Part shown: piece by piece, positions 1-63,501 of the stretch
Position numbering within the stretch: the stretch's first letter is position 1
Layout: the number at the start of each line of letters is the position of its first letter
Origin: Elusimicrobiota bacterium
GTDB lineage: Bacteria; Elusimicrobiota; Elusimicrobia; UBA1565; UBA9628
DNA length: 63,501 nucleotides
NCBI GenBank assembly: GCA_003151975.1
Contig: PLZD01000061.1
Location: forward strand, 4,120 to 67,620
Reading direction: 5' to 3'
Notes under the pieces: generated by a model
Seen by the model: the letters and a program-made list of their open reading frames with translations, nothing else
The model's database searches: none
Told to the model about the DNA's origin: nothing
Program-made: the position numbers and the translations under genes

Positions 1-2
1 GC

Positions 3-248
3 GACATGGAAGGCCAGTACCCGGCCGACATGGCGTCGTTGACGGTGGCCGGCAAGTACCTGTCGTCGGTTCCCAACTCGAAGGCTCCGAACTACCACGG
101 GGACACTTCATTGGTTACGGCGGCGGTCGGCGCCACCGACTCGATGGGTTGGGTGTACAACAACACCCCGACCGACGCGAACCTCGGCACCGTGTGGGTC
201 AACTGCACGCACACCGACACGAAGGGCACGACCTGGACCTCGTACTGA
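3..248 (+). CDS. type IV pilin-like protein, C-terminal fragment (cut by window edge)
   Basis: The reading frame is open from the left edge to a TGA, so only about 81 C-terminal residues are present and the N-terminal methylation/helix region lies outside the window. The visible part (QYPADMASLTVAGKYLSSVP, later MGWVYNN and a terminal VNCTHTDTKGTTWTSY) resembles the globular end of small type IV pilins: a Pro-rich stretch, Gly/Asn turns and an aromatic C terminus. A strong terminator follows and a prepilin peptidase gene lies directly downstream, which fits a pilin role. The assignment rests on sequence style and neighbourhood; a pseudopilin is equally possible. Confidence 0.6.
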   Translation, partial: DMEGQYPADMASLTVAGKYLSSVPNSKAPNYHGDTSLVTAAVGATDSMGWVYNNTPTDANLGTVWVNCTHTDTKGTTWTSY

Positions 249-265
249 TCCAGGCCGCGTGGAAT

Positions 266-307
266 CCAAGGGGTCCCGCCGCGAGGCGGGGCCCCTTGGC
301 CCTTTTT
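266..307 (+). terminator. intrinsic terminator after the pilin gene
   Basis: A 15-bp stem (266-280 with 285-299, one G-T pair) closes on a GCGA tetraloop and is followed by CCCTTTTT. It ends the pilin transcript 18 bases after the stop codon and separates it from the prepilin peptidase gene. Confidence 0.9.
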
Positions 308-323
308 CAGGATCCTTGAGCTG

Positions 324-1103
324 ATGGAACTCGTCATCGCCTTCCTGGTCGGCGCCATACTCGGGAGCTTTCTCAACGTCGTGGCTTACCGAGTTCCCAA
401 GGGGCGTTCTTTCGTCACGGGCCGCTCGCATTGCCCGCATTGCCGCGCCTTGATCGCGTTCTACGACAACATTCCCGTCCTGAGCTGGTTTTTGCTCGCG
501 GGCCGCTGCCGCCGCTGCCGCAAGCCGATCTCGCCGCGCTACCCGGCCGTCGAGTTCGTCTTCGCCTGCCTGACCGCGGCGCTGTGGTCGCGCTGGCCCG
601 GCCAGACGCTCTGGGGCGTGGGCGTGGTGCTCGCCTGCGGCGCGCTGCTCGCCGTCGCGCTGATCGACTGGGACACCTTCATCATACCGGACGGGCTCTC
701 GCTGGGATTGCTCGCCGCGGGCATTCCGATTTCTCTAGTCAACCCGCTGCTCGGCGCGGGCGGCCAGTCCTGGCTGCTGCCGTTGTGGTTCTCGGTGCGC
801 GGCGCGGCCGTGGGATTTGCGATGTGCTGGGGCGTGGCGGCCGCAGGCGAGAAGATCTTCGGCAAGGAAGCCATGGGCGGCGGCGACATCAAGCTGTTGG
901 CCGCGGTCGGCGCCTGGACCGGGGCCTTGGGCGCGTTCGACTGCCTGATGATCGGGTCTTTGCTGGGTTCGTGCTACGGAATCGCGCAGATGGCGAGCGG
1001 CCGGCTCAAGCGCTCGGACCCGATTCCTTTCGGACCTTTCCTGGCCGCCGGCGCGGTCTTTAATTTTTTCTACTTGGTCCCGCTGGGCTTTCCTTTCGTC
1101 TGA
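324..1103 (+). CDS. pilD: prepilin peptidase / N-methyltransferase (A24 family)
   Basis: A polytopic inner-membrane aspartic protease that cleaves and N-methylates type IV prepilins. The 259-residue length is normal for the family. The N-terminal GAILGSFLNVVAYRVP helix is followed by the cytoplasmic CPHC...CRRC zinc motif. The two catalytic aspartates are visible in ALIDWDTFIIPDG and MGGGDIKLLAA. The gene lies next to a pilin-like fragment. Its last 44 bases overlap the end of the convergent gene on the other strand. No clear Shine-Dalgarno sequence precedes the ATG. Confidence 0.95.
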   Translation: MELVIAFLVGAILGSFLNVVAYRVPKGRSFVTGRSHCPHCRALIAFYDNIPVLSWFLLAGRCRRCRKPISPRYPAVEFVFACLTAALWSRWPGQTLWGVGVVLACGALLAVALIDWDTFIIPDGLSLGLLAAGIPISLVNPLLGAGGQSWLLPLWFSVRGAAVGFAMCWGVAAAGEKIFGKEAMGGGDIKLLAAVGAWTGALGAFDCLMIGSLLGSCYGIAQMASGRLKRSDPIPFGPFLAAGAVFNFFYLVPLGFPFV

Positions 1104-2535
1104 CGCGGTAGAGCTTCCGCCCGCCTTCCTCGCGCTCGAGGCCCAGTCCGTAGTTCCTCAGGGCGAGCTGCCAGCCGGAGAAGCCCAAAGTCTTATCTCC
1201 GATGAATACGGGCTCCCCGGCCTCCATAAGGGCGTCGAGCCTGCGGTAAAGCTGTTCCGAAAGCAGGACGGCGCCGCCGCCGAAATAGCGCAAGTTGAGC
1301 GGCTTGCGGTGCGCGAAGTAGGGAACATAAACCTGTTCGGGGCCGGTGACGATGATCCAAGAGTTCTCCGGCGTGGTCTTCGCGAGCCAAAGCGCTTCCT
1401 GGTACGTCGCATTGCGCGTGGAATCGGCGCGCGGGCCGATGCTTTGCGTCGCGTTGAAGATTCCCGCGCCGGCGGTCCAGAGAGCCAGAGAAAACGCGGC
1501 AGCGCTCGCGGGCACCTTCTCGAGTGCCAGAGACACCAGCAGCCATAGCGCGACGAGATCCGAGATGCGGTAGACGTCGAGGAACGGCTCCCAAGTCGAA
1601 AACAGAATGAAGTAGGAAGCGATCCAGATGAGGCAGGCCGCCGCGATCTGTCCACGCGCGCCTTTGCGAAACGCTCCGGCGGCCGCCGCGATAAGAGGAA
1701 TTCCCGCGAGAAGAAGTCCAATATCCATCGCGCCACGGCGGTCGACCATCAATTTGCAGGAGGTGATGACCCACTCGGCGAAGCCGTGAATGGAATAGCC
1801 GCCTTGCCAGGTGAACCCGCGGTCGACGGTCAGGGCCGCGCTTCCCAGCAGCCAGCGGTGCAGGCCCGGCGCGTCGTTGGGCCGCACGCAGAAGACCGCG
1901 GCGGCGGCGTAGGCGGCTGCGACGGCGGCGCCCAATGAGGCGAAGTAGCGGATCCACGCGCTCAGCCCTGCCTTGGATTTCCATAGGCGATACGCGATGA
2001 CCGGCAGGAACATCAGATGGCCGACATGGCCGAGGATGGCGCACGCATGCAGGGCGCCCAAGAAAATCGGCCGAGGTTTTTCCGAGAGGGCTTCCGTAGC
2101 CGTGAGGATGACGAAGACCACGCCGAGCAGGTAGACTTGCGCCTCGAGGCTCCAGAACCAATACGACTGCGAAACAGCAAGGCCGGTCGCGGCGCCAATC
2201 GAAATGGCGGGGGAGAATTTGAGTTTCCGCAGAAGCCGGCAGAAAAGCCCGACGCCGACGCCGCCAAGCAGTGAGTCGAGGCATTGCAGCGGCAGGATCG
2301 CGGAGCCGCCGTAGCCCATCAGCCGCCAGAGCCGGTCGAAGAGCCAGCCGACGACGCCGTAAGCCAGATGGTTGCCGTGCACGAGATGGGCCCAATCGGC
2401 GAGTTCCACGGCAATCGCGCAAGCTACGCCGTCGAAGTTGTAGTAATACGAGTGAAAGTTCAAATAGAACAACGACGCGGCGGCTCCCATGAGCCACGGA
2501 CCGAGTCGGCCGTAATCCTTAGCGCGGGAGGACAT
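1060..2535 (-). CDS. polytopic membrane protein, GT-C/DUF2723-like
   Basis: A 491-residue protein that is almost entirely hydrophobic helices. Its N terminus (NFDGVACAIAVELADWAHLV, then HGNHLAYGVVGWLFDRLW) has an acidic residue followed by a His-rich loop, resembling the first periplasmic loop of DUF2723/GT-C glycosyltransferases, which use polyprenyl-phosphate sugars. It is the last gene of a minus-strand operon and its start overlaps the preceding gene by 17 bases. The substrate cannot be told from sequence. Its proximity to pilin genes suggests surface glycosylation, which is inference. Confidence 0.6.
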   Translation of the reverse strand: MSSRAKDYGRLGPWLMGAAASLFYLNFHSYYYNFDGVACAIAVELADWAHLVHGNHLAYGVVGWLFDRLWRLMGYGGSAILPLQCLDSLLGGVGVGLFCRLLRKLKFSPAISIGAATGLAVSQSYWFWSLEAQVYLLGVVFVILTATEALSEKPRPIFLGALHACAILGHVGHLMFLPVIAYRLWKSKAGLSAWIRYFASLGAAVAAAYAAAAVFCVRPNDAPGLHRWLLGSAALTVDRGFTWQGGYSIHGFAEWVITSCKLMVDRRGAMDIGLLLAGIPLIAAAAGAFRKGARGQIAAACLIWIASYFILFSTWEPFLDVYRISDLVALWLLVSLALEKVPASAAAFSLALWTAGAGIFNATQSIGPRADSTRNATYQEALWLAKTTPENSWIIVTGPEQVYVPYFAHRKPLNLRYFGGGAVLLSEQLYRRLDALMEAGEPVFIGDKTLGFSGWQLALRNYGLGLEREEGGRKLYRVRRKESPAGPSRKN

Positions 2536-4201
2536 TCATGGACCTCAATAGTTCCCTGACGCGCGCGGCGTCGGGATCGTCGGGGGCGAGCGCGACGAAG
2601 CGCGAGAAGTGCGCGACGGCGGCCGCGGGATCGAGGCGCTCGAGCGACAGCCGCCCCATGTTGTAGTGCGCCAGCGCGTCGTCGGGATTGATGTCGAGCG
2701 CGCGCCGCAGGGCGTCGAAGGCTCCGTCGGCGTCGCCCTTGTCCTTGAGCGCCAAGGACAGCAGCACCCACGCGTCGGTGGACTGGGGATCTAGCACCAA
2801 GGCGCGCCGGGCCAGCACCTCGGAAGCCTGCTTGTTGCCGGAATCCCACTCGAGGCGCGCGAGGTTGTAGAATGGGTCCGAGGAAAGCGGATCGAGCTCG
2901 ACGGCGCGCCACCATTGCTCGCGCGCGCCGCTGCCGTCGCCACGCGCGACCAAAGCTTCTCCGAGGCCGTTGCGCGCGCGGCCCGAGACGGGGTTGCAGC
3001 TGACGGCGGCCTCGTAGAAACCTCGCGCGCTCGACCACGCCGAAGCGCGCCGGGCCGTGAGACAAAGGTACCAGCCGGCAAGCAGGACCATGCCGGCGTA
3101 GGCGGTCGTGCGTCGGCGCGCGGCAAGCCGATGGAACAGCCACCCCAGTCCCGCGGCGAGCCCCATCGTTGGTATATAAAGGAAACGCTCAGCTCCGATC
3201 GTGTCGAGCGGGAAGACCAAGTGAGAGGTCGGCAGAAGGAAAATGCATGGGGCCAAGAACCAAAACGCCCAGGCGGCACGGCGTCGCAGAGCCTTCAGCG
3301 CCAACACGACGATCACTATGAGCGCGATCAAGCAGAGCCACGACGAAGGCGAGCTTGCGGTCTCGTCTGCGATCAGCGGCCTTGAATAGTCGGAGCAAAG
3401 CCCAAGCCCCATTGCGCTCGGCCAAAGATAGTGGAGCAGATAAAAGCGCGGCAGCGTGAGCAGCGCCGTCAGCCTCGATGCGAAGTACGGCACGCCGCCG
3501 TGCATCACTTGAGACAGCACGAGCGAGCGGACTGCGAAATATCCGAGCGCGCATGCGCCCAACGCCTGATAGACGCGCGGACGCTGCCATGGCTTCTTGC
3601 CGTGGAAGGTCCAATCGGCCAGCGCGTAGAAGATGGGGAAGAGCACGGCGTGCTCTTTGACGAGCATGCCGGCGCCGTAGAGCGCCGTGCCCGCCGCGAT
3701 TCGCCCATCTTCGAGACAGAGCCACGCCGCCAGGATCGCGGCCGCCGTCAGCAATTCCGAGCGCCAGCTGATGAGCGCGACGGCCTCCGCGTGGACGGGC
3801 AAGACCGCGAATAGGAGTGCCGCGGCCGCGGCGGCCTCGAGAGGCACGCGGCGCTTCAAGGACGCCAGCAAAAGCAGGCAAACGAGCGCGTGCAGCGCGA
3901 TGTTGGCCGCTCTCATCGGGGCCGCGGAAAAGCCCGTCGTCGCGGTCTGCGCGAGGAAGGACAAGACCAGCAGCGGCCGGTATTCCTGTATCGGCGTCGC
4001 GCGGCCCAAGACCGGCTCGACATAGCCCGTCGTGAAAATCTTCGGAAGCGCGCTCAAACCTTGGTGCAAGAGCGGATTGGAGACGATCCACGCGCGGTCG
4101 TCGTGGAAGAACTCTCGCGCGCCGAGGCAAGGCGCGTAGGCGGCGGCGCAGGCCAGGACGACGAGCCACGCCGCTCTAGAGGAGCTCGTAGACGCGCGCA
4201 T
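2519..4201 (-). CDS. GT-C membrane protein with C-terminal TPR repeats (TMTC-like)
   Basis: The N-terminal two thirds are multi-pass membrane segments. The first exported loop contains FFHDDRAWIVSNPLL, the Asp-Asp motif of O-mannosyltransferase-like TMTC proteins. The last 170 or so residues are TPR repeats (for example ARNGLGEALVARGDGSGARE and DALAHYNMGRLSLERLDPAA). I chose the ATG at 4201 because it gives MRASTSSSRAAWLVVLACAA, a normal first membrane helix, and a 26-base overlap with the upstream gene; a longer in-frame reading to 4312 lies entirely inside that gene. Likely role: transfer of a sugar from a lipid carrier to exported proteins. This is known for the family but not shown here. 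Confidence 0.7.
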   Translation of the reverse strand: MRASTSSSRAAWLVVLACAAAYAPCLGAREFFHDDRAWIVSNPLLHQGLSALPKIFTTGYVEPVLGRATPIQEYRPLLVLSFLAQTATTGFSAAPMRAANIALHALVCLLLLASLKRRVPLEAAAAAALLFAVLPVHAEAVALISWRSELLTAAAILAAWLCLEDGRIAAGTALYGAGMLVKEHAVLFPIFYALADWTFHGKKPWQRPRVYQALGACALGYFAVRSLVLSQVMHGGVPYFASRLTALLTLPRFYLLHYLWPSAMGLGLCSDYSRPLIADETASSPSSWLCLIALIVIVVLALKALRRRAAWAFWFLAPCIFLLPTSHLVFPLDTIGAERFLYIPTMGLAAGLGWLFHRLAARRRTTAYAGMVLLAGWYLCLTARRASAWSSARGFYEAAVSCNPVSGRARNGLGEALVARGDGSGAREQWWRAVELDPLSSDPFYNLARLEWDSGNKQASEVLARRALVLDPQSTDAWVLLSLALKDKGDADGAFDALRRALDINPDDALAHYNMGRLSLERLDPAAAVAHFSRFVALAPDDPDAARVRELLRSMNVLPR

Positions 4202-5585
4202 GCTCTGCCGGCTCCTCGTGAACGAGTCTGAACATCGTCGCGTCGCCCAGGGCGGCGTCGACGCGGCCGAGCTGGGCGCGCACCACGGAGGTCGCATCCA
4301 GCGACAAGCCAAGCTCGAGCCCGTCCTGCCATAGCACGAACCGCACCTTGCGCGACTTGAGCGTGCCGTACAACGACACGGAGTCGGCGCTGGGCGGCAG
4401 CGGCAAGGCGGGCCGGGCGCTTAAGAAACCGTCGCGCACGTACATGACGCTCGAGACGATGTCAGAGGGCCCGGTGCTCCGCCGCATCCAGTCGTAGGTG
4501 CGCGCGAGTTCGGGTTCGTTCCAGGCGTGATCATGCAGCAGCCAGGGCCGCGACTGAAACGCGATCTGGACGCAGAGCAAAGCGGCTAACACGGGCCGGG
4601 CGTTCCGGCCGAGGCCCTCGGCGAGGCACCAAAGCAGCAGCGGCAGAGGCATGATCAGGTAGCGCTCGTACTGCCACGGCCACGCCAGATGCAGCAGCGC
4701 GGTGCTCGCGAGAATCCAGAGCGCCGGCTCCCAGTTGTCCTTGCGCCAAATCTTGAGAGCTCCTTTGAGCGCCGCGACGGCCAGCGCCAAGCCCGCGAGC
4801 GGCGCCAGGTTGGACCAGGCGGTCGGAAGGAAGCTCTGGCCCCACGAGCCCAGGTAGTAAATCGCGTTCTCGTAGATCACGGCCGGAAGCCGGTCGACGC
4901 CGCCCGCGTAGGCCGCCCCGAGCTCCTCGACTTTTTGTTGAGAAGAACCTGCAGCCGCCCGCGACCAGAGGCTCCAGAGGATCATGCCGACAAGCGTTGG
5001 GGCGCAGGTGATCGCGGCCTGTTTCCAGCGCCGCTTTTGCAGCGCGCGCGAGATCGCGCCAGGAATCAAGCAGACGGCCGCGGTCCTTACCTGCGTCGCG
5101 AAAAGCAGAAGGGCCGACGCCGCGTTCTCTCGCTTCTTCTCCGACGAGACGAGCAGCCCGAGCGCCGCGAGCAAGAACGGTCCCTCGCTCATGACCGTGC
5201 CCGCCTGCGAGAGGACCAGCGGGCTCAGCGCGAAGAGCGCCGCGACGAGCGTCGCCTCGGGCCCGGGGAGACGGCGCTTGAGCCAATACCAGATGAGCCA
5301 GGGCGCGGCGGCCAGCGCGAGCGCGCAGAAGGCCTGGTAGACCCACCAATTCTCGCGTGCGGCAAGCGCTATCGGCGCGAGCAAGGCGGGGAATCCCGGT
5401 CCGATCATGTAGAGCGGCGGTGTGCCTGGCACCGTCAAAAGCCGGAAGCGCCCCTCGAGCAGGGACTGCGCTCCGATCAGGTAGAGGAGATCGTCCTGCT
5501 GGCGGCCGAGGTATTGGGCGGGAGCGCTGGCCAAGATCGCGCAGGACGCGGCTGCCAGCGCCAAGGCCGACGCTGGGACTCTCAA
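4176..5585 (-). CDS. GT39-like polytopic glycosyltransferase
   Basis: 469 residues with about ten membrane helices. An early loop, LGRQQDDLLYLIGAQSLLEG, carries an Asp-Asp pair in the position of the catalytic acid of ArnT/PMT-type GT-C enzymes. The loop TVPGTPPLYMIGPGFPALL has the usual proline-rich pre-helix. The start is a TTG directly after the stop of the upstream gene. No coding ATG is available nearby, so the exact start is less certain than the frame. It belongs to the five-gene minus-strand operon starting at 7535. Confidence 0.65.
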   Translation of the reverse strand: MRVPASALALAAASCAILASAPAQYLGRQQDDLLYLIGAQSLLEGRFRLLTVPGTPPLYMIGPGFPALLAPIALAARENWWVYQAFCALALAAAPWLIWYWLKRRLPGPEATLVAALFALSPLVLSQAGTVMSEGPFLLAALGLLVSSEKKRENAASALLLFATQVRTAAVCLIPGAISRALQKRRWKQAAITCAPTLVGMILWSLWSRAAAGSSQQKVEELGAAYAGGVDRLPAVIYENAIYYLGSWGQSFLPTAWSNLAPLAGLALAVAALKGALKIWRKDNWEPALWILASTALLHLAWPWQYERYLIMPLPLLLWCLAEGLGRNARPVLAALLCVQIAFQSRPWLLHDHAWNEPELARTYDWMRRSTGPSDIVSSVMYVRDGFLSARPALPLPPSADSVSLYGTLKSRKVRFVLWQDGLELGLSLDATSVVRAQLGRVDAALGDATMFRLVHEEPAEHARVYELL

Positions 5586-6371
5586 TCAGTTGCCGTCGAT
5601 GGAGGCCAGAAGCCCTCGCGCCGCGTCGTTGTCGGGGTCGAGCTCGACGGCGCGCGAAAGATACTTCTTGGCGTTGTCGACGTCATGGAGCTTGAAGAAG
5701 ACGGATCCCGCGCGCGCGACGATGCGCGCGTCCTCGCGTCCCGGTGCGTCGTCGGCCGCCGAGAGGTCGGCGGCCTTCTGGAGAAATTGGGCCGCGAGCT
5801 TGAGCTCATCGAGCTCCTCGCAGACGCAGCCGGTCATGAAAAAGCCGTAGGTGTTCTTCGGATCCGACTCGGTGGCCGCCTGGAATTCCTTGAGCGCCAT
5901 CTTGGCGTGCAGGATGGATTGGTCAAAGAGATACTGCGTCATGCCTTGGCTCAGATGCACGAGCCCGTCGGCCTCGGCAAGCTTGGGGTCGAGTGCCAAC
6001 GCCTGCCGCGCGTTCTCGAGGACGGCGGCCTTCTCCCAACCTTTCATGATGCCGACGTTCCAGGCGAGCATGAGAAAGACTTGCGGCTCGGCGGGCATGA
6101 GCGCTGCGGCCTTGGTCAAAGCGTCCTGGGCTTTCGGGTATTGGCCGAGCAGGTGGTAGATCTTGCCGAGCTCGAGCAGGGCCGCGCCGTTGTTGGGAGT
6201 CTTGAGGAGCTTGGCCTCGAGCACGGCCGCTTGCGCGCGCGCGGCCGTAGCACCCGACACGCCGGTGCCCGGCCCGAGGTCTTGTATGAAGAGGCTCCCG
6301 CAGTAGGGGCAACAATTCGACTTGAGATCGGCGGAGCCGCCGCAGCTCGGGCAGGTATACTGGGCGTCCAC
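5586..6371 (-). CDS. zinc-ribbon TPR protein
   Basis: 261 residues, starting with GTG. The first 30 residues form a zinc ribbon (CPSCGG...CCPYCGS). The rest is a run of TPR helices (NNGAALLELGKIYHLLGQYP, TYGFFMTGCVCEELDELKLA, DNAKKYLSRAVELDPDNDAA). There is no signal peptide, so it is probably cytoplasmic. Three bases separate it from the SPFH/zinc-ribbon gene upstream. The shared zinc-ribbon fold suggests the two proteins work together. Function unknown. Confidence 0.75.
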   Translation of the reverse strand: MDAQYTCPSCGGSADLKSNCCPYCGSLFIQDLGPGTGVSGATAARAQAAVLEAKLLKTPNNGAALLELGKIYHLLGQYPKAQDALTKAAALMPAEPQVFLMLAWNVGIMKGWEKAAVLENARQALALDPKLAEADGLVHLSQGMTQYLFDQSILHAKMALKEFQAATESDPKNTYGFFMTGCVCEELDELKLAAQFLQKAADLSAADDAPGREDARIVARAGSVFFKLHDVDNAKKYLSRAVELDPDNDAARGLLASIDGN

Positions 6372-6374
6372 GGC

Positions 6375-7535
6375 TTACCCCGCCTGTGAGACCTTGGCGC
6401 CGCAGCCCGGGCAATTCGAGGCGGACGGCGGAATTTCGTGCTGGCACTTGGGGCAGAGGGACGCCGCGAGTTTGAGCCCGCAGTGCCCGCAGAACTTACC
6501 GCCGACGGGTACTTCGTTCTGACAACCCGGACAGACTGCGTTGGCCGTCACCATGCCGCCGCCGCAGGTCGTGCAGAATTTATAGGCCGAGAAGACCTGC
6601 GTCTTGCAGTTCGGGCAAGTCATCATCGCCGAAGGCGCCGGAAGCGCGGCCCGCGACGGGGTCACGGCGCCGATCAGGCCGCCCGCGAGATTGGCAAAAC
6701 CCTGACCCGCGCCCATGCCCATGCCAAATCCCATGCCGGTGCTCATGAGGTTGCCGCCGCTGTTGTTCTTGGCGGCCTCCTCCAACACGTCGAAGGTGCG
6801 CTTGGTGCGGTAGGCGTCCTCGCCCATGATGCGGTACTCGGCTTTGTTGGCCATCGCCGCCTTGACGTGCTGGACCTCGGGGTCGTCGTCGGGCACGTCG
6901 ATCGAGTTGACGAAGAAGTTGACGATCTCGAGGCCGAAGGCCTTGAAGTCTTCCTGAAGGTTTTCCTGGATCGACTTCGAGATTTCCGTCAGGTGCGCGG
7001 TGACCGTCAGGATCGAGAGCCGGTCGTTGATGAGCTTGGACGCGATGAGGTCCTTGGTCTTGGTCAGGATGACGCCGCGGAAGTAATTGACGACGTCTTC
7101 CTTGGCGAGCGTCGGCACGGTGCCCACCAGCTGCGTTACGAGAGAACGCGAGTCGCAGACCTTGAAGCCGAATTGGCCGTTGGCGCGCACCGGCAGAAAC
7201 ACATTCAACAACGGATCGAGGATCGGGACGGGACGCGGCGTTCCCCATTTGACGTCGAGCAGGACGGCCTTGTCGATGAAATAGATCTCAGCCGCAAACG
7301 GTGATTGACCTCCAAACGCAGCACCGATGATCGTCTTCATCATCGGGATGTTGGCCGTCGAGAGCGTGTGGCGCCCGGGCCCGAGCAGGTCGAGCGCCTG
7401 ACCGTTTTTGTAGAACAGCGCTTCCTGCGTCTGGTTGACGATCACCTGGCTCAGCGAGGTGATGTTCTCGCCCGGCCATTTCCAGACCAGGACGTCGTTG
7501 GGGCCCTCGTGCTTGATGACGTCTAGGATCGCCAT
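6375..7535 (-). CDS. SPFH-domain protein with C-terminal zinc ribbons (virion core protein-like)
   Basis: 386 residues. Residues 1 to about 250 form an SPFH/band-7-type domain of the soluble YdjI-like kind: KHEGPNDVLVWKWPGENITS at the start and a long helical stretch near ISKSIQENLQEDFKAFGLEI. A Gly/Met-rich linker follows, then three CxxC-CxxC zinc ribbons (CPNCKT..CTTCGG, CPGCQN..CGHCGL, CPKCQH..CPGCGA). There is no membrane segment. The ATG is preceded by GGAGG at good spacing, and a TTGAAA-17-TAAACT promoter lies upstream. The gene leads the operon running down to 1060. Family members scaffold membranes or stress complexes; a specific role is unknown. Confidence 0.8.
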   Translation of the reverse strand: MAILDVIKHEGPNDVLVWKWPGENITSLSQVIVNQTQEALFYKNGQALDLLGPGRHTLSTANIPMMKTIIGAAFGGQSPFAAEIYFIDKAVLLDVKWGTPRPVPILDPLLNVFLPVRANGQFGFKVCDSRSLVTQLVGTVPTLAKEDVVNYFRGVILTKTKDLIASKLINDRLSILTVTAHLTEISKSIQENLQEDFKAFGLEIVNFFVNSIDVPDDDPEVQHVKAAMANKAEYRIMGEDAYRTKRTFDVLEEAAKNNSGGNLMSTGMGFGMGMGAGQGFANLAGGLIGAVTPSRAALPAPSAMMTCPNCKTQVFSAYKFCTTCGGGMVTANAVCPGCQNEVPVGGKFCGHCGLKLAASLCPKCQHEIPPSASNCPGCGAKVSQAG

Positions 7536-7565
7536 GCCGCCTCCTTAATAACGCCGTTGGCTCAG

Positions 7566-7594
7566 AGTTTAGCAGTAGACCTGGGAATTTTCAA
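7566..7594 (-). promoter_or_regulatory. sigma70-type promoter of the SPFH operon
   Basis: On the minus strand TTGAAA (7594-7589) and TAAACT (7571-7566) are separated by exactly 17 bases. The leader to the ATG at 7535 contains a GGAGG Shine-Dalgarno sequence. Confidence 0.75.
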
Positions 7595-7603
7595 TGGCAA
7601 AAC

Positions 7604-7694
7604 TGGCGGAAGGGGGGGGATTCGAACCCCCGAAAGGCTATTAACCTTTACACGATTTCCAGTCGTGCGCCTTAAACCGCTCGGCCACCCTTCC
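7604..7694 (-). tRNA. tRNA-Ser(GGA)
   Basis: Class II tRNA, 91 nt including an encoded CCA. The acceptor stem is GGAAGGG/CCCTTCC with discriminator G. The anticodon arm CACGA-CTGGAAA-TCGTG carries GGA at 7660-7658. A long variable arm and GGTTCGAATCC T-arm are present. A TATACT -10 (7721-7716) lies 21 bases upstream, inside the 3' end of the preceding membrane protein gene. Confidence 0.97.
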
Positions 7695-7722
7695 AAAATC
7701 GAATACGCCTGGGAGAGTATAG

Positions 7723-9720
7723 CTAAATCGATGGCCGCTTCGAAACGCCTGTTGCCGGGGAAATCGAGCGAGCTTCAAGCTCGAACAATGAGAACGCCCC
7801 GCGCCGCAGAACAAGGCGCCCTCGCCGCGCGAGCAGGCCGTCCATGAGCCCGCAAACACGGAAGGTGTATTCTCCGCGTCCGGGCCAGTACATACCGAGG
7901 CCCGCGTTGATGAGCACGTGCGTGACTCCCAACTCATCGAGTCGGGCGCCGAGCGCCTTCGCATCGGCCAGCGTCGAGTAGTCCAGCACCCCCTGCTGGC
8001 CCGGGCCGCCCCAGACGTAATCGACGTCGAGATAGTAACCTCGGATGTCTCGGAAGATGAGGACGCGCGATTTTTTTCCGGCGAGCAGCGCGTTCACTTC
8101 GCGGTAGAAGCCGTAGTGGTCCAAGCGAAGGTCCAGATATCTCTCGCGCCGGTCGGCTTGCGGCTGCTGGGCCGAGCGAAGGCCAAGCACGACGAAGAGC
8201 TCGTTGCCGCTCCCTGACTGCGCTAACGGGAAAAGCGCGAACCCCGCCGCGGCGAGCACCAAGGCGCGAACCGTCGTCCGCCCCGTCGCCCAAAGCTCGC
8301 GCGCTCCCCACGCGGCGGCGACGGCGGGAGCGGCATAGCATGGCCACAGGAAACGCCACGCGACGCCGCTGCGGATAATAACCGGGAGGTAGACGCACAG
8401 CGGCACGAAGAGAAACGCGACGAGGGCCGGAGGCCGGCGGCGCGCCAGCAGCGCGCCGCCCGCCAGCGCCAAAGCCGGCCACAAAAGGTAGCCGGCGCCC
8501 GCCTCGATCCAGTTACCCGGCACTTCAGCCAACGGGATGGCGGCGAATTTGTCGAAGGACGCCGCTATAATCTCGGCGCCGTCGCGATCCGGGAGGACGG
8601 CGCGCAGGAAAGGCCACAAAGGGTCGCCGGCCCGCAGCCACGCGTTGAGATACCAAGGGGCCGCGACGGCCAAAGCGCAGAGGAAATAGACCGCCGCCCA
8701 CCGCGCTCGGGGACGATGTGGAGACGCGAGCGCGAGCCAACCTGTCCACGCCGCCATGAGCACCGCGCCATGGTACTTGGTGGCGCAGCCCAGGCCGGCA
8801 AGCAGCCCCGCGAGCGCGAGGGTTCGAGTGTCGGCACGCGGCCGGCAGGCCCACCGCCACAGCACGGAGAACGACAGGACGTGAAAGAGCGCCAGCGCCC
8901 CGTCGCTATGGGGCGTTCCGGCCAAGATCAATTCTATCGGCTGCGCCGCGAAGATCGCCGCGGCAAGCCACGCCCAGGACGATCCGAGGTCGGGCTGCGA
9001 GAGCGCGAACACAGCGCCGACCGCGGCGGCGCAGGCCGCCGCATGCGTCAAGGACGCGGCGGTATCGACGCCGAACGCCAGCGGCAGGCTATAGAACGCC
9101 TCCATGAGATGCGGCCAGTGGCTGGGCACGAGCCACGGCGGCATGAAGACGCGGCCCTCTCGCAGGTAGATCTTCCCCATCGCGATGTGGTAGGCGAGGC
9201 AATCCCAATCGACGATGGGCGCCAGGGCACGGACCGAAGCATGCCATGCCGCCGCGGCGAGCACGCCCGCAAGCAGCGCGGCGCCGCGCGACGGGAGCGT
9301 CGGCAGTCCTTGCCGCGCCAAGTCCGCGCGCAAGGACCAGAGTTGCGGCGCCGCGACGGCGGCGGCCGCCGCCAGGAGAGCGAGCAGCGGTCCCGTGCGC
9401 AAGCCGCCGGCGCAGCCGAGGAAGAAGACGGACTGGGCCACCAGGCCCAGTCCTAGGCCGAAGCTGAGGGCGTATCCGGCGTCCGGCTCCAGACGCCGCG
9501 CGACCGCGCGGCCAAGGCCCCAGCACACGAGCGCGAAGGCGGCGGCGGCCGCCGCCGGCAGCGCGGTCGAAGTGAAAATGATCCGCAGGGATTGCTCGTC
9601 GAGCGCGCCGGCGGCATAGTTCCAAGCGGCGCGGTCGGGAACGACGGCCAGCGCGAGAAACGCGGCGGCCGCCAGAAAAAAATTTTGACCGGAGCCGGTC
9701 AGCGCGCGAATTTTATTCAA
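7723..9720 (-). CDS. GT39-like polytopic membrane glycosyltransferase
   Basis: 665 residues, very Ala/Leu-rich, with a dozen or so membrane helices. The loop IVDWDCLAYHIAMGKIYLRE followed by HWPHLMEAFYSLPLAFG is typical of GT39/ArnT-like enzymes, with the acidic residue early in the first large exported loop. It starts with TTG nine bases after the stop of the YfhO-like gene; the nearby ATG at 9730 closes at once, so TTG is the only sensible start. A soluble C-terminal domain of about 150 residues follows the last helix. Donor and acceptor are unknown. Confidence 0.65.
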   Translation of the reverse strand: MNKIRALTGSGQNFFLAAAAFLALAVVPDRAAWNYAAGALDEQSLRIIFTSTALPAAAAAAFALVCWGLGRAVARRLEPDAGYALSFGLGLGLVAQSVFFLGCAGGLRTGPLLALLAAAAAVAAPQLWSLRADLARQGLPTLPSRGAALLAGVLAAAAWHASVRALAPIVDWDCLAYHIAMGKIYLREGRVFMPPWLVPSHWPHLMEAFYSLPLAFGVDTAASLTHAAACAAAVGAVFALSQPDLGSSWAWLAAAIFAAQPIELILAGTPHSDGALALFHVLSFSVLWRWACRPRADTRTLALAGLLAGLGCATKYHGAVLMAAWTGWLALASPHRPRARWAAVYFLCALAVAAPWYLNAWLRAGDPLWPFLRAVLPDRDGAEIIAASFDKFAAIPLAEVPGNWIEAGAGYLLWPALALAGGALLARRRPPALVAFLFVPLCVYLPVIIRSGVAWRFLWPCYAAPAVAAAWGARELWATGRTTVRALVLAAAGFALFPLAQSGSGNELFVVLGLRSAQQPQADRRERYLDLRLDHYGFYREVNALLAGKKSRVLIFRDIRGYYLDVDYVWGGPGQQGVLDYSTLADAKALGARLDELGVTHVLINAGLGMYWPGRGEYTFRVCGLMDGLLARRGRLVLRRGAFSLFELEARSISPATGVSKRPSI

Positions 9721-9729
9721 GGTTCTTCA

Positions 9730-12168
9730 TTATCCAAAATTAAAACTTTTCTGTTTTCGGGCCGCTCCCAGCCAAAGGAGGCCGACCAGCGCTCCGGCCA
9801 AGGTCATCAAGGCTCCCGCGAGCCGCGCGACCGGCCGGCGCTCGAACCAGATCATGTGTTCGCCGAGGGGCGCCTCGACGGCCAGAAACGCCGCGTTGGC
9901 GCGCATGACCGCGAGCGGCTCGCCTTCCGCGAACGCCCTCCAGCCGCCGACGGCCGCCGTGTTGAAGACGAGCACGCAGGGGGCGCGCTCGCAACGCGTT
10001 TTGAAAGCCGCTTTGTTGCCCGCGATGTTCTCGATCGTCAGCCGGTTGGCCGATGAGGCGCGCAGCGTCTGGCCCGCGCGGGAAGAGTCTTCCAGAAAAA
10101 TCGCATGCTTGCCGGGCAGAGCGAGAAGCTGGTCTTGCGAGGGCGGCGCCCCGGCAACCCGGATCTCTCGCGCGAAATACGCCATGCCGTAGGAGCGCTC
10201 GTCGAAGGCTGCGACGAGGCCGAGGTCCTGGGGGCTTTCGTTGAGCTGCAAGTCCTTGTCGCCCGCGCGCAAACGGAAGAGCGCCCGGTTGAAGACATAG
10301 GCGTCGATGCCTGCGATATTCAGGAGCTTGCGCGCCGAGGGCGCCAGAACCTCCTCCATCGTGATCGCGCAGGCGCTGCGCGCCGAATAATTTCCAGGGC
10401 CCGCGAAATTTTCTCCGGGGACTAAGTAAATTTTCTGGAGCGGGGGATAGATCGACATGAACCGCGTATCGCTGGAAAGGACTCCGTCGTTGAGAAACAC
10501 GCCGCCGGCCACGGCGCCGATGTGCTTGGTCTCCGGCGCGGTCGCGGCGAGGATCCTGTGGAAGCGCCCGTCGAGGCCGGAGAGAGACGCGGCCAGATCG
10601 AAATCGGGTTTGAAAGTGTAGGCGTTGTCCCGCGGAGCATAGGGAATATCCCAGAGAGGATGCGAACTGTCTTGCCGCGCGCCGCTCTGTTCCTCGGCCG
10701 CCATGAAGCGCAGGCTCGCCGCGTCCTCGCGCCCAAGCGCGCGGTAAAGAACTCGCAGGGTCTCCGCGCGAAAATGCGGCGGCCCGAGCTTCGGCCCTCC
10801 TTTATAGTTGGATGAGCCCAGACACACTGCGCCGATCGTGAGCGCCGCCAGGAAGGCGCGTGAATATTTTCGGCCCAGGGCCTTGAAGCCCGCGTCGACG
10901 GCGAAGAGCGCGGCGGTAAACGCCGAGAACGCGAGGTACGAGCCGAGCCTCATCTGTCGCAGGATGAGATAATCCGCCGCGGCCTTGGCCGCGGCCGCAG
11001 ATTCCGCCGACGCGGCCCGCATGAAAGTCCGGCAGAGGATCAGCGCCGCGCCGGACCACAGAAAGAAGGCGAAGCGCTTTTTGCGCGCGGGCTCGGCGAT
11101 GAACCGCGGCGCGACCAGCGCGGTCCCAACCGCGGCGGCCGTCATCGCTAAACCTTTCAAAGAGAACGCCCAGCGCGGAGCGTCGAGATGCCCGAAGACC
11201 CGCAGGTCGCCCGAGTGGAGCGCCCACAGAACGGGCAGCGCGTAGGCGCAGACTCCGGCGAGCAATCCCAAAGCCAACGCCGAGGTCCGTTTGAGATCGC
11301 GTGCGGTGAGAAATAACGAGTAGGCCGCGAGGAAGGCCAAGCCGTGCAAGACTGTCTCGGGATGCTGGGGCAGGATGTAGAAGCTTCCGCAAAAGATCAG
11401 CCCTGCAGCGTACGCGTGCGCGGCGTCGCCGGCTTCGATCAGCCACAACGTCCAAGGCAAGGTCAGCATGACGCCCACGAAAAGGGGAAAATAATCTTTG
11501 AGCTGAACCGCGAAGAACGGGTTGGCAAACGGCAGAGCCGCGGCGGCGGCGGTCGCGACCTCCGTGCGAAGCCCGAGGCCGCGCCTGCAGAAAAGATAGA
11601 AGCCGAAGCAGCCCGCGACGCACCACAGGAACATCAGAATCTGCGCGAGCCGGAAGAACGCGGCGACGTCGACCAGCGCCGGGTCGAGGATCCAGGCCAA
11701 CGCCGCGACGCCGTAAGAAAAAGCGGCCATTGGGGAATCGGGCGCTCCGCCCCAAAACGCGTGGGAGAAGCCCGAGAAGTCTAGGGCCTTCGCGTTGATG
11801 AGGTTCTCGGCAAGCATCGGAGAAGTCGCGCCGAGCTGGATCGATTCGAGCTTGGACAGCGCGGCGATCGGGTCGTCCCAGCTCAGCGGAGAAACGATGC
11901 CGTTGCACGCCGTCTGCGCGATCAGGATCAGGAGCAGAGCCGCTGCGTGAGTCTTGAGCTCGGAGGAGCGTTTCAAAGCTCGCGCCGAGATGAGAGCTGT
12001 TTCTATGAGAACGGCTAGGGCCAGCGCGCCGAGCATTGAGGATGCCGCCCAATAGCGCGGAGGATAAAACGCGAGAAGGGGGGGAGCGAAGATCGAGAGC
12101 TGCGCGCGCTTGAACGCCAGCCCGAGGAGCGCGCCCGCAGCAAGCACCGCCGCCAAGCGCCGGGACAA
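9730..12168 (-). CDS. YfhO-like large membrane protein
   Basis: 812 residues. The first 450 or so are membrane helices with loops such as SPLSWDDPIAALSKLESIQL and GFSHAFWGGAPDSPMAAFSY. A roughly 300-residue extracytoplasmic domain follows, then a final pair of helices. This two-part layout matches YfhO-type proteins, which take part in glycosylation of cell-surface polymers in other bacteria. The start is TTG, one base after the stop of the receiver-metallo-beta-lactamase gene, implying translational coupling. Confidence 0.65.
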   Translation of the reverse strand: MSRRLAAVLAAGALLGLAFKRAQLSIFAPPLLAFYPPRYWAASSMLGALALAVLIETALISARALKRSSELKTHAAALLLILIAQTACNGIVSPLSWDDPIAALSKLESIQLGATSPMLAENLINAKALDFSGFSHAFWGGAPDSPMAAFSYGVAALAWILDPALVDVAAFFRLAQILMFLWCVAGCFGFYLFCRRGLGLRTEVATAAAAALPFANPFFAVQLKDYFPLFVGVMLTLPWTLWLIEAGDAAHAYAAGLIFCGSFYILPQHPETVLHGLAFLAAYSLFLTARDLKRTSALALGLLAGVCAYALPVLWALHSGDLRVFGHLDAPRWAFSLKGLAMTAAAVGTALVAPRFIAEPARKKRFAFFLWSGAALILCRTFMRAASAESAAAAKAAADYLILRQMRLGSYLAFSAFTAALFAVDAGFKALGRKYSRAFLAALTIGAVCLGSSNYKGGPKLGPPHFRAETLRVLYRALGREDAASLRFMAAEEQSGARQDSSHPLWDIPYAPRDNAYTFKPDFDLAASLSGLDGRFHRILAATAPETKHIGAVAGGVFLNDGVLSSDTRFMSIYPPLQKIYLVPGENFAGPGNYSARSACAITMEEVLAPSARKLLNIAGIDAYVFNRALFRLRAGDKDLQLNESPQDLGLVAAFDERSYGMAYFAREIRVAGAPPSQDQLLALPGKHAIFLEDSSRAGQTLRASSANRLTIENIAGNKAAFKTRCERAPCVLVFNTAAVGGWRAFAEGEPLAVMRANAAFLAVEAPLGEHMIWFERRPVARLAGALMTLAGALVGLLWLGAARKQKSFNFG

Positions 12169-12169
12169 G

Positions 12170-13399
12170 CTAGAGGTCCAGAGTCATGCCTTCCTGCGCG
12201 CCGAAGACGTTGATGTTGTGGCCGTTGCGCGAGACGAATTCCTTGCATTCGTTCACGTACTTGTCCATCATGTCGTCGGTGTGCAGGGGATCGTGGTGGA
12301 AGAGCGCGAGCTTCTTGACCTCGGCCTTGACCGCCAGGCCGATCACGTCGGAGAAAGTGCTGTGGCCCCAGGTTTTCTTGTACTTGTACTCCTCTTCGGT
12401 GTACTGGGCCTCGCTGATCAAAAGGTCCGCGCCGTGCACGAAGCGCGCGATGGCCTCGTCCTCCTTGGCGCTGTAGCCGCCCATGTTATTGAGCTTGCCG
12501 TAGGGCTCGTGGTCGCTGATGTAGCAGACCGTCCACTCGCGCGTCTCGAAGCGAAAGCCCACCGTGATGCCGGGGTGGTTGAGATAGTGGTAGCTGATCT
12601 TGACGTCGCCCAGGCGCAGGGGACCGGAGAGCTCATAGCAGTCCATGCGCGCGGCCATCTCGCGCATCGCGACCGGGAAGTAAGTCGGGTTCATCTGGCC
12701 CTTGAGGACTTCTTCGAAGCTCTGCGTCGTGCCGTGCACGCCGTAAATGTTGAACTTGTTCTGCGGCAGGTACGCGGGCGTGAAAAAAGGGAAACCCTGG
12801 ATGTGGTCCCAGTGCGTGTGGCCGATGAAGAGGTTGGCCTTGATCGGGCCCTGCTGGAATTCCTTCATGAGCGAGTTGCCCAGTTCCCGCAGGCCCGTTC
12901 CCGCGTCGATGATGATGAGCTCGCTGCCGATGCGCATCGTCGTGCACGGCGTGTTGCCGCCGTAGCGCTGCGTCGCGGGACCCGGCGCGGGTGTCGAGCC
13001 GCGCGTGCCCCAAAAGGTCAGGGCGAGCTTGGGCTTGGCCGAACCGAGCATCTCGTCGACTTGCTTCACGAAGGCCGTGAGATCGAACGGCTTGACGATG
13101 TAGGCGTCGGCGCCCGCGCTTTGGGCCGTCTTGATATCGTGGACGTAGGACTTCGACGAGCTGATGAGGACCTTCGTTCCTTTTAGAGAATCGTCCTCGC
13201 GCATCTTCTTGCAGACCTCGAAGCCGTGCATGCGCGGCATCAGCAGATCGAGGACCACGAGGTCGGGATGTTCCTTGCGGATGATCTCGAGACCCGAGGC
13301 GCCGTCGCTGGCGGTCGTCACCGCATAGAAAGGCTTGAGGATCTCCGACATGAGATCGAGCATGTCGGCGTCGTCGTCTACGATGATGACTTTTTTCAT
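12170..13399 (-). CDS. response regulator receiver fused to metallo-beta-lactamase-fold hydrolase
   Basis: 409 residues. Residues 1-120 form a CheY-like receiver: acidic pocket in VIIVDDDAD, phospho-acceptor Asp in LVVLDLLMP, and the conserved Lys in YIVKPFD. Residues from about 130 form an MBL-fold hydrolase resembling cyclic phosphodiesterases: GGNTPCTT, IIIDAGTGLRELG, the metal motif HTHWDH, DHEPYG, TWGHS and HHDP. I start at ATG 13399 because MKKVIIVDDD is the canonical receiver N terminus; the in-frame GTG at 13420 abuts the -10 box. It leads the operon with the YfhO-like and GT39-like genes. The substrate is unknown. Confidence 0.85.
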   Translation of the reverse strand: MKKVIIVDDDADMLDLMSEILKPFYAVTTASDGASGLEIIRKEHPDLVVLDLLMPRMHGFEVCKKMREDDSLKGTKVLISSSKSYVHDIKTAQSAGADAYIVKPFDLTAFVKQVDEMLGSAKPKLALTFWGTRGSTPAPGPATQRYGGNTPCTTMRIGSELIIIDAGTGLRELGNSLMKEFQQGPIKANLFIGHTHWDHIQGFPFFTPAYLPQNKFNIYGVHGTTQSFEEVLKGQMNPTYFPVAMREMAARMDCYELSGPLRLGDVKISYHYLNHPGITVGFRFETREWTVCYISDHEPYGKLNNMGGYSAKEDEAIARFVHGADLLISEAQYTEEEYKYKKTWGHSTFSDVIGLAVKAEVKKLALFHHDPLHTDDMMDKYVNECKEFVSRNGHNINVFGAQEGMTLDL

Positions 13400-13420
13400 C
13401 AGGCGGGCTGGGCCCCCCAC

Positions 13421-13449
13421 TTTGTAACAGGTATTGAAGTGCGCGTCAA
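13421..13449 (-). promoter_or_regulatory. sigma70-type promoter of the receiver-MBL operon
   Basis: TTGACG (13449-13444), a 17-base spacer and TACAAA (13426-13421) on the minus strand. The start codon used is 21 bases beyond the -10 element. Confidence 0.65.
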
Positions 13450-13475
13450 GCCCTGGAAGAAGCGATGCCGGTCTT

Positions 13476-14150
13476 TTACTTCTGAGGGGGCAACAGAGGC
13501 GGGGGAACGGCTTTGCCTTGCTGGGACTTGACTTGATTGTAGTACTGCTGGGCCTGCTCTTTAGATGAGAAGTATTGCCCGTATTCGTTCCAAAGCTGGT
13601 GCTTATCCTCGTTGAGCAGTTGGTCGACCTTGGCGCCGGAAACGCCGGGCGCGCCGGAGAACCCCAAGGAAGACCCCATGGCCATCAACTGCTTCATCAG
13701 CCAAGAGTTCTGATTGCCGGAGGCCTCGATGCGCAGGACGTGCTGGCCGTCCGGCGAGTAGTACGACGCGCCGGACTGCGACGCGGCGGAAGCTCCTCCG
13801 AGCATGGCGCGCTGCAGGGCGGCGCGGCGGGCCGGGTCGAGTTGAGCGCTCTGATCGTACGGTCCCATGAGTCCCGGTGATACTCGTCCGGACGCCAGGG
13901 CCGAGCCGCGCCCGTCGTCGGCGGCCCTCCGCGTGGTCAGCGACGAGCCCGCGCCGGCCAGAGCCAAAACGACGGCCGTCCCTTGAGCGATCCTCGAGGC
14001 GCGCGAGCGTCCGTGGGATTTCCAGCGGGCGTTGCAGCGGGGACAGTAGCGCCTCGCGTCGCCCAAGATCGAGCGGACCCAGTGCAAGGAGACGCTCTCG
14101 GCGCGGCGCACGTCGGTGAAGCCGCATTCAGGGCATGGATGCTGGGCCAC
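13476..14150 (-). CDS. zinc-ribbon membrane-anchored protein of unknown function
   Basis: 224 residues from a GTG start. A treble-type zinc ribbon (CPECGFTD...YCPRCNARW) occupies residues 6-42. A basic patch and one membrane helix (ASRIAQGTAVVLALAGAGSS) follow, then a Ser/Gln-rich domain ending in PPPLLPPQK. The layout implies a cytoplasmic zinc ribbon and an exported tail. A TTGTTA-16-TATACT promoter ends six bases before the GTG, so the mRNA is predicted to be leaderless. I do not recognise the family. Confidence 0.65.
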   Translation of the reverse strand: MAQHPCPECGFTDVRRAESVSLHWVRSILGDARRYCPRCNARWKSHGRSRASRIAQGTAVVLALAGAGSSLTTRRAADDGRGSALASGRVSPGLMGPYDQSAQLDPARRAALQRAMLGGASAASQSGASYYSPDGQHVLRIEASGNQNSWLMKQLMAMGSSLGFSGAPGVSGAKVDQLLNEDKHQLWNEYGQYFSSKEQAQQYYNQVKSQQGKAVPPPLLPPQK

Positions 14151-14156
14151 GGCGAT

Positions 14157-14184
14157 AGTATAGCCCCTCCCGCATAAATAACAA
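14157..14184 (-). promoter_or_regulatory. promoter placing the start codon at +1 (leaderless)
   Basis: TTGTTA (14184-14179), 16-base spacer, TATACT (14162-14157) on the minus strand. The GTG start at 14150 follows after six bases. Confidence 0.65.
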
Positions 14185-14195
14185 GGTCTTTTTGC

Positions 14196-14201
14196 TACCG
14201 T
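14196..14201 (+). promoter_or_regulatory. TANNNT -10 element upstream of the spermidine-synthase-like gene
   Basis: TACCGT ends six bases before the ATG at 14208, the same geometry as ten other starts in the window. The -35 region is poor. Confidence 0.4.
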
Positions 14202-14207
14202 CTATCG

Positions 14208-16787
14208 ATGCCTCCTCAGGTCCTGGCGCTGTCTTTCATTTCCGGCCTCGCGGGGTTGGTCTACGAGGTGCTGTGGGCCAAAGAACTCGCGGTCCTTATC
14301 GGCAGCACGGCGCTGGCGCAGACGATCGTGCTCGCCTTCTTCCTTGGCGGGCTCTCCGCCGGAAGCGCCGTCTTGGGCGCGCGCGCGGACCGCACCACAC
14401 GGCCGTGGGAGTTCTACGCGGCGCTCGAATTCCTGATCGCGGCGCTCGCGCTGGCCTGCCCGCTTCTGCTGCGCGTCCTCGACGGGCCCGGGATCCGGTG
14501 GCTGGCGCCGGCGCTGGTCGTAGCACCCGCGTTCCTGATGGGCGGGACCTTGCCGGCTCTCTGCCGCGCCGTCGGCGGCCCGGCGCAAGAGTCCGTCGGC
14601 CGGCTTTACGCCGCAAATTCGGCGGGCGCCGTGGCGGGCAGCCTGCTTGCGGCCCTCTTCATGATCCCGGCGTTCGGCCTCGACTGGTCCTTCGCCGCGG
14701 CGGCTCTCCTCAACATCGGCGTGGGGTTAGGGGCCTGGTCGATACGCAAAACCACGTTGCCGGCGACTGTCCCGTCAAGCGAAGCGCGACGGGATGGTCT
14801 CATCCCGCCTGTCGCGATTTATCTCACCGTGTTCTTGTCGGGCTTCGTCGCGCTGAGCTACGAGATCGCCTGGACCCGGCTTCTCGCTCTCGTCATCGGC
14901 TCGTCGGTGTATTCGTTCAGCGAGATGCTGGCGGGATTCATCGCGGGCGTCTCGCTGGGAAGCCTCGCCGTCGCAAGCCGCCGCGCGCGAGCTCTCGATC
15001 CCCTCCTTTTGCTGGGCCTCGTCGAGCTCGGCGCGGGACTCTCGGTCCTGGCCACTTTGCCGGCCTACGACCGGCTGACCTTCTACTTCATGCTGCTGCG
15101 CTCGCCGTTCGCCCACTCGCCGCTCGGCTTCTACCTGCTCGAGGGCGCCAAGTTCCTGTTCTGCGCGGTGTTGATGCTGCTGCCGACGATGTGCCTCGGC
15201 GCGGCCCTGCCCTTGGCGGCGCGCCTGGCGGAGGGAGACCCCGAGCGGGTCGGCGCCAGCGTGGGCGCGGTGTTTTCCGCCAACACGGCGGGCAACGTGC
15301 TCGGCGCGTTTTTCGGGTATTGGGCCCTGCCTTGGCTCGGCGTCGAGGGGCTCATCCGCTCGGGGACGACGATCCATCTGGCGGTGGGAGCGGCGCTGCT
15401 TTGGCTCGTCGTGCCGTGGGGGACGCGGCGCCGCGCCGCGGCGTTGGGCCTGCTGGCCGCCTCGGTCGCCGGCTTCCGGCTCTGGATTCCGCGCTGGGAC
15501 TTGGTGATGCTGACGCAGGGGCTCTACCGCAGCCGCATTATCAATCCGCCGACGCATTTTTCCGCGTACCAGTCTCATTTCAAGGACATCACCTTGCCGT
15601 TCTATCGCGACGACCGCGAGGCCACGGTCTCGGTCGGGATCTATCGCGACGGCGAGAAGGTCCTCAAGGTCAACGGCAAGAGCGACGCGTCTTCCGGCGA
15701 GGACATGCGCACGCAGATCCTGCTGGGCGAAGTCCCGATGATCATAAAGCCCGACGCGAAGCGCGCGCTCGTCGTGGGCTGGGGCGCCGGCATCACGGCG
15801 GGCTCGCTGCTGCGGCACCCGCTCGAGCGCTTGGACGCCGTGGAGCTGATCCCTTCGGTCGTCGCGGCGTCGAATTATTTTCGCGCCGAAAACGGCGCGG
15901 CGCTCGCGGACTCCCGGCTGAACCTGTCCATCGAGGACGCCAAGACCTTCCTGCGGCGCGGCGGAGCGCCGTACGACGTGATCGTCAGCGAGCCATCTAA
16001 TCCGTGGATGGCCGGAGTGGGAGCCTTATTCACCACCGAGTTCTACGGGAGGGCGGCCAAGCGGCTGGCGCCCGGCGGCCTCATGGTCCAGTGGTTCCAC
16101 GTCTACGAGATGGACGACGACAACTTCGCGCTGGCCTTGCGTACCTTCCGCTCGGTCTTCCCGCACGTCACGCTCTGGAACGTCGTCGACGCGGACGTGC
16201 TGCTCGTGGGTTCCCTAGAACCTCTTAAGCCCGATTTCCCGTTGATGGAGCGGACCTTCTCGTCTCCGGGCGTGTGGAGCGACATCCGCCGCACGGGCAT
16301 GGCGGCCTTCACGACGTTCCTTTCCCTGCAATCGGCGTCCGAGTCGGCGGTCGACGCGATGGCGGGCACGGGTCCCTTGAACACGGAGCGCCGGCCCTTG
16401 CTCGAGTACGGCTCGCCCAAGGCCTTCTTCCGAGCCGACCGCGTGGGCACCGTGACCGCGCACGACGACCGGGCTTCGGAAGAGTCCTCCCGCGGCCTGC
16501 TGCTGGCCCAATACCTCTCGGCGCGCGGCCGGCCCATGGAGCGGCGGGAATTCATGGACCGCATTATTTTTCCGCACAGCGTCTTCGAGGAAAAGGTTTT
16601 ACGGCTGGTCCTCGCCCAGTGGTATCGCCAATATCCGCGCGATCCCCGCGCGGCGCTGGCCCTTTATTGGGTCGAGGACTTCAAAAAGAACTCGGGTGCG
16701 GCGCAAGCCGCGCTCCTGCAAGCCATCCAGCGGTCCGAGTTGGAGCGGAGCCACCCCGCCAAGAGTGATATAATGGAAAAACAATGA
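14208..16787 (+). CDS. membrane protein fused to spermidine-synthase-like methyltransferase-fold domain
   Basis: 859 residues. The first 420 or so are membrane helices in two similar halves (SGLAGLVYEVLWAKELAVLI and LSGFVALSYEIAWTRLLALV). This GLVYEVLW/SYEIAWTR signature is typical of fused MFS/spermidine synthase proteins. A Rossmann domain follows with RALVVGWGAGITAGSLL, ERLDAVELIPSVV and a DVIVSEPSNPWMAGVGALFT motif. A C-terminal helical tail is present. Family substrates are mostly unknown, so polyamine synthesis should not be assumed. It is the first gene of a seven-gene overlapping chain ending at 23048. Confidence 0.8.
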   Translation: MPPQVLALSFISGLAGLVYEVLWAKELAVLIGSTALAQTIVLAFFLGGLSAGSAVLGARADRTTRPWEFYAALEFLIAALALACPLLLRVLDGPGIRWLAPALVVAPAFLMGGTLPALCRAVGGPAQESVGRLYAANSAGAVAGSLLAALFMIPAFGLDWSFAAAALLNIGVGLGAWSIRKTTLPATVPSSEARRDGLIPPVAIYLTVFLSGFVALSYEIAWTRLLALVIGSSVYSFSEMLAGFIAGVSLGSLAVASRRARALDPLLLLGLVELGAGLSVLATLPAYDRLTFYFMLLRSPFAHSPLGFYLLEGAKFLFCAVLMLLPTMCLGAALPLAARLAEGDPERVGASVGAVFSANTAGNVLGAFFGYWALPWLGVEGLIRSGTTIHLAVGAALLWLVVPWGTRRRAAALGLLAASVAGFRLWIPRWDLVMLTQGLYRSRIINPPTHFSAYQSHFKDITLPFYRDDREATVSVGIYRDGEKVLKVNGKSDASSGEDMRTQILLGEVPMIIKPDAKRALVVGWGAGITAGSLLRHPLERLDAVELIPSVVAASNYFRAENGAALADSRLNLSIEDAKTFLRRGGAPYDVIVSEPSNPWMAGVGALFTTEFYGRAAKRLAPGGLMVQWFHVYEMDDDNFALALRTFRSVFPHVTLWNVVDADVLLVGSLEPLKPDFPLMERTFSSPGVWSDIRRTGMAAFTTFLSLQSASESAVDAMAGTGPLNTERRPLLEYGSPKAFFRADRVGTVTAHDDRASEESSRGLLLAQYLSARGRPMERREFMDRIIFPHSVFEEKVLRLVLAQWYRQYPRDPRAALALYWVEDFKKNSGAAQAALLQAIQRSELERSHPAKSDIMEKQ

Positions 16788-17755
16788 CGACCACGGCCAA
16801 CTCCGTTCCCACGGAACTTCCCTCGATCGGAGACATGCTTTCCGAATCCTGGAAGCTCTATGTCGATCGTCTGTGGCTTTTGCTGACGGTGGGCGGCATC
16901 GGGGCCGCGGCCTCCATGCTGGCGGTCTTCCTTCCTTTTCTGGGCGCTCTGATCGTGACCGCCTTCCCTCCGTCTCCGATCGTCTGGGTGGTCGGCTCCC
17001 TGGTCGCGGCCTCGGCCGCGCTGTGGGGCGCGAGCTGGGCGCAGATCGCGATGATCGAGGCGCTGTTGGATCCGCAGAACAAGCCGGACTGGCGCCAGTG
17101 CTACCGCCTCTCATGGTCCAAGGTCGTGGCGTTTTCGTGGGTCGGCATTCTCTTCTTCGTCCTCGTCGTGGGCGGTCTATTCGCGTTCGTCGTGCCGGGA
17201 ATGTTCCTCGGCGTCGCCATGGTGTTCGCGCCGGTCGTCGTCGTGGCGGAGGGCCTCGCTGGCTGGCCCGCGCTGCGGCGCAGCACGGAGCTCGTCTCCG
17301 GCCGGTGGGGGGCCGTCGCCTTGCGCTTGTTCGTCGCGGGGCTCTTGAGCGCGCTGCCCGCGAAGATTCCGTTCATCGGGTGGCTCCTGGGCGGCCTCGC
17401 TACGCCATTCGCGATGGTGGCGGTCATCGTCGTTTACACGAGCTTGGCGCGCTTGCCCGCGCCTGAAAAAGAGCCCGGCCCGCTGCAGACGTCGGTGCCC
17501 GTCGCGCTGGCGATGGTGGGCTTACTCATCCTCTGCGGAATGTCGGCGTTCACCTTCAAGACTTTGTACGACAAGTGGCCCGAGGTCAAGGCGCAGCTCG
17601 CCGACATGGCCTCGCATCCGCCCGATCCGCAGAAACTCCAAGAGCTTCTCGTCAAGCTTCAGAACGGCGACTCGAGCGCCTCCTTCACCGAAGCCTACCA
17701 GTTGATCCGCGCCTCCACGGCCGCCGCCCCAGGCGCGCCGCCCCCCGCCCAGTGA
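16784..17755 (+). CDS. polytopic membrane protein (GYPT/DUF975-like)
   Basis: 323 residues with about six membrane helices. It opens with MLSESWKLYVDRLWLLLTVG, typical of membrane-domain proteins related to the glycerophosphodiester phosphodiesterase membrane domain, and has PALRRSTELVSGRWGAVALRLF after the fourth helix. No catalytic domain is present. The ATG overlaps the previous stop (ATGA). A TATAAT box (16769-16774) sits just upstream, so the gene could also have its own internal promoter. Function unknown. Confidence 0.6.
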   Translation: MTTTANSVPTELPSIGDMLSESWKLYVDRLWLLLTVGGIGAAASMLAVFLPFLGALIVTAFPPSPIVWVVGSLVAASAALWGASWAQIAMIEALLDPQNKPDWRQCYRLSWSKVVAFSWVGILFFVLVVGGLFAFVVPGMFLGVAMVFAPVVVVAEGLAGWPALRRSTELVSGRWGAVALRLFVAGLLSALPAKIPFIGWLLGGLATPFAMVAVIVVYTSLARLPAPEKEPGPLQTSVPVALAMVGLLILCGMSAFTFKTLYDKWPEVKAQLADMASHPPDPQKLQELLVKLQNGDSSASFTEAYQLIRASTAAAPGAPPPAQ

Positions 17756-18864
17756 GACGAGACCAGCACAAGCGGCTCGTCGTCGCCGCCGGCATCATCG
17801 TCTCCGCCGTGATCATGGGGGCTTTGATCTTCAAGAACCTCCACGCCTTGCTCAGGGTCGGCTCGGACATCGACTGGCGCTGGGTGTGGGTGGCTCTGGG
17901 CTGCTCGGTCTCGAGCTACGTGATGGTCGGCCTCGCGCTCGAGGAGGTGCTGGCGATCCTCGGCTACGTGCTGAGCTTCCCCGAGATGCTGGGCATCGCG
18001 CTCGTGTCGGCGACGGCCAACTACTTCGTCTCGACGGCGGGCGTCAGCGGCTTCGCGCTCAAGGCGCATCTGCTGCGCAAGCGGCACGTCCCTTACGGCA
18101 TCACGCTGACCGCCTCGGTCCTGAGCTCCGCGATCCTCTACCTCGTGCTCGCCGTCATCATCGGCCAGGGCCTCGTGTATCTCATGCTGCACCTGCACAG
18201 CAAGACGATGGCGATCATGGAGAGCGTGCTCGGACTGCTCATGCTTCTGGCCGTGACCGTGCCGATGATGGTCTTCTTCTTCAACCACAAGCTGCGCTCG
18301 AAGATCGCGCGCCAGCTTTTCCATTGGGCCAACCACGGCGCGTATTACTTCTCGAAGTCCGAGATTCCGCGCGAGGACTTCATGGAGTTCGAGGAGCAGT
18401 TGACCGAGGGGCTCGAGCGCGTGCGCCAAGGCACGCACGGCCTGGCGCGCGTGGTCATCTATACCTGCCTCGATTGGCTGCTCTGCATGGCGACCTTGCT
18501 CTTCGCGTTCAAGGCCGTGGGCGTCAACCTGCCGATCGGACATTTGAGCGCGGGATTTACGGCGGGACAGGCGGCGACTTTGATCCCGATCCTGCCCGGA
18601 GGCCTCGGCGTGGTCGAGGGCTCGATGGCGGCGATTTTCCAGGGGCTCGGCATCGACTTCGACAAGGCGCTGGTCGCGGTTTTGATCTACCGCATCGCCT
18701 ACTACGCGGTGCCAGGCATGTTCAGCGTGTTCGTGCTGTGGGGCCTCAAGGTCTCCGAGCCCGCGCTCATCGAGGAGACGGTCATGGAAACCTTGCCCGA
18801 GGAGCTCAGGCGCAAGGCCGAGCGCTGGGAAAAACTTGGGCACGACGGCAAGAGTTCTCCATGA
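17752..18864 (+). CDS. flippase-like / lysylphosphatidylglycerol synthase TM-domain protein (UPF0104)
   Basis: 370 residues from a GTG that overlaps the previous stop (GTGA). A longer in-frame reading exists upstream but lies inside the previous gene. Features of the family are visible: FVSTAGVSGFALKAHLLRKR near residue 85, and TAGQAATLIPILPGGLGVVE with LIYRIAYYAVPGMFSVFVLW near the C terminus. These proteins are inner-membrane and are thought to move or modify lipids. It sits directly before a TolC-exporter cassette. Confidence 0.8.
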   Translation: MRRDQHKRLVVAAGIIVSAVIMGALIFKNLHALLRVGSDIDWRWVWVALGCSVSSYVMVGLALEEVLAILGYVLSFPEMLGIALVSATANYFVSTAGVSGFALKAHLLRKRHVPYGITLTASVLSSAILYLVLAVIIGQGLVYLMLHLHSKTMAIMESVLGLLMLLAVTVPMMVFFFNHKLRSKIARQLFHWANHGAYYFSKSEIPREDFMEFEEQLTEGLERVRQGTHGLARVVIYTCLDWLLCMATLLFAFKAVGVNLPIGHLSAGFTAGQAATLIPILPGGLGVVEGSMAAIFQGLGIDFDKALVAVLIYRIAYYAVPGMFSVFVLWGLKVSEPALIEETVMETLPEELRRKAERWEKLGHDGKSSP

Positions 18865-20162
18865 GAATCATCATCGCGTGCATCGTTTTGCTGAGCGCCG
18901 GCCCCGTGTTCGCCGAACAATTTACGACCGACGCCTATCTCAAGCGCGCTTTCGATATCGCCCCGGAAGTCGCCTCCTCCCAGCAGGCCTTCCGGGCGTC
19001 CGAAGCCCAGTGGAAGCAGTCCATGACGGACGCGTGGCTTCCCGCTTTGACCGCCTCGGCCAACGCCAATCCGTGGGGCTACAATCCGCTCAACGCCAAC
19101 GTCTGGAATTCCTGGAACATCAACGCGGTCGATACGACCTATTCCGTCGGCGCCGCCTGGAACCTTTTCAACAGCTTCTACGATTGGCGCAAGATCAGCC
19201 AGGCGCGCCTCACCAAAGACGCCGCGCACGCCGTGCTCGATCAGGTGCGCGAGACCATCAGCATCAACGCGCTGACCGCCTACCTCGATCTGTATCTTAA
19301 GCAGAAGATCAAGGCCGTCGCCGACGTGGACCTGGCCGCGCAGAAGGCTCAGTACGACCTGACCTTGGATCTCTACAAGCACGGCATGAAAAGCAAGAGC
19401 GACCTGCTCAAGAGCGAGACGGACTGGCACTCGAGCGAGCTGCGCGATTTCAGCGCCGAGGGCGACCGCAAGAAATCCCTCTACCATTTCAACCTCTTGA
19501 TCAACCGCGCCGTCGATGAGTCCGCGGAGCTGCCGGAGCTGACCCAGGGGCCGACGCAATTCTTGGACGCCGACGAGGCCGTTCGCCGGTCGGAGGTCCA
19601 GCGTCCCGAGCTGCGGCAGAGCGCCTTCAACCTCAAGAACAGCGAGCTCACGGCCCAGCAGGCCGAGCAGAACTTCATTCCCAAACTCAGCGCCGCTTTC
19701 AATTGGAACGAGAACCGGCCGGCGCCGTTCGGCAACGGGCTGCTTCCGATCACGCAGCGCCCCTTTTACTTCTTCGGCCTGACGCTCTCGCTGCCGGTCG
19801 GCTACACGATCGGCAGCCAGGTCGAAGCTTACGAAGCCGCCCGGGCTCAAGCCCGGCAGGCGGCCTACGACCGCGCGACGCTGCTTCGTACCGTGAGGGA
19901 AAACGTCCATTTCGCGCGCATCGCGCTGGATCAGACGCTCGCATCGTATCGCATCGGCGTCGAGCGCGAGCACATCGCGCAGGAAAACCTCGACATCGTC
20001 TACGAGCTGTACCGCGAGGGCAGCGCCGACGTCATCCGGTTGTCCCAGGCGCGCTTGGACTATCTGCAGGCGCAGACCGACCGCCTGACCTTTCTGCACG
20101 ACACGCAGTTGAACTGGCTGCTCTACCGCCAGGCCATCGGGGAGCCTATATGGGGACAATGA
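18861..20162 (+). CDS. TolC-family outer-membrane efflux protein
   Basis: 433 residues with a signal peptide (MRIIIACIVLLSAGPVFAEQ). The duplicated coiled-coil/barrel pattern of TolC is clear: long helices with DLLKSETDWHSSE in the first half and DVIRLSQARLDYLQAQTDRL in the second. The start overlaps the previous stop (ATGA), and the next gene is the periplasmic adaptor. It is the outer-membrane channel of a MacAB-type exporter. Confidence 0.9.
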   Translation: MRIIIACIVLLSAGPVFAEQFTTDAYLKRAFDIAPEVASSQQAFRASEAQWKQSMTDAWLPALTASANANPWGYNPLNANVWNSWNINAVDTTYSVGAAWNLFNSFYDWRKISQARLTKDAAHAVLDQVRETISINALTAYLDLYLKQKIKAVADVDLAAQKAQYDLTLDLYKHGMKSKSDLLKSETDWHSSELRDFSAEGDRKKSLYHFNLLINRAVDESAELPELTQGPTQFLDADEAVRRSEVQRPELRQSAFNLKNSELTAQQAEQNFIPKLSAAFNWNENRPAPFGNGLLPITQRPFYFFGLTLSLPVGYTIGSQVEAYEAARAQARQAAYDRATLLRTVRENVHFARIALDQTLASYRIGVEREHIAQENLDIVYELYREGSADVIRLSQARLDYLQAQTDRLTFLHDTQLNWLLYRQAIGEPIWGQ

Positions 20163-21097
20163 AGCATCTTTGGCACAAGCATCAAAAGGCCGTGATCGGC
20201 GGCGGCGCGATCCTTTTCGTCGTCCTCTGCGTCGCGGGCTACAAGTATTACAAGAAGAAGCACGCCGAGCCGCCCACCGTGGAGTCTCCGACGCGCGGCG
20301 ACCTCGAGGTCCATTTTAAGGATTCGGGAGACGTCCAGGCCAAGCACTTCATGGACATCGCCTCCAAGCCCAGCGGCCGCGTCATCGAGCTCAAGGTGGC
20401 CGAAGGCGAGACCGTCAAGCAGGGCCAAGCCCTGGCCGTCATCCAGCCCGGCAAGAGCGAGTCCGAGCATTACGTTCCCTCGACGCTGACCGCGCCGTTT
20501 TCGGGAACGGTCATGCGCTACGTGCCCGACTCGGGCGACAATCAGATCGGCAAGTTCGTCAAGATCGGCGACTACGCCACCGGCATCTTCGACTCGCAGA
20601 CGCCGACCTATCTGATGACGATTGCCGACCTCGGCAAGATGATCGTCAAGATGCACATCAGCGAGATGGACGTGCTCAAGCTCTCGCCGGGGCTGCCGGT
20701 CTCGGTGACCGTCGACGCCTTGCCGGGAAAAACTTTCCCGGGCAAGGTCAGCCTGATCGCGCCGCAGGCCGAGAAGAACCAGAACGGACTCAAGGTCTTT
20801 ACGATCGAGGTCGCGCTCGATCAAAACGACCCGCGCCTGCGCCCCGGCATGACGGCGCGCGTCGACGCCACGCTCGAGAAGAAGGACAAGGTGCTCAAAG
20901 TCCCGCTCTCGACGATCTTCGAGGACAAGGACAAGACCTTCGTCTACGTCGACGACGGCTCCGACAAGCCGCGCAAGCTCGAGGTCCATGTCGGTCTGCG
21001 CGCCGAGCTCGACGCCGAGCTGCTCCCGCCCTTCGTCGTTACCGAGAAGGACAAGCTGCGCACGGAAAAGCCCGAGGAAAAACCGAAGGCCTTCTAA
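20150..21097 (+). CDS. periplasmic adaptor (membrane fusion) protein, MacA/HlyD-like
   Basis: 315 residues. One N-terminal helix (VIGGGAILFVVLCVAGYKYY) is followed by split lipoyl half-motifs (SGRVIELKVAEGETVKQGQA and APFSGTVMRYV) with only a short insert, then beta-barrel and membrane-proximal domains (RPGMTARVDATLEKKDKVLK). I chose ATG 20150 because GGGGAG stands five bases upstream. The ATG at 20159, overlapping the tolC stop, is a close alternative. It couples the ABC transporter to TolC. The alpha-hairpin is much shorter than in E. coli MacA. Confidence 0.85.
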   Translation: MGTMKHLWHKHQKAVIGGGAILFVVLCVAGYKYYKKKHAEPPTVESPTRGDLEVHFKDSGDVQAKHFMDIASKPSGRVIELKVAEGETVKQGQALAVIQPGKSESEHYVPSTLTAPFSGTVMRYVPDSGDNQIGKFVKIGDYATGIFDSQTPTYLMTIADLGKMIVKMHISEMDVLKLSPGLPVSVTVDALPGKTFPGKVSLIAPQAEKNQNGLKVFTIEVALDQNDPRLRPGMTARVDATLEKKDKVLKVPLSTIFEDKDKTFVYVDDGSDKPRKLEVHVGLRAELDAELLPPFVVTEKDKLRTEKPEEKPKAF

Positions 21098-21771
21098 TGA
21101 TCGAGTGCGCCGAGCTGACCAAGGTCTACGGCGAGGGCGCGGCGGCCTATCAGGCCCTGCGCGGCGTGAGCTTTACGATCAAGACCGGCGAGTTCACGGC
21201 GATCACGGGCCCGTCGGGCTGCGGCAAGTCGACCTTGATGCATCTGCTAGGCCTGCTGGCCAAGCCTTCGGGGGGCAAGCTTTCGGTCCTGGGACATGCT
21301 TCCGAGCATCTCGACGATTCTGAGCGCACCAAGCTGCGGCGCAAGAGCATCGGCTTCGTCTTCCAAGCCTTCAACCTGCTCGTACGCCACTCCGCGCTGG
21401 AAAATGTCTGCCTGCCTATGGGCTACGCCGGCGTCGACCGCATTGAACGCGAGCTGCGCGCCGTCGAGCTTCTCGACCGCGTCGGGCTCTCGGCCAAAGT
21501 CATGAACACGCCGCTCGAGCTCTCGGGCGGCGAGCGCCAGCGCGTGGGCATCGCGCGCGCCTTGGCCAACAAGCCGGGCCTGCTGCTCGCCGACGAGCCG
21601 ACGGGCAACCTCGACTCGAAATCGAGCGTCGAGATCATCGCGCTTTTTCGGGAACTCAATAAAGAAGGCATGACGGTCGTGCTCGTCACGCACGACATGA
21701 CCATCGCCAAGAACGCCGACCGCGTGATCCGCATCAAGGACGGGAAAATCGAGCACGGAGGCCATCAGTGA
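21097..21771 (+). CDS. ABC transporter ATP-binding protein, MacB/LolD type
   Basis: 224 residues. Walker A GPSGCGKST, Q-loop FVFQAFNLL, signature LSGGERQRVGIARAL, Walker B LLLADEPTGNLD and the switch His in LVTHDM are all intact. The start shares one base with the adaptor stop. It powers the exporter formed with the next gene. The group includes lipoprotein, peptide and macrolide exporters; the substrate is undecided. Confidence 0.93.
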   Translation: MIECAELTKVYGEGAAAYQALRGVSFTIKTGEFTAITGPSGCGKSTLMHLLGLLAKPSGGKLSVLGHASEHLDDSERTKLRRKSIGFVFQAFNLLVRHSALENVCLPMGYAGVDRIERELRAVELLDRVGLSAKVMNTPLELSGGERQRVGIARALANKPGLLLADEPTGNLDSKSSVEIIALFRELNKEGMTVVLVTHDMTIAKNADRVIRIKDGKIEHGGHQ

Positions 21772-23048
21772 ATTTCGGCGAGTCCTTGCGCACGGCCTGG
21801 CTCGAGATCTCGTCGCACAAGATGCGCTCGTTCTTGAGCTTTTTCGCGATCACGATCGGCACGGCCGCCATCCTCTACACCTTCGCGCAGGTCCGGGGCA
21901 TCAGCCGCCAGATCGACACTAATCTCGAGCTCATGGGGCCGGGGCGCATGCGGATCAGCAAGAAAGAGAGCTTCGTCTCGAAGGGGCTCTCGCCCGGCCT
22001 GACCTCCGACGACGCCGACGAAATCCGCCGCACGATGCCAGAGCTCTACATGGTCTCTCCGACGGTCACCGCCTACGGCCAGCACATGCGCTGGCGCGAT
22101 TTCCACAGCGAGGACGTGGAGGTCACGGCGCAGACCAATGAATCGTCCAAGCGCGACTGGGTCTACAAGCTGCGGGGCCGCTTTTTCAACTCCGTCGACA
22201 TCCGGGACGGCGCGCGCGTCTGCGTGATCATCGAGCCCGGCGGCTGGTTCAAGAAGCCATGGTGGGCGATGTTTTTCACCGAGCAGCCGCTGGAAAAGGA
22301 GCTCAAGCGCCGGAACCTGCTCGGCGAGACGATCATGCTCGGCGACCACCTCTTCACCGTCGTGGGCATCATCAAGGAGCCGCCGCGGGACGCGGACCCG
22401 CGCTGGATGAATTCCTGGGGAGACCAGGACCGGATCCTGGTCCCGTTGTCGACCTACCAGCGTACACTGTCCTTCGACTCGAAGCAGTCGATGGCGCGCC
22501 ACATCGGCAGCATCGAGGTCGACACGGGCGACGAGAAGACCATCCCCGTCTACAAGCGCCGCATCGAGGAATTGCTCCGCGCGCGCCACCGCGGCGAACT
22601 CGACTACGAGGTCAAGGACAACCGCGAGCTGATCCAGGGCGTCTTGAACCAAGTCCACCAGTCCTTCGTCGCGATCCTGGCCGTCGGCATCGTCGCGATC
22701 CTGGCCGGCGGCATCGGCATCATGAACGTGACGCTGGCGACCATCTATTCGCGCATTAAGGAAATCGGCATCCGCCGCGCCGTGGGCGCTACGCGCGGCG
22801 ACATCATGATGCAGTTCCTCGTCGAGGCGATGGCACTGGGCTTTTTGGGCGGAATCGCCGGGCTGGTGCTGGGGACCGCCGGTATTTTGTTCCTCTCTCG
22901 CAACGCCGAGCGCGACATGTACAGCATGACGCCCGTCCATTTTTTTCTGACCTTGCTGATCGCGGTCGGCACGGGCTTCATCTTCGCGCTTTATCCCGCC
23001 AATCAGGCCTCCAAGCTCGATCCCGTCGAAGCCCTGCATTACGAATAA
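21768..23048 (+). CDS. ABC transporter permease, MacB/FtsX type
   Basis: 426 residues from a GTG overlapping the ATPase stop. An N-terminal helix (MRSFLSFFAITIGTAAILYT) is followed by a large periplasmic MacB-PCD-like domain and three C-terminal helices with the FtsX signature (GGIGIMNVTLATIYSRIKEI, GIRRAVGATRGDI). This is the standard mechanotransmission ABC layout of MacB. It ends the seven-gene chain. A perfect palindrome lies directly after the stop. Confidence 0.92.
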   Translation: MNFGESLRTAWLEISSHKMRSFLSFFAITIGTAAILYTFAQVRGISRQIDTNLELMGPGRMRISKKESFVSKGLSPGLTSDDADEIRRTMPELYMVSPTVTAYGQHMRWRDFHSEDVEVTAQTNESSKRDWVYKLRGRFFNSVDIRDGARVCVIIEPGGWFKKPWWAMFFTEQPLEKELKRRNLLGETIMLGDHLFTVVGIIKEPPRDADPRWMNSWGDQDRILVPLSTYQRTLSFDSKQSMARHIGSIEVDTGDEKTIPVYKRRIEELLRARHRGELDYEVKDNRELIQGVLNQVHQSFVAILAVGIVAILAGGIGIMNVTLATIYSRIKEIGIRRAVGATRGDIMMQFLVEAMALGFLGGIAGLVLGTAGILFLSRNAERDMYSMTPVHFFLTLLIAVGTGFIFALYPANQASKLDPVEALHYE

Positions 23049-23051
23049 ATC

Positions 23052-23071
23052 TATCCGCCCCGGGGCGGATA
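23052..23071 (+). terminator. perfect palindrome after the macB-like gene, probable transcript end
   Basis: TATCCGCCCCGGGGCGGATA is a perfect 20-bp palindrome (8-bp stem with a CCGG loop) starting three bases after the stop codon. No T tract follows, so it may be an RNA stabiliser or an operator rather than an intrinsic terminator. Confidence 0.45.
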
Positions 23072-23164
23072 AGTCTATTCGATTGAGGGGTGCCATCCGT
23101 CCCTACCTAGACCTATATAAGGAAAAGCCTATGGCTTGTCACGCGCATTTTACGCCCGGACCGC

Positions 23165-23193
23165 TTTACCGGGCCCCCAAAAAATCCTAGAAT
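23165..23193 (+). promoter_or_regulatory. candidate promoter of the nuo operon
   Basis: TTTACC, a 17-base spacer and TAGAAT, with the nuoJ ATG 12 bases beyond. The same TAGAAT box occurs in two other promoters of this window. A second AT-rich box (TATATA, 23114-23119) lacks a -35 at good spacing. The 157-base gap between macB and nuoJ otherwise holds only the palindrome and a GCCCGG/CCGGGC hairpin (23154-23174). Confidence 0.45.
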
Positions 23194-23205
23194 TTCTACG
23201 CAATA

Positions 23206-23691
23206 ATGGCTTCTTACGCAATGTATTTCGCGGGCGTCGTCGCCTGTGTTTTCGCGGTGCTGATGTTCCTCAGCCGGTCTCTCTACACGAGCGCCGTGTG
23301 CCTTCTCGTCGTCCTTTTTCAGGCCGCCGTTTTCTTCTTTTTCTCGGGCGCCCCGATGCTCGCTTTCCTGCAGATCATGATCTACGCCGGGGCCGTTATG
23401 GTGCTGATCGTCATCATGATCATGGCCGCCGGCCACGAAACGTCGTCGGGAGCCGACGCTTTGCCCTTGCCCAAGCCCTTGGCTATGATCGCGGTTCTGA
23501 TCCCGTTGATCGAGACGGGCGTGCTGCTCTGGCGAGGCGACCTCGCGGCGGGGACGACCGGCGGCGCGATGTCGGCGCAAGCCCAGCTTGGAACCGTGCT
23601 CTTCAAGCAATATGCGCTCGCGACTGAAGCCGTGACCGTTTTGATGTTTCTCGCGGGCCTTGCCATCATCGAGCGGAGAAGCGACAAATGA
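23206..23691 (+). CDS. nuoJ: NADH-quinone oxidoreductase subunit J
   Basis: 161 residues, five membrane helices. Family hallmarks include SRSLYTSAVCLLVVLFQAAV and the IYAGAVMVLIVIMIM helix carrying the pi-bulge region of NuoJ/ND6. Part of the membrane arm of complex I, which couples NADH oxidation to proton pumping. It is the first gene of a 16-gene overlapping unit, instead of nuoA as in the usual order. Confidence 0.93.
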   Translation: MASYAMYFAGVVACVFAVLMFLSRSLYTSAVCLLVVLFQAAVFFFFSGAPMLAFLQIMIYAGAVMVLIVIMIMAAGHETSSGADALPLPKPLAMIAVLIPLIETGVLLWRGDLAAGTTGGAMSAQAQLGTVLFKQYALATEAVTVLMFLAGLAIIERRSDK

Positions 23692-23984
23692 CGATGGCGG
23701 TCTGGGGGACGACTCTATTCCTATTTGGGGCCGGCCTGGCCATGGTCATCGCGCGGCGCCAGCTGATCGCGATGCTCTTGGGACTTGAGCTCATGATCAG
23801 CGCGGTCAACATCGCCATCGTCTACCACGCGGGCTTGTTCTCGGACGCCGAGGCTCTCGCCGCGGTCCTGCTGATCCTGGCGGTCGCGGCCGCCGAGGCC
23901 GTCGTGGGACTCTCTTTGATTCTCAAGGTCTATCAATCGGGGCGGCCAGTCGATTCGGCGCGCCTACAGGAGCTGCACGGATGA
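23688..23984 (+). CDS. nuoK: NADH-quinone oxidoreductase subunit K
   Basis: 98 residues, three helices. The conserved Glu is in LLGLELMISAVNIAIV and a second acidic site is in AAAEAVVGLSLILKVY, both needed for proton translocation in the family. The start overlaps nuoJ's stop by ATGA. Confidence 0.93.
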   Translation: MTMAVWGTTLFLFGAGLAMVIARRQLIAMLLGLELMISAVNIAIVYHAGLFSDAEALAAVLLILAVAAAEAVVGLSLILKVYQSGRPVDSARLQELHG

Positions 23985-25849
23985 GCTCGGATGTGGCCTG
24001 GGCGATAGCGCTGCTCTTTGCGGCTCCCGTGAGCGCGATCCTGCTCGGCTTTTTTGTAATTCGGCCGCTCAAGCCTTCTTTGACGCACCTGCCGATCCTG
24101 CTGTCCTGCGCCGTCGTGACGGCGGCGAGCTTCTATCTGGCCTCCTTGGTCTACACCGGCCAGGTCATCGATTTCGATGTGCTCTCTTGGATGTCGGCCG
24201 GAGACTGGAAGATCTCTTTCGGCGTGCGCGTCGACGGCCTGTCGGCCTCGGTTCTCGCGATGGTCTCGTTTGTCGGCGGGCTCATTCATGTTTACGCCTC
24301 GGGCTACATGGCCGACGACAAAGGCTTCTCGCGCTTCTTTCTCTACTTCCACCTGTTTTATCTCGCGATGATCGGCTTGCTCGTCTCGAACAACTACGTC
24401 CAGCTTTATTTCTTCTGGGAGCTCGTCGGCGTGGCCTCCTTCCTGCTGATCGGCTACTGGTATCACAAGGAATCGGCGCGCAAAGCCTCGCTGCAAGCCT
24501 TCATGACCAACCGCGTCGGCGATTTCGGTTTGATGCTCGCGGTGCTCTTGCTTCTCTTGATGTTCCGCGGCAGCGGCACGCGCTTCGACAGCGTCTTCCC
24601 GTTGATCCCGACCGCGCGGCCCAAGCTATTGGCGCTGACGGGCCTCATGCTGTTCTGGGCGGCCTCCGCGAAGTCCGCGCAGTTCCCGCTTTATTTCTGG
24701 CTGCCCGACGCGATGGAAGGCCCGACGCCCGTCTCGGCGCTCATGCACGCGGCGACGATGGTGACGGCCGGCATTTTCCTGCTCGCGCGCTCGTGGCCGA
24801 TCATCTCGGCGGTGCCGGGTCTTTGCGATCTGATCGCGGTCGTCGGCGCGTTTACTTCGATTTTCGCGGCGATCATCGCGAGCACCAAGACCGATCTTAA
24901 GCGCATACTCGCCTACTCGACGGTCAGCCACCTCGGCTTGATGGCCTTCGGCCTCGGGCTTGGCGCCGTCGGCCCCGCCATTTTCCATCTCATCACGCAC
25001 GGCTTCTTCAAGGCGGTCCTCTTCTTGTGCGCGGGCTCGATCGCACATGCCCTGCATCAAAGCACGGCGTCCATCAACGACGTCGGCGGCTTGAAGAAGA
25101 AGATGCCGCTGACCTTCGCTTGCTTTACCGCGGCGGCTCTTTCCTTGTCGGGCATCGGACCGTTCTCCGGCTTCTTCAGCAAGGACGCGATCATTCACGC
25201 GGCGATGGAGCGAGGTCCCGCGTGGTTTGCCGCGGGGCTGGCCATCGCGGTCGGCAGCGCGTTCTACATTTTCCGGATGCTCTTCCTTGCATTCTTCGGA
25301 CCACGCCCCGAGCAGAAGGGCGCGGAGCACGCGCACGACGCGCCGCCCGTCATGGCCGTGCCCGTGCTGTTCTTGACGCTCGGCGCGCTGGGCGTCGGTT
25401 GGCTCTCCAGCGGATTTTCGCATCTCGTGACGCAGGGCTGGCCGCTGAGCGCGGGCGTCGAGCCGATCCCCGCCGTGAACTGGACCGTGGCGCTGTCGAG
25501 CACGGGCGCCGCACTTCTCGGCGCGGCATTGGCGTACTGGACGACGATGGCCATGCCGTCGTGGGATTGGGCGTGGCGCAAAACCAGCCCGGGCCTTGTC
25601 GCGGCGTTTGAATCCGATTTCGGCTGGAAGACCGTGGTCGGCCTGGTCGCGGGCTTGGTCAACGGCATCGCGTCCTTACTCGGCAAGGGTTGGGACAAGG
25701 GCATATGGGACGGCATCATCGAGTCGACCGCCGACTTCGCGCGCGGAGCGGCGGACGCGGCGTCCTCTCTTGCGACCGGCAGTCTCAACGATTATCTGTG
25801 GTGGATGCTCGCCGGGACCGGCGCGCTTCTTTGGACGGTGCTCCGATGA
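23981..25849 (+). CDS. nuoL: NADH-quinone oxidoreductase subunit L
   Basis: 622 residues, antiporter-like subunit at the far end of the membrane arm. Recognisable stretches include FYFFWELVGVASFLLIGYW-type sequence near residue 145, LPDAMEGPTPVSALMHAATM and the C-terminal amphipathic extension that becomes the lateral helix. Length matches the family. The start overlaps nuoK (ATGA). Confidence 0.95.
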   Translation: MSSDVAWAIALLFAAPVSAILLGFFVIRPLKPSLTHLPILLSCAVVTAASFYLASLVYTGQVIDFDVLSWMSAGDWKISFGVRVDGLSASVLAMVSFVGGLIHVYASGYMADDKGFSRFFLYFHLFYLAMIGLLVSNNYVQLYFFWELVGVASFLLIGYWYHKESARKASLQAFMTNRVGDFGLMLAVLLLLLMFRGSGTRFDSVFPLIPTARPKLLALTGLMLFWAASAKSAQFPLYFWLPDAMEGPTPVSALMHAATMVTAGIFLLARSWPIISAVPGLCDLIAVVGAFTSIFAAIIASTKTDLKRILAYSTVSHLGLMAFGLGLGAVGPAIFHLITHGFFKAVLFLCAGSIAHALHQSTASINDVGGLKKKMPLTFACFTAAALSLSGIGPFSGFFSKDAIIHAAMERGPAWFAAGLAIAVGSAFYIFRMLFLAFFGPRPEQKGAEHAHDAPPVMAVPVLFLTLGALGVGWLSSGFSHLVTQGWPLSAGVEPIPAVNWTVALSSTGAALLGAALAYWTTMAMPSWDWAWRKTSPGLVAAFESDFGWKTVVGLVAGLVNGIASLLGKGWDKGIWDGIIESTADFARGAADAASSLATGSLNDYLWWMLAGTGALLWTVLR

Positions 25850-27267
25850 AGCTGCTGACGATTCTCTGGGCTTTGCCCGCGGCCGGCGGTCTTCTCGCGC
25901 TGCTGTCCGGGCGCAAGAGTCGCGAGGTCTCGTTGTTCGTCGCGATCCTCGCGCTGATCGCGAGCGCTTTGCCCTTCAAAGACTTGTCCGCTCTCTCCTC
26001 CCTCGCCGAAACGGGCCCGTCGTGGCCCATCGGCATCAGCTACTCTCTCGGGCTCGACGGTCTGACTTTAGGGCTTTGCGCGCTGACGGCGTTCTTGACG
26101 ATCGTCTCGCTGCTCGGATCATGGAAGCAGGATCTTTCGACGGGCTTCTGGGCGTCCTTCTTGTTCCTTGAGTCCGCGCTCATGGGCGTGTTCCTCGCGC
26201 GCGATTTATTTTTCTTCTACATTTTCTGGGAGGCTTCGCTGATCCCGATGTTCTTCATCATCGGGATTTGGGGCTCCGACGGCCGCAAGCACGCCGCCGT
26301 CAAATTCTTCTTGTTCACTTTCTTCGGCAGCTTGTTCCTGCTGGTCGGTCTGCTCGCCTTGATTACGCAGCGCTACAACGTCACGGGCATCTGGACTTGG
26401 GACATGGCCCAGCTTCACGGCGGCGCCTCGGGCCCGGCGGCCTTGGCGACTTTCGCGGCGCTGATCGTGGGATTTGGCGTCAAGGTGCCGATCGTGCCGC
26501 TGCACACTTGGCTGCCCGACGCGCATACAGAAGCTCCCGCGGCGGGCTCGATCATGCTGGCCGGCCTCATGCTCAAGATGGGCGTTTACGGCATACTGCG
26601 CATCGCGATCCCGGCGTTTCCTGAGCTGAGCCGCTCGCTTTTGCCCTGGCTCGGCGGCATCGCCGCCGTCAACGTGATCTACGGCGCGCTGTGCGCGATG
26701 GCGCAGTCCGATCTCAAGCGCCTCGTCGCGTATTCCAGCATCGCGCATTTGGGTTTCTGCCTGCTCGGGATATTCTCGGGCACCGTCGAGGGCATCACCG
26801 GCGGCAGCCTTCAGCTGATCAATCACGGCCTGACGACCGGCGCGTTATTCTTGATGGTAGGTTTTCTCTACGAGCGCTCTCACCGCCGCGGCCTTTCCGA
26901 TTTCGGCGAGCTCGCGGGACGCGCGCCCTGGCTGACCTTCTTTTTCGGCTTTTCCGTGTTCTCCTCCATCGGCCTTCCCGGCCTCAACGGCTTCGTTGGG
27001 GAATTCATGTCGCTCGCCGGCATGACGCGCGCCTTGCCGACGCTGGCGTTGGTGGGCGTGGCGGGCGTGACCTTGGCCGCCGCTTATCTCCTTCCCGCCT
27101 ACCAGGCCGTGTTCTGGGGCGCGGCGGGGCCGAGCTCCGTGAGTTCACACGTCGACGATCTTGATTTCCGTGAGCGCGCTTTGCTGTGGACTCTTTCGGG
27201 GCTCATGCTCGCGATCGGGCTTTTTCCCGGGCCGTGGCTTAGGCTCGTCGCGGGGGGGCTGCAATGA
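25846..27267 (+). CDS. nuoM: NADH-quinone oxidoreductase subunit M
   Basis: 473 residues. The ATG at 25846 overlaps the nuoL stop and gives a normal first helix (MKLLTILWALPAAGGLLALL); the longer upstream frame is inside nuoL. Signature segments include FYIFWEASLIPMFFIIGIWG and LPDAHTEAPAAGSIMLAGLM. Antiporter-like proton channel of complex I. Confidence 0.95.
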   Translation: MKLLTILWALPAAGGLLALLSGRKSREVSLFVAILALIASALPFKDLSALSSLAETGPSWPIGISYSLGLDGLTLGLCALTAFLTIVSLLGSWKQDLSTGFWASFLFLESALMGVFLARDLFFFYIFWEASLIPMFFIIGIWGSDGRKHAAVKFFLFTFFGSLFLLVGLLALITQRYNVTGIWTWDMAQLHGGASGPAALATFAALIVGFGVKVPIVPLHTWLPDAHTEAPAAGSIMLAGLMLKMGVYGILRIAIPAFPELSRSLLPWLGGIAAVNVIYGALCAMAQSDLKRLVAYSSIAHLGFCLLGIFSGTVEGITGGSLQLINHGLTTGALFLMVGFLYERSHRRGLSDFGELAGRAPWLTFFFGFSVFSSIGLPGLNGFVGEFMSLAGMTRALPTLALVGVAGVTLAAAYLLPAYQAVFWGAAGPSSVSSHVDDLDFRERALLWTLSGLMLAIGLFPGPWLRLVAGGLQ

Positions 27268-28622
27268 GCGAGGCCATGTCGTCTCTCGTCGCACTTGGCC
27301 CGCAGGCGTGCCTCGCCGCCGGGCTTTTCTGCGCGCTGGCGTCCGGCATGATGATCAAGCTCCCGGCTTCTTTCTACCGCGCTTTGGTCGTCTTCGTTCT
27401 GATCTGCGCCGCGGTCCTCGCCGCGCTCGGCGCGCCGCAGTCCTTGCCGCCGCTCGGGCGCGTCGACGGCATCGGCATATCTTGGCAGTTCCTGTTTTAC
27501 CTCGGGGCCGTCCCCTACGCGCTGAGTCTCACCGATGACGAAGTTCCCGCGGCTCTCTTTCTGGGGAGCGTGCTGGGGATGGCGCTGCTGGCGGTCGCAT
27601 CGAACTTGCTGATGCTCTTCATCGGTCTTGAGTTTATGTCGCTGCCCGTCTACTTGCTCGTCTCGCGGGGCGGCGGGGGCACGGAGCACTCAGAAGAGGC
27701 CGCCGTGAAATATTTCTTCGCGGGAGGCGTGGCCGGTTCGCTTTTCCTGCTTGGCCTTGCGCTCTACTACGCCGCCACCCACAGCCTCGCGCTCGTCAGC
27801 AGCCAAGGCGCGCTGGCGGAAGCCGGCGTCGCTCTGATGGGCGCCGCGGCGCTCTTCAAGGTCGGCGCCGTGCCGCTGCACTTCTGGCTGCCCGACGCGT
27901 ACGAGGCCGCCTCGCCCGAGCTCTCGGGCTTCATGTCGACCTCGCTCAAGGCCGCAGGCTTTTTGCTGCTGATGCGCTTGATCGCGCTCGCGCCCGGCTC
28001 GGCGTTCGCGGCGAGCTTACCGGCGCTAGGAGCGCTGACGGCCGTCTACGGCGCGGTCTCCGCGCTGCGTCAGCAAAGCTTGCAGAGATTGCTCGCGTAC
28101 TCCTCGATCGCGCACGCGGGCTATTTGATCCTCGGCGTCGGAGCTTGGGCGGCGCAGGGCGCGCTGCCCATCGGTGCGTCCGCGATTTTCTTTTATCTTG
28201 CCGCCTACTTGTTCATGAGCAACGGCGCATTCGCCTTCCTCGCGGTCAGCGGGGCCCGCACGCGGGCGGACCTCAAGGGCTATGGAGCGGCCGAGCCGCT
28301 CAAGGCCGCGATGTTTGGAGCGCTCCTGCTGGCGCTGGCGGGCATTCCGCCGACGGCGGGTTTTCTCGCGAAGCTTTTGATTTTCTGGGAGGCGGTGAAG
28401 GCCGGCCTCTATTGGCCGCTCGCGGGCGCGAGCCTCGGCGCCTTGTTGTCCTTGGGCTACTACTTAGGTCTGATCCAGGATATGTTCTTTGAAGAGGCCG
28501 GCGCGCCGTTGAAGGCCTCGAAGGGAGCCGGATCGTCGGTCATCTGGGCGTGCGCTCTGCCGGCGGCCGTGCTCGGCTTGGCGCCGTGGCTCGTCGCGAG
28601 CCTGTCAGGGGTGCTCAAGTGA
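27264..28622 (+). CDS. nuoN: NADH-quinone oxidoreductase subunit N
   Basis: 452 residues, the third antiporter-like subunit. Shows LFIGLEFMSLPVYLLV, LHFWLPDAYEAASPELSGFM and LLAYSSIAHAGYLILG. ATG overlaps the nuoM stop. Confidence 0.94.
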   Translation: MSEAMSSLVALGPQACLAAGLFCALASGMMIKLPASFYRALVVFVLICAAVLAALGAPQSLPPLGRVDGIGISWQFLFYLGAVPYALSLTDDEVPAALFLGSVLGMALLAVASNLLMLFIGLEFMSLPVYLLVSRGGGGTEHSEEAAVKYFFAGGVAGSLFLLGLALYYAATHSLALVSSQGALAEAGVALMGAAALFKVGAVPLHFWLPDAYEAASPELSGFMSTSLKAAGFLLLMRLIALAPGSAFAASLPALGALTAVYGAVSALRQQSLQRLLAYSSIAHAGYLILGVGAWAAQGALPIGASAIFFYLAAYLFMSNGAFAFLAVSGARTRADLKGYGAAEPLKAAMFGALLLALAGIPPTAGFLAKLLIFWEAVKAGLYWPLAGASLGALLSLGYYLGLIQDMFFEEAGAPLKASKGAGSSVIWACALPAAVLGLAPWLVASLSGVLK

Positions 28623-28972
28623 GCGCTCTGGCGATCGGGCTCAATGTCGCGCTGACGTTGGTCGTCGTGACGGCCATGGCCAGCGCGGGCTGGCTGCTCG
28701 GACCCAAGCCGCGCCACGAGGGCGACGCGGACCTGCCCTACGAGACCGGCGAGCGGCCCATCGCGCCCGCCGTCGACCGCATGGCGGTTCTCTTCTATCG
28801 CTTCGCCGTCTTGTTCGTCGTTTTCGACGTCGATCTCGCTTTCCTTTTGCCGTGGGCGCTGGGCCGCCGAACCATGGACTTCGCGCAGATGGCGACGATG
28901 TCGGTCTTCGTCGCCCTGGTGGGATTCATGCTCGCGTATTTTTGGCGCAAGGGGGTGCTGGAATGCAGGTAG
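28619..28972 (+). CDS. nuoA: NADH-quinone oxidoreductase subunit A
   Basis: 117 residues, three helices, starting at a GTG that overlaps the nuoN stop (GTGA). The family pattern PYETGERPIAPAV...RFAVLFVVFDVDLAFLLPWA is clear. The Cys of the usual YECG loop is Thr here. In most bacteria nuoA opens the operon; here it is sixth. Confidence 0.92.
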   Translation: MSALAIGLNVALTLVVVTAMASAGWLLGPKPRHEGDADLPYETGERPIAPAVDRMAVLFYRFAVLFVVFDVDLAFLLPWALGRRTMDFAQMATMSVFVALVGFMLAYFWRKGVLECR

Positions 28973-29439
28973 ACGATTACGTTCCCGCGGGCACGATCGC
29001 GACCCAACTCGAAGCGGCGCTCGCCTGGGGCCGGAAGTATTCGCTCTTCAACTATCCGTTCGTCACGGCCTGCTGCGGCATGGAGTACATGTCGGTGGCC
29101 GCCTCGCATTACGATCTGGACCGATTCGGCGCCGTGTTCCCGCGCTTTTCGCCGCGCCAGGCCGACGTGCTTATGGTCGTCGGCACGATCTCTCACAAGA
29201 TCGCACCCGTCATGCGCCGCATCTACGACCAGATGGCCTCGCCCAAGTGGGTCGTGGCGTTCGGCGTCTGCACCTGCACGGGCGGCTTCTACAACAATTA
29301 CTCGACGGTGCAGGGCATCGACACGATCCTGCCGGTCGATCTCTACATCCCCGGCTGCCCGCCGCGTCCCGAGATGGTGATTCAAGGAATGATGATGCTG
29401 CAGGAAAAAATTCAGAAGCAGGCCGGGAAAAATAGATGA
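28963..29439 (+). CDS. nuoB: NADH-quinone oxidoreductase subunit B
   Basis: 158 residues. Ligands of the terminal N2 cluster are present: the tandem Cys in VTACCGMEYM, Cys in GVCTCTGGFYNNY and Cys in YIPGCPPRPEMV. The ATG at 28963 gives the expected N terminus and overlaps nuoA by ten bases. It forms the quinone-site module together with NuoD and NuoH. Confidence 0.95.
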   Translation: MQVDDYVPAGTIATQLEAALAWGRKYSLFNYPFVTACCGMEYMSVAASHYDLDRFGAVFPRFSPRQADVLMVVGTISHKIAPVMRRIYDQMASPKWVVAFGVCTCTGGFYNNYSTVQGIDTILPVDLYIPGCPPRPEMVIQGMMMLQEKIQKQAGKNR

Positions 29440-29924
29440 TCCCCGCGGAGATCAAGCGCGTCGAGGCCGCCAAGAATTTCGAGGAGCTCAAATCCTTGAA
29501 GGACGCCGGCTACAACGTGCTCGTTGACCTGACCGCGATCGACTATCAAGGCCATCCGAACCCGCCGATCAAGGAGCGCTTCGACGTCGTGTACGAGATC
29601 ATGAAGCTCGATGCGGCCACGGGCGACGACAAGGGACGTGTCGAAGTTCGCTGCGGCGTCGACGAGAAGCCCGTGCTGCGGTCCGCCGCGCCCCTATGGC
29701 CGATCGCGGACTGGCTTGAGCGCGAGGTTTGGGACATGTTCGGCGTAGGCTTTGCCGATCGCGAAGGCATCAAGCGGCTCTTGATGTACGAAGAATTCGA
29801 GGGACATGCTTTGAGAAAGGATTATCCGATCACCAAGCGCCAGCCGCTGATTGGGCCCGAATCGGGAGAGCTCAAGGACAGCCCGAGCTTCAATATCGTG
29901 CGGCCGACGATCAAGTACGAGTGA
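29436..29924 (+). CDS. nuoC: NADH-quinone oxidoreductase subunit C
   Basis: 162 residues, peripheral-arm subunit. The family signature is ADWLEREVWDMFGVGFADRE followed by RLLMYEEFEGHALRKDYP. Not fused to NuoD, which starts one base after this stop codon plus one spacer base. Confidence 0.94.
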   Translation: MIPAEIKRVEAAKNFEELKSLKDAGYNVLVDLTAIDYQGHPNPPIKERFDVVYEIMKLDAATGDDKGRVEVRCGVDEKPVLRSAAPLWPIADWLEREVWDMFGVGFADREGIKRLLMYEEFEGHALRKDYPITKRQPLIGPESGELKDSPSFNIVRPTIKYE

Positions 29925-29925
29925 C

Positions 29926-31245
29926 ATGAGAGAACAAAAGACGTACATGCTCAACATGGGCCCCGCGCATCCCGCGATGCACGGCGTCGTGCGCCTGCTC
30001 TTGGAATTGGAAGGCGAGAAGATCGTCAACACCGAAGTCGAGATCGGCTTTCTGCACCGCGCCTTCGAGAAGCACGGCGAGGCCGAGACCTGGAACAACG
30101 TCGTGCCTTGGACCGACCGCTTGAATTACGTCTCGCCTTTGATCAACAACGTCGGCTACTGCATGGCCGTCGAGAAGCTCGCGGGGATCACGCTGCCCGA
30201 GCGCGGTCAGTACCTGCGCGTGATCGCTTCCGAAATCTCCCGCGTGACCGACCATCTCACTTGCGTCGGCGCCTCGGCGATGGAGCTTGGCGCCTTTACG
30301 CCGTTTCTTTATTTGATCAAGGCGCGCGAATATCTTTATCAGCTCGTCGACCAGCTGACCGGCGCGCGCATCACGACCTCCTACACGCGCGTGGGCGGCG
30401 TGAAGGCCGACATGCCCGCCAATTTCCCCGAGCAGTGCAAGGAAGTCTTCAAGAAAGTCCGCGAGGCGATCTCCGACACCGACAAGCTTCTGACGAAGAA
30501 CCGCATCTTTATGGACCGCGTCGACGGCACGGGCATCATCTCGAAGGAAGACGCTCTGGCCTACGGCATCACGGGGCCGTTCCTGCGCTCGACCGGAGTC
30601 CCTTACGATGTGCGCCGCGCGCACCCGTACCTCGTCTACGATCAACTTAACTTCGAAGTGCCCGTCGGCACGAAGGGCGACAATTTCGACCGGTATCTTT
30701 GCCGCCTGGCCGAGATCGAGCAATCCTTGCGCATCCTCGAGCAATGCTTCGAGAAGATCCCGCAGGGAAAGCACTCGCTCGAGCCCAAGGAAATGAAGAA
30801 CGCTTTCGAATACCAGGACGCCGGCAAGCACGGCGAGACCGCGCTCTTGGCCAAGTACAAGGCCAAGGTCGACCAGACCTTGGCGGGCGGCCAGCGCGGC
30901 GATCGCCCGGACGTCCTCACGCAAGACCCGATCTTCGTCATGCCGGCCAAGGAAGACGCCTACGGCTCGATCGAGGGCCTCATGAACCACTTCGAGCTCG
31001 TGATGTGGTCGTGGGGCATAAAGATTCCCGCCGGCGAGTCGTACTTCGCCGTCGAAGGCGGCAACGGCGAGCTGGGTTTCCGCGTCGTCTCGTCGGGAGA
31101 CGACCGCCCGTGGCGCGTGCGCTGCCGCCCGCCGTGCCTGTTCATCATGGCCGCCTTGCCAAAGCTTTTGAACGGGAGCTGGGTCGCCGACGTGATCCCG
31201 ACCTTCGGCTCCGTCAACATGATCGCTGGAGAACTAGACCGATGA
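29926..31245 (+). CDS. nuoD: NADH-quinone oxidoreductase subunit D (49-kDa)
   Basis: 439 residues from ATG 29926. Quinone-site residues appear in NMGPAHPAMHGVVRLLLELE (conserved His) and in the Tyr-containing segment that follows. FRVVSSGDDRPWRVRCRPPC near the C terminus is typical. It is somewhat longer than usual, with an insert around residues 280-330 (KYKAKVDQTLAGGQRGDRPD region). It contacts NuoB near cluster N2. Confidence 0.95.
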   Translation: MREQKTYMLNMGPAHPAMHGVVRLLLELEGEKIVNTEVEIGFLHRAFEKHGEAETWNNVVPWTDRLNYVSPLINNVGYCMAVEKLAGITLPERGQYLRVIASEISRVTDHLTCVGASAMELGAFTPFLYLIKAREYLYQLVDQLTGARITTSYTRVGGVKADMPANFPEQCKEVFKKVREAISDTDKLLTKNRIFMDRVDGTGIISKEDALAYGITGPFLRSTGVPYDVRRAHPYLVYDQLNFEVPVGTKGDNFDRYLCRLAEIEQSLRILEQCFEKIPQGKHSLEPKEMKNAFEYQDAGKHGETALLAKYKAKVDQTLAGGQRGDRPDVLTQDPIFVMPAKEDAYGSIEGLMNHFELVMWSWGIKIPAGESYFAVEGGNGELGFRVVSSGDDRPWRVRCRPPCLFIMAALPKLLNGSWVADVIPTFGSVNMIAGELDR

Positions 31246-32987
31246 CGCCAGTCGCGACTCAAAAGGCGTTTACTTCCGAGCAGGAGAAAGTCCTGCAGGC
31301 TTGGACCACGGAGTATCCCTATCCGATCATGGGCCTGCTCGAAGCTTTGCGACAGGTTCAGCAGTGGAACCTTTGCATCCGCCCGGAGCACGAGGACTTT
31401 GTCGCGAATCTTTTTAAGACGACGCTGACGCGCGTCCACGAGCTTGTGACCTTCTTCCCGATGTTCACGACGGAACCCACGGGCCGCAAGCGCGTCGGCG
31501 TTTGCCACGGACTGTCGTGCACGATGGCCGGAGCCGAGAAGGCCTGTGCCTCCTTGGAGAAAAAGCTGGGAGTTTCTGAAGGAGTAACGACCAAGGACGG
31601 CGAGTACTCTTGGGAAGAGCTCGAGTGCATCGGCGCCTGCGAGCAGGCGCCCGCCTTCCAGATCAACGACGAGCTTCAAGGCCCCGCAACAGAAGAGTCC
31701 ATCGCCAAGCTTTCCGGTTCGCGTCGTCCCGTGATCTTGGGAGGAGAGAAGCCGCTCCTCACCAAGGATTTCGCCGACGCCGCGCTTCATACTCTCGAAG
31801 CCTACCGCAAGCACGGCGGCTACGAGGGCTGGAAAAAGGCGCAGGCGATGAGTCCGGCGGAGTTATCCGCCGAGGTCGTCAAATCCAACCTGCGCGGATT
31901 GGGCGGCGCGGGCTTCCCGACCGGCGGCAAGTGGGGCACGGTCCCTCCCGTGGAGAAGGCTCCGGAGCGCTACGTCGTGGGCAACTACGACGAAAGCGAG
32001 CCCGGCTGCTTCAAGGACCGCGTCCTCGGCGAGCGCTCGCCGCATCAGATTCTGGAAGGCCTGCTGATCGCCTGCCGCGCGGTGAGCTCCAAATGGGGCT
32101 TCATCTTCATCCGGGGCGAGTACGCCGCCCAAGATCGGATTCTTCGCAAGGCGATCGGGGAGCTTCAAATGTCCGGGCTGGCCGGGGAAATCAAGCTGCG
32201 CATCATGCGCGGCGCGGGCGCTTACATCTGCGGCCTCGATACCGCCTTGCTGGAGACGATGGAAGGCAAGAAGGCCTGGCCGCGCCAGCCTCCGCCGTTT
32301 CCGACGGTCGTGGGCCTCATGGGCAAGCCCACCGTCGTCAACAACATCGAGACGCTTTCCATGCTGCCGCACATCATTAAGAATGGGGGAGAGTGGTTCG
32401 CGAAACTCGGCGTGCCTCCCAACCCGGAGAAAAAAATTCCGGGCTCCGGCGGCACCGCGGTGTTTTCGGTCTCGGGCGACGTTGAGAAGCCCGGCATTTA
32501 CGAGGTCCCGCTCGGCACGCCCCTGCGCAAAGTGATTGATATGGCGGGGGGAGTCGAAGGCGGCAAGAAGCTCAAGGGCGCCATCCCCGGCGGCACCTCG
32601 GCGCCGCCGGTGACCGCCGCGGAAGCCGACGTTCCGCTCGATTTCGACAGCATCCGCACGGTCGGCTCGTTCATGGGCGCCTGCGGCATCATCGTTTTGG
32701 ACGAGACGCGCGACATGGTGGAAGTCGCGCACAACATCGAGCGCTTCCTCGCCCACGAGTCGTGCGGCCAATGCACGCCGTGCCGCGAGGGCAGCGAGTG
32801 GACGACGCGCATACTTGCGCGCGCGCTCGATGGGAAAGGCACTCCCGCCGACGCGCCGAACCTTCAGCGCATCGGCGAAAATATCACCGGCAAGGTCATC
32901 TGCGCGCTCGGCGACACCGTCGGGATGGTCACGCGCGGCTTCATGAAAAAATTTCCCGACGATTTCAAAAAGAGAATCCCCTCATGA
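31242..32987 (+). CDS. nuoEF: fused NADH-quinone oxidoreductase subunits E and F
   Basis: 581 residues in one uninterrupted frame, starting at an ATG that overlaps the nuoD stop. Residues 1 to about 150 are NuoE: a thioredoxin-like [2Fe-2S] domain with ligands in CHGLSCT (Cx4C) and CIGACE (Cx3C). Residues from about 185 are NuoF: RGLGGAGFPTGGKWG (FMN/NADH binding), GAGAYICGLDTALLETMEGK, and the N3 cluster motif ESCGQCTPCREG. There is no internal stop or ATG overlap between the two parts. It is the NADH-oxidising tip of complex I. Confidence 0.95.
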   Translation: MTPVATQKAFTSEQEKVLQAWTTEYPYPIMGLLEALRQVQQWNLCIRPEHEDFVANLFKTTLTRVHELVTFFPMFTTEPTGRKRVGVCHGLSCTMAGAEKACASLEKKLGVSEGVTTKDGEYSWEELECIGACEQAPAFQINDELQGPATEESIAKLSGSRRPVILGGEKPLLTKDFADAALHTLEAYRKHGGYEGWKKAQAMSPAELSAEVVKSNLRGLGGAGFPTGGKWGTVPPVEKAPERYVVGNYDESEPGCFKDRVLGERSPHQILEGLLIACRAVSSKWGFIFIRGEYAAQDRILRKAIGELQMSGLAGEIKLRIMRGAGAYICGLDTALLETMEGKKAWPRQPPPFPTVVGLMGKPTVVNNIETLSMLPHIIKNGGEWFAKLGVPPNPEKKIPGSGGTAVFSVSGDVEKPGIYEVPLGTPLRKVIDMAGGVEGGKKLKGAIPGGTSAPPVTAAEADVPLDFDSIRTVGSFMGACGIIVLDETRDMVEVAHNIERFLAHESCGQCTPCREGSEWTTRILARALDGKGTPADAPNLQRIGENITGKVICALGDTVGMVTRGFMKKFPDDFKKRIPS

Positions 32988-34504
32988 GCGAACCCAAGAC
33001 CGTCAAATTCAAGCTCAACGGCAAGGACATCGAGGCCAAGGAAGGCCAGCTCGTCATCGACGCGGCCAAGGACGCGGGCGTCGACATCCCGCACTACTGC
33101 TACCATCCGGGCCTCGGCACGCCGGAGAACCCGAAAGGCAATCCCGGCAACTGCCGTCTTTGCATCGTCGAGGTCGCGGGCGCGCCCAAGCCTCAAGTCT
33201 CCTGCCGCACGCAGGTCAAAGAAGGCATGGTCGTGGCCTCGGACTCGCCGGCGGCCAAGCGCGCCCAGCAATCTTCCCTGGAACTGCACCTCGTCAACCA
33301 TCCGCTCGACTGTCCCGTCTGCGACCAAAGCGGCGAGTGCGGCCTGCAGAATTACTACATGGAGATCGGCAAGTACGAGAGCTCGGTCCGCGAAGACAAG
33401 CTCCACAAGAACAAGCGCATCGTCGCGGGCCCTCACGTCATGCTCGACCAGGAGCGCTGCATCCTCTGCACGCGCTGCACGCGTTTCGTCGACAACGTGA
33501 CCAAAACCCACGAGCTCGGCATCTTCGGCCGCGGCCACAAGGAACACATCGATTTGGTGCCGGGCAAGACGCTCGACAATCCGTACTCCGGCAACGTCGT
33601 CGACATCTGCCCGGTCGGCGCGCTGACCGAAAGAGATTTCCGCTACAAAGTGCGCGTCTGGTATCTCGACGAGACCGATTCCGTCTGCCCCGGCTGCAGC
33701 CGCGGCTGCTCCATCTCCCTTCACACGAACACCAAGCGCCCGTGGCACAACGACGGCAAGCGCGTGGCGCGCATCAAGCCGCGCCACAACCCCGAGGTCA
33801 ACGGCTGGTGGATTTGCGACGAGGGGCGCTACGGCTACAAGAGCCTGGACGAGGATCGGCTCGGCCGCATCATGCGGCTCAAGGATCAGCGCCGCGAGCT
33901 CTCCTGGACGGAAGCTTTCGAGGAAGTGTCGTCCAAGCTTTCGAGCGCTAAGGGGCTCGCCGTCGTCGCTTCCGGCATGCTTTCGAACGAGGACTGGGCC
34001 GCGTTCAAGCCGCTCTTCGTCGACAAGCTGAAAGCGGAGCAAATCATTTTCACGCCGGAGCCGGACCAGCTCGGCGAGGAAGACGCGTTGCTGCGCAAGC
34101 GCGAGAAGGTTCCGAACCTGAAAGGCGCCGAAGTCCAGGGACTTAAGTCTTACTCATTCCCTGATCTCCGAACCGCGATCGAAAAAGGCGAGGTCAAGGC
34201 TCTCTATGTGATCGAACGCGATCTCACGAAAATCTGGGGGGAGAAGACGGAAGAGCTCTTGGCCAAGCTCGACCTCGTGGTCTTCCAGGGTCCGAATAAA
34301 ACCGCGACTGGCGACCTGGCGCACTACCGGCTGCCCGTCACGGCCTACGCCGAGGAAGAGGGGCACTTCACCAATTTCGAGGGCAAGGTTCAGGCTTATA
34401 AGCGCGCGCTCGAGCCGCTGGGCCAGGCTAAGCCGGACTGGGCGATCTTCGCCGGTTTGAGCGAGCATCTGGCCGGCGAGCGCCAGCGGGAGGCCGTGGC
34501 GTGA
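32984..34504 (+). CDS. nuoG: NADH-quinone oxidoreductase subunit G, short form
   Basis: 506 residues versus about 700-900 in many bacteria. The N-terminal ferredoxin part is complete: [2Fe-2S] ligands from PHYCYHPG to SCRT, His-ligated N5 cluster (HPLDCPVCDQSGEC), the CILCTRC...CPVGAL 4Fe clusters, and a CPGCSRGC...WWICDEG motif matching the off-path N7 cluster. The molybdopterin-oxidoreductase-like C-terminal domain, which has no redox role in complex I, is strongly cut down. The start overlaps nuoEF (ATGA). Confidence 0.93.
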   Translation: MSEPKTVKFKLNGKDIEAKEGQLVIDAAKDAGVDIPHYCYHPGLGTPENPKGNPGNCRLCIVEVAGAPKPQVSCRTQVKEGMVVASDSPAAKRAQQSSLELHLVNHPLDCPVCDQSGECGLQNYYMEIGKYESSVREDKLHKNKRIVAGPHVMLDQERCILCTRCTRFVDNVTKTHELGIFGRGHKEHIDLVPGKTLDNPYSGNVVDICPVGALTERDFRYKVRVWYLDETDSVCPGCSRGCSISLHTNTKRPWHNDGKRVARIKPRHNPEVNGWWICDEGRYGYKSLDEDRLGRIMRLKDQRRELSWTEAFEEVSSKLSSAKGLAVVASGMLSNEDWAAFKPLFVDKLKAEQIIFTPEPDQLGEEDALLRKREKVPNLKGAEVQGLKSYSFPDLRTAIEKGEVKALYVIERDLTKIWGEKTEELLAKLDLVVFQGPNKTATGDLAHYRLPVTAYAEEEGHFTNFEGKVQAYKRALEPLGQAKPDWAIFAGLSEHLAGERQREAVA

Positions 34505-35544
34505 GCCCCATCGACATTCTCGCCAAACTCTGGCCCCTGATCCTCGTCGCAAGCGCCCTGGGCTTCGGTCTTAATCTGGCGGGCCTGCTGGCCTACGCCG
34601 AGCGCAAGCAGAGCGCGATCATGCAGGACCGCATCGGCGCCAATCGCGCCTCGATCTTGGGCTTCAAGCTGTGGGGCCTGGTCACGATGGTCGCCGACGC
34701 GATTAAGATGTTCACGAAGGAAGATTTTATTCCCAAGGGCGCCAACAAAACCTTGCACGCGATCGCGCCCGTCGTCTCGCTGGGCTTCGCGCTCCTGTGC
34801 CTTGCGGCCCTCCCGTTCGGCGGCATGGTGGAATTCGCGGGCCGAACCTGGAGCCTGCAGCCCATCGAGAGCCCCGTCGGCCTCCTGTTCGTCCTGGCGA
34901 TGCTCGGCCTCGGCGTGCATGGCGTGATGATGGCGGGCTTCGCGTCGGGCTCCAACTACGGCCTGCTCGGCGGCCTGCGCGGCGCGGCTCAAATGGTCTC
35001 TTACGAGGTCTGCATGGCCGCGACCTTGGCGGGCCTCGTCTTCATTTATGGAACGCTGGACCTCCAGCAGGCCGTGCTTTGGCAAGGGCGGCACGTCTGG
35101 GGAATCTGCGTGCAGCCGCTGGGCTTTTTGCTTTTCCTCACGGCCGGCGCCGCCGAGACCAAGCGCGCGCCCTTCGATCTGCCCGAGGGCGAGTCCGAGA
35201 TCGTCGGATATTTCGTAGAGTACTCGGGCATGAAGATGGGCATGTTCATGATGACCGACTTTGTCGAATCGATCGTGCTCGCGGGCCTGATCACGACTCT
35301 CTTCCTCGGCGGCTGGCAGATCCCTTTTTACACGCCCGCGGGACTGATCGGAGGCGCGCTGATGCTGGCCTCCTTCGTCGGGAAGGTCCTCCTCGTGCTC
35401 TTCGTGCTGATGCAGATCCGCTGGACCTTGCCGCGCTTCCGCTTCGACCAGCTGCTGCACCTCGGCTGGAAAAACGTCCTGCCGCTGGCCCTGCTCAATT
35501 TTCTCGCGACGATTTGGCTGGTCTACGCGAGGACGCATTCATGA
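34501..35544 (+). CDS. nuoH: NADH-quinone oxidoreductase subunit H
   Basis: 347 residues, eight helices, GTG start overlapping nuoG. Signatures are AERKQSAIMQDRIGANRA, ETKRAPFDLPEGESEIVGYF and EYSGMKMGMFMMTDF. It builds the quinone chamber in the membrane. Confidence 0.95.
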   Translation: MSPIDILAKLWPLILVASALGFGLNLAGLLAYAERKQSAIMQDRIGANRASILGFKLWGLVTMVADAIKMFTKEDFIPKGANKTLHAIAPVVSLGFALLCLAALPFGGMVEFAGRTWSLQPIESPVGLLFVLAMLGLGVHGVMMAGFASGSNYGLLGGLRGAAQMVSYEVCMAATLAGLVFIYGTLDLQQAVLWQGRHVWGICVQPLGFLLFLTAGAAETKRAPFDLPEGESEIVGYFVEYSGMKMGMFMMTDFVESIVLAGLITTLFLGGWQIPFYTPAGLIGGALMLASFVGKVLLVLFVLMQIRWTLPRFRFDQLLHLGWKNVLPLALLNFLATIWLVYARTHS

Positions 35545-36071
35545 TCTCGGTCACGACGGTCCGCCGCCCGGCGCGCACCCTATTCGTTCAGATCTACTTC
35601 GTCGAGATTTTTAAAGGGCTGATGATCACCTTCCGGCACTTCTTCGTCAACCTGGCCAAGCACGCGCTGTACGCCGTCGGCCTGTCGAAGGAGTCCGGCG
35701 CCGTCACGATCCAGTTCCCCGACGTGCCGGCGATGCTGGGCTTGCGCGCGCGCACGCGCCACCGCCTGCTCAAGCGCGAGGACGGCACGCCGCGCTGCAC
35801 GGCCTGCATGTGCTGCGAAACGATCTGTCCCGCCAAGTGCATCCACATCGTGGCCGAGGATTCCCCGGACGTGCGCGTCGAGAAGCGCGCCAAGAGCTTC
35901 GACATCGATCTGGGCTTGTGCGTCTTCTGCGGCTACTGCGTCGAGGCCTGCCCGGTCGACGCGATCCACATGGACGCCAACCGCGTCGAACTCTCGGCCT
36001 ACTCGCGCAAGGACATGATCTGGAACATGCAGGAGCTGCTCGGCGATAAGAAGAAGGAGCCTTCCTCATGA
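35541..36071 (+). CDS. nuoI: NADH-quinone oxidoreductase subunit I
   Basis: 176 residues. Two [4Fe-4S] motifs of the CxxCxxCxxxCP type are present: CTACMCCETICP and CVFCGYCVEACP (clusters N6a and N6b). The N terminus has the amphipathic membrane-contact helix. It is the last complex I gene, and its stop overlaps the start of the diadenylate cyclase gene. Confidence 0.95.
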   Translation: MISVTTVRRPARTLFVQIYFVEIFKGLMITFRHFFVNLAKHALYAVGLSKESGAVTIQFPDVPAMLGLRARTRHRLLKREDGTPRCTACMCCETICPAKCIHIVAEDSPDVRVEKRAKSFDIDLGLCVFCGYCVEACPVDAIHMDANRVELSAYSRKDMIWNMQELLGDKKKEPSS

Positions 36072-36946
36072 TGGGCGGCGTCCTCAAGACCATCGGCATC
36101 GCCGACGTGCTCGACATCGCCTTGGTGTCGACTTTGATCTACGCCCTGCTCGTTTGGTTCAAGCGCACCAAGACCGCGTTCGTGGCGATGGGCCTCTTGA
36201 TGCTTGCCGTCGTCTACACGATCGCGCGCATCATGGGCATGTACATGACCGTTTGGATCTTCCAAGGATTCTTCGCGGTGCTGGTCGTGGCGATCGTCGT
36301 GATTTTTCAGGAAGAAGTGCGCCACATCTTCGAGCGCATCGCGGTCTGGAGCCTGCACGGTGGGGCCAACGAGAGCTCCTCTCCGAAGGAAGTCGAGATT
36401 CTCGTACATTCCGTCGACAATTTTGCGCGCGAGAAGATCGGCGCGCTGATCGTCCTGCACGGCCTCGACCCGCTTGACCGGCACGTCGAGGGCGGCTGGG
36501 AGCTCAACGGCGAGCTCTCCGAGGCGATCCTCGAGAGCATCTTCGACTCGCACTCTCTCGGCCACGACGGCGCCCTGCTCATCGAGCACGGCAAGGTCGC
36601 GCGCTTCGGCTGCCTGCTGCCGCTCTCGAAGGAGTATGCCAAGATGACCAACCTGGGCACGCGGCACACGGCCGCCCTCGGATTGGCCGAGCGCACGGAC
36701 GCCCTTTCGATCGTCGTCAGCGAGGAGAAGGGCACGATCTCGGTGGCCGAGCGCGGCGAGCTCAAGGTCATGCCCGACCTGCAGGCGCTGCAGGACATCG
36801 TCGAGCGCTTCTTCCTCGAGAAAGCTCCCAAGCCCACGGGCGAGAGCCTGGTGGGCTTTTTCACGCACAACACGCGGGAGAAGGCCATCGCGCTCGGCGT
36901 GTCGATCCTGATGTGGCTGTTCTTCATCGGCATCAACCCGCGGTGA
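36068..36946 (+). CDS. cdaA: diadenylate cyclase CdaA (c-di-AMP synthase)
   Basis: 292 residues. Three N-terminal membrane helices are followed by a DAC domain with catalytic motifs HDGALLI and GTRHTAALGLAERTDA (the DGA and RHR-type motifs). It converts two ATP to c-di-AMP at the inner membrane. Unusually, the C terminus ends in a further hydrophobic helix (AIALGVSILMWLFFIGI). It overlaps nuoI by ATGA, so it is translated from the complex I transcript. Confidence 0.93.
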   Translation: MMGGVLKTIGIADVLDIALVSTLIYALLVWFKRTKTAFVAMGLLMLAVVYTIARIMGMYMTVWIFQGFFAVLVVAIVVIFQEEVRHIFERIAVWSLHGGANESSSPKEVEILVHSVDNFAREKIGALIVLHGLDPLDRHVEGGWELNGELSEAILESIFDSHSLGHDGALLIEHGKVARFGCLLPLSKEYAKMTNLGTRHTAALGLAERTDALSIVVSEEKGTISVAERGELKVMPDLQALQDIVERFFLEKAPKPTGESLVGFFTHNTREKAIALGVSILMWLFFIGINPR

Positions 36947-37989
36947 AGACCTCCTTTCACGCGGCGCGGCTCATCAGCCTGCTCACCAAGCGCGGCAAGG
37001 AGCTCAGCCCGCTCACCATCCTGACGCACGACCATCCCGATCCCGACGCGCTGGCTTCCGCGTGGGCCTTGGCGCATCTCGCGCAGGGCCTGGGCAAGAT
37101 CCGCGCGCGGATCGTCTACGGCGGGATCATCGGCCGCGCGGAGAACCGGCTCATGGCCGAGCGCCTGCTCATCCCTGCGCATCCCCTGCGCAAAGGAGAG
37201 CTTCGCGAGGCCGCCCACGTGGCCCTCGTCGACACTCAGCCGCCCTTCCGCAATAACCGCTTCTCGCCGCGGGGCAAGCCCGACCTCATCATCGACCACC
37301 ATCCCCGCCACCCTGAAACTCAGGCGGATTTTGCGCTAATCGACGAGAGCGCGGGCGCCACCACGACGATGCTCGGCGAAGCCCTGCGCGCCTCGGGCCT
37401 CAAGGTCCCCCAGAAGCTCGCGACCGCGATCGTCTACGGCATCGGCTCCGAGACGCAGAACCTCGGCCGCGAGGCCACGCCGCGGGACATGGCGGTCTAC
37501 CAGGCTTTCTGGCCCAAGGCCAACATGAAAAGCCTTTGGAAGATTTCCTTCCCGCGCCGCTCGGCGAATTTCTTCGCCGACCTCGCTCGCGGGATACGCC
37601 ATGCCTTCACCGCGCGCAACGTAATCGGCGTCCACCTTGGGAACTTGCGGACGCCGGACCGCGTCGCGCAGATCGCCGACTTCCTGCTGACCCACGAGAA
37701 GATCTCCTGGTCTATCGTCACCGGCCGCTACATGGGACGCCTGCACGTTTCCCTTCGTACCTCGGACCCAGGAGGCGACGCGGGTCGCCTGCTCAAGCGC
37801 CTGCTCGGCGGCGGCAACCGCGGCGGCGGGCACGCGATGATGGCCGGCGGCTCCGTCGAGATCGGCCTCGACAAGCTCGAGGTCGACTGGCGGCGCGCCG
37901 AGGAGAAGATCGTCGCCGCTTTCCTAAATAGCCAGGGCATCAAGGACGCCGCTTCGCGCGTTTATCCGTTCCGGGCCGGATCGCTCTAG
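36943..37989 (+). CDS. DHH/DHHA1 phosphodiesterase, probable c-di-AMP or nanoRNA hydrolase
   Basis: 348 residues, GTG start overlapping cdaA. DHH motifs are ILTHDHPDPDALASAWALAH, VALVDTQPP and DLIIDHHPRH. The DHHA1 domain ends with GGGNRGGGHAMMAGG. There are no membrane helices or PAS domain, so it resembles stand-alone NrnA/DhhP proteins rather than GdpP. Its position right after cdaA suggests it removes c-di-AMP or its pApA product. That pairing is inference from context. Confidence 0.88.
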   Translation: MKTSFHAARLISLLTKRGKELSPLTILTHDHPDPDALASAWALAHLAQGLGKIRARIVYGGIIGRAENRLMAERLLIPAHPLRKGELREAAHVALVDTQPPFRNNRFSPRGKPDLIIDHHPRHPETQADFALIDESAGATTTMLGEALRASGLKVPQKLATAIVYGIGSETQNLGREATPRDMAVYQAFWPKANMKSLWKISFPRRSANFFADLARGIRHAFTARNVIGVHLGNLRTPDRVAQIADFLLTHEKISWSIVTGRYMGRLHVSLRTSDPGGDAGRLLKRLLGGGNRGGGHAMMAGGSVEIGLDKLEVDWRRAEEKIVAAFLNSQGIKDAASRVYPFRAGSL

Positions 37990-38495
37990 TGCGCGCGTCG
38001 CGGCTCGCGTTGGCCGCCGTTCTTCTTGGAGCGGCCTGCAAGTCGCATCCGCGCGGCCAGGCTCCCGAGGTCTCCGTTCCCGTCCTGCTTCAAGCGCCGA
38101 TGACCTCGCTCGGCTCTTTGAAAGAACTCAAGGGCGACGCCGTCGTGCTGGAATTCTGGGCGACGTGGTGCGGGCCCTGCGTCGAAGGTATCCCGGCGAT
38201 GAACAAGATGGTCGAGGCCTTCAAAGACCGGCCCGTGCGCTTTATTTCGGTGAGCAACGAGAACCGCGAGAAAGTGGAGGCCTTCCTGCAGAAGCACGAG
38301 ATGAAGGCCTGGATCGGCATCGACAACGAAGCCGCCTCCGAGCGGGCTTTCGGCGTGCACGGCATCCCCGCGATTTTTGTGATCGACCAGTACGGCCGAA
38401 TCTGGCACAACGTCTCGCCGAGCTTTTTCTACAAGTCCGACGTCGAGGACGCCATCAACGCCAAGCCGCCCGAAGCGAGCGCGCCCCGGTCTTAG
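37989..38495 (+). CDS. thioredoxin-like lipoprotein (TlpA/ResA family)
   Basis: 168 residues, GTG start sharing a base with the previous stop. A lipoprotein signal ends in LLGAAC. The redox motif WATWCGPC sits in EFWATWCGPCVEGIPAMNKM, and a cis-Pro is found in HGIPAIFVID. It is a membrane-anchored periplasmic thiol-disulfide reductase, possibly for cytochrome or envelope protein maturation. It is the last gene of the 16-gene nuo unit. Confidence 0.88.
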   Translation: MRASRLALAAVLLGAACKSHPRGQAPEVSVPVLLQAPMTSLGSLKELKGDAVVLEFWATWCGPCVEGIPAMNKMVEAFKDRPVRFISVSNENREKVEAFLQKHEMKAWIGIDNEAASERAFGVHGIPAIFVIDQYGRIWHNVSPSFFYKSDVEDAINAKPPEASAPRS

Positions 38496-38503
38496 TCGCC
38501 TCG

Positions 38504-38593
38504 TTGGTTCGTTGCTTTAAAGCAACGGAGATCAAATTAGATGCGGTGTATTGCGCAGAAGCGCCCGTGTGTTGCTTTAGAGCAACGAACCAA
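38504..38593. repeat. inverted repeat with nested palindromes between tlpA-like and etf genes
   Basis: Two 23-bp arms (38504-38526 and 38571-38593) are inverted copies with one mismatch, 44 bases apart. Each arm contains a 16-bp palindrome, GTTGCTTTAAAGCAAC on the left and GTTGCTTTAGAGCAAC on the right. It lies in the gap between convergent units, so it could be a two-way transcript end or a small mobile repeat. Confidence 0.75.
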
Positions 38594-38617
38594 GGCTAGA
38601 CATCCGCACCCAGCGGC

Positions 38618-38878
38618 TTAGCGCAGGATGCGCTTATAGAGGAAGGCCGCGGTCAGAACGCCGATGATGCTGAGCAGGTTGAAGTGGAAGATGCAGCCGA
38701 AGGTCAGGTCCACGATGCGCAAGTCCAGATTGGTCGGGTGCAGGCCGGCCGAAATGTCGTTGGCCAGAAGGTCGTGGACCTTGCCCGAGGGCGCTATCGC
38801 CCCGATGAACTTGCCCAGGAATGATCCGAGCACGGCGCCCGCGACGATGACGGCCGCGACCTCGAACCAGGACTTCAA
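38618..38878 (-). CDS. small membrane protein, DUF4321-like
   Basis: 86 residues from a TTG that overlaps the etfA stop (TTGA). Two hydrophobic helices (WFEVAAVIVAGAVLGSFLGK and IIGVLTAAFLYKRIL) flank the DLRIVDLTFGCIFHFNLLS segment, the typical shape of DUF4321 proteins. Function unknown. It is the last gene of the etf transcript. Confidence 0.7.
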   Translation of the reverse strand: MKSWFEVAAVIVAGAVLGSFLGKFIGAIAPSGKVHDLLANDISAGLHPTNLDLRIVDLTFGCIFHFNLLSIIGVLTAAFLYKRILR

Positions 38879-39870
38879 GCGGCGGCGGCGCCCTTGCGGG
38901 CCTTGATCTCGGCCGTGATCAGCGGCAGCAGCTCGTTGGCGTCGCCTTGGATGGCGATCGAGGCCATCTGCATCATGGGGCACTCCGGATCGGGATTGAT
39001 CGCGACAATCGTTCCCGACGAGGACATGCCGGCCAAGTGCTGGATCTGGCCGGATATGCCGCAAGCGATGTAGAGCTTAGGGCGCACCGTGCGGCCGGTC
39101 AGGCCGACCTGGTGGCGATACGGGATCCAGCCCGAATCGACGACGGCGCGCGAGGCGCCAACGGCCGCGCCGATGGCGTGCGCGAGATCGCGGATGGCCT
39201 TGAAGCCGTCGGCGTTGCCCAAGCCCCGTCCGCCGGAGACGATCTTCTCGGCGGCGCCGAGGTCGACTTCGTTGGATTCTTCGGCCTGAAAGCTGACGAA
39301 CTCGATCCGGGCGAAGCCGGGGTTGAAGGCGACGGAGACGGTCTCGCCGGTGCGGCCGGCCTGCTTTTCGGCGCGCGGGTAGGTCATCGGCTGAACCGTG
39401 GCGATCTGCGTGGCGGAGGCGAACTGGACCTCGGAGATGATGTTGCCCGAGAATTGCGCGCGCTTGGCCTTCAGGCCCGTGCCGTTCTGGTAGACTTCGG
39501 TGGCGTCGGCGGCCAAGCCGGCCTTAAGCTTGACGGTGAGCCTGGCGCCGAGCGACTTGCCGGCGACGGTGGCCGCGATGAGGACCTTGCCGAATTTTTC
39601 CTTCTCGACGAGCTCGGCGACGGCTTTGGCGTGCAGCTCGTCGTTGAAGTTCTCCAAGGACGCGTGCTCGATGACGAAGACCTTGTCGGCGCCGCGCTCG
39701 ATGAACTCTTTGGCGTAGTCAGAGACTTTCGATCCGAGCACGACGGCGGCCAGCGGTTCCTTGAGCGTGTCGGCCAGCGCCCGGCCCGCGGTCAAAAGTT
39801 CGTACGCGGCGGGGATGAGCTTGCCGCGCTGGGTGAGGCCTACGACGAGGATGCCTTTGTTGGATTCCAT
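38875..39870 (-). CDS. etfA: electron transfer flavoprotein alpha subunit
   Basis: 331 residues. The C-terminal FAD domain is conserved: SGGRGLGNADGFKAIRDLAH, VVDSGWIPYRHQVGLTGRTV and LYIACGISGQIQHLAGMSSS followed by AINPDPECPM. Together with EtfB it carries electrons from flavin dehydrogenases towards the quinone pool. No ETF dehydrogenase or acyl-CoA dehydrogenase gene is in the window, so the partner is elsewhere. Confidence 0.95.
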   Translation of the reverse strand: MESNKGILVVGLTQRGKLIPAAYELLTAGRALADTLKEPLAAVVLGSKVSDYAKEFIERGADKVFVIEHASLENFNDELHAKAVAELVEKEKFGKVLIAATVAGKSLGARLTVKLKAGLAADATEVYQNGTGLKAKRAQFSGNIISEVQFASATQIATVQPMTYPRAEKQAGRTGETVSVAFNPGFARIEFVSFQAEESNEVDLGAAEKIVSGGRGLGNADGFKAIRDLAHAIGAAVGASRAVVDSGWIPYRHQVGLTGRTVRPKLYIACGISGQIQHLAGMSSSGTIVAINPDPECPMMQMASIAIQGDANELLPLITAEIKARKGAAAA

Positions 39871-39874
39871 GGTA

Positions 39875-40678
39875 TTAAATGAGCTTCCTTTCGATGAGGA
39901 TGTCGACGAGCTTCTTGGCCTTCTCCGCCGCGCTGGCTCCTTCCACCTTCATTCCCGCGGGGCGGGCCGGAGGGGTCGAGCACTTCGCGACGAGACTAGG
40001 GGCGAGCTCGGAAAGTTGTGCGGCGTTGAGGCCGAGGTCGGACGCGGTCCACTTCGGCACGGCCGCTTTCTTGGCGGCCATCTTGCCTTTGAGCGAGGGC
40101 AGGCGCGGCTCGTTGATCTCCTTGGTCGTGGAGAGGCAGGCCGGGAGCGTCACCTTGAGCACGTCGGTGCCGTCTTCCATCATGCGCCAGACGACGGCGA
40201 TCTTGTCGTCGATCGAATCGATCTTCTTGACCGAGACGACGCCGGGCCAGTCCAGCCAGGCCGCGGTCTCGGCGCCGACCATGCCGGAGTTGCCGTCGTT
40301 GGTGTTCTTGCCGAAGAGCACTATCGTGACGGGCTTCTCGGCGTTGAGCTTCTTGATGGCGGCGGCGAGCGCGAAGCTCGCCGAATACGCGTTGTCGCCG
40401 TCGAACTCGGGGCCCGAGACGATGACGCCGGCGTCGATGCCGCGCGAGATCGCGTCGCGCACCACGCTTTCCGAAGAATCTGGACCTACGGTCAAGGCCG
40501 TGGCCGTCGAGCCGGGGATGCGCTCCTTCAAGCGCACGGCCTCTTCGACCGCGTACTCGTCGAAGGGATTCATCGCGTAGACGAGGCCCGAGCTCTTGAT
40601 CTTGCCGGTCGCGGGGTCGACGCTGACGTTGGTCGTGGTGGGAGTGTTCTTGACGCAGACGACGATGTTCAGTGACAT
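39875..40678 (-). CDS. etfB: electron transfer flavoprotein beta subunit
   Basis: 267 residues. AMP-binding ETF-beta features are IVVCVKNTP, INPFDEYAVEEAVRLKE-like sequence (MNPFDEYAVEEAVRLKER) and VLFGKNTNDGNSGMVGAETA. A GGAG Shine-Dalgarno precedes the ATG. Four bases separate it from etfA. The tRNA-Tyr gene lies 20 bases upstream of its start on the same strand. Confidence 0.95.
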   Translation of the reverse strand: MSLNIVVCVKNTPTTTNVSVDPATGKIKSSGLVYAMNPFDEYAVEEAVRLKERIPGSTATALTVGPDSSESVVRDAISRGIDAGVIVSGPEFDGDNAYSASFALAAAIKKLNAEKPVTIVLFGKNTNDGNSGMVGAETAAWLDWPGVVSVKKIDSIDDKIAVVWRMMEDGTDVLKVTLPACLSTTKEINEPRLPSLKGKMAAKKAAVPKWTASDLGLNAAQLSELAPSLVAKCSTPPARPAGMKVEGASAAEKAKKLVDILIERKLI

Positions 40679-40698
40679 AGGCGCTCCGTGAATTAAAC

Positions 40699-40785
40699 TG
40701 GTGGATGGGACAGGATTCGAACCTGTGTAGGGCAGGGCCCGACGGTTTTACAGACCGTTGCTTTTGACCGCTCAGCCACCCATCC
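40699..40785 (-). tRNA. tRNA-Tyr(GTA), hybrid gene at the left end of the putative island
   Basis: Class II tRNA, 87 nt with encoded CCA. Acceptor GGATGGG/CCCATCC with discriminator A, anticodon arm ACGGT-CTGTAAA-ACCGT with GTA at 40751-40749, long variable arm and GGTTCGAATCC. Nucleotides 1-42 (40785-40744) are repeated exactly at 52801-52842. The gene is complete and should be functional, but its present upstream region appears to be island DNA. Confidence 0.97.
40744..40785. repeat. att-like direct repeat, left copy (inside tRNA-Tyr)
   Basis: Identical over 42 bases to 52801-52842; the flanking bases differ on both sides. It covers tRNA nucleotides 1-42, including the anticodon loop. Confidence 0.9.
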
Positions 40786-40886
40786 TGATTCAAAATCCGT
40801 CGATTCTTATTGCAGAATTTACGGATCGAAAATCCGCCTCGTCGGAAGCAACGGTCTTTTCCGCCGCTGCTTTTCCGAGGCGATTC

Positions 40887-40916
40887 ATTCTAGCAAAACT
40901 GGCGCGCGAATGTCAT
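40887..40916 (-). promoter_or_regulatory. candidate island-borne promoter now driving tRNA-Tyr
   Basis: ATGACA (40916-40911), 18-base spacer, TAGAAT (40892-40887) on the minus strand, about 95 bases upstream of the tRNA 5' end. The leader would contain a CGCCTCG/CGAGGCG stem and an inverted 12-base piece of the att core (40846-40857). Confidence 0.45.
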
Positions 40917-40993
40917 CCGCGTTTTCTCGACGAGAAAATCAGATCGAGTGCTATCGATCCTTCGAATTTTTCTCCGGAAGGCTCACGCTTTTG

Positions 40994-41017
40994 GTGTCCA
41001 CGGAGTGGACACTTTTT
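40994..41017 (+). terminator. intrinsic terminator-like hairpin in the left non-coding end of the island
   Basis: GTGTCCAC-GGA-GTGGACAC (40994-41012) followed by TTTTT. The stretch 40786-41111 has no gene; it holds this hairpin, the 21-bp inverted repeat overlapping it, and the tRNA promoter. Confidence 0.5.
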
Positions 41018-41056
41018 GGACACGCTTCGCGGTTGGTGTCCAAAAAGCGTCCACTC
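41003..41056. repeat. 21-bp inverted repeat, island left end
   Basis: Arms 41003-41023 and 41036-41056 are inverted copies with one mismatch. The motif GTGTCCAAAAAGYGTCCA recurs as a direct copy at 52649-52669 near the right end. Confidence 0.75.
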
Positions 41057-41111
41057 TGAATCCGCCGGGGGAAACTACGGAGTCTTTGCCGCTCATAGTA
41101 GGAACAGACCC

Positions 41112-41140
41112 TTGACAAATGGTAGTATTATGCTACCATT
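41112..41140 (+). promoter_or_regulatory. promoter and operator of the ParD-like/zeta pair
   Basis: TTGACA (41112-41117), 16-base spacer, TACCAT (41134-41139), with the ATG six bases on. An inverted repeat AATGGTAG-N7-CTACCATT (41118-41140) fills the spacer and -10, a classic position for autorepression by an antitoxin. Confidence 0.7.
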
Positions 41141-41145
41141 GGAGT

Positions 41146-41514
41146 ATGGGACAACCGGTCAAGATCGCGGACGATCTGATGCTCGACGCGCGGATGATGA
41201 GCAAGATAGGGCATCGCTCCATTACCGGCCAGATCGAGTTCTGGGCGCATTTGGGCGAAGCTCTCGAGCCGTTGCTGCAGGGTACGCACGTTCTTGCTCT
41301 GATGAGGTCCCGGTCGGCCAAGCCGTTGTCCGCTTGCCTTGAGTCCGTTGATTCACCCGAGGGCCGCCGGCGGGTCGCCGACCATCTGAAGAGCCTGCCG
41401 TTCCCGCATTATGAGCCGGCACCGGCCCGGCCCGGCCTCCTCGTGCGTACCGAAGCGGACGGCACGAAAACGGTGGGGCGATTCGTCCGCCGCCGGTTCA
41501 CGGCCGTAGGTTGA
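41146..41514 (+). CDS. ParD-like antitoxin
   Basis: 122 residues. The N-terminal MGQPVKIADDLMLDARMMSK, then SITGQIEFWAHLGEALEPLL, matches the ParD-like (ribbon-helix-helix type) antitoxin family. The C-terminal part is basic and Pro-rich (YEPAPARPGLLVR). I start at ATG 41146, which the promoter geometry supports as leaderless; the longer frame to 41119 would begin upstream of the predicted +1. The next gene starts at a TTG overlapping this stop (TTGA), giving coupled antitoxin-toxin translation. It probably represses its own promoter through the inverted repeat. Confidence 0.8.
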   Translation: MGQPVKIADDLMLDARMMSKIGHRSITGQIEFWAHLGEALEPLLQGTHVLALMRSRSAKPLSACLESVDSPEGRRRVADHLKSLPFPHYEPAPARPGLLVRTEADGTKTVGRFVRRRFTAVG

Positions 41515-42092
41515 AGTCCATTCCTGAGCTTGAGAAGCGGCCCGTCCTCGTGGCCGTCGCGGGTCCAAATGGAGCCGGCAAAACCACCTTCTATCACGCT
41601 CACATCGCCCCGGCCGCGCTCAGATACGTAAGCGCCGACGTCCTGGCGCGCGAGCTGGACATGGACGCGTATGCCGCGGCGAAGGCAGCCGACATTCTGC
41701 GGCGCGCCCTGCTCAAGCAAAAAGAGAGCTTCGCTTTCGAGACCGTCTTCTCGGACCCGGTCGGCGACAAGCTGAAGTTCCTCGTGGAAGCCGTGGCCGC
41801 GGGCTATACGGTCGTGCTCTGCTTTATCGGCCTCGATGATGCGCGACTCTCTGAGGAGCGCGTCGCGATGCGGGTCTCTCAAGGCGGCCATGACGTTCCC
41901 ACGGAGAAGCTGAAGGCACGTTTTCCTCGAACGATGGCCAACCTCAAGGCCGCCATCGCCGCGCTGCCGCTGGTTTATGTCTTCGATAACAGCGACTTGC
42001 GCAGGCCCTTTCGAAAAGTCGCTACCTTTAGAGATGGCCGGCCCGCGGAGAAGATCAAAGCGGCGCCGAAGTGGTTCAAGGGCGTGGTTTAA
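41511..42092 (+). CDS. zeta-toxin-like P-loop kinase
   Basis: 193 residues. Walker A is VAGPNGAGKTTFYH, followed by SADVLARELDMDAYAAAKAA and FAFETVFSDP, the pattern of short zeta-toxin/UDP-sugar-kinase-like proteins. Known zeta toxins phosphorylate UDP-N-acetylglucosamine and block wall synthesis; whether this short form does so is unproved. It starts with TTG overlapping the antitoxin stop. Confidence 0.82.
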   Translation: MKSIPELEKRPVLVAVAGPNGAGKTTFYHAHIAPAALRYVSADVLARELDMDAYAAAKAADILRRALLKQKESFAFETVFSDPVGDKLKFLVEAVAAGYTVVLCFIGLDDARLSEERVAMRVSQGGHDVPTEKLKARFPRTMANLKAAIAALPLVYVFDNSDLRRPFRKVATFRDGRPAEKIKAAPKWFKGVV

Positions 42093-42163
42093 GCTCCTTG
42101 ACTAGAGACTGAATTCTTGTCGCTTCCTGTTGCGCAAGCGGGCCTGATCGGGGCTCGTCTAGT

Positions 42164-42517
42164 TTAAGAAGTAGGCGAGGGGGTTTCGGTCTCTGCCTGA
42201 GGCGCTTCAACAGGAGTCTCCGGCTCAAGTGCAACCGGCCGTTGGGTTCTTGACTTGCCTGCCGCCTTCTTCTTCGTGACCGACTTTCGCTTAAGTTTGG
42301 GGTTCGCCTTGGACAGGGTGAGTTTCGCCAGGAGCTCATCGGCCGCCTCTCTAACCGCCGCCGCTTCCTTGCGTGTCGCCTTAGCCGCCTTCTTCGCTTG
42401 CTTGGCGACTTTTTTCGCTCTCTTGTAATCCGCTCTGGCCTTGCGCGCCTTGGCTTCGGCTAATTCTGCTTGCGCCTTAGCTTTCTCTGCCGCTTCTTGG
42501 GTTACCTTCGTGTTCAT
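42164..42517 (-). CDS. Lys/Ala-rich small protein, histone H1-like composition
   Basis: 117 residues. The first 65 form a long, highly charged helix (KAKAQAELAEAKARKARADY, KRAKKVAKQAKKAAKATRKE), then a basic stretch (KSVTKKKAAGKSRTQR) and a Pro/Glu-rich tail. There is a good GAGGAG Shine-Dalgarno before the ATG. It could bind nucleic acid, but low complexity makes family assignment unsafe. It is transcribed away from the neighbouring membrane protein gene. Confidence 0.6.
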   Translation of the reverse strand: MNTKVTQEAAEKAKAQAELAEAKARKARADYKRAKKVAKQAKKAAKATRKEAAAVREAADELLAKLTLSKANPKLKRKSVTKKKAAGKSRTQRPVALEPETPVEAPQAETETPSPTS

Positions 42518-42598
42518 GCCGGATATCTCCTCAAGGAATCATATTTTAGCAAATCCTCTTCGACGCCTCCCACGCCAAAGCGCCGTAGTCCTTTACAG

Positions 42599-42604
42599 TA
42601 TAAT
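42599..42604 (+). promoter_or_regulatory. TATAAT -10 box six bases before the next start
   Basis: Perfect TATAAT at 42599-42604, then six bases, then GTG at 42611. The -35 region is not conserved. Confidence 0.5.
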
Positions 42605-42610
42605 CTCTGC

Positions 42611-43432
42611 GTGAACACAGCAGTGGACTCCCCGATCGTGATGTTTTGGTGGCGAGGCCTCTCTACCGTCGCTGTGCTCAACATCGTCTTGTGGTGTCTC
42701 TGCGTGAGGGCGTACTTGCGCGAGAAGGAATCTCTCTCGCCCCAGGCCCGCGATTTCCGGTTCAAACAACTGATCCTTTGCGCGGGCTTCGTCTTCGGCT
42801 GCGCCTCCCGGTCGTTCGTGCCGCGGGCGGACGTGCAGCGCATCGTCCTGCTCGATTCATGGCTCTCCAGCGTGGCTATCGGCCGCTCGGTGGCGACCGT
42901 CGCCGAACTCTGCTTCATGGCCCAGGCCGCCCTGCTGCTGCGCGACGCAGCAGGCTCCGCGGGGCTGGCGGTCTCCGTTCTGATCTCCCGGCTCGTCGTG
43001 CCTTTCATCGCGGTGGCCGAGGTTTGCTCCTGGTATGCCACCTTGACGACCAACTACATCGGAAACGCCTGCGAAGAGTCGATCTGGGTGCTTTGCGGCG
43101 CGCTGCTCTTCATCGGCGCCTTGCCGCTGTGGCGCCGGAGCGGCGCGCGCTTGAAGAAGTTTCTCGCGGTGCCTTTCGTGTTCGCTCCGTGCTATCTCGC
43201 GTTCATGTGTCTCGTCGACGTGCCAATGTATGTCACGCGCTGGCGCGCCGACCTCGCGCAGGGACGCGTCTACTTCACGCTCGCCGATGGCGTCCACGAC
43301 GTCATGCACCGCTGGGTCGTCACGCGCAGCTTGGAGGATTGGCGCACCGAGTTCCCCTGGATGACCTTGTATTTCAGCGTCGCCGTCTGGGTCAGCCTCG
43401 CCATGACGCGCGCCCCGCGCGAAGAGTCTTAG
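42611..43432 (+). CDS. polytopic membrane protein of unknown function
   Basis: 273 residues with about seven hydrophobic helices (GLSTVAVLNIVLWCLCVRAY, AVSVLISRLVVPFIAVAEVC, WMTLYFSVAVWVSLAM). Polar, conserved-looking loops include SFVPRADVQRIVLLDSWLSS, NYIGNACEESIWVLCG and the C-terminal DVMHRWVVTRSLEDWRTEFP, suggesting a binding or catalytic pocket. The GTG start is chosen from the TATAAT box six bases upstream; the longer frame extends to 42470 across the divergent promoter region. I do not recognise the family. Confidence 0.6.
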   Translation: MNTAVDSPIVMFWWRGLSTVAVLNIVLWCLCVRAYLREKESLSPQARDFRFKQLILCAGFVFGCASRSFVPRADVQRIVLLDSWLSSVAIGRSVATVAELCFMAQAALLLRDAAGSAGLAVSVLISRLVVPFIAVAEVCSWYATLTTNYIGNACEESIWVLCGALLFIGALPLWRRSGARLKKFLAVPFVFAPCYLAFMCLVDVPMYVTRWRADLAQGRVYFTLADGVHDVMHRWVVTRSLEDWRTEFPWMTLYFSVAVWVSLAMTRAPREES

Positions 43433-43463
43433 CCGTCGAGCTAGCCGTCCCAGAAGCTGTTGC

Positions 43464-43494
43464 GTGACGAGGATCACGCGTGATCCAGATCACA
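43464..43494. promoter_or_regulatory. tandem CRP-like sites upstream of tetR
   Basis: GTGA-N6-TCAC occurs twice: 43464-43477 and 43480-43493. The second, CGTGATCCAGATCACA, matches 14 of 16 positions of the E. coli CRP consensus. They end just before the -35 box at 43500. The island's Crp-family protein carries the RETVxR helix that reads such half-sites. An overlapping palindrome GGATCACGCGTGATCC (43471-43486) joins the two sites. Confidence 0.65.
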
Positions 43495-43499
43495 CCCCC

Positions 43500-43531
43500 T
43501 TGACAAATTCAGATAGTCAGTGTATACTGAC
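43500..43531 (+). promoter_or_regulatory. tetR promoter with operator overlapping -10
   Basis: TTGACA (43500-43505), 17-base spacer, TATACT (43523-43528). The palindromic operator GTCAGT-GTAT-ACTGAC (43516-43531) covers the -10. The GTG start at 43535 follows six bases after the -10, predicting a leaderless transcript and autorepression. Confidence 0.88.
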
Positions 43532-43534
43532 CAT

Positions 43535-44218
43535 GTGAAATCAAATCGGCGCTCGCGAATGACGAACGAAGATCGACGCGAGCTGATCCTGAAGGCGGCC
43601 CGTGAACTCTTCGCGCGCACTGGCCTCGAGGGAGCTCGCACGGCGCAGCTCGCGAAAGCCGCGGGGGTCTCCGAGCGCCTCCTTTATAAGCACTTCCCTA
43701 GCAAAGAGGCTCTTCACGAGGCGGCGCTCAAATCCATGGTCGATGAAATCCTCGGGGGAGGCAGCCGCGTCATGTCGCTGGAGCCCTCCACATCGACCCT
43801 CGTCGTTTTGACGCACTATCTGGTTCATGTTCTCTTAGTGCATTCCCCGGAGCGCGACGCTCACGTAAGGGCTATTTTGAGAAGCCTGGCCGGCGACACC
43901 CGCTTCGTGCGCTACGCGCACGCGCAAGGCGTGGGGCTGATCCGCGCGAAGCTTCAGAAGTGCGTCGAGGCGGCCATCGCCGCTGGCGATATCCCCAAGA
44001 AAGGCGCTCGGCCCCGAGTCGCGAGTTTTCTCACGGAAGCTCTCGTGGAAGGGGTGGGGCCCTGGCTCATGTCGGATCCGCCGGTCGTCGACTTCGGGAT
44101 CGACCGGGAGAGCCTGATTGAGGAAGTGACCCGATTCGCGCTGCGAGGACTGGGACTCGGCGAAGAGACGATTCGCCGTTCGTACAATCCCAAGGCGTTG
44201 GCCCTCTTGGCGGGCTGA
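43535..44218 (+). CDS. TetR-family transcriptional regulator of the efflux operon
   Basis: 227 residues. The N-terminal helix-turn-helix is clear: ILKAARELFARTGLEGARTA, QLAKAAGVSERLLYKHFPSK. The C-terminal ligand/dimer domain is helical and ends RRSYNPKALALLAG. I prefer GTG 43535 from the promoter geometry; ATG 43559 (MTNEDRRELILKAA) is an alternative and lacks a Shine-Dalgarno. Matching operators at its own promoter and at 44236-44251 indicate that it represses both itself and the downstream efflux operon until an inducer binds. Confidence 0.9.
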   Translation: MKSNRRSRMTNEDRRELILKAARELFARTGLEGARTAQLAKAAGVSERLLYKHFPSKEALHEAALKSMVDEILGGGSRVMSLEPSTSTLVVLTHYLVHVLLVHSPERDAHVRAILRSLAGDTRFVRYAHAQGVGLIRAKLQKCVEAAIAAGDIPKKGARPRVASFLTEALVEGVGPWLMSDPPVVDFGIDRESLIEEVTRFALRGLGLGEETIRRSYNPKALALLAG

Positions 44219-44224
44219 TTTTTT

Positions 44225-44253
44225 TTGACGTGATAGTCAGTATACACTGACTA
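44225..44253 (+). promoter_or_regulatory. efflux-operon promoter with TetR operator
   Basis: TTGACG (44225-44230), 17-base spacer, TGACTA (44248-44253). GTCAGTATACACTGAC (44236-44251) is the exact reverse complement of the 16-mer operator at the tetR promoter. A T8 run just after the tetR stop (44219-44226) may end the tetR message. Confidence 0.75.
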
Positions 44254-44278
44254 ATGAAGCAAAAGGAGAGACCGGATT

Positions 44279-44443
44279 ATGAATCAGCGGGAACATAAAG
44301 CAGGCCCTGGCGAAGCAGTCCATGAATTTCCTCTCGCCGCGGCGTTGCGCGTCGCCTTTTTTAAAGACGGCCTGCGCGGCGTGAATCCGACGCGAACCGC
44401 TGAGCTGAGGAGCATCCGGCAAGCGACGCAGGTGATAGCATGA
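44279..44443 (+). CDS. 54-residue leader protein of the efflux operon
   Basis: Reads MNQREHKAGPGEAVHEFPLA and continues to a TGA that overlaps the next start (ATGA). AAGGAGAG stands 8 bases before the ATG, the best ribosome site in the island. The product is basic, soluble, with no membrane helix or known motif; VNPTRTAELRSIRQATQVIA ends it. It may be a real small protein or a translational leader that couples ribosomes into the transporter gene. Confidence 0.55.
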   Translation: MNQREHKAGPGEAVHEFPLAAALRVAFFKDGLRGVNPTRTAELRSIRQATQVIA

Positions 44444-45600
44444 CCGACTTTCTTATTCGTCGCGGCCCCGCTATAAAGGAACAACCTGTGATGAAACACG
44501 AAAACCAGCCGGGCAACGGCGACACGATCTTCCTGGCGCTGCTCGGCATCCTCGCCCTGGGCGGGATGCTGACGATCCTGCTTCCATTCGTCGGTCCCAT
44601 CATCATGGGCGGCGCCATAGCGATCACCGCGTACCCCGTGCACCTGGGGATGGGGCGACGCTGGCCCGGGCTTTCGCCGGTCGTGCGCTCACTGCTGATC
44701 AATCTGGTGATCTTGATGCTGTTTATCCTGCCCGTCTTCTTCCTCGCGCGGACGGCGGCGGGCCAGGTGGATACGATTCGGCCCGTGCTGGCTCGCTGGG
44801 TCGAAGCCAGCCAAGCGATTCACCGAGGGAGGCTGAACGGTCCCTTCAGCGCGTTGCGGCCGATCCCGGACGTCGTAGCGCGCCAGAGCGGGATGAGCGC
44901 CGCTCAGGCGACAGCCTTGCTGCTGCCCCGCGCGGCGCGGGGCTTCGACAAGCTTGCCGAAGGCGCGGGAAATGCCGCCGCGGATCTCTTTCAAGGCGCC
45001 CTCTGCCTCGTCTTGTGTCCTCTCATCACTTTCTTCCTGCTGGTCAACGGACCGGAGTATGTCGAGCGGTTGAGCGGGCTGCTCCCGCTGCGCGCGGAGG
45101 ACCGGCGGCGCCTCTTCGAGCGAACGCGCGATGCCACCATAGCGGTCGTTCGCGGTCTCTTTTTGACGGCGCTGCTCGAGACCGCAGTCGCGACGCTGGG
45201 CTACGCGCTGATGGGAATCCCGTGCGCGGTCTTGCTAGGCGTACTGACGGGCTTTGCCAGCATCGTGCCGGTCATCGGCACGAGCAGCGTCTGGGTGCCC
45301 GCCGGCCTGGCGATGATACTTGCTGGACAGACCGTTCGGGGCGGCCTCGTCCTCGTTTGGGGGACTGGTATGGTCCTCCTGATCGACAACGTCGCGGCGC
45401 CCTGGCTGGTCGGACACCGGATTCGCATGAGTCTCCTGCCCATGTTGTTCGGGATGCTGGGCGGCGCGGCGGTTTTTGGGGTGAAAGGGCTTTTAATCGG
45501 ACCGCTGATCATGTCGATCTCGCCCACAGTTTTCGAGCTGATACGCATTCGCGTCATCAGCCCAAGGAAGAAGCAGATGAATGGAGGAACACACGAATGA
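44440..45600 (+). CDS. AI-2E family transporter (PerM/YdiK-like)
   Basis: 386 residues, about eight membrane helices in the family order: an N-terminal pair (LALLGILALGGMLTILLPFV), a central soluble region, and the conserved C-terminal block with GVLTGFASIVPVIGTSSVWV and VGHRIRMSLLPMLFGMLGGA. The ATG at 44440 overlaps the small ORF stop; ATG 44491 (MKHENQPGNG) with AAGGA upstream is an alternative. Family members export autoinducer-2 or act as Na+/H+ antiporters, so substrate is open. Confidence 0.85.
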   Translation: MTDFLIRRGPAIKEQPVMKHENQPGNGDTIFLALLGILALGGMLTILLPFVGPIIMGGAIAITAYPVHLGMGRRWPGLSPVVRSLLINLVILMLFILPVFFLARTAAGQVDTIRPVLARWVEASQAIHRGRLNGPFSALRPIPDVVARQSGMSAAQATALLLPRAARGFDKLAEGAGNAAADLFQGALCLVLCPLITFFLLVNGPEYVERLSGLLPLRAEDRRRLFERTRDATIAVVRGLFLTALLETAVATLGYALMGIPCAVLLGVLTGFASIVPVIGTSSVWVPAGLAMILAGQTVRGGLVLVWGTGMVLLIDNVAAPWLVGHRIRMSLLPMLFGMLGGAAVFGVKGLLIGPLIMSISPTVFELIRIRVISPRKKQMNGGTHE

Positions 45601-46241
45601 TGAGTCAGAGAGTCGGCAAGCGGGCGATAGGCATGTTGCTGCTTCTGTCGCCCGTCGTCGCTCAGGCCGCGCATTTCGTCGACGTTCGAACCGCCGCGGC
45701 GATCCGCGAATGCCTGACCGTGACGCTTCGGGCGGAAGTCTTGGATAGAACCGACGGCGATTCCGTCGCGCGCGTCCGGAGCTACCATCTCAGAGTCGCG
45801 ATCCCGGAGGGAACCGTTCCCGACGTGCGCGTCGGCTCATCGATCCGCGTCTCGCTTCCTGTCGTTCACCACGCCGAGGCTTTCGCCAAGGTCATGTCCG
45901 TAACCGGCGGCGACATCACGGTGCTCTTATCGGATCAGATACAGCAGCTCGATGGACTGCGGCTTAAGGCGGACCTTCCGCTCAAGCCGGTCAATCTCTA
46001 TCGCATCCCCTTCCAGGCCGTTTACAGCCCGAGGGGGATCACGACGGAGACCTTCGTCTTCGACGGCGCGCGCGTGAGCCTCGTTCGCGTCGCCGTCCTG
46101 GAGATCCACGACGACGGCGGTATCGTCGTTTCATCGAGCCATTTGGCCGATGCGAGGGTCGTCGTCAACGGATTGGACAATCTGGTTTCGGGAGATGAAG
46201 TGAACCTTATGCCCGCCGCTCAGGAGGTCGCCCATGATTAA
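45597..46241 (+). CDS. secreted adaptor-like protein, reduced membrane-fusion-protein fold
   Basis: 214 residues with a signal peptide (RAIGMLLLLSPVVAQAAH). The rest is beta-rich and resembles the barrel and membrane-proximal domains of RND adaptors (GSSIRVSLPVVHHAEAFAKV, YRIPFQAVYSPRGITTETFV, LDNLVSGDEVNLMP). The alpha-hairpin and split lipoyl domain expected of a full adaptor are absent. The ATG follows GGAGG and overlaps the AI-2E gene; the RND gene starts within its last eight bases. It is the only adaptor candidate in the operon. Confidence 0.65.
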   Translation: MMSQRVGKRAIGMLLLLSPVVAQAAHFVDVRTAAAIRECLTVTLRAEVLDRTDGDSVARVRSYHLRVAIPEGTVPDVRVGSSIRVSLPVVHHAEAFAKVMSVTGGDITVLLSDQIQQLDGLRLKADLPLKPVNLYRIPFQAVYSPRGITTETFVFDGARVSLVRVAVLEIHDDGGIVVSSSHLADARVVVNGLDNLVSGDEVNLMPAAQEVAHD

Positions 46242-49200
46242 CCCGCCGAAGGAGCTGGGAATATTCGGTTGGAAGCGCCTGCTCCTCACGATCGCCGTGC
46301 TCTTGTTCCTCAACGGCATCGTGAAGTGGTTTTCGACCCCGCAGGAGGAGGACCCGCAGCTGCCTCCACGGGATGGCATTGTCACGGTGATATATCCCGG
46401 CGCGCCGCCTGCCGACGTCGAGCGGCTGGTCGCGAAGCCGATCGAGGACGAGCTGGCGCAGGTCGAGGAGGTCCGAGAGATCAAGACGCGCATGAGGACC
46501 GACCTCTTGTTCATGCAGATCAAGCTCAAGGACTCGGTGACGCACGAACGCACCGAGGAAGCCTGGAACAAGGTCCAGCGCGCGCTGGATCGCGCGGCGG
46601 TCAAGCTCCCCGAGACCGCCGGACGTCCTGACCTCAACCGCGACATCTACGATCAGGACGCCGTCTTCCTGGCGCTTTACGGCGGTTCGGATCGCCTCGT
46701 TCTCTTCGATCAGGCGCGGGCGCTCAAGGACCGTCTGCAGCTGAGCCCCATGGTCAAGGCCATCGATCAGGTCTGCCCTCCGGGAGAGCAGCTCACTGTC
46801 CTGCTGGATCGCGAAAAGGGCGCGCGCCTCGGAATCTCGATCGAGAATTTCGTCAAGCAGCTGCGCGGCGGAAACGCGGCGATCCCATCCGGCTACGTCT
46901 TCCTTAACGGCGAGAAGGTCACGGTCCTGACGAACTCGTTCTACCGGTCGGCGGAGGAGCTCTCGAAGTTCCCGATCGTCCTGAGGTCGGGCGAGACCGT
47001 CCTGCTGAGCGACATCGCCAAGATCTCGAGGACGCCGACGTTCCCCGTGCGCGAGAGCATGAACTTCAACGGCGCGGCGGCAACGGGCATCGGCGTCGTC
47101 CCGCAAAAATACCTGAACCTCACCAAGTTCGGCGAGGAGGTCCGCCGGATCGTCGAGGAATACGAGCAGACCGATTCCTTTAAGAAGTCCGGCTTAAAGA
47201 TCGAGGAGGTCAGCTTCCAGCCGCATTATGTCGAGGAGCGCGTCCGAGACATCGGCTTGGACTTGCTCAAGGCCATCGTGCTGGTCGGAGGCGTGCTGAT
47301 GCTGATGCTCGGCGTGCGCGTCGGCTCGATCGTGGCCATCCAAGTTCCTTTCGTGAGCGCCGTGGCCTTCGGCCTTTTCGCGATGACGGGAGGGATCGTC
47401 AATCAGATCTCGATTGCGGCCTTCATTCTGGCGATAGGCCTGCTGGTCGACAACGTGGTCGTCATCGTCGACGGCATCCAGACCAAGCTCGACGCGGGCC
47501 TCGGCGCCGTCGAGGCGGGCGAGACGACGAGAAAGGAGTACCTCATCCCGCTCCTGGCCGGCACGCTGACCACGATCGCGGCGTTCCTTCCGATGCTGAT
47601 CTCGCACGGCATCTCGGCGGACTTCACGCGCTCCATCGGCGTCGTGGCGACGCTGGCCTTGGGCTGCAGTTACCTGTTCTGCATCTTCGTCACCCCGATC
47701 CTCGCGGCGGCGTTGTTGAGGAAAGGCAAGGCGCGGCAGTGGACCTTCGTCGAGCCTCTAGGGAAGAGGATGGGGGAACTCGTTCAGCGGCGCTCGAAGC
47801 TCCTCGCGCTCGCAGCTCTGGGGGCCGTCGTCTGCGCCTTTCTGGGGTTCAGGTTCGTGAAGCAGCAGTTCTTCCCTTACGCCGATCGCGACATGGTGAT
47901 CGTCGACATCCAGCTCCCCGAGGGGACCCATTACGAGTCCACCCGACGGGCCGCGTCCTTGGTCGAGGCGGCTTTGCTTAGGGACCCGCGGGTCAAGTCG
48001 GTGACCACGCTGCTGGGCCGCGGCGTGCCGCCCTTCTACTACAACCTCCCGCGGGAGCCCAATGCTCCGCACATCGCGCAAATGATCGTGCGGACGACGA
48101 GCGTCAAAGCGGCGCGCTACCTGAAGCTAGATCGCGAGGAAGAGCTCAAGCGCTTGGTCCCTTTCGGCGTCCTCATCGTCAAGGAGATCTCCCAAGGTCC
48201 GCCGGTCAAGGCGCCCATCGAGGTCCGCGTCTTTTCGGACGATCCTGTGAAGCTTCAGGAAGCCGCGCAAAAGGCCTTCGCGCTCGTGCGCGAGGCCAAG
48301 GGCGTGGCGTCGGTGCGCTCGACGCTCGGCGTGGGAGCGCTCTCGTACAAAGTCGACGTCAACGACAGCGCGGCCGGGCTTTACGGGGTGACCCGGGCCG
48401 ACGTCGCGGCCATCGTGCTGGCCAAGACGTCCGGCGTGCCGATCGCGACCTTCCGCGGCGGCAGCGATCCCTACATGATCGACCTCATCTACGATACCAA
48501 CGAGAAGTCGAGCTTCTCGGAGATCGGCAAGAGCTACCTGGGGTCGACCAGGACGGACGACGTCTCCGTGCGGACCGTCGTCCAGAACTCCGTCCAGTAC
48601 GGACCGGCGGTCCTGGAGCATTATGACCGCTCGCCGGTCGTCTACATCTACGCGCAGCTGGCTCCCGGCTGTTTGGAGAACGTGGCCGACGACAACGTGA
48701 AAAAACAGCTCGCCAAGCTCCAGCCGATGCCGGGCGTGCGCTACGAGCTGGCCGGAGCCATGAAGGAGTCCGCGGATTCCCAGAAAAAAATATTCGCGGC
48801 GCTTCCCGTGGCACTTTTCATTCTGCTGCTCTCGCTTATGTACGAATTCAATTCCTACCGCCGCATCGCGATCATCCTGCTCACGATCCCGCTCTGCATG
48901 ATCGGATCGGTGCCTGGCCTGATCGTGACCGGAAGCACGTTCGGGTTCATGACCTTGCTCGGCATCTTCGCTCTCGCGGGCACGGTCATTCACAACGGCA
49001 TCTTCCTGATCGACTACATCGATCATCGCCGGCATGAGGGGATCCCTCTCGACGAGGCGATCACCGAGGGAATCCAGAGGAGGACTCGGCCGATCATCCT
49101 CACGGCCGTCGCGACCATCGTGGAGCTCATTCCGATGACGATGAGCTCATCCACGCTCTGGCCGCCGTTCGCGTGGGTGATCATCACGGGGTTGACGGTG

Positions 49201-49284
49201 TCGACCTTGATGACGCTGCTGGTGATCCCCTCGGTCTTTAAATTGACCTTCGCAAGGGAGGCTGAACATGCGCACGCTAAATAA
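46234..49284 (+). CDS. RND-family efflux transporter (AcrB/HAE-like)
   Basis: 1016 residues with two repeats of one helix, a large periplasmic domain and five helices. Visible features are EEDPQLPPRDGIVTVIYPGA after TM1, the TM4 relay helix AIGLLVDNVVVIVDGI (VDN where AcrB has VDD), and TM10 LAGTVIHNGIFLIDYIDH. Length and duplication match a complete pump. With the downstream TolC and upstream adaptor-like protein it should form a tripartite proton-driven exporter. Substrate unknown. Confidence 0.92.
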   Translation: MINPPKELGIFGWKRLLLTIAVLLFLNGIVKWFSTPQEEDPQLPPRDGIVTVIYPGAPPADVERLVAKPIEDELAQVEEVREIKTRMRTDLLFMQIKLKDSVTHERTEEAWNKVQRALDRAAVKLPETAGRPDLNRDIYDQDAVFLALYGGSDRLVLFDQARALKDRLQLSPMVKAIDQVCPPGEQLTVLLDREKGARLGISIENFVKQLRGGNAAIPSGYVFLNGEKVTVLTNSFYRSAEELSKFPIVLRSGETVLLSDIAKISRTPTFPVRESMNFNGAAATGIGVVPQKYLNLTKFGEEVRRIVEEYEQTDSFKKSGLKIEEVSFQPHYVEERVRDIGLDLLKAIVLVGGVLMLMLGVRVGSIVAIQVPFVSAVAFGLFAMTGGIVNQISIAAFILAIGLLVDNVVVIVDGIQTKLDAGLGAVEAGETTRKEYLIPLLAGTLTTIAAFLPMLISHGISADFTRSIGVVATLALGCSYLFCIFVTPILAAALLRKGKARQWTFVEPLGKRMGELVQRRSKLLALAALGAVVCAFLGFRFVKQQFFPYADRDMVIVDIQLPEGTHYESTRRAASLVEAALLRDPRVKSVTTLLGRGVPPFYYNLPREPNAPHIAQMIVRTTSVKAARYLKLDREEELKRLVPFGVLIVKEISQGPPVKAPIEVRVFSDDPVKLQEAAQKAFALVREAKGVASVRSTLGVGALSYKVDVNDSAAGLYGVTRADVAAIVLAKTSGVPIATFRGGSDPYMIDLIYDTNEKSSFSEIGKSYLGSTRTDDVSVRTVVQNSVQYGPAVLEHYDRSPVVYIYAQLAPGCLENVADDNVKKQLAKLQPMPGVRYELAGAMKESADSQKKIFAALPVALFILLLSLMYEFNSYRRIAIILLTIPLCMIGSVPGLIVTGSTFGFMTLLGIFALAGTVIHNGIFLIDYIDHRRHEGIPLDEAITEGIQRRTRPIILTAVATIVELIPMTMSSSTLWPPFAWVIITGLTVSTLMTLLVIPSVFKLTFAREAEHAHAK

Positions 49285-50587
49285 GTTCCTGCCGGGGACG
49301 GTCTGCGTTCTCATCCTGTGCCGGGCCATCGCGCACGGCGAGAATGCGACGATCTCGATCAAGGGCGTCTTGGATCGCGCCGCGGCCGGTCCTGAAGTGA
49401 TCGCGGCTCAAGCGCAAGCCAACGCGGCCGGCGAATCGTCGTCCGCGCTTTGGCGGGCGACGTACGCGCCGAAAGTCGGCGGCGTGCTGGCCTACTCCCA
49501 TATGGTCGAGGACCAGTCCGTCGTCCTGCCGTCGTTCGGAGGGATTCTCCTTCCTCCGATGCCGGTCCAGTCCGACATGACGCTGGGCACGGTGCAGATC
49601 ACTCAGCCCCTATTCGACCCTGCGAACATGCTCTACAACACGAAAGCGGCGCAGAAAAAGGCGGAGGCGGCGCGCATCCGCTCCTCGCGTCAAGCGAAGG
49701 AGACCCAGGGCACGGCCATCGGATACTTTCTGCAAATCCTCGAGCTGCGCTCGAAGCGCAGCGCTCTGGAGATCTACAGGAATAATCTGAAGGGGCGGCA
49801 GAACGAGATCACGCGCCTTTATGATCTCGGCGCGGTCAGCGAGAGCGATGTCTTGAAAATAAAATTAGGCATCGATGACGCCGACCAGGGAATCCGCGAG
49901 ATCGCTCTCAAGGAGGATTACTTGGCGCGGATGCTTGCCGTTGTTCTCGGCACCGATCAGGTCAGGACTCCGGAGGATCTGCCGGATGAACTGCCCAATC
50001 CGACCGTCAGGAACGACCTTTCCGATGTGAATCATCTCGAGAAGATCCATGCCATGGACGCGGAGCTCGAATCCCTGAAGTCCGCGCAGAGCGGGTTGAA
50101 GGCGGATTACCTGCCGAAGGTCTCCGCTTTCGCGCAGCATTCCTACACGAACTCGGATCTCTTCAACAGGTCGAGTTTCGATACTGGAGGCGTCCTCCTT
50201 TCCTGGTCGCTCTTCGATGGGGGCGTGAATCTTGCGAAAGCGAAGGCCGTTAAGCACGAGCATGAGTCCTTGGAGCAGATGAGGGGGCTGGAAGCCGGTT
50301 CGATCCAGGCCGGCTTTCGGGACGCGGTGAATACCCTGCAAACCAAGCGGCGGGAATACGATGAGCGCCGCGCCGCTGTAGCCGAGGCGAAAAACGTGGA
50401 GAATATCGAGTTCAAGCGGCTCAAGAACGGCAAGTCGACGGTGAACAACCTCATCGACGCGGAAGATACCCTGAAGGACAGGACGGAGAAGGCGAGCCTG
50501 TCTCGGGTCAATTGGTACGAGGCGTGGTTTCACCTGGAGCTGGCGGCCGGCGAACCGCTCAGCGCTCCAGGGAGTGCGATGCCATGA
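49268..50587 (+). CDS. TolC-family outer-membrane protein of the RND system
   Basis: 439 residues with a signal peptide (LPGTVCVLILCRAIAHGE). TolC-type repeats are visible: TQPLFDPANMLYNTKAAQKK in the first barrel/helix unit and LLSWSLFDGGVNLAKAKAVK in the second, each followed by long helices. The start overlaps the RND gene by 17 bases. It is distinct in sequence from the TolC protein at 18.9 kb. Confidence 0.9.
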   Translation: MRTLNKFLPGTVCVLILCRAIAHGENATISIKGVLDRAAAGPEVIAAQAQANAAGESSSALWRATYAPKVGGVLAYSHMVEDQSVVLPSFGGILLPPMPVQSDMTLGTVQITQPLFDPANMLYNTKAAQKKAEAARIRSSRQAKETQGTAIGYFLQILELRSKRSALEIYRNNLKGRQNEITRLYDLGAVSESDVLKIKLGIDDADQGIREIALKEDYLARMLAVVLGTDQVRTPEDLPDELPNPTVRNDLSDVNHLEKIHAMDAELESLKSAQSGLKADYLPKVSAFAQHSYTNSDLFNRSSFDTGGVLLSWSLFDGGVNLAKAKAVKHEHESLEQMRGLEAGSIQAGFRDAVNTLQTKRREYDERRAAVAEAKNVENIEFKRLKNGKSTVNNLIDAEDTLKDRTEKASLSRVNWYEAWFHLELAAGEPLSAPGSAMP

Positions 50588-51281
50588 AAACGCAACTCGT
50601 CGGAGAGCCGGAGAGCCGGAGAGCTTCTTGGCCACGGTGCCCTACTTCGCGGGCATTCTGTCGGAAAAGCTGCGCAGGCTTGCCGCGCGAAGCGTAGTTA
50701 GACGTCTTCATCGTGGGGAGATCTTGATTGAAACCGGCCACGGACCCGAGTTGGCGTGGCTCGTGAGTTCCGGGTTGATCCTGAGATCCGTTTTCGCCGC
50801 CGACGGCCGGTCGCTGACGGTCGACTTGCGCCGGCCGGCAGAGGGTTTCTGCTCTTCGGGCGATGGCGACCAAACTCCAATCCAGACCTCCGCCCTGATC
50901 GATTCCGTGGTAGTCGGCGTGCCATTGGGTCCAGCGCTCGACGCTATCGCCGGGCGTCCGGATCTGTTGAGACGGTTCACGGGCGATCTGACTGCCAGGC
51001 TCCGAGAGTCGCAAAGCATGCGGGTTATCGTCATCGAATCGGCCGCGCGACGCGTGCTCCGGGTATTGAAGTGGCTCCAGGAAAAGCTTGGACCGAGAAT
51101 CCCTTTCACGCGAAAGGCGATCGCCGACGTGGCCGGTTTGCCCAGAGAAACTGTGATTCGGGCGCTCTCGCCTATCGAGAAGAAAGGCTGGATCCGCAGT
51201 AAGCGCGGCCAGCTTCGGATCATCAGACCCGATAAAATCGCAAGGATGCTCGACGCCGGAGGCCGCCATGATCACAGATGA
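50574..51281 (+). CDS. Crp/Fnr-family transcriptional regulator
   Basis: 235 residues, GTG start overlapping tolC by 14 bases. The N-terminal cNMP-type barrel (RRLHRGEILIETGHGPELAW, VSSGLILRSVF) lacks the GE...R phosphate-binding cassette of true cAMP receptors, so the ligand is unclear. The C-terminal winged helix contains RKAIADVAGLPRETVIRALS; R-E-T-V-x-R matches the CRP recognition helix that reads GTGA. Predicted targets are the tandem sites at 43464-43493. No Cys cluster of the FNR type is seen. Confidence 0.88.
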   Translation: MRCHENATRRRAGEPESFLATVPYFAGILSEKLRRLAARSVVRRLHRGEILIETGHGPELAWLVSSGLILRSVFAADGRSLTVDLRRPAEGFCSSGDGDQTPIQTSALIDSVVVGVPLGPALDAIAGRPDLLRRFTGDLTARLRESQSMRVIVIESAARRVLRVLKWLQEKLGPRIPFTRKAIADVAGLPRETVIRALSPIEKKGWIRSKRGQLRIIRPDKIARMLDAGGRHDHR

Positions 51282-52386
51282 ATTGAACACTGTCGAACTC
51301 AATGCGCTCCTCGCCCGCCTGCGGGAGAGCGAAGCTAGGCTCGAGGACTTCCTCGAAAACGTGGGCGATCTCATCATGATGACTTCAGTGGACGGCCCGG
51401 ACGGCCGCATCATCTACGCCAATCGCGCCTGGAAAGCGAGGCTGGGCTACGACGAGGAGGATCTCAAGATGATGTGCATCCGTGATCTGTTCCGCCCGGA
51501 AGACAACGAGCGGATGGCGGAGATTCTCGAGAGGCTCAAAACCGGAGAGTCCATCCAAGGCCTCGTGCTCAATCTCGTATCGAAGGACGGCGTCGTCTTC
51601 CCCGCGGAGGGTTCGGTGAGCCTGCGCTTCCAAGACGGCAAGCCCGTTTACAGCCGCGTGATCCTTCGCGACATCACCGAGCGCCTGAAAATCGAGCAGA
51701 TGAAGAACGAGGCGGTCTCCCTGGCGAGCCACGAACTGCGTCAGCCATTGTGCGTCATCAAGACGGCCCTCGACGCCATCGGGCAGTTCGGGCAGACCCT
51801 GCCCGTCGCCAAGGCGGATGAATTCCTGCAAATGGCTCGCCGCAACACTGAGAGACTGGCGGAGATGGTGGATGTCTATCTGGATTTGGCGAAGCTGGAG
51901 TCGGGCGCCATGGAACTGAAGTCCGGGCCCGTGGAGCTTTCCGCCGTCATTGAGCGCGTTGTGGCCGATGTCGGATTGACCGCCGCCCAGAGGGGCGTAC
52001 GCTGCGAGATGTCCGGCGCCCGAGAAGTCCTCATGGTCGTCGCCGATCCTCTCCGTTTGACCCAGGTTTTGACCAATCTTCTCTCAAACGCCGTGAAATT
52101 CTCGCCGGCGGGGGAAGCCGTCACGGTTTACTGGACGCGCCAGGACGGCGAAGCGAGCGTGTCGGTGGCCGATCGCGGACCCGGCATCTCTCGTGAGTTC
52201 AGGTCCCGGATCTTCGGTAAGTTCGCGCAGGAACGCAGGATCGAGACCTCAGGGGCGACCAAGGGCACGGGGCTCGGCCTGAGCATCGCGAAGGCGATCG
52301 TGGAGAGATTGGGGGGACGCATTTGGTTTGAGACAAAAGTCGGCGAAGGCACCACCTTTCGCTTCACTCTTCCAGTTTCCGTATGA
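51268..52386 (+). CDS. PAS-domain sensor histidine kinase
   Basis: 372 residues without membrane helices, so cytoplasmic. A PAS domain spans residues 25-145 (GRIIYANRAWKARLGYDEED; ends VILRDITERLK). The HisKA box has the phospho-acceptor in VSLASHELRQPLCVIK. The ATPase motifs are NLLSNAVKFSP (N), VADRGPGIS (G1) and TKGTGLGLSIAKAIVE (G2). It overlaps the Crp-type gene by 14 bases and ends the efflux operon. No response regulator is encoded in the island. A receiver-only protein lies 550 bases downstream, beyond the right repeat. Confidence 0.93.
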   Translation: MITDELNTVELNALLARLRESEARLEDFLENVGDLIMMTSVDGPDGRIIYANRAWKARLGYDEEDLKMMCIRDLFRPEDNERMAEILERLKTGESIQGLVLNLVSKDGVVFPAEGSVSLRFQDGKPVYSRVILRDITERLKIEQMKNEAVSLASHELRQPLCVIKTALDAIGQFGQTLPVAKADEFLQMARRNTERLAEMVDVYLDLAKLESGAMELKSGPVELSAVIERVVADVGLTAAQRGVRCEMSGAREVLMVVADPLRLTQVLTNLLSNAVKFSPAGEAVTVYWTRQDGEASVSVADRGPGISREFRSRIFGKFAQERRIETSGATKGTGLGLSIAKAIVERLGGRIWFETKVGEGTTFRFTLPVSV

Positions 52387-52398
52387 CAGATTTGGGCG

Positions 52399-52459
52399 CG
52401 CCGCTCGGCCTTGCTACGTTCGAGCGCTAAGCTTCTGAGCGTAGCAAGACCGAGCGGCG
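52399..52459 (+). terminator. large stem-loop after the histidine kinase gene
   Basis: Arms 52399-52418 and 52440-52459 pair over 20 bases with one mismatch, enclosing a 21-base loop whose CGCT/AGCG ends extend the stem. No T tract follows. It probably ends or protects the operon transcript. Confidence 0.55.
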
Positions 52460-52572
52460 TCCATAGCGCGCGGACCTGCGCCTGCGGCGGGCGGTTCGAT
52501 CCGTGGACTCAGGCTATCTACGAGCCAAGTCCACGTCTCGAACCTCGGAGGAAATCCTGGAATGCCGTTGGA

Positions 52573-52669
52573 GCTTGCGACCGAAGGTCGCAAGCAGCCC
52601 GCTGCAAGCGCCCGCGGACTCAGCCAGGACCTTTTGGCGCTCTAATGTTTGGTGTCCAAAAAGTGTCCA
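52573..52669. repeat. hairpin and end-repeat in the non-coding right end of the island
   Basis: GCTTGCGACC-GAA-GGTCGCAAGC (52573-52595) is a perfect 10-bp hairpin. At 52649-52669 a 21-base copy (20 of 21 identical to 41033-41053) of the left-end GTGTCCAAAAAGYGTCCA motif occurs in direct orientation. A short copy of the att core, ACCGTTGCTTT, sits at 52730-52740. The stretch 52387-52936 holds no convincing gene. Confidence 0.7.
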
Positions 52670-52800
52670 TCCGAACGCCAAAATAGGCCATTTCCAACCT
52701 TCTCGGCACCAATCGCCGCAAAGATCGAAACCGTTGCTTTGTGTTAGCAGGATCAGCGTTTCCGACGGAGAAAGGGGGGAGAAAATCCGGGGGCGTCCTA

Positions 52801-52842
52801 GGTTTTACAGACCGTTGCTTTTGACCGCTCAGCCACCCATCC
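52801..52842. repeat. att-like direct repeat, right copy (5' half of tRNA-Tyr)
   Basis: Exact copy of 40744-40785. It is a truncated tRNA: nucleotides 1-42 only, followed by unrelated sequence on the minus strand. Confidence 0.9.
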
Positions 52843-52852
52843 GACTGAGGAG

Positions 52853-52882
52853 ATTCTAGCTTTTTCGAGAGAGTTTTCTCAA
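52853..52882 (-). promoter_or_regulatory. stranded promoter pointing into the truncated tRNA-Tyr
   Basis: TTGAGA (52882-52877), 18-base spacer, TAGAAT (52858-52853) on the minus strand; the tRNA 5' end follows 10 bases after the -10. The placement suits a tRNA promoter and there is no other gene for it to serve. Confidence 0.7.
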
Positions 52883-52936
52883 ATGCGCCGCGGGCCGAGC
52901 GGACCGGCCGCGTATATCGTAAACTTTAGGTCAGCC

Positions 52937-53320
52937 ATGCAGGTTTTGATTGTCGAGGACGACGAGAGCATCCGGCAAATCTTCCGCTACATGTTCCGCG
53001 GGACGGGGCACGACGTCATCTACACCGAGCATCTGACCGAGGCCGCGGATAAGCTCAAGGATTTGAAGGAGTGCGCTCTCTTGATCACGGATTACAAGCT
53101 CCCCGAGGGGCTTTGCGTCGATTTCGCGCGAGAGTTCCGCGCGAAGTTCCCGCGCGCGGGGCTTCTGGTCGTCACCGGAGCTCACGGCATCGAGGATGAG
53201 CTGCGCACTCTGGATGGCCTCGACCACGCCAACGTTCTGCACAAGCCCTTCGACATGGACGATACGATCAAGATCATCGAGCTCGCGCTCAAGGCCTACG
53301 GCGAAAAATCCAGGCCTTGA
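52937..53320 (+). CDS. single-domain response regulator (CheY-like)
   Basis: 127 residues forming only a receiver. Acidic pocket in VLIVEDDES, phospho-acceptor Asp in LLITDYKLPEG, conserved Thr-Gly in LVVTGAHG and Lys in VLHKPFDMDD. The ATG at 52937 gives the canonical N terminus MQVLIVEDD; the longer frame crosses the promoter region. It lies just outside the right island repeat, next to the island's orphan kinase, so phosphotransfer between them is possible but unproved. Confidence 0.9.
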   Translation: MQVLIVEDDESIRQIFRYMFRGTGHDVIYTEHLTEAADKLKDLKECALLITDYKLPEGLCVDFAREFRAKFPRAGLLVVTGAHGIEDELRTLDGLDHANVLHKPFDMDDTIKIIELALKAYGEKSRP

Positions 53321-53339
53321 CCTAAAAGGCAACCGGGGC

Positions 53340-53345
53340 TAAACT
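53340..53345 (+). promoter_or_regulatory. TANNNT -10 element before the DUF5665-like gene
   Basis: TAAACT ends six bases before the ATG at 53352. Confidence 0.4.
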
Positions 53346-53351
53346 GACGCG

Positions 53352-53729
53352 ATGGCCGACGAAAAGCCCGCGCCGCCCCAAAACAACCCCGAAGCGCAAG
53401 TCTCGGTGTCGCGCGCGCAGTCTCGATCGGACCGGCGGCATAGAGTCCGGAACGACATCTCTTTGGCCCACCCGACTGGAGAGATCGCCTGGATGGCCGA
53501 CATACTCGACCGGCCTTGGCGCATCTTCTACCTGAACACGATCGCGGGCATCGGCCGCGGCTTGGGTTTCGCGATCGGCGTGACGATCTTGGCGGGCGTG
53601 GTGCTGACCGTCGGCTATCGCCTGGCCCGCCGCGCGGTGACCTTGCCGTGGGTCGGGCACGAAATCGCGCTCTTCCTCGACGAAGTCGAGCAGAACAGCT
53701 CCGGCTTCAAGAAGATGCGGCCTCAGTAG
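53352..53729 (+). CDS. DUF5665-like membrane protein
   Basis: 125 residues. A disordered polar N terminus (about 45 residues) is followed by WRIFYLNTIAGIGRGLGFAI, GVTILAGVVLTVGYRLARRA and WVGHEIALFLDEVEQN, the pattern of DUF5665 proteins with one or two membrane helices. The end overlaps the convergent gene by seven bases. Function unknown. Confidence 0.65.
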   Translation: MADEKPAPPQNNPEAQVSVSRAQSRSDRRHRVRNDISLAHPTGEIAWMADILDRPWRIFYLNTIAGIGRGLGFAIGVTILAGVVLTVGYRLARRAVTLPWVGHEIALFLDEVEQNSSGFKKMRPQ

Positions 53730-55327
53730 ACGTAGGCGTCGCCGTAGATGAAGTCAGGCAGAATCCTGCGCTTTCGGTAGGCCGACGCGCTTCCCTTCCG
53801 CGCGGCCTTGAGCAGCGCGACACCCGGCGACTCGCTCTGCACGCTGGCGTAGAGGCTCGAGGCCTCGCGGCGGCGTCCTTGAAGGTCGAGCGTCCGGGCC
53901 TGCCAGAGCCGGGCGGCTTGCTGGCGGTGCGGGATGTCCGGCAAGGCGGCCCCGGCCTCGAAACTCTCTCTGGCCGTTTCGAGCTCGCCCACCATCAAAG
54001 AGGTCAGTCCGCGCATGTGCCGGTAGATCGGGTCTTCCTCGTCGCCGCGCACGGCGGACTCGAGCTCCGAGGCTGCGGCCTGCGCGTCGCGGTTTTTGGC
54101 CCAAGCGCCGTAGGCTGAAAGATAATGGCCGTAAGCGTGCCGTTTGCCTTCGGGCAAAGGATCGGCCGGCGAGAGGATTTCGTTGGTCGCGCCGTCGTCC
54201 CACAACGGGATGCTGCGATAAGGTCCTTCGCAGACGGGCGCTCCGCCCTCCGAGACCCAGATGCGCCCGCGCTCGGGATCCATGACGACGCTCGTGACGG
54301 TGTAGGGCTGATGGATCGCTTGACCGAACGCCCGCACGAGGCCGCGCTCGGGATCGAGACGATCGTTGAGCAGGCCGGCCAGGGCCGCGACGTCGACGCG
54401 GCCGCGGGCTTTATCGAGGATCTCTTCGGCGCGCAAGCGGCGCAGCCGGCTGCTTTCATAAAAAGCGGGACGGTGCAGTTCGGTCGAGCGCAGGGCCGGA
54501 TCGGAAAACGTGTTGGTGTGCACGAGACGCTCGTCGAGCGAGCGCCTCACCGAGGTGCGGTGCCCGGTCTTCTCGATGACGGCCGCCTCTTTCTTTTTCC
54601 AATGCGTCAACACGAGGCTCCAGCCGCTCGTGGCCGGCCACTCGCGGCAAAGTGCTGCGGCCGCATCGATGTCCCGGGCGTTGAGCAGGACCTGCACGCC
54701 GAGATCCAGGATCGGCCGTCCCGATGGCAGCGGCCCGAGGTCCTTCGTGTAGTGCTGATGGAGCGCGACCGAAAGACCTTCTTCATTGATGCCGGTGATG
54801 CCGTCGGCGATGCTGCCCGCCGCGCCGATCGAGACATAAGGGATACCGCGGTCGGGCTTGTGGCGGCAGACGAGGGGAAAGCGATCCCAGACGCCGTTGC
54901 CGGGGAAGTCGAGGTTGCGCGCATAGAGGAGTCTGCCGTCTTCTGTGTGCGATCCCCAGGCCGCGGCCGAGGTGCAGCCCAAGGTCGGCGCGGCCAGCAC
55001 GCGCCCCGAGGTCCCGACCAGAAAATTGAGCACGTCGGGCATCGCGAGGCCCTCGCGCACCATGCGCGGATTCAGGCCCGAGCCCTCGCAGAAACCCGCG
55101 ACAAGCTGGGAGGTTTCGGGGGAGAGGCGATTGCCGAAGATGCCGTGCAGCTTGTCGAGCGCCCAGCCCGCGGGACGCGGCAAGGAGGAGAAGACTTCCT
55201 TGGCGCAGAAGCCGCGGTAGAAATCGAGGATACCGCTTTCCTTGATTTTGGAACCGAACAACTCGCCGTGTTGGCGCCCACGCTCGCGCGCGGAGCCTTT
55301 GAGCTCAGCCCGTAGGATCTCGCTCAC
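53723..55327 (-). CDS. C45-type Ntn-hydrolase (acyltransferase-like) with C-terminal TPR-like region
   Basis: 534 residues from a GTG overlapping the stop of the PAP2-like gene (GTGA). A propeptide-like N-terminal part leads to LGCTSAAAWGSHTEDGRLLY and ARNLDFPGNGVWDRF. This matches peptidase C45/choloylglycine-hydrolase-like proteins, in which the Cys becomes the N-terminal nucleophile after self-cleavage. VSIGAAGSIADGITGINEEG further supports the fold. The last 140 residues are helical and TPR-like (GKRHAYGHYLSAYGAWAKNR, QAARLWQARTLDLQGRRREA). No signal peptide is evident. Substrate unknown. Confidence 0.78.
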   Translation of the reverse strand: MSEILRAELKGSARERGRQHGELFGSKIKESGILDFYRGFCAKEVFSSLPRPAGWALDKLHGIFGNRLSPETSQLVAGFCEGSGLNPRMVREGLAMPDVLNFLVGTSGRVLAAPTLGCTSAAAWGSHTEDGRLLYARNLDFPGNGVWDRFPLVCRHKPDRGIPYVSIGAAGSIADGITGINEEGLSVALHQHYTKDLGPLPSGRPILDLGVQVLLNARDIDAAAALCREWPATSGWSLVLTHWKKKEAAVIEKTGHRTSVRRSLDERLVHTNTFSDPALRSTELHRPAFYESSRLRRLRAEEILDKARGRVDVAALAGLLNDRLDPERGLVRAFGQAIHQPYTVTSVVMDPERGRIWVSEGGAPVCEGPYRSIPLWDDGATNEILSPADPLPEGKRHAYGHYLSAYGAWAKNRDAQAAASELESAVRGDEEDPIYRHMRGLTSLMVGELETARESFEAGAALPDIPHRQQAARLWQARTLDLQGRRREASSLYASVQSESPGVALLKAARKGSASAYRKRRILPDFIYGDAYVY

Positions 55328-55950
55328 GCGGCCGCGGCCTCCGGATCCATCCAGCCGAAGAAGTGGCGCGACAAAGTGACGACCGTAGGCACGATCACGA
55401 AGGCGCCGAGCACGTCGATCGCGTAGTGGTTGCGCGTCAGCAGCACGCCGAGGCCGTTGGCGAAGGAGACGGCCAGGCAAATGAGGCTGAGCGCGCGGTG
55501 CCGCCGGCTCAGCAGGAAATAGAGGAAAGGCGCGCCGGTGTGGCCGGAGAAGAACAGTTCGCCGTCGAACTCGAGATAGCCGCGCACGCCCGGCACGAGC
55601 TTGCTGGTGTAGAGCGGGATCAGTCCCGGCAGAGGGCCGACCGGAGTCAGCAGTAGGAAGACGTCGCGGACGAGCATCATGACGGCCGTCGCGGTCAAGA
55701 TGTAGGCCAGGCGCCGCCAATCGTTGCGGATCCAGTAGAGAAAAAAGCCGGACAGGAACAGAATGTAGCCTTGTGAGAGGAGGCCGGTCCAATCGAGCAG
55801 GGGAAGTTGGCGCACGAGGAGATCGATGCCGGGCGAGAACGGCACGCCGCTGCGATAGCGGCACACCCAGAACATAAGAAGATAGGAGACGGCGAGCAAG
55901 GAGAATCCGAAGACCGTCAGGCCCGCCCAACGCTGCGACTCGCGGCTCAT
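55324..55950 (-). CDS. PAP2-like / sphingomyelin-synthase-like membrane phosphatase
   Basis: 208 residues, six helices. The active-site motifs are DGELFFSGHTGAPFLYF and TRNHYAIDVLGAFVIV, matching the C2 and C3 motifs of the PAP2_C group (His and His...Asp). It probably acts on phospholipid or polyprenyl-phosphate head groups in the membrane. The ATG at 55950 follows a TAAAAT box by six bases. The adjacent Ntn-hydrolase is translated from the same message. Confidence 0.82.
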   Translation of the reverse strand: MSRESQRWAGLTVFGFSLLAVSYLLMFWVCRYRSGVPFSPGIDLLVRQLPLLDWTGLLSQGYILFLSGFFLYWIRNDWRRLAYILTATAVMMLVRDVFLLLTPVGPLPGLIPLYTSKLVPGVRGYLEFDGELFFSGHTGAPFLYFLLSRRHRALSLICLAVSFANGLGVLLTRNHYAIDVLGAFVIVPTVVTLSRHFFGWMDPEAAAA

Positions 55951-55956
55951 CAAGAT

Positions 55957-55962
55957 ATTTTA
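55957..55962 (-). promoter_or_regulatory. TANNNT -10 element before the PAP2-like gene
   Basis: TAAAAT on the minus strand (55962-55957), six bases before the ATG. The -35 is weak. Confidence 0.45.
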
Positions 55963-56045
55963 CCTAATTCACGCGGCGGGGCATGGGGCTTTAGGCCTGG
56001 ACTGGTGCTTCCCGGGGTGCCCATGACCCGGGGGCTCCTTTCCTC

Positions 56046-56051
56046 TATAGT
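56046..56051 (+). promoter_or_regulatory. TANNNT -10 element before the 893-residue protein gene
   Basis: TATAGT, five bases before the ATG at 56057. Confidence 0.45.
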
Positions 56052-56056
56052 ATCCC

Positions 56057-58738
56057 ATGCTCCGAGCCCTGCTTTTGATCCTGGCCGCGGCGTCTTACGG
56101 CTTGGATTTATCGATCCCTGCGGGCCTTCCGCCGGCCCAGCAGCTCGCGGACATCCCGAAGGGCTTCACACTCAACGCCGAAGTCTTGGAGCGCTACGGC
56201 TACACGCTCGACCAATACAATGCGCTCGAAGCGTCGGAGCGTGAGCGCGTCACGGACTGGATCGAAGTGCTCGAGCACGACCGGCTTGTCGCGGAATACA
56301 AAAAGTCCGCCGCGAAAAACGAGCCCGTCAAGTTGAAGCTCTCGAAAGAGACGGAAGCCGCGATGGCGCGGCTCAAGGCCAATCTCGGCTCGAATTTCGA
56401 CGGGGACGCGAAGACGGGCGGCGGTGCGTCGTCCTGGGTCCCTTCCCTGACCATGCGCGGCCAGCCGGCTTCGGAGGGCGACTCGATGGATTACTCCGGC
56501 ACACTGCGTCGGCTGTCGCTGACCAATCCCGGGCACGATTTGACTTTGAGCTACGGCCTGCTCGGCGCCGACGGGATCAGCCCGCTCGTCGAGGCCAGTC
56601 CTTACGCGGGCGTCGAGAAGGGCTGGCGCGGCAGCAACGGCACGATCGACTACGACGGCCGCGCCTCGGCGTACGCGCTCAATCTCGGCGCGCGGGTCTA
56701 TCCCAACGACGACGGTCCCGTCGACGCGCAAATCAATCAAGGGCTGGCGACTTTGCCCACGCTGGGGATCAAGCCCGGCGATGCGCAAAGCCTCTCGAAC
56801 AGCCTGAGCTACTCGAGCTCGTTCCAACAGCAGTGGATGTTCCTCGGCAGCATGATGGGCCGCGTCGGTCGCGCGTATCACCTGCTCGGCGACGAAGTCC
56901 GCGGCGTCGATTGGGGCTGGAGCGCGATGGGTAACTTGCGCGTCGATCAGATTTTTCCGAACGCCAGCCTCGATCAAACCGTCGGCGTACGCATCCGCCC
57001 CGATCCGTCTCACAACATCGGCATCTTCGGCGGCGTGACCGAAGGGCTCGGGCTTTTCTCGCGCTCCATGGTGGCCGACAGTCTCTCGTCGGGACAGCTT
57101 CAGACCGACATCCATCCCGAAGCCGCGCCGCACGCGACGATCGCGAGCTGGGGCAAGATGCCGTATCTTTCCGGCGTGCAGTACGAAGTCTCCGCGGGCA
57201 GGCAGTGGAACCCGTGGACCACGGTGAACTCAGCCGCAGCCGCCGTGACCGCCGACGCGGGCAACGGCGTCAAGATCGGCGCGTTCGGCTCGTACAGCGA
57301 CGAGTCGGGGGCCGACATCGAGTACGAGCGGCGCAAGTCCGCGGCCGGAGTCAAGGTCAGCCCGAGCCAGGGCGTCGACATCTCGGCACAGTACTTCAAC
57401 CAGAGCGCGACCTACGGCGATGCGCAAGTGCAGGGCCAAGGCGTCATGCTCGGCCTGACGCTCCGGGAGCAAACGCCGGGCGGCGGCCGCGGCGGCTCGG
57501 TCACGATGGACTCCCTGTTCGGCGGCGAGCTGCACTTGGTCCCCAACCAAGCTTCGTCGCAGATGGTCCAGATGATTCAGTCTTTGCTTAATCTGGCCGA
57601 CACTTTGAAGGACTCCGGCCTGGGCGCCGCCGGCGGCGCGGGCCCGGCGTGGCAGGACGTGCAGGCGGGCTGGGCCAAGCTCGATCCTGCGGCGCAGCAA
57701 GCTCTCTCCGACGCCTATCGCGCGGCGGTGCCGAGCGGCCCGTCGCTCGCGCAGATCATCGCGACCAAGCCCGCGGACATCGCTTCTCTCAATAAACTGA
57801 TCAATCTCGTCTCCGACACCCAGCTCATGGAGCGCGTGCTCGTGCGCTACATGCGCCACGAAATTCTACAGGCCATCGCCAACACCCAAGTGCCGGTCTT
57901 GGGCAAGAGCTTTCAGCTCAACGCGCCGATGATTATCGCCGCGGCCAACGCGTACGGGCTGAGCTTGAGCCCGATCCCTCCGATCACTTCCGCCAACGCG
58001 CGCCAAAGCCTCGACGCGTTTCTCCTCAATCAGGGCGCCTCCGCGCTGGGCTGCCCGAAGGGCGCCCAGCCGCAGGCCGCGACGGACTGCCTGCTCGCGC
58101 AATTGCCCAAGGCCGAGGCCGACAAATTGCGCCAACAGTACGGCGACGACATCAACGCGATACTTAAAGCGGCGGTGCAGTGGCCCAGCGACGTGATCCG
58201 CCGCGAGATGAACCAGGCGGTCCTGCAAGTCATTCTCGCCGCCGACACGCTTAACGAGCTGACCGTGGAGAAGGGCGCGCGCTTGAGCGAGCTCAATGAG
58301 CACGGCTTGATGGCCTCGTTCCAGTACCTCGACGAGCGCTCGCGGCGTGAGAACGCGCGCGTCTTTTCGGCGGCCAAGCAGGATCTGAAGGAAGAACTCG
58401 CGGCGCAGGACGCCGCGATGCGCGAACAGCTCGCCGAGTACGGCGCCTCGCGCCTGGCCTGGCTGCAAGGCCAAGCGGCTTGGCCTTCCGGCGTGCGCGT
58501 CGCGGTGCGGCCCGGCGACTGGGCGCCGCTGCTGGCGGTCTACGGCGACAAACAGATTTTCGACTTGATCCTGCGGTGCAAGGCCGCGCTCGCGGCCAAG
58601 GGGGGCAATCAGGGCCTGCTGATAACGCTTGACCGCGTGTCGCCGCTCAACAGCGTCACGATCAGCCGCGGAAATCCCGCGGAACTGCGCTTGCCGCCTA
58701 AGCCCGTCGGCCTTTCGACCTTGGAGCTTTCTTTTTAG
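56057..58738 (+). CDS. large secreted protein of unknown function
   Basis: 893 residues with a short signal peptide (MLRALLLILAAASYGLDLSI). Residues from about 120 to 480 have the alternating polar/aromatic pattern and repeated short strands of an outer-membrane or extended beta structure (NPGHDLTLSYGLLGADGISP, YEVSAGRQWNPWTTVNSAAA, VDISAQYFNQSATYGDAQVQ). Residues 520-893 are mostly alpha-helical (MRHEILQAIANTQVPVLGKS, ENARVFSAAKQDLKEELAAQ). Two Cys (ALGCPKGAQ and TDCLLAQ) may pair. The family is not recognised. It ends overlapping the convergent HD gene by 41 bases. Confidence 0.7.
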   Translation: MLRALLLILAAASYGLDLSIPAGLPPAQQLADIPKGFTLNAEVLERYGYTLDQYNALEASERERVTDWIEVLEHDRLVAEYKKSAAKNEPVKLKLSKETEAAMARLKANLGSNFDGDAKTGGGASSWVPSLTMRGQPASEGDSMDYSGTLRRLSLTNPGHDLTLSYGLLGADGISPLVEASPYAGVEKGWRGSNGTIDYDGRASAYALNLGARVYPNDDGPVDAQINQGLATLPTLGIKPGDAQSLSNSLSYSSSFQQQWMFLGSMMGRVGRAYHLLGDEVRGVDWGWSAMGNLRVDQIFPNASLDQTVGVRIRPDPSHNIGIFGGVTEGLGLFSRSMVADSLSSGQLQTDIHPEAAPHATIASWGKMPYLSGVQYEVSAGRQWNPWTTVNSAAAAVTADAGNGVKIGAFGSYSDESGADIEYERRKSAAGVKVSPSQGVDISAQYFNQSATYGDAQVQGQGVMLGLTLREQTPGGGRGGSVTMDSLFGGELHLVPNQASSQMVQMIQSLLNLADTLKDSGLGAAGGAGPAWQDVQAGWAKLDPAAQQALSDAYRAAVPSGPSLAQIIATKPADIASLNKLINLVSDTQLMERVLVRYMRHEILQAIANTQVPVLGKSFQLNAPMIIAAANAYGLSLSPIPPITSANARQSLDAFLLNQGASALGCPKGAQPQAATDCLLAQLPKAEADKLRQQYGDDINAILKAAVQWPSDVIRREMNQAVLQVILAADTLNELTVEKGARLSELNEHGLMASFQYLDERSRRENARVFSAAKQDLKEELAAQDAAMREQLAEYGASRLAWLQGQAAWPSGVRVAVRPGDWAPLLAVYGDKQIFDLILRCKAALAAKGGNQGLLITLDRVSPLNSVTISRGNPAELRLPPKPVGLSTLELSF

Positions 58739-59480
58739 CGTCGAAGCTGTCGAGCATCCGATCGAAATGCTTTTGATCGGACTTGTCGAGGTAGTTGAAG
58801 AGCTTGTCGCGCCGCAGGCGCTTCATGAAGCGCTGGCTTTTCCCGCGCAGACCTGACTCCGGGAGCGAGCGCCAAATTCCGGCGGAGCGCATCTCGCGGC
58901 CCAGGCCCGCCACGCGTTTGCGCGCCTCTTCGGGGCTGACATGCAGGTAGGTCCCGATCTGGTCCCAGTACGCGAGCCGACGGCCCCACTCCGAGACCCA
59001 GGGATCGTCGGGGAAATGATAGCGGTGCGCCTTCTCGAAGGCCTTGAGCTTCGAGGCCATCTGACCGGCGTGCTCGCTGAAATCGGTGGCCATGATCAAG
59101 GCCGAGATCTGCCCCGGCGTAAAGTGAAAGCGGTCGCAGAAAGCGGCGAGAATGTCGCGCGCCTCGTCGTCGGAGCGCATGTAGGAGAGCGTGGCCTCGA
59201 CGCGCGCGGGCGTGCCGGGCTCGCGGTCGGGGTCGAGGTCGTGCAGGGCCGCCGCGAGTATGAGCAGGACCTTGCGCTCCGAAGGAACTTTCGGCCAGCG
59301 GTGCAGCATATGCGCCGTCATGCCGGCGACCTCGAGCGTGTGCGCGAGGCCGTGGTAGATGCGCTCCTGGTTCCCCGGATGTCGCGTCTTTAAAAACGCC
59401 TTGAAGCGCGCGCACAGCGGCGCGGGTGTGCCGAGCTTGCGCAGTTCTTGCGTGAAATCGATGCCGGTCCTGGGGGGCAT
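58698..59480 (-). CDS. HD-domain hydrolase
   Basis: 260 residues. The HD metal-site residues appear in IYHGLAHTLEVAGMTAHML and LAAALHDLDPDREPG, with further helices MATDFSEHAGQMASKLKAFE. This suits a metal-dependent phosphohydrolase of the loosely related HD superfamily. The C terminus is very basic (FDAKKKAPRSKGRRA). A TATTCT box ends six bases before the ATG. Substrate unknown. Confidence 0.75.
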   Translation of the reverse strand: MPPRTGIDFTQELRKLGTPAPLCARFKAFLKTRHPGNQERIYHGLAHTLEVAGMTAHMLHRWPKVPSERKVLLILAAALHDLDPDREPGTPARVEATLSYMRSDDEARDILAAFCDRFHFTPGQISALIMATDFSEHAGQMASKLKAFEKAHRYHFPDDPWVSEWGRRLAYWDQIGTYLHVSPEEARKRVAGLGREMRSAGIWRSLPESGLRGKSQRFMKRLRRDKLFNYLDKSDQKHFDRMLDSFDAKKKAPRSKGRRA

Positions 59481-59510
59481 GGTCCAAGAATATTATCAAA
59501 TCAGCCGGGC

Positions 59511-59553
59511 TTGACACAGGGGCCGTGACCTGATATACTTCGAATATCGAAGT
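59511..59553 (+). promoter_or_regulatory. marR promoter and operator
   Basis: TTGACA (59511-59516), 17-base spacer, TATACT (59534-59539). The perfect inverted repeat ACTTCGA-ATA-TCGAAGT (59537-59553) covers the -10 and the start of transcription, as expected for MarR autorepression. Confidence 0.88.
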
Positions 59554-59569
59554 AATCGGTAAATCGAAA

Positions 59570-60004
59570 ATGAGCCAAGACGACAAGGCGCGCAAGCTGG
59601 TCGACCACCTACAAACGGTTTTGGAGGAGTCGCAGGCCGCCGACAAAAAGCACGAGACGCTCACATCCGCCGAGATCAAAGTCCTGCGCTGCGTCGGTCG
59701 CGACGATTGCCCTATCTTGAGCGCGATCGCCAAGGCGGTCTGCCTTTCCGTGTCGTCGGTCACCGGGCTCGTCGACCGCCTGGTCGCCAAGCGCCTCGTG
59801 CGGCGCGCGCGTCGGACCGGCGACCGTCGCGCTATCGAACTCGTGCTGACTGAAGAAGGCAAATCGGCACGCGAGGAAGCGCTCGAGGGGCAGCTGGGCA
59901 TGGCGCGCGGGATTCTGAAGGGCTTGAGCCCCGAGGAGCAGGACGAGTTGATCAAGCTCTTCGGCAAAGCCTCGGCGCGCATCAAGCAGGAGAACCCCGT
60001 CTGA
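59570..60004 (+). CDS. MarR-family transcriptional regulator
   Basis: 144 residues with a winged helix: LSAIAKAVCLSVSSVTGLVD (helix-turn-helix), then RLVAKRLVRRARRTGDRRAI, the basic wing typical of MarR. N- and C-terminal helices form the dimer interface. The operator over its own promoter implies autoregulation. The gene 58 bases downstream encodes a small Cys-rich membrane protein that may be co-regulated. Confidence 0.9.
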   Translation: MSQDDKARKLVDHLQTVLEESQAADKKHETLTSAEIKVLRCVGRDDCPILSAIAKAVCLSVSSVTGLVDRLVAKRLVRRARRTGDRRAIELVLTEEGKSAREEALEGQLGMARGILKGLSPEEQDELIKLFGKASARIKQENPV

Positions 60005-60062
60005 TTTTTTTTGCCGTAAATAGTTCGAAAAGTAAAATATTCGGAACTCGGAGGAAATAAAA

Positions 60063-60224
60063 ATGGAAGAGCTCAAGGACGAGAAGTGCTGCGGGAAGTG
60101 CTGCGGCGGCAAGGCGCTCAAGGTGCTGGCGCTGTTGGCCATCGGAGCGGCCGGCGGCTTCTTCGCGGGACGCTGTCACGCGCAGAAGGTCGAGGTCCCG
60201 GCGCAGGTTCAGCCCGCGAAGTAG
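60063..60224 (+). CDS. small Cys-rich membrane protein
   Basis: 53 residues: a cytoplasmic-type N terminus with two Cys pairs (DEKCCGKCCGG), one membrane helix (LKVLALLAIGAAGGFFAG), RCHAQ and a short hydrophilic tail. A GGAGG ribosome site precedes the ATG. CCxxCC could bind metal or lipid. It is likely in the marR transcript. No family recognised. Confidence 0.6.
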   Translation: MEELKDEKCCGKCCGGKALKVLALLAIGAAGGFFAGRCHAQKVEVPAQVQPAK

Positions 60225-60237
60225 CGCGTCGGAAAAA

Positions 60238-60268
60238 AGCGCCCCCGGCTCGCGATCGCGGGGGCGCT
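60238..60268. terminator. strong hairpin between small ORF and GNAT remnant
   Basis: AGCGCCCCCG (60238-60247) pairs with CGGGGGCGCT (60259-60268). The A6 run on its left gives a T tract for minus-strand transcripts; on the plus strand no T tract follows. Confidence 0.6.
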
Positions 60269-60299
60269 CGAACAAAATCGTTTCCTGAACTTCCAAATA

Positions 60300-60329
60300 G
60301 GGTTTTGTCACCAATGAGTGACAAAACCC
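60300..60329. repeat. 12-bp perfect inverted repeat
   Basis: GGGTTTTGTCAC - 6 bases - GTGACAAAACCC. Together with 60225-60357 it makes up an otherwise empty intergenic stretch. Could be an operator or a transcript end. Confidence 0.6.
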
Positions 60330-60357
60330 TCGTCGAGGCCCCTGGATTTTTCTAAGA

Positions 60358-60645
60358 GTGTATTCGGCGCGCCGGGGGCGGCTGGCCGGCTCTGGTCTAG
60401 GGCGCAAGTTGTACAAACTAGCCGAAGAACTCGCGCGCATGGAAGGCCGCGCGGGCATGGCGCTGGAGACGGCGCGCGAGGCGGATTGGCTGTTCGCGTG
60501 GTACAAGCGGCTGGGGTTTGCGCCGGTGGGCGCGTTGCTCTATCCCGGCAGCGCGGTCGAAACGATCCTGATGCTCAAGACTTTTTCTGCCCGCGGACGA
60601 TCGCCCAGGCCTGGTCTGCGGTCTCGGCGTAGCGGAACAGCTTGA
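60358..60645 (+). pseudogene. GNAT acetyltransferase remnant, N-terminal half missing
   Basis: The frame reads GSGLGRKLYKLAEELARMEG, then ALETAREADWLFAWYKRLGF and APVGALLYPG, the acetyl-CoA loop and C-terminal half of a GNAT domain. The first three strands and helices that a working GNAT needs are absent, and no start codon with a ribosome site is seen. After about residue 77 the frame continues into non-homologous sequence that overlaps the convergent gene. Probably a decayed gene. Confidence 0.6.
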
Positions 60646-61747
60646 GGTCTTCCTGCGAGATCATTCCCATCTTGGCGAACTGCTCGAAGTCGACGATCTT
60701 GTCCCAGTAGGCTTTCTCGCCGACGAGCACGATCGGCCGGCGCGCGATCTTGCCGGTCTGCATGAGCGTGATGACCTCGAAGAACTCGTCCATCGTGCCG
60801 AAGCCGCCGGGAAAGTAGACCATCGCCAGCGCCCCGTGGCGCAGGTTCATCTTGCGCGAGGCGAAATTGGTGAACTCGAATGAAAGTCCCGGCGTGGTGT
60901 ATTGGTTGAGCCCTTGCTCGTGGCCGAGCTTGATGTTGTAGCCCACCGACGGTCCGCCGGCTTCGAACGCTCCGCGGTTGGCGCCTTCCATGATGCCGGG
61001 GCCGCCGCCCGTCACGACGGCGACCTTGCCCTGACCGCCCTTGGCGACAAGCGCGCCGAACTTGCGCGCGAGCTCGTAGTACGACGAATTCTTGAGCGCT
61101 TGGCGCGCGGTGACCAGTGCCTCGCGGCCTTCTTTAGACTGGGGCTTGCGGCCGTATTTCGCGACAGTTTCCTTGAAGAGAGTTTGAGCCGCTTCGGGGC
61201 TCGGGATGCGCGCGCTGCCGTAGACGACGACGGTGCCTTGGATGCCGTGCGCGCGCAGCTGCTCGGGCGGCGCCTCGATCTCGTGGGCGATGAGCGCGAC
61301 GTTCTCGGCGTGAGGGATGGCTTGGTCCTCGCGCAGCGAGATGACGTTGTCGAAAAACTTGGCGGAGAGCTCGCCTGTGCCCGCGCCGGCGTTGGTCTGC
61401 TCGTCCTTGCCGACTTGCGCATCGAAATTTTGGACGGTGCCCTTGATCGACGGGGCGTACCGGGCGTCGCCGTTGGCGTCGGCGCCGATCTTCGTGCCGG
61501 CGGCCGTCTTGCCGTCGACCCACGGCGCGGTCTGGACCGGTTCCGCCATCTGCATGGTCGCGATATTGGGCAAGGTCGGGATGCCGAAGCTGACCGTCTG
61601 CGGGATCGTCGGCAGAGTCATCAGCTTGCTCGTGACGGCGCCGAGGCGCATGTCGACGACCGGCATCGTCCGCACATCCTTGATCTGGTCGAACGCGGCA
61701 GCGTTGAGCGCGAGCGTCGCGACGAGAAGCGAGGCCTTTTTGAGCAT
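60575..61747 (-). CDS. exported LOG-family (lysine-decarboxylase-like fold) protein
   Basis: 390 residues. The start MLKKASLLVATLALNAAAFD is a signal peptide. Residues 20-110 are a low-similarity region. A Rossmann domain follows with GTVVVYGSARIPSPEAAQ, VVTGGGPGIMEGANRGAFEA and YFPGGFGTMDEFFEVITLMQ, containing the PGGxGT..E motif of LOG nucleotide phosphoribohydrolases. I start at ATG 61747 because of the signal peptide and a TATCCT box six bases upstream; the longer frame has no support. Typical LOG proteins are cytoplasmic, so the signal is odd. Confidence 0.85.
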   Translation of the reverse strand: MLKKASLLVATLALNAAAFDQIKDVRTMPVVDMRLGAVTSKLMTLPTIPQTVSFGIPTLPNIATMQMAEPVQTAPWVDGKTAAGTKIGADANGDARYAPSIKGTVQNFDAQVGKDEQTNAGAGTGELSAKFFDNVISLREDQAIPHAENVALIAHEIEAPPEQLRAHGIQGTVVVYGSARIPSPEAAQTLFKETVAKYGRKPQSKEGREALVTARQALKNSSYYELARKFGALVAKGGQGKVAVVTGGGPGIMEGANRGAFEAGGPSVGYNIKLGHEQGLNQYTTPGLSFEFTNFASRKMNLRHGALAMVYFPGGFGTMDEFFEVITLMQTGKIARRPIVLVGEKAYWDKIVDFEQFAKMGMISQEDLKLFRYAETADQAWAIVRGQKKS

Positions 61748-61829
61748 TGCGAAAGGATACAGGGAATCCCGCGGTCGCGCGCGGGCCGTTGGGCCCGACA
61801 GGTGGGGGGCCAATGGGCCTAGACTGCTC

Positions 61830-61858
61830 TTGACGCTGGGACGACTCCCTGTTAACCT
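61830..61858 (+). promoter_or_regulatory. promoter of the M15-like peptidase gene
   Basis: TTGACG (61830-61835), 17-base spacer, TAACCT (61853-61858), then six bases to the ATG at 61865. The divergent LOG gene has its own TATCCT box at 61759-61754 on the minus strand. Confidence 0.6.
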
Positions 61859-61864
61859 TAAGGC

Positions 61865-62842
61865 ATGAGCGGCAAGCTGGCCCCGGCTTGGGTTCTCGCG
61901 TCCCTCTGCCTTGCGACGACCGCCTTCGGCGATCCTCCGGCCCCCGTCCCCAGCACGCCGGTCAACCCGGCCAATCCCGAATGCGCGGCCCAGCACATCG
62001 CTTCCGGCGGCACCGCGCAGTGCGCCGTGACTTCAAGCGGGAAATTTTGCGACAGCGTCGAAAGCTGTAAAACGTTTTGCTGCTGCGCCTGCACGACCAG
62101 TCTCGACGGCGCGTGGTGGTCCGAGAGAAGTCCCTACGACGGCCGCACGACTTGTCCGCGCTCGCCGACTTCGGGCGACGGCATCATGGCGCCCGATTCC
62201 GGCGACCTGCATGATCTGGGAACGCTTTTGACGGCGACCGAGGTGCCTTGGCTCTCGGACTACAGCGGCAAGCGCGCGACGCAGGCGGTCGCCGACGGCC
62301 TCAAGGCGCTCAACGACCAGCTCGCGGCCTTGCCCGATCAGGCGAAGAAGAAACTGAAAGTGCGCGTGGGCAGCTGCTACCGCCGCGCGGTCGGAAACTC
62401 GCTCACGCCGACGGCCGGAGACGGCAACGCCGAGGCCGTCTGCGGCATGGTCTACAAGATGCTCCGCGTCGAGAACTCGCCGCGCTCGGACCAGGCGACC
62501 AAGGATGCCTGGCATGAACACGCGGCCAACGTATGGCAGATGGCCTGGCCGGGCTACACGCCTCACGCGGGCGGCATCGCCTGCGACCTCGTTCTCGTCG
62601 ACGGAAGCGGCAGCGACTGCTTCGACGTCGCCGCGGGCGACGCGTCGGGAGCGCATTGCTCGCTGGGCGACCGGGCCTCCTCGGAATTGATGGACAAGCT
62701 CGTCGGCGCGACGGGCGGCTGGCGGCTCGACTTCGAGGCCTGGCACTACGAGTGGGGCCCGGACGTGATCGCGGCCGCGCGCTGCAAGGACCCCGACTGC
62801 GCGGCGAATTACTGGCCCGTGCCGGGCCGCCCGCCCCGTTAG
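61865..62842 (+). CDS. secreted peptidase, M15/VanY-like
   Basis: 325 residues with a signal peptide (LAPAWVLASLCLATTAFGDP). A Cys-rich N-terminal segment (residues 39-77, with SCKTFCCCACTT) precedes the catalytic part. Zinc ligands of the D-Ala-D-Ala peptidase fold are visible in PHAGGIACDLVLVDG (His and Asp) and DFEAWHYEWG (Glu, His). Likely cleaves peptidoglycan cross-bridges or another D-peptide outside the cell. Similarity outside the motifs is low. Confidence 0.72.
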   Translation: MSGKLAPAWVLASLCLATTAFGDPPAPVPSTPVNPANPECAAQHIASGGTAQCAVTSSGKFCDSVESCKTFCCCACTTSLDGAWWSERSPYDGRTTCPRSPTSGDGIMAPDSGDLHDLGTLLTATEVPWLSDYSGKRATQAVADGLKALNDQLAALPDQAKKKLKVRVGSCYRRAVGNSLTPTAGDGNAEAVCGMVYKMLRVENSPRSDQATKDAWHEHAANVWQMAWPGYTPHAGGIACDLVLVDGSGSDCFDVAAGDASGAHCSLGDRASSELMDKLVGATGGWRLDFEAWHYEWGPDVIAAARCKDPDCAANYWPVPGRPPR

Positions 62843-63501
62843 CGCGACGGGATGGGATCGAGCAGGAATCTCGGGGGGCAGCTTCCCTTGTCGCCGGTCG
62901 GGAGGAGCAGCGTCGCGAGGACGGCGTCCGGCGTCAGAGTTTTGGGGAGGTGCAGCCGGACCTCGAGCAGCGCCGGGGCGCCGCGCACGTTCGTGCAGTT
63001 GAGCGAGAGCTTGGCTCCGCCCCCCGCCCCGAAGCCGGCCTCGAAGGCGTCGACCGCGGCGCTCGCATCGACGGTCTGTCCCGCGTTGGCCTTGAGGAAT
63101 CGGCCGAAGGGGCTGGCCGCGACCTGCTGGACGAGGCCCGCGGCGAGGGCGAAATAGGCGTCGTCGGTCATGCCCGAGCACGTGCCGTGCTTTGACCACT
63201 CGTGGTGGTCCAGGCAGGAGGCGATGCCCGGCATGACGGTCGTCAAGGCGACGCGCGTCGAGGCCGAGTAGGCGGGCTCGGGAAGCTGGCACCACGTCGG
63301 AGCGCGGTCGAGCGCCTGATCCGCCGCGCTGACGCCGCAATTGCCGTAGCAGTGCGCCGTGTCCCCGACCACGTCGGGCCACAAGCCGTGCAGCGCGAGG
63401 TTCGCGGCGTCGAAACGATCGGGGCGCTGGTTGGCGCACTCCGTCGCGCCCGGCTTGCCTTCGCAGAAAGCCGGCTCCCAGGACATCGTGAAAGTGTAGG
63501 A
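62839..63501 (-). CDS. RNase T2 family ribonuclease, C-terminal part (cut by window edge)
   Basis: The frame is open through the right edge, so the signal peptide and first residues are outside. About 220 residues are visible. The catalytic segments are LHGLWPDVVG (CAS I) and HHEWSKHGTCSG (CAS II), with the leading YTFTMSWEPAFC typical of the family. Several Cys suggest disulfides, fitting an exported endoribonuclease that cuts RNA via 2',3'-cyclic phosphates. It converges on the peptidase gene with a four-base overlap. Confidence 0.9.
   Translation of the reverse strand, partial: SYTFTMSWEPAFCEGKPGATECANQRPDRFDAANLALHGLWPDVVGDTAHCYGNCGVSAADQALDRAPTWCQLPEPAYSASTRVALTTVMPGIASCLDHHEWSKHGTCSGMTDDAYFALAAGLVQQVAASPFGRFLKANAGQTVDASAAVDAFEAGFGAGGGAKLSLNCTNVRGAPALLEVRLHLPKTLTPDAVLATLLLPTGDKGSCPPRFLLDPIPSR

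Follow-up and report, generated by a model that had tools for sequence, protein, structure and literature searches.

Why should genes predicted to make and break down c-di-AMP stand at the end of a complex I operon, and why should the cyclase encoded there carry an additional membrane helix at its C-terminus? Both questions are raised by a 63,501-nucleotide stretch of DNA from an uncultured Elusimicrobiota bacterium, called the window below. On its + strand, the complex I operon nuoJKLMNABCD-(EF fused)-GHI occupies 23206..36071 (labelled by homology and order), and its consecutive genes overlap or are spaced by 1 nt in the ORF list. It shares the nuoA-N set with other nuo operons, and differs from them by the order JKLMN-ABCD-EF-GHI, the fusion of nuoEF and the extension by cdaA-dhh. 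The last complex I gene, nuoI (35541..36071, Pfam 4Fe-4S domains), is followed on the same strand by cdaA (36068..36946), predicted to encode a CdaA-type diadenylate cyclase of 292 aa with three N-terminal transmembrane (TM) helices, a DAC domain and a C-terminal TM helix; by dhh (36943..37989, GTG start), coding for a DHH-DHHA1 phosphoesterase that is probably a c-di-AMP/pApA hydrolase; and by a gene for a TlpA/ResA-like thioredoxin-fold protein (37989..38495). From nuoJ to this last gene the overlaps or 1-nt gaps make a single head-to-tail run, and the convergent etfA and etfB genes (38875..40678, - strand, labels by homology) form the downstream border of the block.

A sequence-only reading of this DNA had placed the c-di-AMP genes within the complex I transcript. 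The four-base overlap that it described between nuoI and cdaA was found at 36068-36071 (ATGA), with GGAG 8 nt upstream of the cdaA ATG and an in-frame ATG at 36071 as an alternative start. The overlap of the DHH gene with cdaA was confirmed as well (4 nt, GTGA), and the tlpA-like gene overlaps dhh by 1 nt. A promoter was looked for between nuoI and cdaA, and a consensus scan of the + strand gave no sigma-70-like site there or further on between nuoI and the tlpA-like gene. The genes nuoI, cdaA and dhh may be cotranscribed in the window's genome.

The survey of gene neighbourhoods called for by that reading gave a divided answer. The cdaA gene was present in 33 of the 34 genomes of one Elusimicrobiota family, and followed nuoI in 31 of these 33, in all 12 genera, with a gap of at most 60 nt in 21 (start codons of the relatives were picked by script as those nearest to the window's start, so that very short gaps are exact only to within a few nt). 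The nuoI-cdaA order is therefore beyond chance and not the accident of one genome. The two frames overlap in 14 of the 31 linked genomes, which implies shared transcription in those. In ten of the 31, however, 259 to 1697 nt lie in between (with an opposite-strand ORF in G014), and two further genomes, G017 and G029, keep cdaA-dhh with no nuoI upstream. In the sister family f2 both cdaA and complex I are present but apart, and nuo linkage was seen at none of 46 CdaA-YbbR fusion loci (flanks up to 10 kb, many contigs being short). The position of the pair at the end of the complex I operon is thus conserved through one family, the only one in which it was seen, and with exceptions.

The sequence-only reading went on to suggest a link between respiration and second-messenger level. 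If the c-di-AMP enzymes were made together with the proton pump, signal capacity would track respiratory capacity, and K+ uptake could be tuned to membrane potential. The linkage across the family speaks for this, as does G013, where complex I genes are split (NuoD is on contig 15) and nuoGHI-cdaA-dhh nevertheless stay together on contig 10; so do the c-di-AMP riboswitches before KimA relatives in three family genomes, described below. There is also a precedent in S. aureus, where, according to PMC5836111, dacA suppressors map to respiration genes, dacA is dispensable anaerobically, and a gdpP mutant has a raised membrane potential. On the other side stand the restriction to one family, the lack of linkage at fused loci although f2 has complex I, the two genomes without nuoI upstream, the ten long intervals, and the fact that the outer flanks are conserved too. 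One-family linkage, exceptions and conserved flanks together mean that inherited gene order explains much. Taken alone, that explanation is a one-time juxtaposition followed by slow rearrangement, with no functional link. It is in line with the partly conserved borders of the flippase-nuo-cdaA-dhh-etf block (a flippase-like gene upstream near nuoJ in 10 of 14 genomes, and etfA in convergent orientation in 17 of the 24 that could be tested), and with G017, where no nuo gene separates cdaA from a nearby flippase-like gene, so named by reading, and NuoD is on another contig; cdaA therefore does without the nuo operon there. Inherited order alone accounts less well for nuoI-cdaA being the best kept of the three borders, and for the overlapping frames. 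We give it an even chance, and it is compatible with the explanation that we prefer below. Respiratory coupling, by comparison, appears rather unlikely, and a link between respiration and c-di-AMP is possible.

The cyclase itself passed both Pfam cut-offs (CdaA_N, 34.9 bits against 23.8; DAC, 121.3 against 27) and fell under that of the NCBIfam equivalog TIGR00159 (181.8 against 188.8), a cut-off also missed by one fused protein of f2 and by one delta-titled protein. It is therefore called a CdaA-type variant rather than a TIGR00159 equivalog. The DGA motif is present, and the RHR motif reads RHT. The first arginine of this motif is invariant in the CdaA lineage, and the second is found in 0 of 88 lineage rows. 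Changing RHR to AAA abolishes the activity of M. tuberculosis DacA (PMC3328451), and Leptospira CdaA is inactivated by loss of the arginine corresponding to the first R (PMC12974146), which by our own reading would be R199 of the window's protein.

The extra C-terminal helix announced by the sequence-only reading is real. Hydropathy is 1.95 over residues 273-291, and an AlphaFold2 model places a helix at 269-288 (codons 36872..36931, + strand), with a pLDDT there of only about 63-73; a claim on the packing of this fourth helix in the model was dropped, the helix being of low confidence. Only four residues follow the helix before the chain stops at residue 292, and PF07949 (YbbR) gave no match. 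CdaA relatives in families f2 and f11 extend about 100 aa beyond the same helix, which is homologous to the helix preceding the YbbR region in relatives, the comparison being with fused relatives. As far as sequence comparison goes, the extra helix corresponds to the one that links the two halves of CdaA-YbbR fusions, the YbbR half itself having disappeared. Naming the fused tails YbbR relies on weak scores: of six f2 and f11 tails tested, two were over the Pfam cut-off of 22.3 (23.2 and 25.4 bits), two under, and two gave nothing, while 17 of 50 rows of A2 had YbbR at E<=0.01. Most fused tails score below the cut-off, and the Pfam search of a phylum sample (YbbR in 3 of 198 genomes) is a lower bound.

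In the window's family the helix stands without a YbbR domain in 40 of 40 rows; L096, cut by a contig end, was not counted as lacking the helix. N268, E271, K272 and W283 are invariant in these 40 rows, and identity is 0.55 in the tail against 0.30 in the preceding linker. The helix therefore seems to be kept by selection. K272 and W283 are also invariant in 48 of 48 fused rows, and fused proteins were found in MAGs titled Elusimicrobia, Omnitrophota, Deltaproteobacteria/Syntrophales, Dadabacteria, KSB1, Bacteroidetes and others. It seems, from these comparisons, that the cyclase kept one membrane helix of a CdaR-like regulator whose outer YbbR domain was lost. The helix might alternatively be no remnant of CdaR, either because helix-only CdaA came first and YbbR was gained, or because the helix is of separate origin. 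The tree of CdaA (94 of 121 rows, leaving out near-duplicates and L153, whose frame is broken to 148 aa) leaves some room for this, its root being uncertain, its outgroup branch long, and loss and gain of YbbR not separable by the tree alone. A single clade of helix-only rows was not rejected (p-AU 0.61), and that tree had the higher likelihood. The two residues shared by all helix-only and fused rows make a separate origin unlikely, and the spread of fused forms over several phyla, against one family for the helix-only form, also tells against this alternative, which we find improbable.

The partner of the cyclase passed the Pfam cut-offs for DHH (37.3 against 28.1) and DHHA1 (35.7 against 25.9), and carries the catalytic motifs HDHPDPD, D97, DHH and GGGH. 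It shares fold and catalytic motifs with the GdpP catalytic domain, Rv2837c/CnpB, DhhP, Pde2 and TmPDE, and differs from known DHH-DHHA1 phosphodiesterases in being a soluble stand-alone protein, with 16-22% identity to the structures compared and a gene overlapping cdaA. The best structure matches were two entries with pApA, the GdpP catalytic domain (E 7.9e-20) and Rv2837c (E 6.0e-18). NrnA-type structures came nearly as close (S. aureus NrnA/Pde2, E 9.6e-16; Bacillus NrnA, E 1.3e-15), and substrates overlap among DHH-DHHA1 proteins. The protein, being the sole DHH protein found in the genome, could then be mainly a nanoRNase/pAp phosphatase, its position beside cdaA being secondary. This we consider unlikely: GdpP and Rv2837c rank on top, the NrnA model of NCBIfam (NF053633) gave 18 bits where its cut-off is 350, and dhh relatives stand directly beside cdaA in either order in several phyla. 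Within the family, 29 of the 31 genomes that could be tested have at most 20 nt between cdaA and dhh, and the gap is exactly -4 in 16. Of the 46 fused loci, 11 have a dhh relative directly downstream of cdaA (gap of at most 13 nt) and 5 have one directly upstream (at most 20 nt); the pairing therefore survives a change of order. Hydrolysis of c-di-AMP and/or pApA is the probable activity.

The window's genome has a single DAC protein and a single DHH-family protein. No PgpH-type 7TM-HD hydrolase was found in it, and no YbbR match at E<=10, the latter result being weakened by the poor sensitivity of the YbbR model. The cdaA-dhh pair is therefore probably the whole c-di-AMP turnover system of this genome. 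Gene order, domains, conservation, helix homology and genome inventory are directly established; the enzyme activities, the helix contact and the cotranscription we infer. The explanation that we prefer, and hold to be fairly probable, is that this genome, as far as can be detected, makes and hydrolyses c-di-AMP with the products of cdaA and dhh only, two genes carried in translational coupling at the end of the complex I operon, and that the cyclase lost YbbR and kept the helix. Counting against it are the RHT motif, the missed TIGR00159 cut-off, the weak YbbR scores of the fused tails, a DHH fold that does not fix the substrate, and the riboswitch result given below.

How such a cyclase might work is suggested by the CdaA (DacA)-CdaR(YbbR)-GlmM module of Firmicutes. 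The two have in common the three-helix CdaA_N, a DAC domain with DGA, RH and SEE, and a single CdaR-type helix able to contact CdaA in the membrane. The window's cluster differs by the absence of cdaR, glmM and a YbbR domain, by a helix in cis at the C-terminus of CdaA, by RHT in place of RHR, by a DHH hydrolase as second gene and by complex I as operon partner. Downstream of cdaA are dhh and the tlpA-like gene in the window, dhh and etf in the family, and no cdaR or glmM, while class members with a plain CdaA have a phosphohexomutase-like gene next (glmM-like, by reading). The fusion of some streptococci, as presented in PMC10243994, likewise continues CdaA by the TM helix of CdaR in one chain; the window's family differs from it in having no YbbR domain. 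According to the same paper and to PMC8573169, CdaR and CdaA make contact through TM helices. We propose that the ancestral CdaA was fused to a CdaR-like part made of a TM helix and a YbbR domain outside the membrane, of which the window's family would have retained the helix only. The fourth helix would pack on CdaA's own N-terminal helices and take over in cis the contact made by the CdaR helix in Firmicutes, so that cyclase assembly would no longer depend on a separate regulator or outer sensor domain. The adjacent cytosolic DHH enzyme would hydrolyse c-di-AMP and/or pApA, co-translation would set the synthase to hydrolase ratio, and the signal would act on potassium transport. The scheme works without any direct link to respiration. 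A bolder version, in which CdaR was cut down to a TM helix sufficing for the cyclase and the same step put the pair under complex I, proton-pump expression replacing the lost sensor input, seems to us quite unlikely.

The control of CdaA by CdaR in Firmicutes is called unclear in PMC8573169. A minimal CdaA-CdaR, if true, would show that the cyclase needs the TM helix of CdaR rather than its outer YbbR domain. A family apparently without YbbR but with the helix amounts to a natural deletion experiment separating the two parts of CdaR, which could be copied in a model cyclase. The survey also extends the CdaA-CdaR fusion far beyond streptococci, outside which the literature searched, Galperin 2023 on DAC architectures not being covered, gave no CdaA-YbbR fusion that we recognised. 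It adds a simple two-gene turnover unit, as predicted, in Elusimicrobiota; a literature search on 'c-di-AMP' and 'Elusimicrobi' found no study of this signalling there.

As for the output of the signal, c-di-AMP riboswitches (RF00379) were found in 6 of the 34 family genomes, before a relative of the potassium importer KimA in 3 and before a BBP2-porin gene in 3. The genome of the window itself gave none, its KimA-like genes included. Potassium transport is the likeliest output, and for the window's species we infer it.

The last gene of the run had been described as a TlpA-like lipoprotein. Its product is AhpC-TSA/Redoxin by Pfam and ResA-type by sequence match to the PDB. The lipoprotein label is weak: the putative lipobox, LGAA-C, misses the usual -3 residue of the consensus. 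Independent conservation of this neighbour was rejected, no match being found near cdaA in the regions of relatives searched, and the dhh-tlpA adjacency was seen in the window only. In G001 and G002, gaps of roughly 900 nt between dhh and etfA are occupied by other ORFs.

The complex I operon of the window is complete and runs on the forward strand from the start of nuoJ at 23206 to the end of nuoI at 36071, neighbouring genes overlapping or lying 1 nt apart. It is followed without a gap, on the same strand, by cdaA (36068-36946), dhh (36943-37989), encoding a DHH-DHHA1 phosphoesterase, and a ResA/TlpA-like gene (37989-38495). Beyond these, etfA and etfB lie on the reverse strand, convergent with the nuo-cdaA-dhh run. 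The overlaps of nuoI, cdaA and dhh claimed in the sequence-only reading are exact; the tlpA-like gene, which it had noted as the next one, is incidental beside dhh. A simple promoter scan found no sigma-70-like site on the forward strand from nuoI to tlpA, which is weak evidence because the promoters of these organisms may not follow that consensus. Apart from this, nuoE and nuoF apparently form one fused reading frame of ~580 aa (31239-32987), and a small membrane protein, presumably of the DUF4321 kind, is encoded before the end of etfA (38618-38869, reverse strand), with a partial relative in the same place in genome G003. A TolC-, HlyD- and MacB-like efflux set (named by reading) lies at 18900-23048, between a flippase-like gene and nuoJ; in none of the relatives read was such a set seen ahead of nuoJ.

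The CdaA alignment retrieved relatives whose records bear the titles of Elusimicrobia or Elusimicrobiota MAGs, many from groundwater. A CdaA relative was present in 47 of 57 genomes searched, including 33 of the 34 from the window's own family, f1 (G018 being the one without), and the surroundings of cdaA were read in all 33. In 31 of them cdaA is preceded by nuoI in the same orientation, the exceptions being G017 and G029. The gap between the two genes is at most 60 nt in 21 genomes, 259-260 nt in 2, 586-757 nt in 4 and 1530-1697 nt in 4; the frames overlap in 14 genomes, the overlap being exactly 4 nt in 8 of these and 1 nt in 4. Among the occupants of the gap are an AAA_14/DUF4143 ATPase in G001, a radical SAM-B12 protein in G009 (G015 has a similar ORF), small ORFs in G028, G030 and G033, and, in G014, an ORF on the opposite strand that matches no Pfam family. 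The dhh gene starts within 20 nt of cdaA in 29 of 31 testable f1 genomes; the remaining two have gaps of 112 and 337 nt. The nuoI-cdaA order belongs to f1; in the sister family f2 and the more distant f11, cdaA lies apart from nuo. No nuo gene was detected up to 10 kb from cdaA at 46 loci, from f2 and other groups, where CdaA is fused to a YbbR-type region. NuoD is encoded elsewhere in six f2 genomes (65-69% identity). For a second sister family, f3, four genomes were searched: none gave a CdaA match, and three had full-length NuoD (70-71% identity).

Whether this linkage reflects function or mere neighbourhood was weighed against the other borders of the region. A flippase-like gene is found near nuoJ in 10 of the 14 genomes with a readable nuoJ side (16 fetched), and in 17 of 24 testable ones dhh is followed by convergent etfA. 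The region is a conserved block, whose nuoI-cdaA border (31/33) is the best-kept join to an outside function, but not uniquely so; its conservation is only partly special. Mere neighbourhood is favoured by G017, where cdaA has a flippase-like gene (by reading) nearby, no complex I between the two and NuoD on another contig, so that cdaA-dhh must be expressed without nuo there. Conversely, G013 has its complex I genes split, with nuoG, nuoH and nuoI still beside cdaA, which favours some reason to stay together. We consider a functional link with respiration rather unlikely; the joining of c-di-AMP genes to complex I genes stands as anatomy, whereas their co-regulation with respiration is only possible. 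In genus g6 (G013, G005, G022, G025), nuoD and nuoI-cdaA are on different contigs; in G013 both places are inside contigs (10 and 15), hence the operon is apparently split.

No DHH-family protein other than the product of dhh turned up in the genome, nor did a PgpH-type hydrolase. The model of the dhh product (pLDDT 92.7) most resembles the catalytic domain of GdpP bound to pApA, and Rv2837c. The dhh gene comes directly after cdaA in MAGs whose titles name Elusimicrobia, Omnitrophota and Planctomycetales, and directly before it in others named Bacteroidetes, Omnitrophota, Deltaproteobacteria and Verrucomicrobiia. That the two genes occur together in either order is the best argument that the enzyme may act on the product of CdaA or its breakdown product. 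In another family of the phylum (locus L074), the gene after a fused CdaA encodes another kind of DHH protein, NrnA-like by reading.

The DAC domain closely resembles CdaA domains of solved structure (36% identity and rmsd about 1.3 A to that of B. subtilis) and conserves DGA, the first R and the H of RHR, and S218/E220. Position 201 (36668-36670) is T instead of the last R of RHR. Across 88 of 88 aligned sequences of this CdaA lineage it is S, T, A, L or M, and never R (0/88); distant rows are biased, since one of the two patterns used to scan for them had T, A or S there, and the f1 and f2 rows, from whole-genome search, are free of this bias. Replacement of RHR by AAA inactivates M. tuberculosis DacA (PMC3328451); no report on loss of the last R alone was found in the literature searched.

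The strongest sign of c-di-AMP use in f1 is the c-di-AMP riboswitch RF00379, found in 6 of 34 genomes. It precedes KimA relatives (PDB match, E 1.5e-55) in G007, G011 and G024. The genome of the window encodes a potassium channel that carries TrkA_N and TrkA_C, and two adjoining KimA relatives, 67% and 57% identical to the riboswitch-linked one of G011. As TrkA_C and KimA are c-di-AMP targets in other bacteria, potassium is the likeliest output. In G019, G023 and G026 (genus g9, L160-L162), RF00379 precedes a BBP2-type beta-barrel porin gene, an unusual target. In the window's genome, the start of a KimA-like potassium transporter gene is directly preceded by an nhaA-I RNA (RF03057, 48.9 bits, gathering 37; contig 56, L188:2960-3011, reverse strand), which we take to be an alkali-metal-ion riboswitch; in some relatives it is a c-di-AMP riboswitch that stands at a gene of this kind.

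The part of the observation that deserves attention is the extra C-terminal helix of CdaA. Pointed out in the sequence-only reading, it is present and conserved, and we read it further as a retained CdaR-type helix. In f1, CdaA stops a few residues past this hydrophobic helix; in f2 and f11, ~100 more residues follow the same helix. By Pfam, YbbR is over cut-off in 2 of 6 such tails, under it in 2 and unmatched in 2; across a set of 50 rows that takes in other phyla, it reaches E 0.01 or better in 17. Among 80 loci, 46 CdaA are long (384-575 aa), 32 helix-only, one contig-cut and one with a broken frame. A tree of 94 rows, built on the part preceding the helix, shows helix-only and YbbR-bearing rows strongly clustered, and constraining all helix-only rows together gave a better likelihood than the free search (p-AU 0.61, not rejected). 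The simplest reading is that the f1 ancestor lost the YbbR part once. The helix itself shows no later decay: N268, E271, K272 and W283 do not vary in any of the 40 helix-only rows, and mean pairwise identity is higher in the tail (0.55) than in the preceding helix and linker (0.42 and 0.30). According to PMC10243994, CdaR of Firmicutes has one TM helix as anchor and YbbR domains outside, contacts CdaA via TM helices, and forms a single chain with CdaA in some streptococci. Both activation and repression of CdaA by CdaR are reported, the mode being called unclear in PMC8573169. The helix-only lineage separates the two parts of CdaR, and the helix may work as a CdaR substitute in cis; in the AlphaFold model its pLDDT is only 63-73. 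Five other genomes of the class encode a plain CdaA of 260-271 aa without tail, followed by a phosphohexomutase (glmM-like) gene and, in most, preceded by a folP- or ftsH-like one (names by sequence reading). Among the fused proteins, those of 480-575 aa at L149, L120, L123 and other delta-titled loci could accommodate a second YbbR region or an extra domain, and in the 50-row set an OmpA domain occurs in one row and a DUF748 match in one.

Follow-up and report, generated by a model that had tools for sequence, protein, structure and literature searches.

The 43535-52386 region of the 63,501-nt window (i.e., the whole stretch of Elusimicrobiota DNA analyzed here) carries eight ORFs, one fewer than the nine genes of the original prediction. 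These are all encoded on the plus strand, and comprise a TetR-family repressor (43535-44218, 227 aa; PF00440, 3.5e-16), an unproven 54-aa ORF (44279-44443, a leader or small protein), an AI-2E family permease with a YdiK-like C-terminal half (44440-45600, 386 aa; PF01594, 4.6e-41; YdiK 7ot9, 9e-12), a reduced periplasmic adaptor (45600-46241, 213 aa), an RND permease (46234-49284, 1016 aa; PF00873, 6.2e-129), a TolC-type outer-membrane factor (49268-50587, 439 aa; PF02321, 1.3e-24), a Crp/Fnr-type regulator with a GTG start (50574-51281, 235 aa; PF13545, 1.3e-11, alongside Crp-fold PDB matches) and a soluble PAS-HisKA-HATPase sensor kinase lacking a receiver domain (51268-52386, 372 aa; 3.3e-30). 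Pfam matches bear out, at the places first proposed, the assignment of the TetR, AI-2E, RND, TolC-type, Crp-type and PAS kinase genes. All reading frames are intact, most of them with strong coding scores, and from the 54-aa ORF onward neighboring genes overlap by 4, 1, 8, 17, 14 and 14 nt. The head-to-tail overlap expected from 44279 is thus present, but it links seven ORFs rather than eight. An imperfect 61-bp palindrome 3' of the last gene (52399-52459) is a possible terminator, although it lacks a T tract. Overall, the locus co-encodes an RND permease, a periplasmic adaptor and an outer-membrane factor, which at the gene level defines a tripartite RND pump.

Upstream of tetR, a sigma-70-like promoter was recognized by consensus match on the plus strand (43500-43528; TTGACA-17-TATACT, 11/12), with a predicted transcription start near the tetR start codon. 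The candidate TetR operator, a 16-bp palindrome (GTCAGTRTAYACTGAC), lies inside a 20-bp repeat found at 43512 and 44232: predicted operator 1 (GTCAGTGTATACTGAC, 43516-43531) overlaps the tetR -10 box, and predicted operator 2 (GTCAGTATACACTGAC, 44236-44251), its exact reverse complement, stands in front of the operon. No other site occurs in the 4.64-Mb genome, even with two mismatches allowed, and the number of exact sites expected by chance is ~6e-4. Matching palindromes at both promoters, together with a repressor gene adjoining the operon, form the arrangement by which a TetR-controlled efflux operon is recognized. A terminator-like hairpin followed by T7 lies after tetR on the plus strand (44197-44226); like the second promoter, this terminator is supported at the level of consensus matches only, 12 terminator-like sites being found vs. 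7.5 expected. Because the hairpin and the second operator lie between tetR and the operon, tetR probably has its own autoregulated message, separate from that of the operon. The proposal of one message under TetR therefore needs to be narrowed: the operon anatomy and the genome-unique operator in front of it support a single TetR-controlled message starting near 44279, but tetR itself is probably not part of it. TetR would bind both operators and thereby repress its own gene as well as the operon, until released by an intracellular toxic compound, probably small and amphiphilic or hydrophobic.

The first ORF of the operon is the least certain. It has a good Shine-Dalgarno sequence, but its coding score is weak (0.068, comparable to those of the ParD-like and Crp genes of this region) and our searches found no relative. 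It may serve as a leader ORF, or may not be a gene at all. Within this ORF, 5' of the AI-2E gene, a hairpin followed by six T (44339-44361) resembles a terminator and could be a leader-type attenuator, a match that is within chance expectation.

A reduced adaptor in a pump core shared with one other genome

The protein described as "adaptor-like" in the original prediction is a genuine periplasmic adaptor (hhalign 96%, E 1.1e-9), but a shortened one. Its 213 residues, for which Pfam and NCBIfam return no family match, align to columns 219-374 of 380 in a profile of 14 full adaptors, a region corresponding to the beta-barrel and the membrane-proximal domain, and a single gap takes the place of the lipoyl domain and hairpin. 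The 22 adaptors adjoining related RND genes are 351-437 aa long (vs. 213 aa here), and the usual definition of an adaptor (a lipoyl domain plus an alpha-hairpin contacting TolC) does not cover the cassette protein. Folded as a single sequence, it reached a pLDDT of 34; a model built from the adaptor alignment reached 66 (~90 in the membrane-proximal part), which is mediocre and leans on the supplied alignment. The best structural matches of this model were AcrA, BesA, MexA and TriA, all of them weak (E ~1e-3 to 1e-2 for BesA and AcrA).

A search of 341 genomes from the phylum gave one close relative of the RND permease (in genome G030, 69% identical; the next best are 25-26% identical), beside which an adaptor (44%) and a TolC (48%) are encoded in the same order, without TetR, AI-2E, Crp or kinase genes. 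The full gene order, whose conservation had been put forward as a check on the original prediction, was not found anywhere among these 341 genomes, but the adaptor-RND-TolC core does recur in G030, so that order is not entirely unconserved. In a one-genome-per-species scan, the RND permease had one closer relative, from an Acidobacteriota MAG (37% identical), next to a full-length adaptor, whereas identity was 25-29% for the other relatives, none of which had the same neighbor set. In this MAG (L010:8974-13275), the related RND permease and TolC are apparently fused in one 1433-aa frame. Among plasmids, the RND and AI-2E proteins matched distant family members only.

The G030 adaptor has the same short form, although G030 belongs to another genus, and its occurrence in two genera speaks against the short adaptor being the product of misassembly or recent decay. 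Since the Acidobacteriota relative has a full adaptor, the reduction looks derived. The parts retained (beta-barrel and membrane-proximal domain) would be those gripping the RND permease. Having no hairpin with which to reach TolC, the adaptor would act as a collar, and TolC would need to make direct contact with the funnel of the RND permease; RND, reduced adaptor and TolC would then expel substrate from the periplasm.

The main competing reading of this adaptor is that of decayed cargo, in which hairpin and lipoyl domain were lost by deletion and the pump is no longer a tripartite machine. Both domains are normally needed for assembly, and the integrase of the surrounding island (see below) is gone as well. 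We nonetheless regard decay as unlikely, given that a short adaptor is kept beside a closely related RND in a second genus, that the cassette frames are intact with mostly strong coding scores, and that BesA of Borrelia burgdorferi, which has no alpha-hairpin but keeps its lipoyl domain, indicates that the hairpin is not always needed (PMC3807786).

Pump identity and accessory genes

For each NCBIfam equivalog model matched by the AI-2E permease, the score falls far short of the cut-off (e.g., YdiK, 67 bits vs. a cut-off of 305); the TqsA model is absent among these matches, and a chloramphenicol exporter model is among them. On these scores, equivalog-level likeness to the proven AI-2 exporter (TqsA) appears to be lacking. 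As the AI-2E family includes Na+(Li+)/H+ antiporters (PMC7221264), as well as members matching the chloramphenicol exporter model, membership of the family is not in itself evidence of signal export. The permease could serve as a helper at the inner membrane, across which it would move a compound or a counter-ion. The two distal genes, for the Crp-type regulator and the PAS kinase, would probably tune expression to the redox or energy state. No response regulator partner for the kinase is encoded inside the operon. A receiver protein at 52883 was considered for this role and set aside, as it lies 40 bp past the end repeat of the island and is at most a candidate partner.

These observations bear on the function first suggested for the cassette, a dedicated export-and-respond system in which AI-2E and RND proteins export a signal or metabolite that the Crp-type regulator and PAS kinase sense. 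All the genes it calls for do overlap in one operon. However, the combination is not conserved (the only other genome with the pump, G030, lacks AI-2E, TetR, Crp and kinase), AI-2E family functions are diverse (PMC7221264), the kinase has no receiver partner within the operon, and the cassette is part of an island whose insertion site holds differing cargo in related genomes. We thus consider this system distinctly improbable.

The RND permease itself is closest, among solved structures, to MexK (346 bits, 3e-102) and TriC (339 bits, 7e-100), with ZneA at 148 bits. In NCBIfam, the multidrug RND_permease_2 model scores 345 bits vs. 236 bits for CusA/CzcA, both under cut-off, and by these comparisons the protein appears nearer to multidrug (HAE1) than to metal pumps. 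Its proton relay differs from the HAE1 pattern (Asp-Asp in TM4, Lys/Arg in TM10): TM4 has D-N (LLVDNVVVIVD vs. LLVDDAIIAVE, with D-D, in MexK) and the Lys/Arg position of TM10 is a His (TVIHNGIFLID; the MexK segment is MIMRNSVILVD). By eye, the G030 permease has the same altered positions (D-N and His). Proton coupling with one Asp is assumed here. A D-N relay, resembling that of pumps that have a single relay Asp, is what could be said for a heavy-metal efflux (CusA/CzcA-like) operon, but the bit scores favor MexK and TriC over ZneA and RND_permease_2 over CusA/CzcA. With MexK and TriC as the closest solved relatives, a metal pump was rejected as very improbable.

An island at tRNA-Tyr and its relatives

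The cassette lies between two copies of a tRNA half. An intact tRNA-Tyr (GTA; 40699-40785, minus strand, ARAGORN) is the insertion target, and its 5' half (40744-40785), the left end repeat of 42 bp, is 100% identical (blastn) to the right end repeat at 52801-52842, a displaced tRNA-Tyr 5' half. The genome contains no third copy of this repeat, which ends in the anticodon loop. Between them, a 12.1-kb island (40744-52842) carries the whole cassette, a ParD-like antitoxin (41119-41514, plus strand, PF11903), an overlapping zeta-toxin-like kinase (41511-42092, plus strand, PF06414) and a putative membrane protein of no family (42470-43432, plus strand). Intact tRNA and displaced fragment have the same orientation, and the fragment is on the correct side, as in a tRNA island. 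Upon insertion at tRNA-Tyr, the island would have supplied the 5' half of the working tRNA, leaving the original 5' half at the far end. This 5'-half geometry is uncommon but known, with 159 of 3919 islands in Islander having a 5' fragment (PMC4383910).

A 17-bp end motif (GTGTCCAAAAAGYGTCC), in which two GTGTCC units are spaced by 11 bp, occurs three times in perfect form in the genome, each time at an island end (~2e-4 expected by chance). Two inverted copies lie at the left end (41007-41023, minus strand; 41036-41052, plus strand), and one at the right end (GTGTCCAAAAAGTGTCC, 52652-52668, plus strand), 132 nt before the tRNA fragment. The GTGTCC units may be akin to integrase arm sites. The left end departs from the standard layout, its motifs lying 222 and 251 nt away from the tRNA (vs. 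a standard 57-79). No integrase ORF or remnant is found in 40600-52900, and the island is therefore either fixed or mobile only with an integrase from elsewhere. Matches to genome G013 that could have been taken for an integrase remnant were rejected, being the tRNA sequence itself: in G013 (L092:2934-4115), a tyrosine integrase frame enters the tRNA-Tyr, the 5' half of which thus codes for the C-terminal residues of the integrase.

Outside the island, the single-copy gene at 56057-58738 recurs in just one relative (G002), on the same side of etf-tRNA-Tyr and 4.9 kb from the tRNA, with no tRNA fragment there. This arrangement would fit an insertion here, although the intervening genes differ.

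In related genomes, the end motif recurs as pairs that share a contig and point the same way, and a tRNA gene adjoins most of the sites retrieved. Five clean-repeat elements, at tRNA-Tyr, tRNA-Arg (two), tRNA-Ala and tRNA-Thr, have a 37-45-bp tRNA 5' half duplicated, and in them the distance from fragment to motif is 126-135 nt (vs. 132 nt here). A tyrosine integrase is encoded at the tRNA end in the elements of G022, G018, G027, G046 and G013. It is hardly credible, then, that the operon is native and the 42-bp repeat merely the trace of an old, independent duplication of part of the tRNA, as the lack of an integrase in the interval might suggest, since the repeat is perfect and ends at a usual crossover point, perfect end-motif copies are confined to the two island ends, extra tRNA-Tyr 5'-half fragments occur in 13 of the 57 genomes searched (this one included) and 3'-half fragments in none, and intact integrase-bearing elements share the layout.

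The family of islands with the end motif (TGGTGTCCAAAAAGTGTCCA) includes L124, L125, L127, L121/L122 and L083 in addition to 40744-52842 of the window, and the cargo of these and other islands is varied. By eye, L125 carries a type I restriction-like set. Among the tRNA-Tyr islands, that of G015 (L087:1087-4186) encodes a reverse transcriptase (RVT_1) together with an FGE-sulfatase-fold protein, a pair that looks like a diversity-generating retroelement; that of G024 (L084:1846-4374) encodes a TOTE conflict system primase-helicase (AEP-TOTE, 9e-84) and, in the same island, a DUF4143 ATPase; and that of G011 (L083:5306-7235) encodes an AbiEi/AbiEii-like toxin-antitoxin pair. A closely similar protein of 132-144 aa, sigma-factor-like by eye, is present in two tRNA-Tyr islands (L083:1870-2268 and L084:5153-5587), and the L083 copy has no known family in Pfam. 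With a recognizable end motif, the cargo of these islands (efflux, restriction, TOTE, toxin-antitoxin) is easy to find.

Overall reading and comparison with known systems

Taken together, the locus is likely to be an efflux operon that is repressed by TetR and forms part of the cargo of an integrated tRNA island. The cassette is better read as an inducible efflux pump accompanied by passenger genes, the pump being of a common kind and the unusual details lying in its reduced adaptor and island context, the latter also explaining the patchiness of the gene set. It is tempting to speculate further that the pump works with an adaptor made only of beta-barrel and membrane-proximal domain and with TolC on the RND, and that it is spread by an integrase-less island borrowing, via the 17-bp motif, the integrase of related elements; this fuller scenario is possible, if on balance doubtful.

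The closest counterparts of the pump are MexJK-OprM and TriABC-OpmH, which belong to the same RND branch and have the same adaptor-RND order; in MexJK, a TetR-type repressor adjoins the pump genes. The cassette differs from both in having its own TolC, in the added AI-2E, Crp and PAS kinase genes, in an adaptor without lipoyl domain and hairpin, and in the D-N relay and the His in TM10. Our literature search found no paper describing AI-2E and RND genes in one TetR operon. The AI-2E permease in turn has the PF01594 domain in common with YdiK, TqsA, the UPF0118 antiporters and CxpE, and resembles YdiK in its C-terminal half.

For the adaptor, the nearest parallel is BesABC, likewise a tripartite RND pump with a hairpin-less adaptor (PMC3807786). 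BesA keeps its lipoyl domain, whereas the cassette adaptor lacks this domain too, and thus falls outside a BesA-like class (hairpin absent, lipoyl retained), a step beyond BesA. The role of the adaptor hairpin has been disputed, with the hairpin either meeting TolC tip-to-tip or wrapping a direct RND-TolC contact, and BesA has been a main counter-example to a required hairpin (PMC4446572). A conserved adaptor without the lipoyl domain as well would offer a sharper natural test of this dispute than BesA.

Finally, the tRNA islands of the Islander set also combine an intact tRNA, a displaced fragment, cargo in between and a crossover in the anticodon loop (PMC4383910). Compared to that set, the island described here stands apart by its 5'-half type, the absence of an integrase and a 17-bp end motif common to several tRNA targets.
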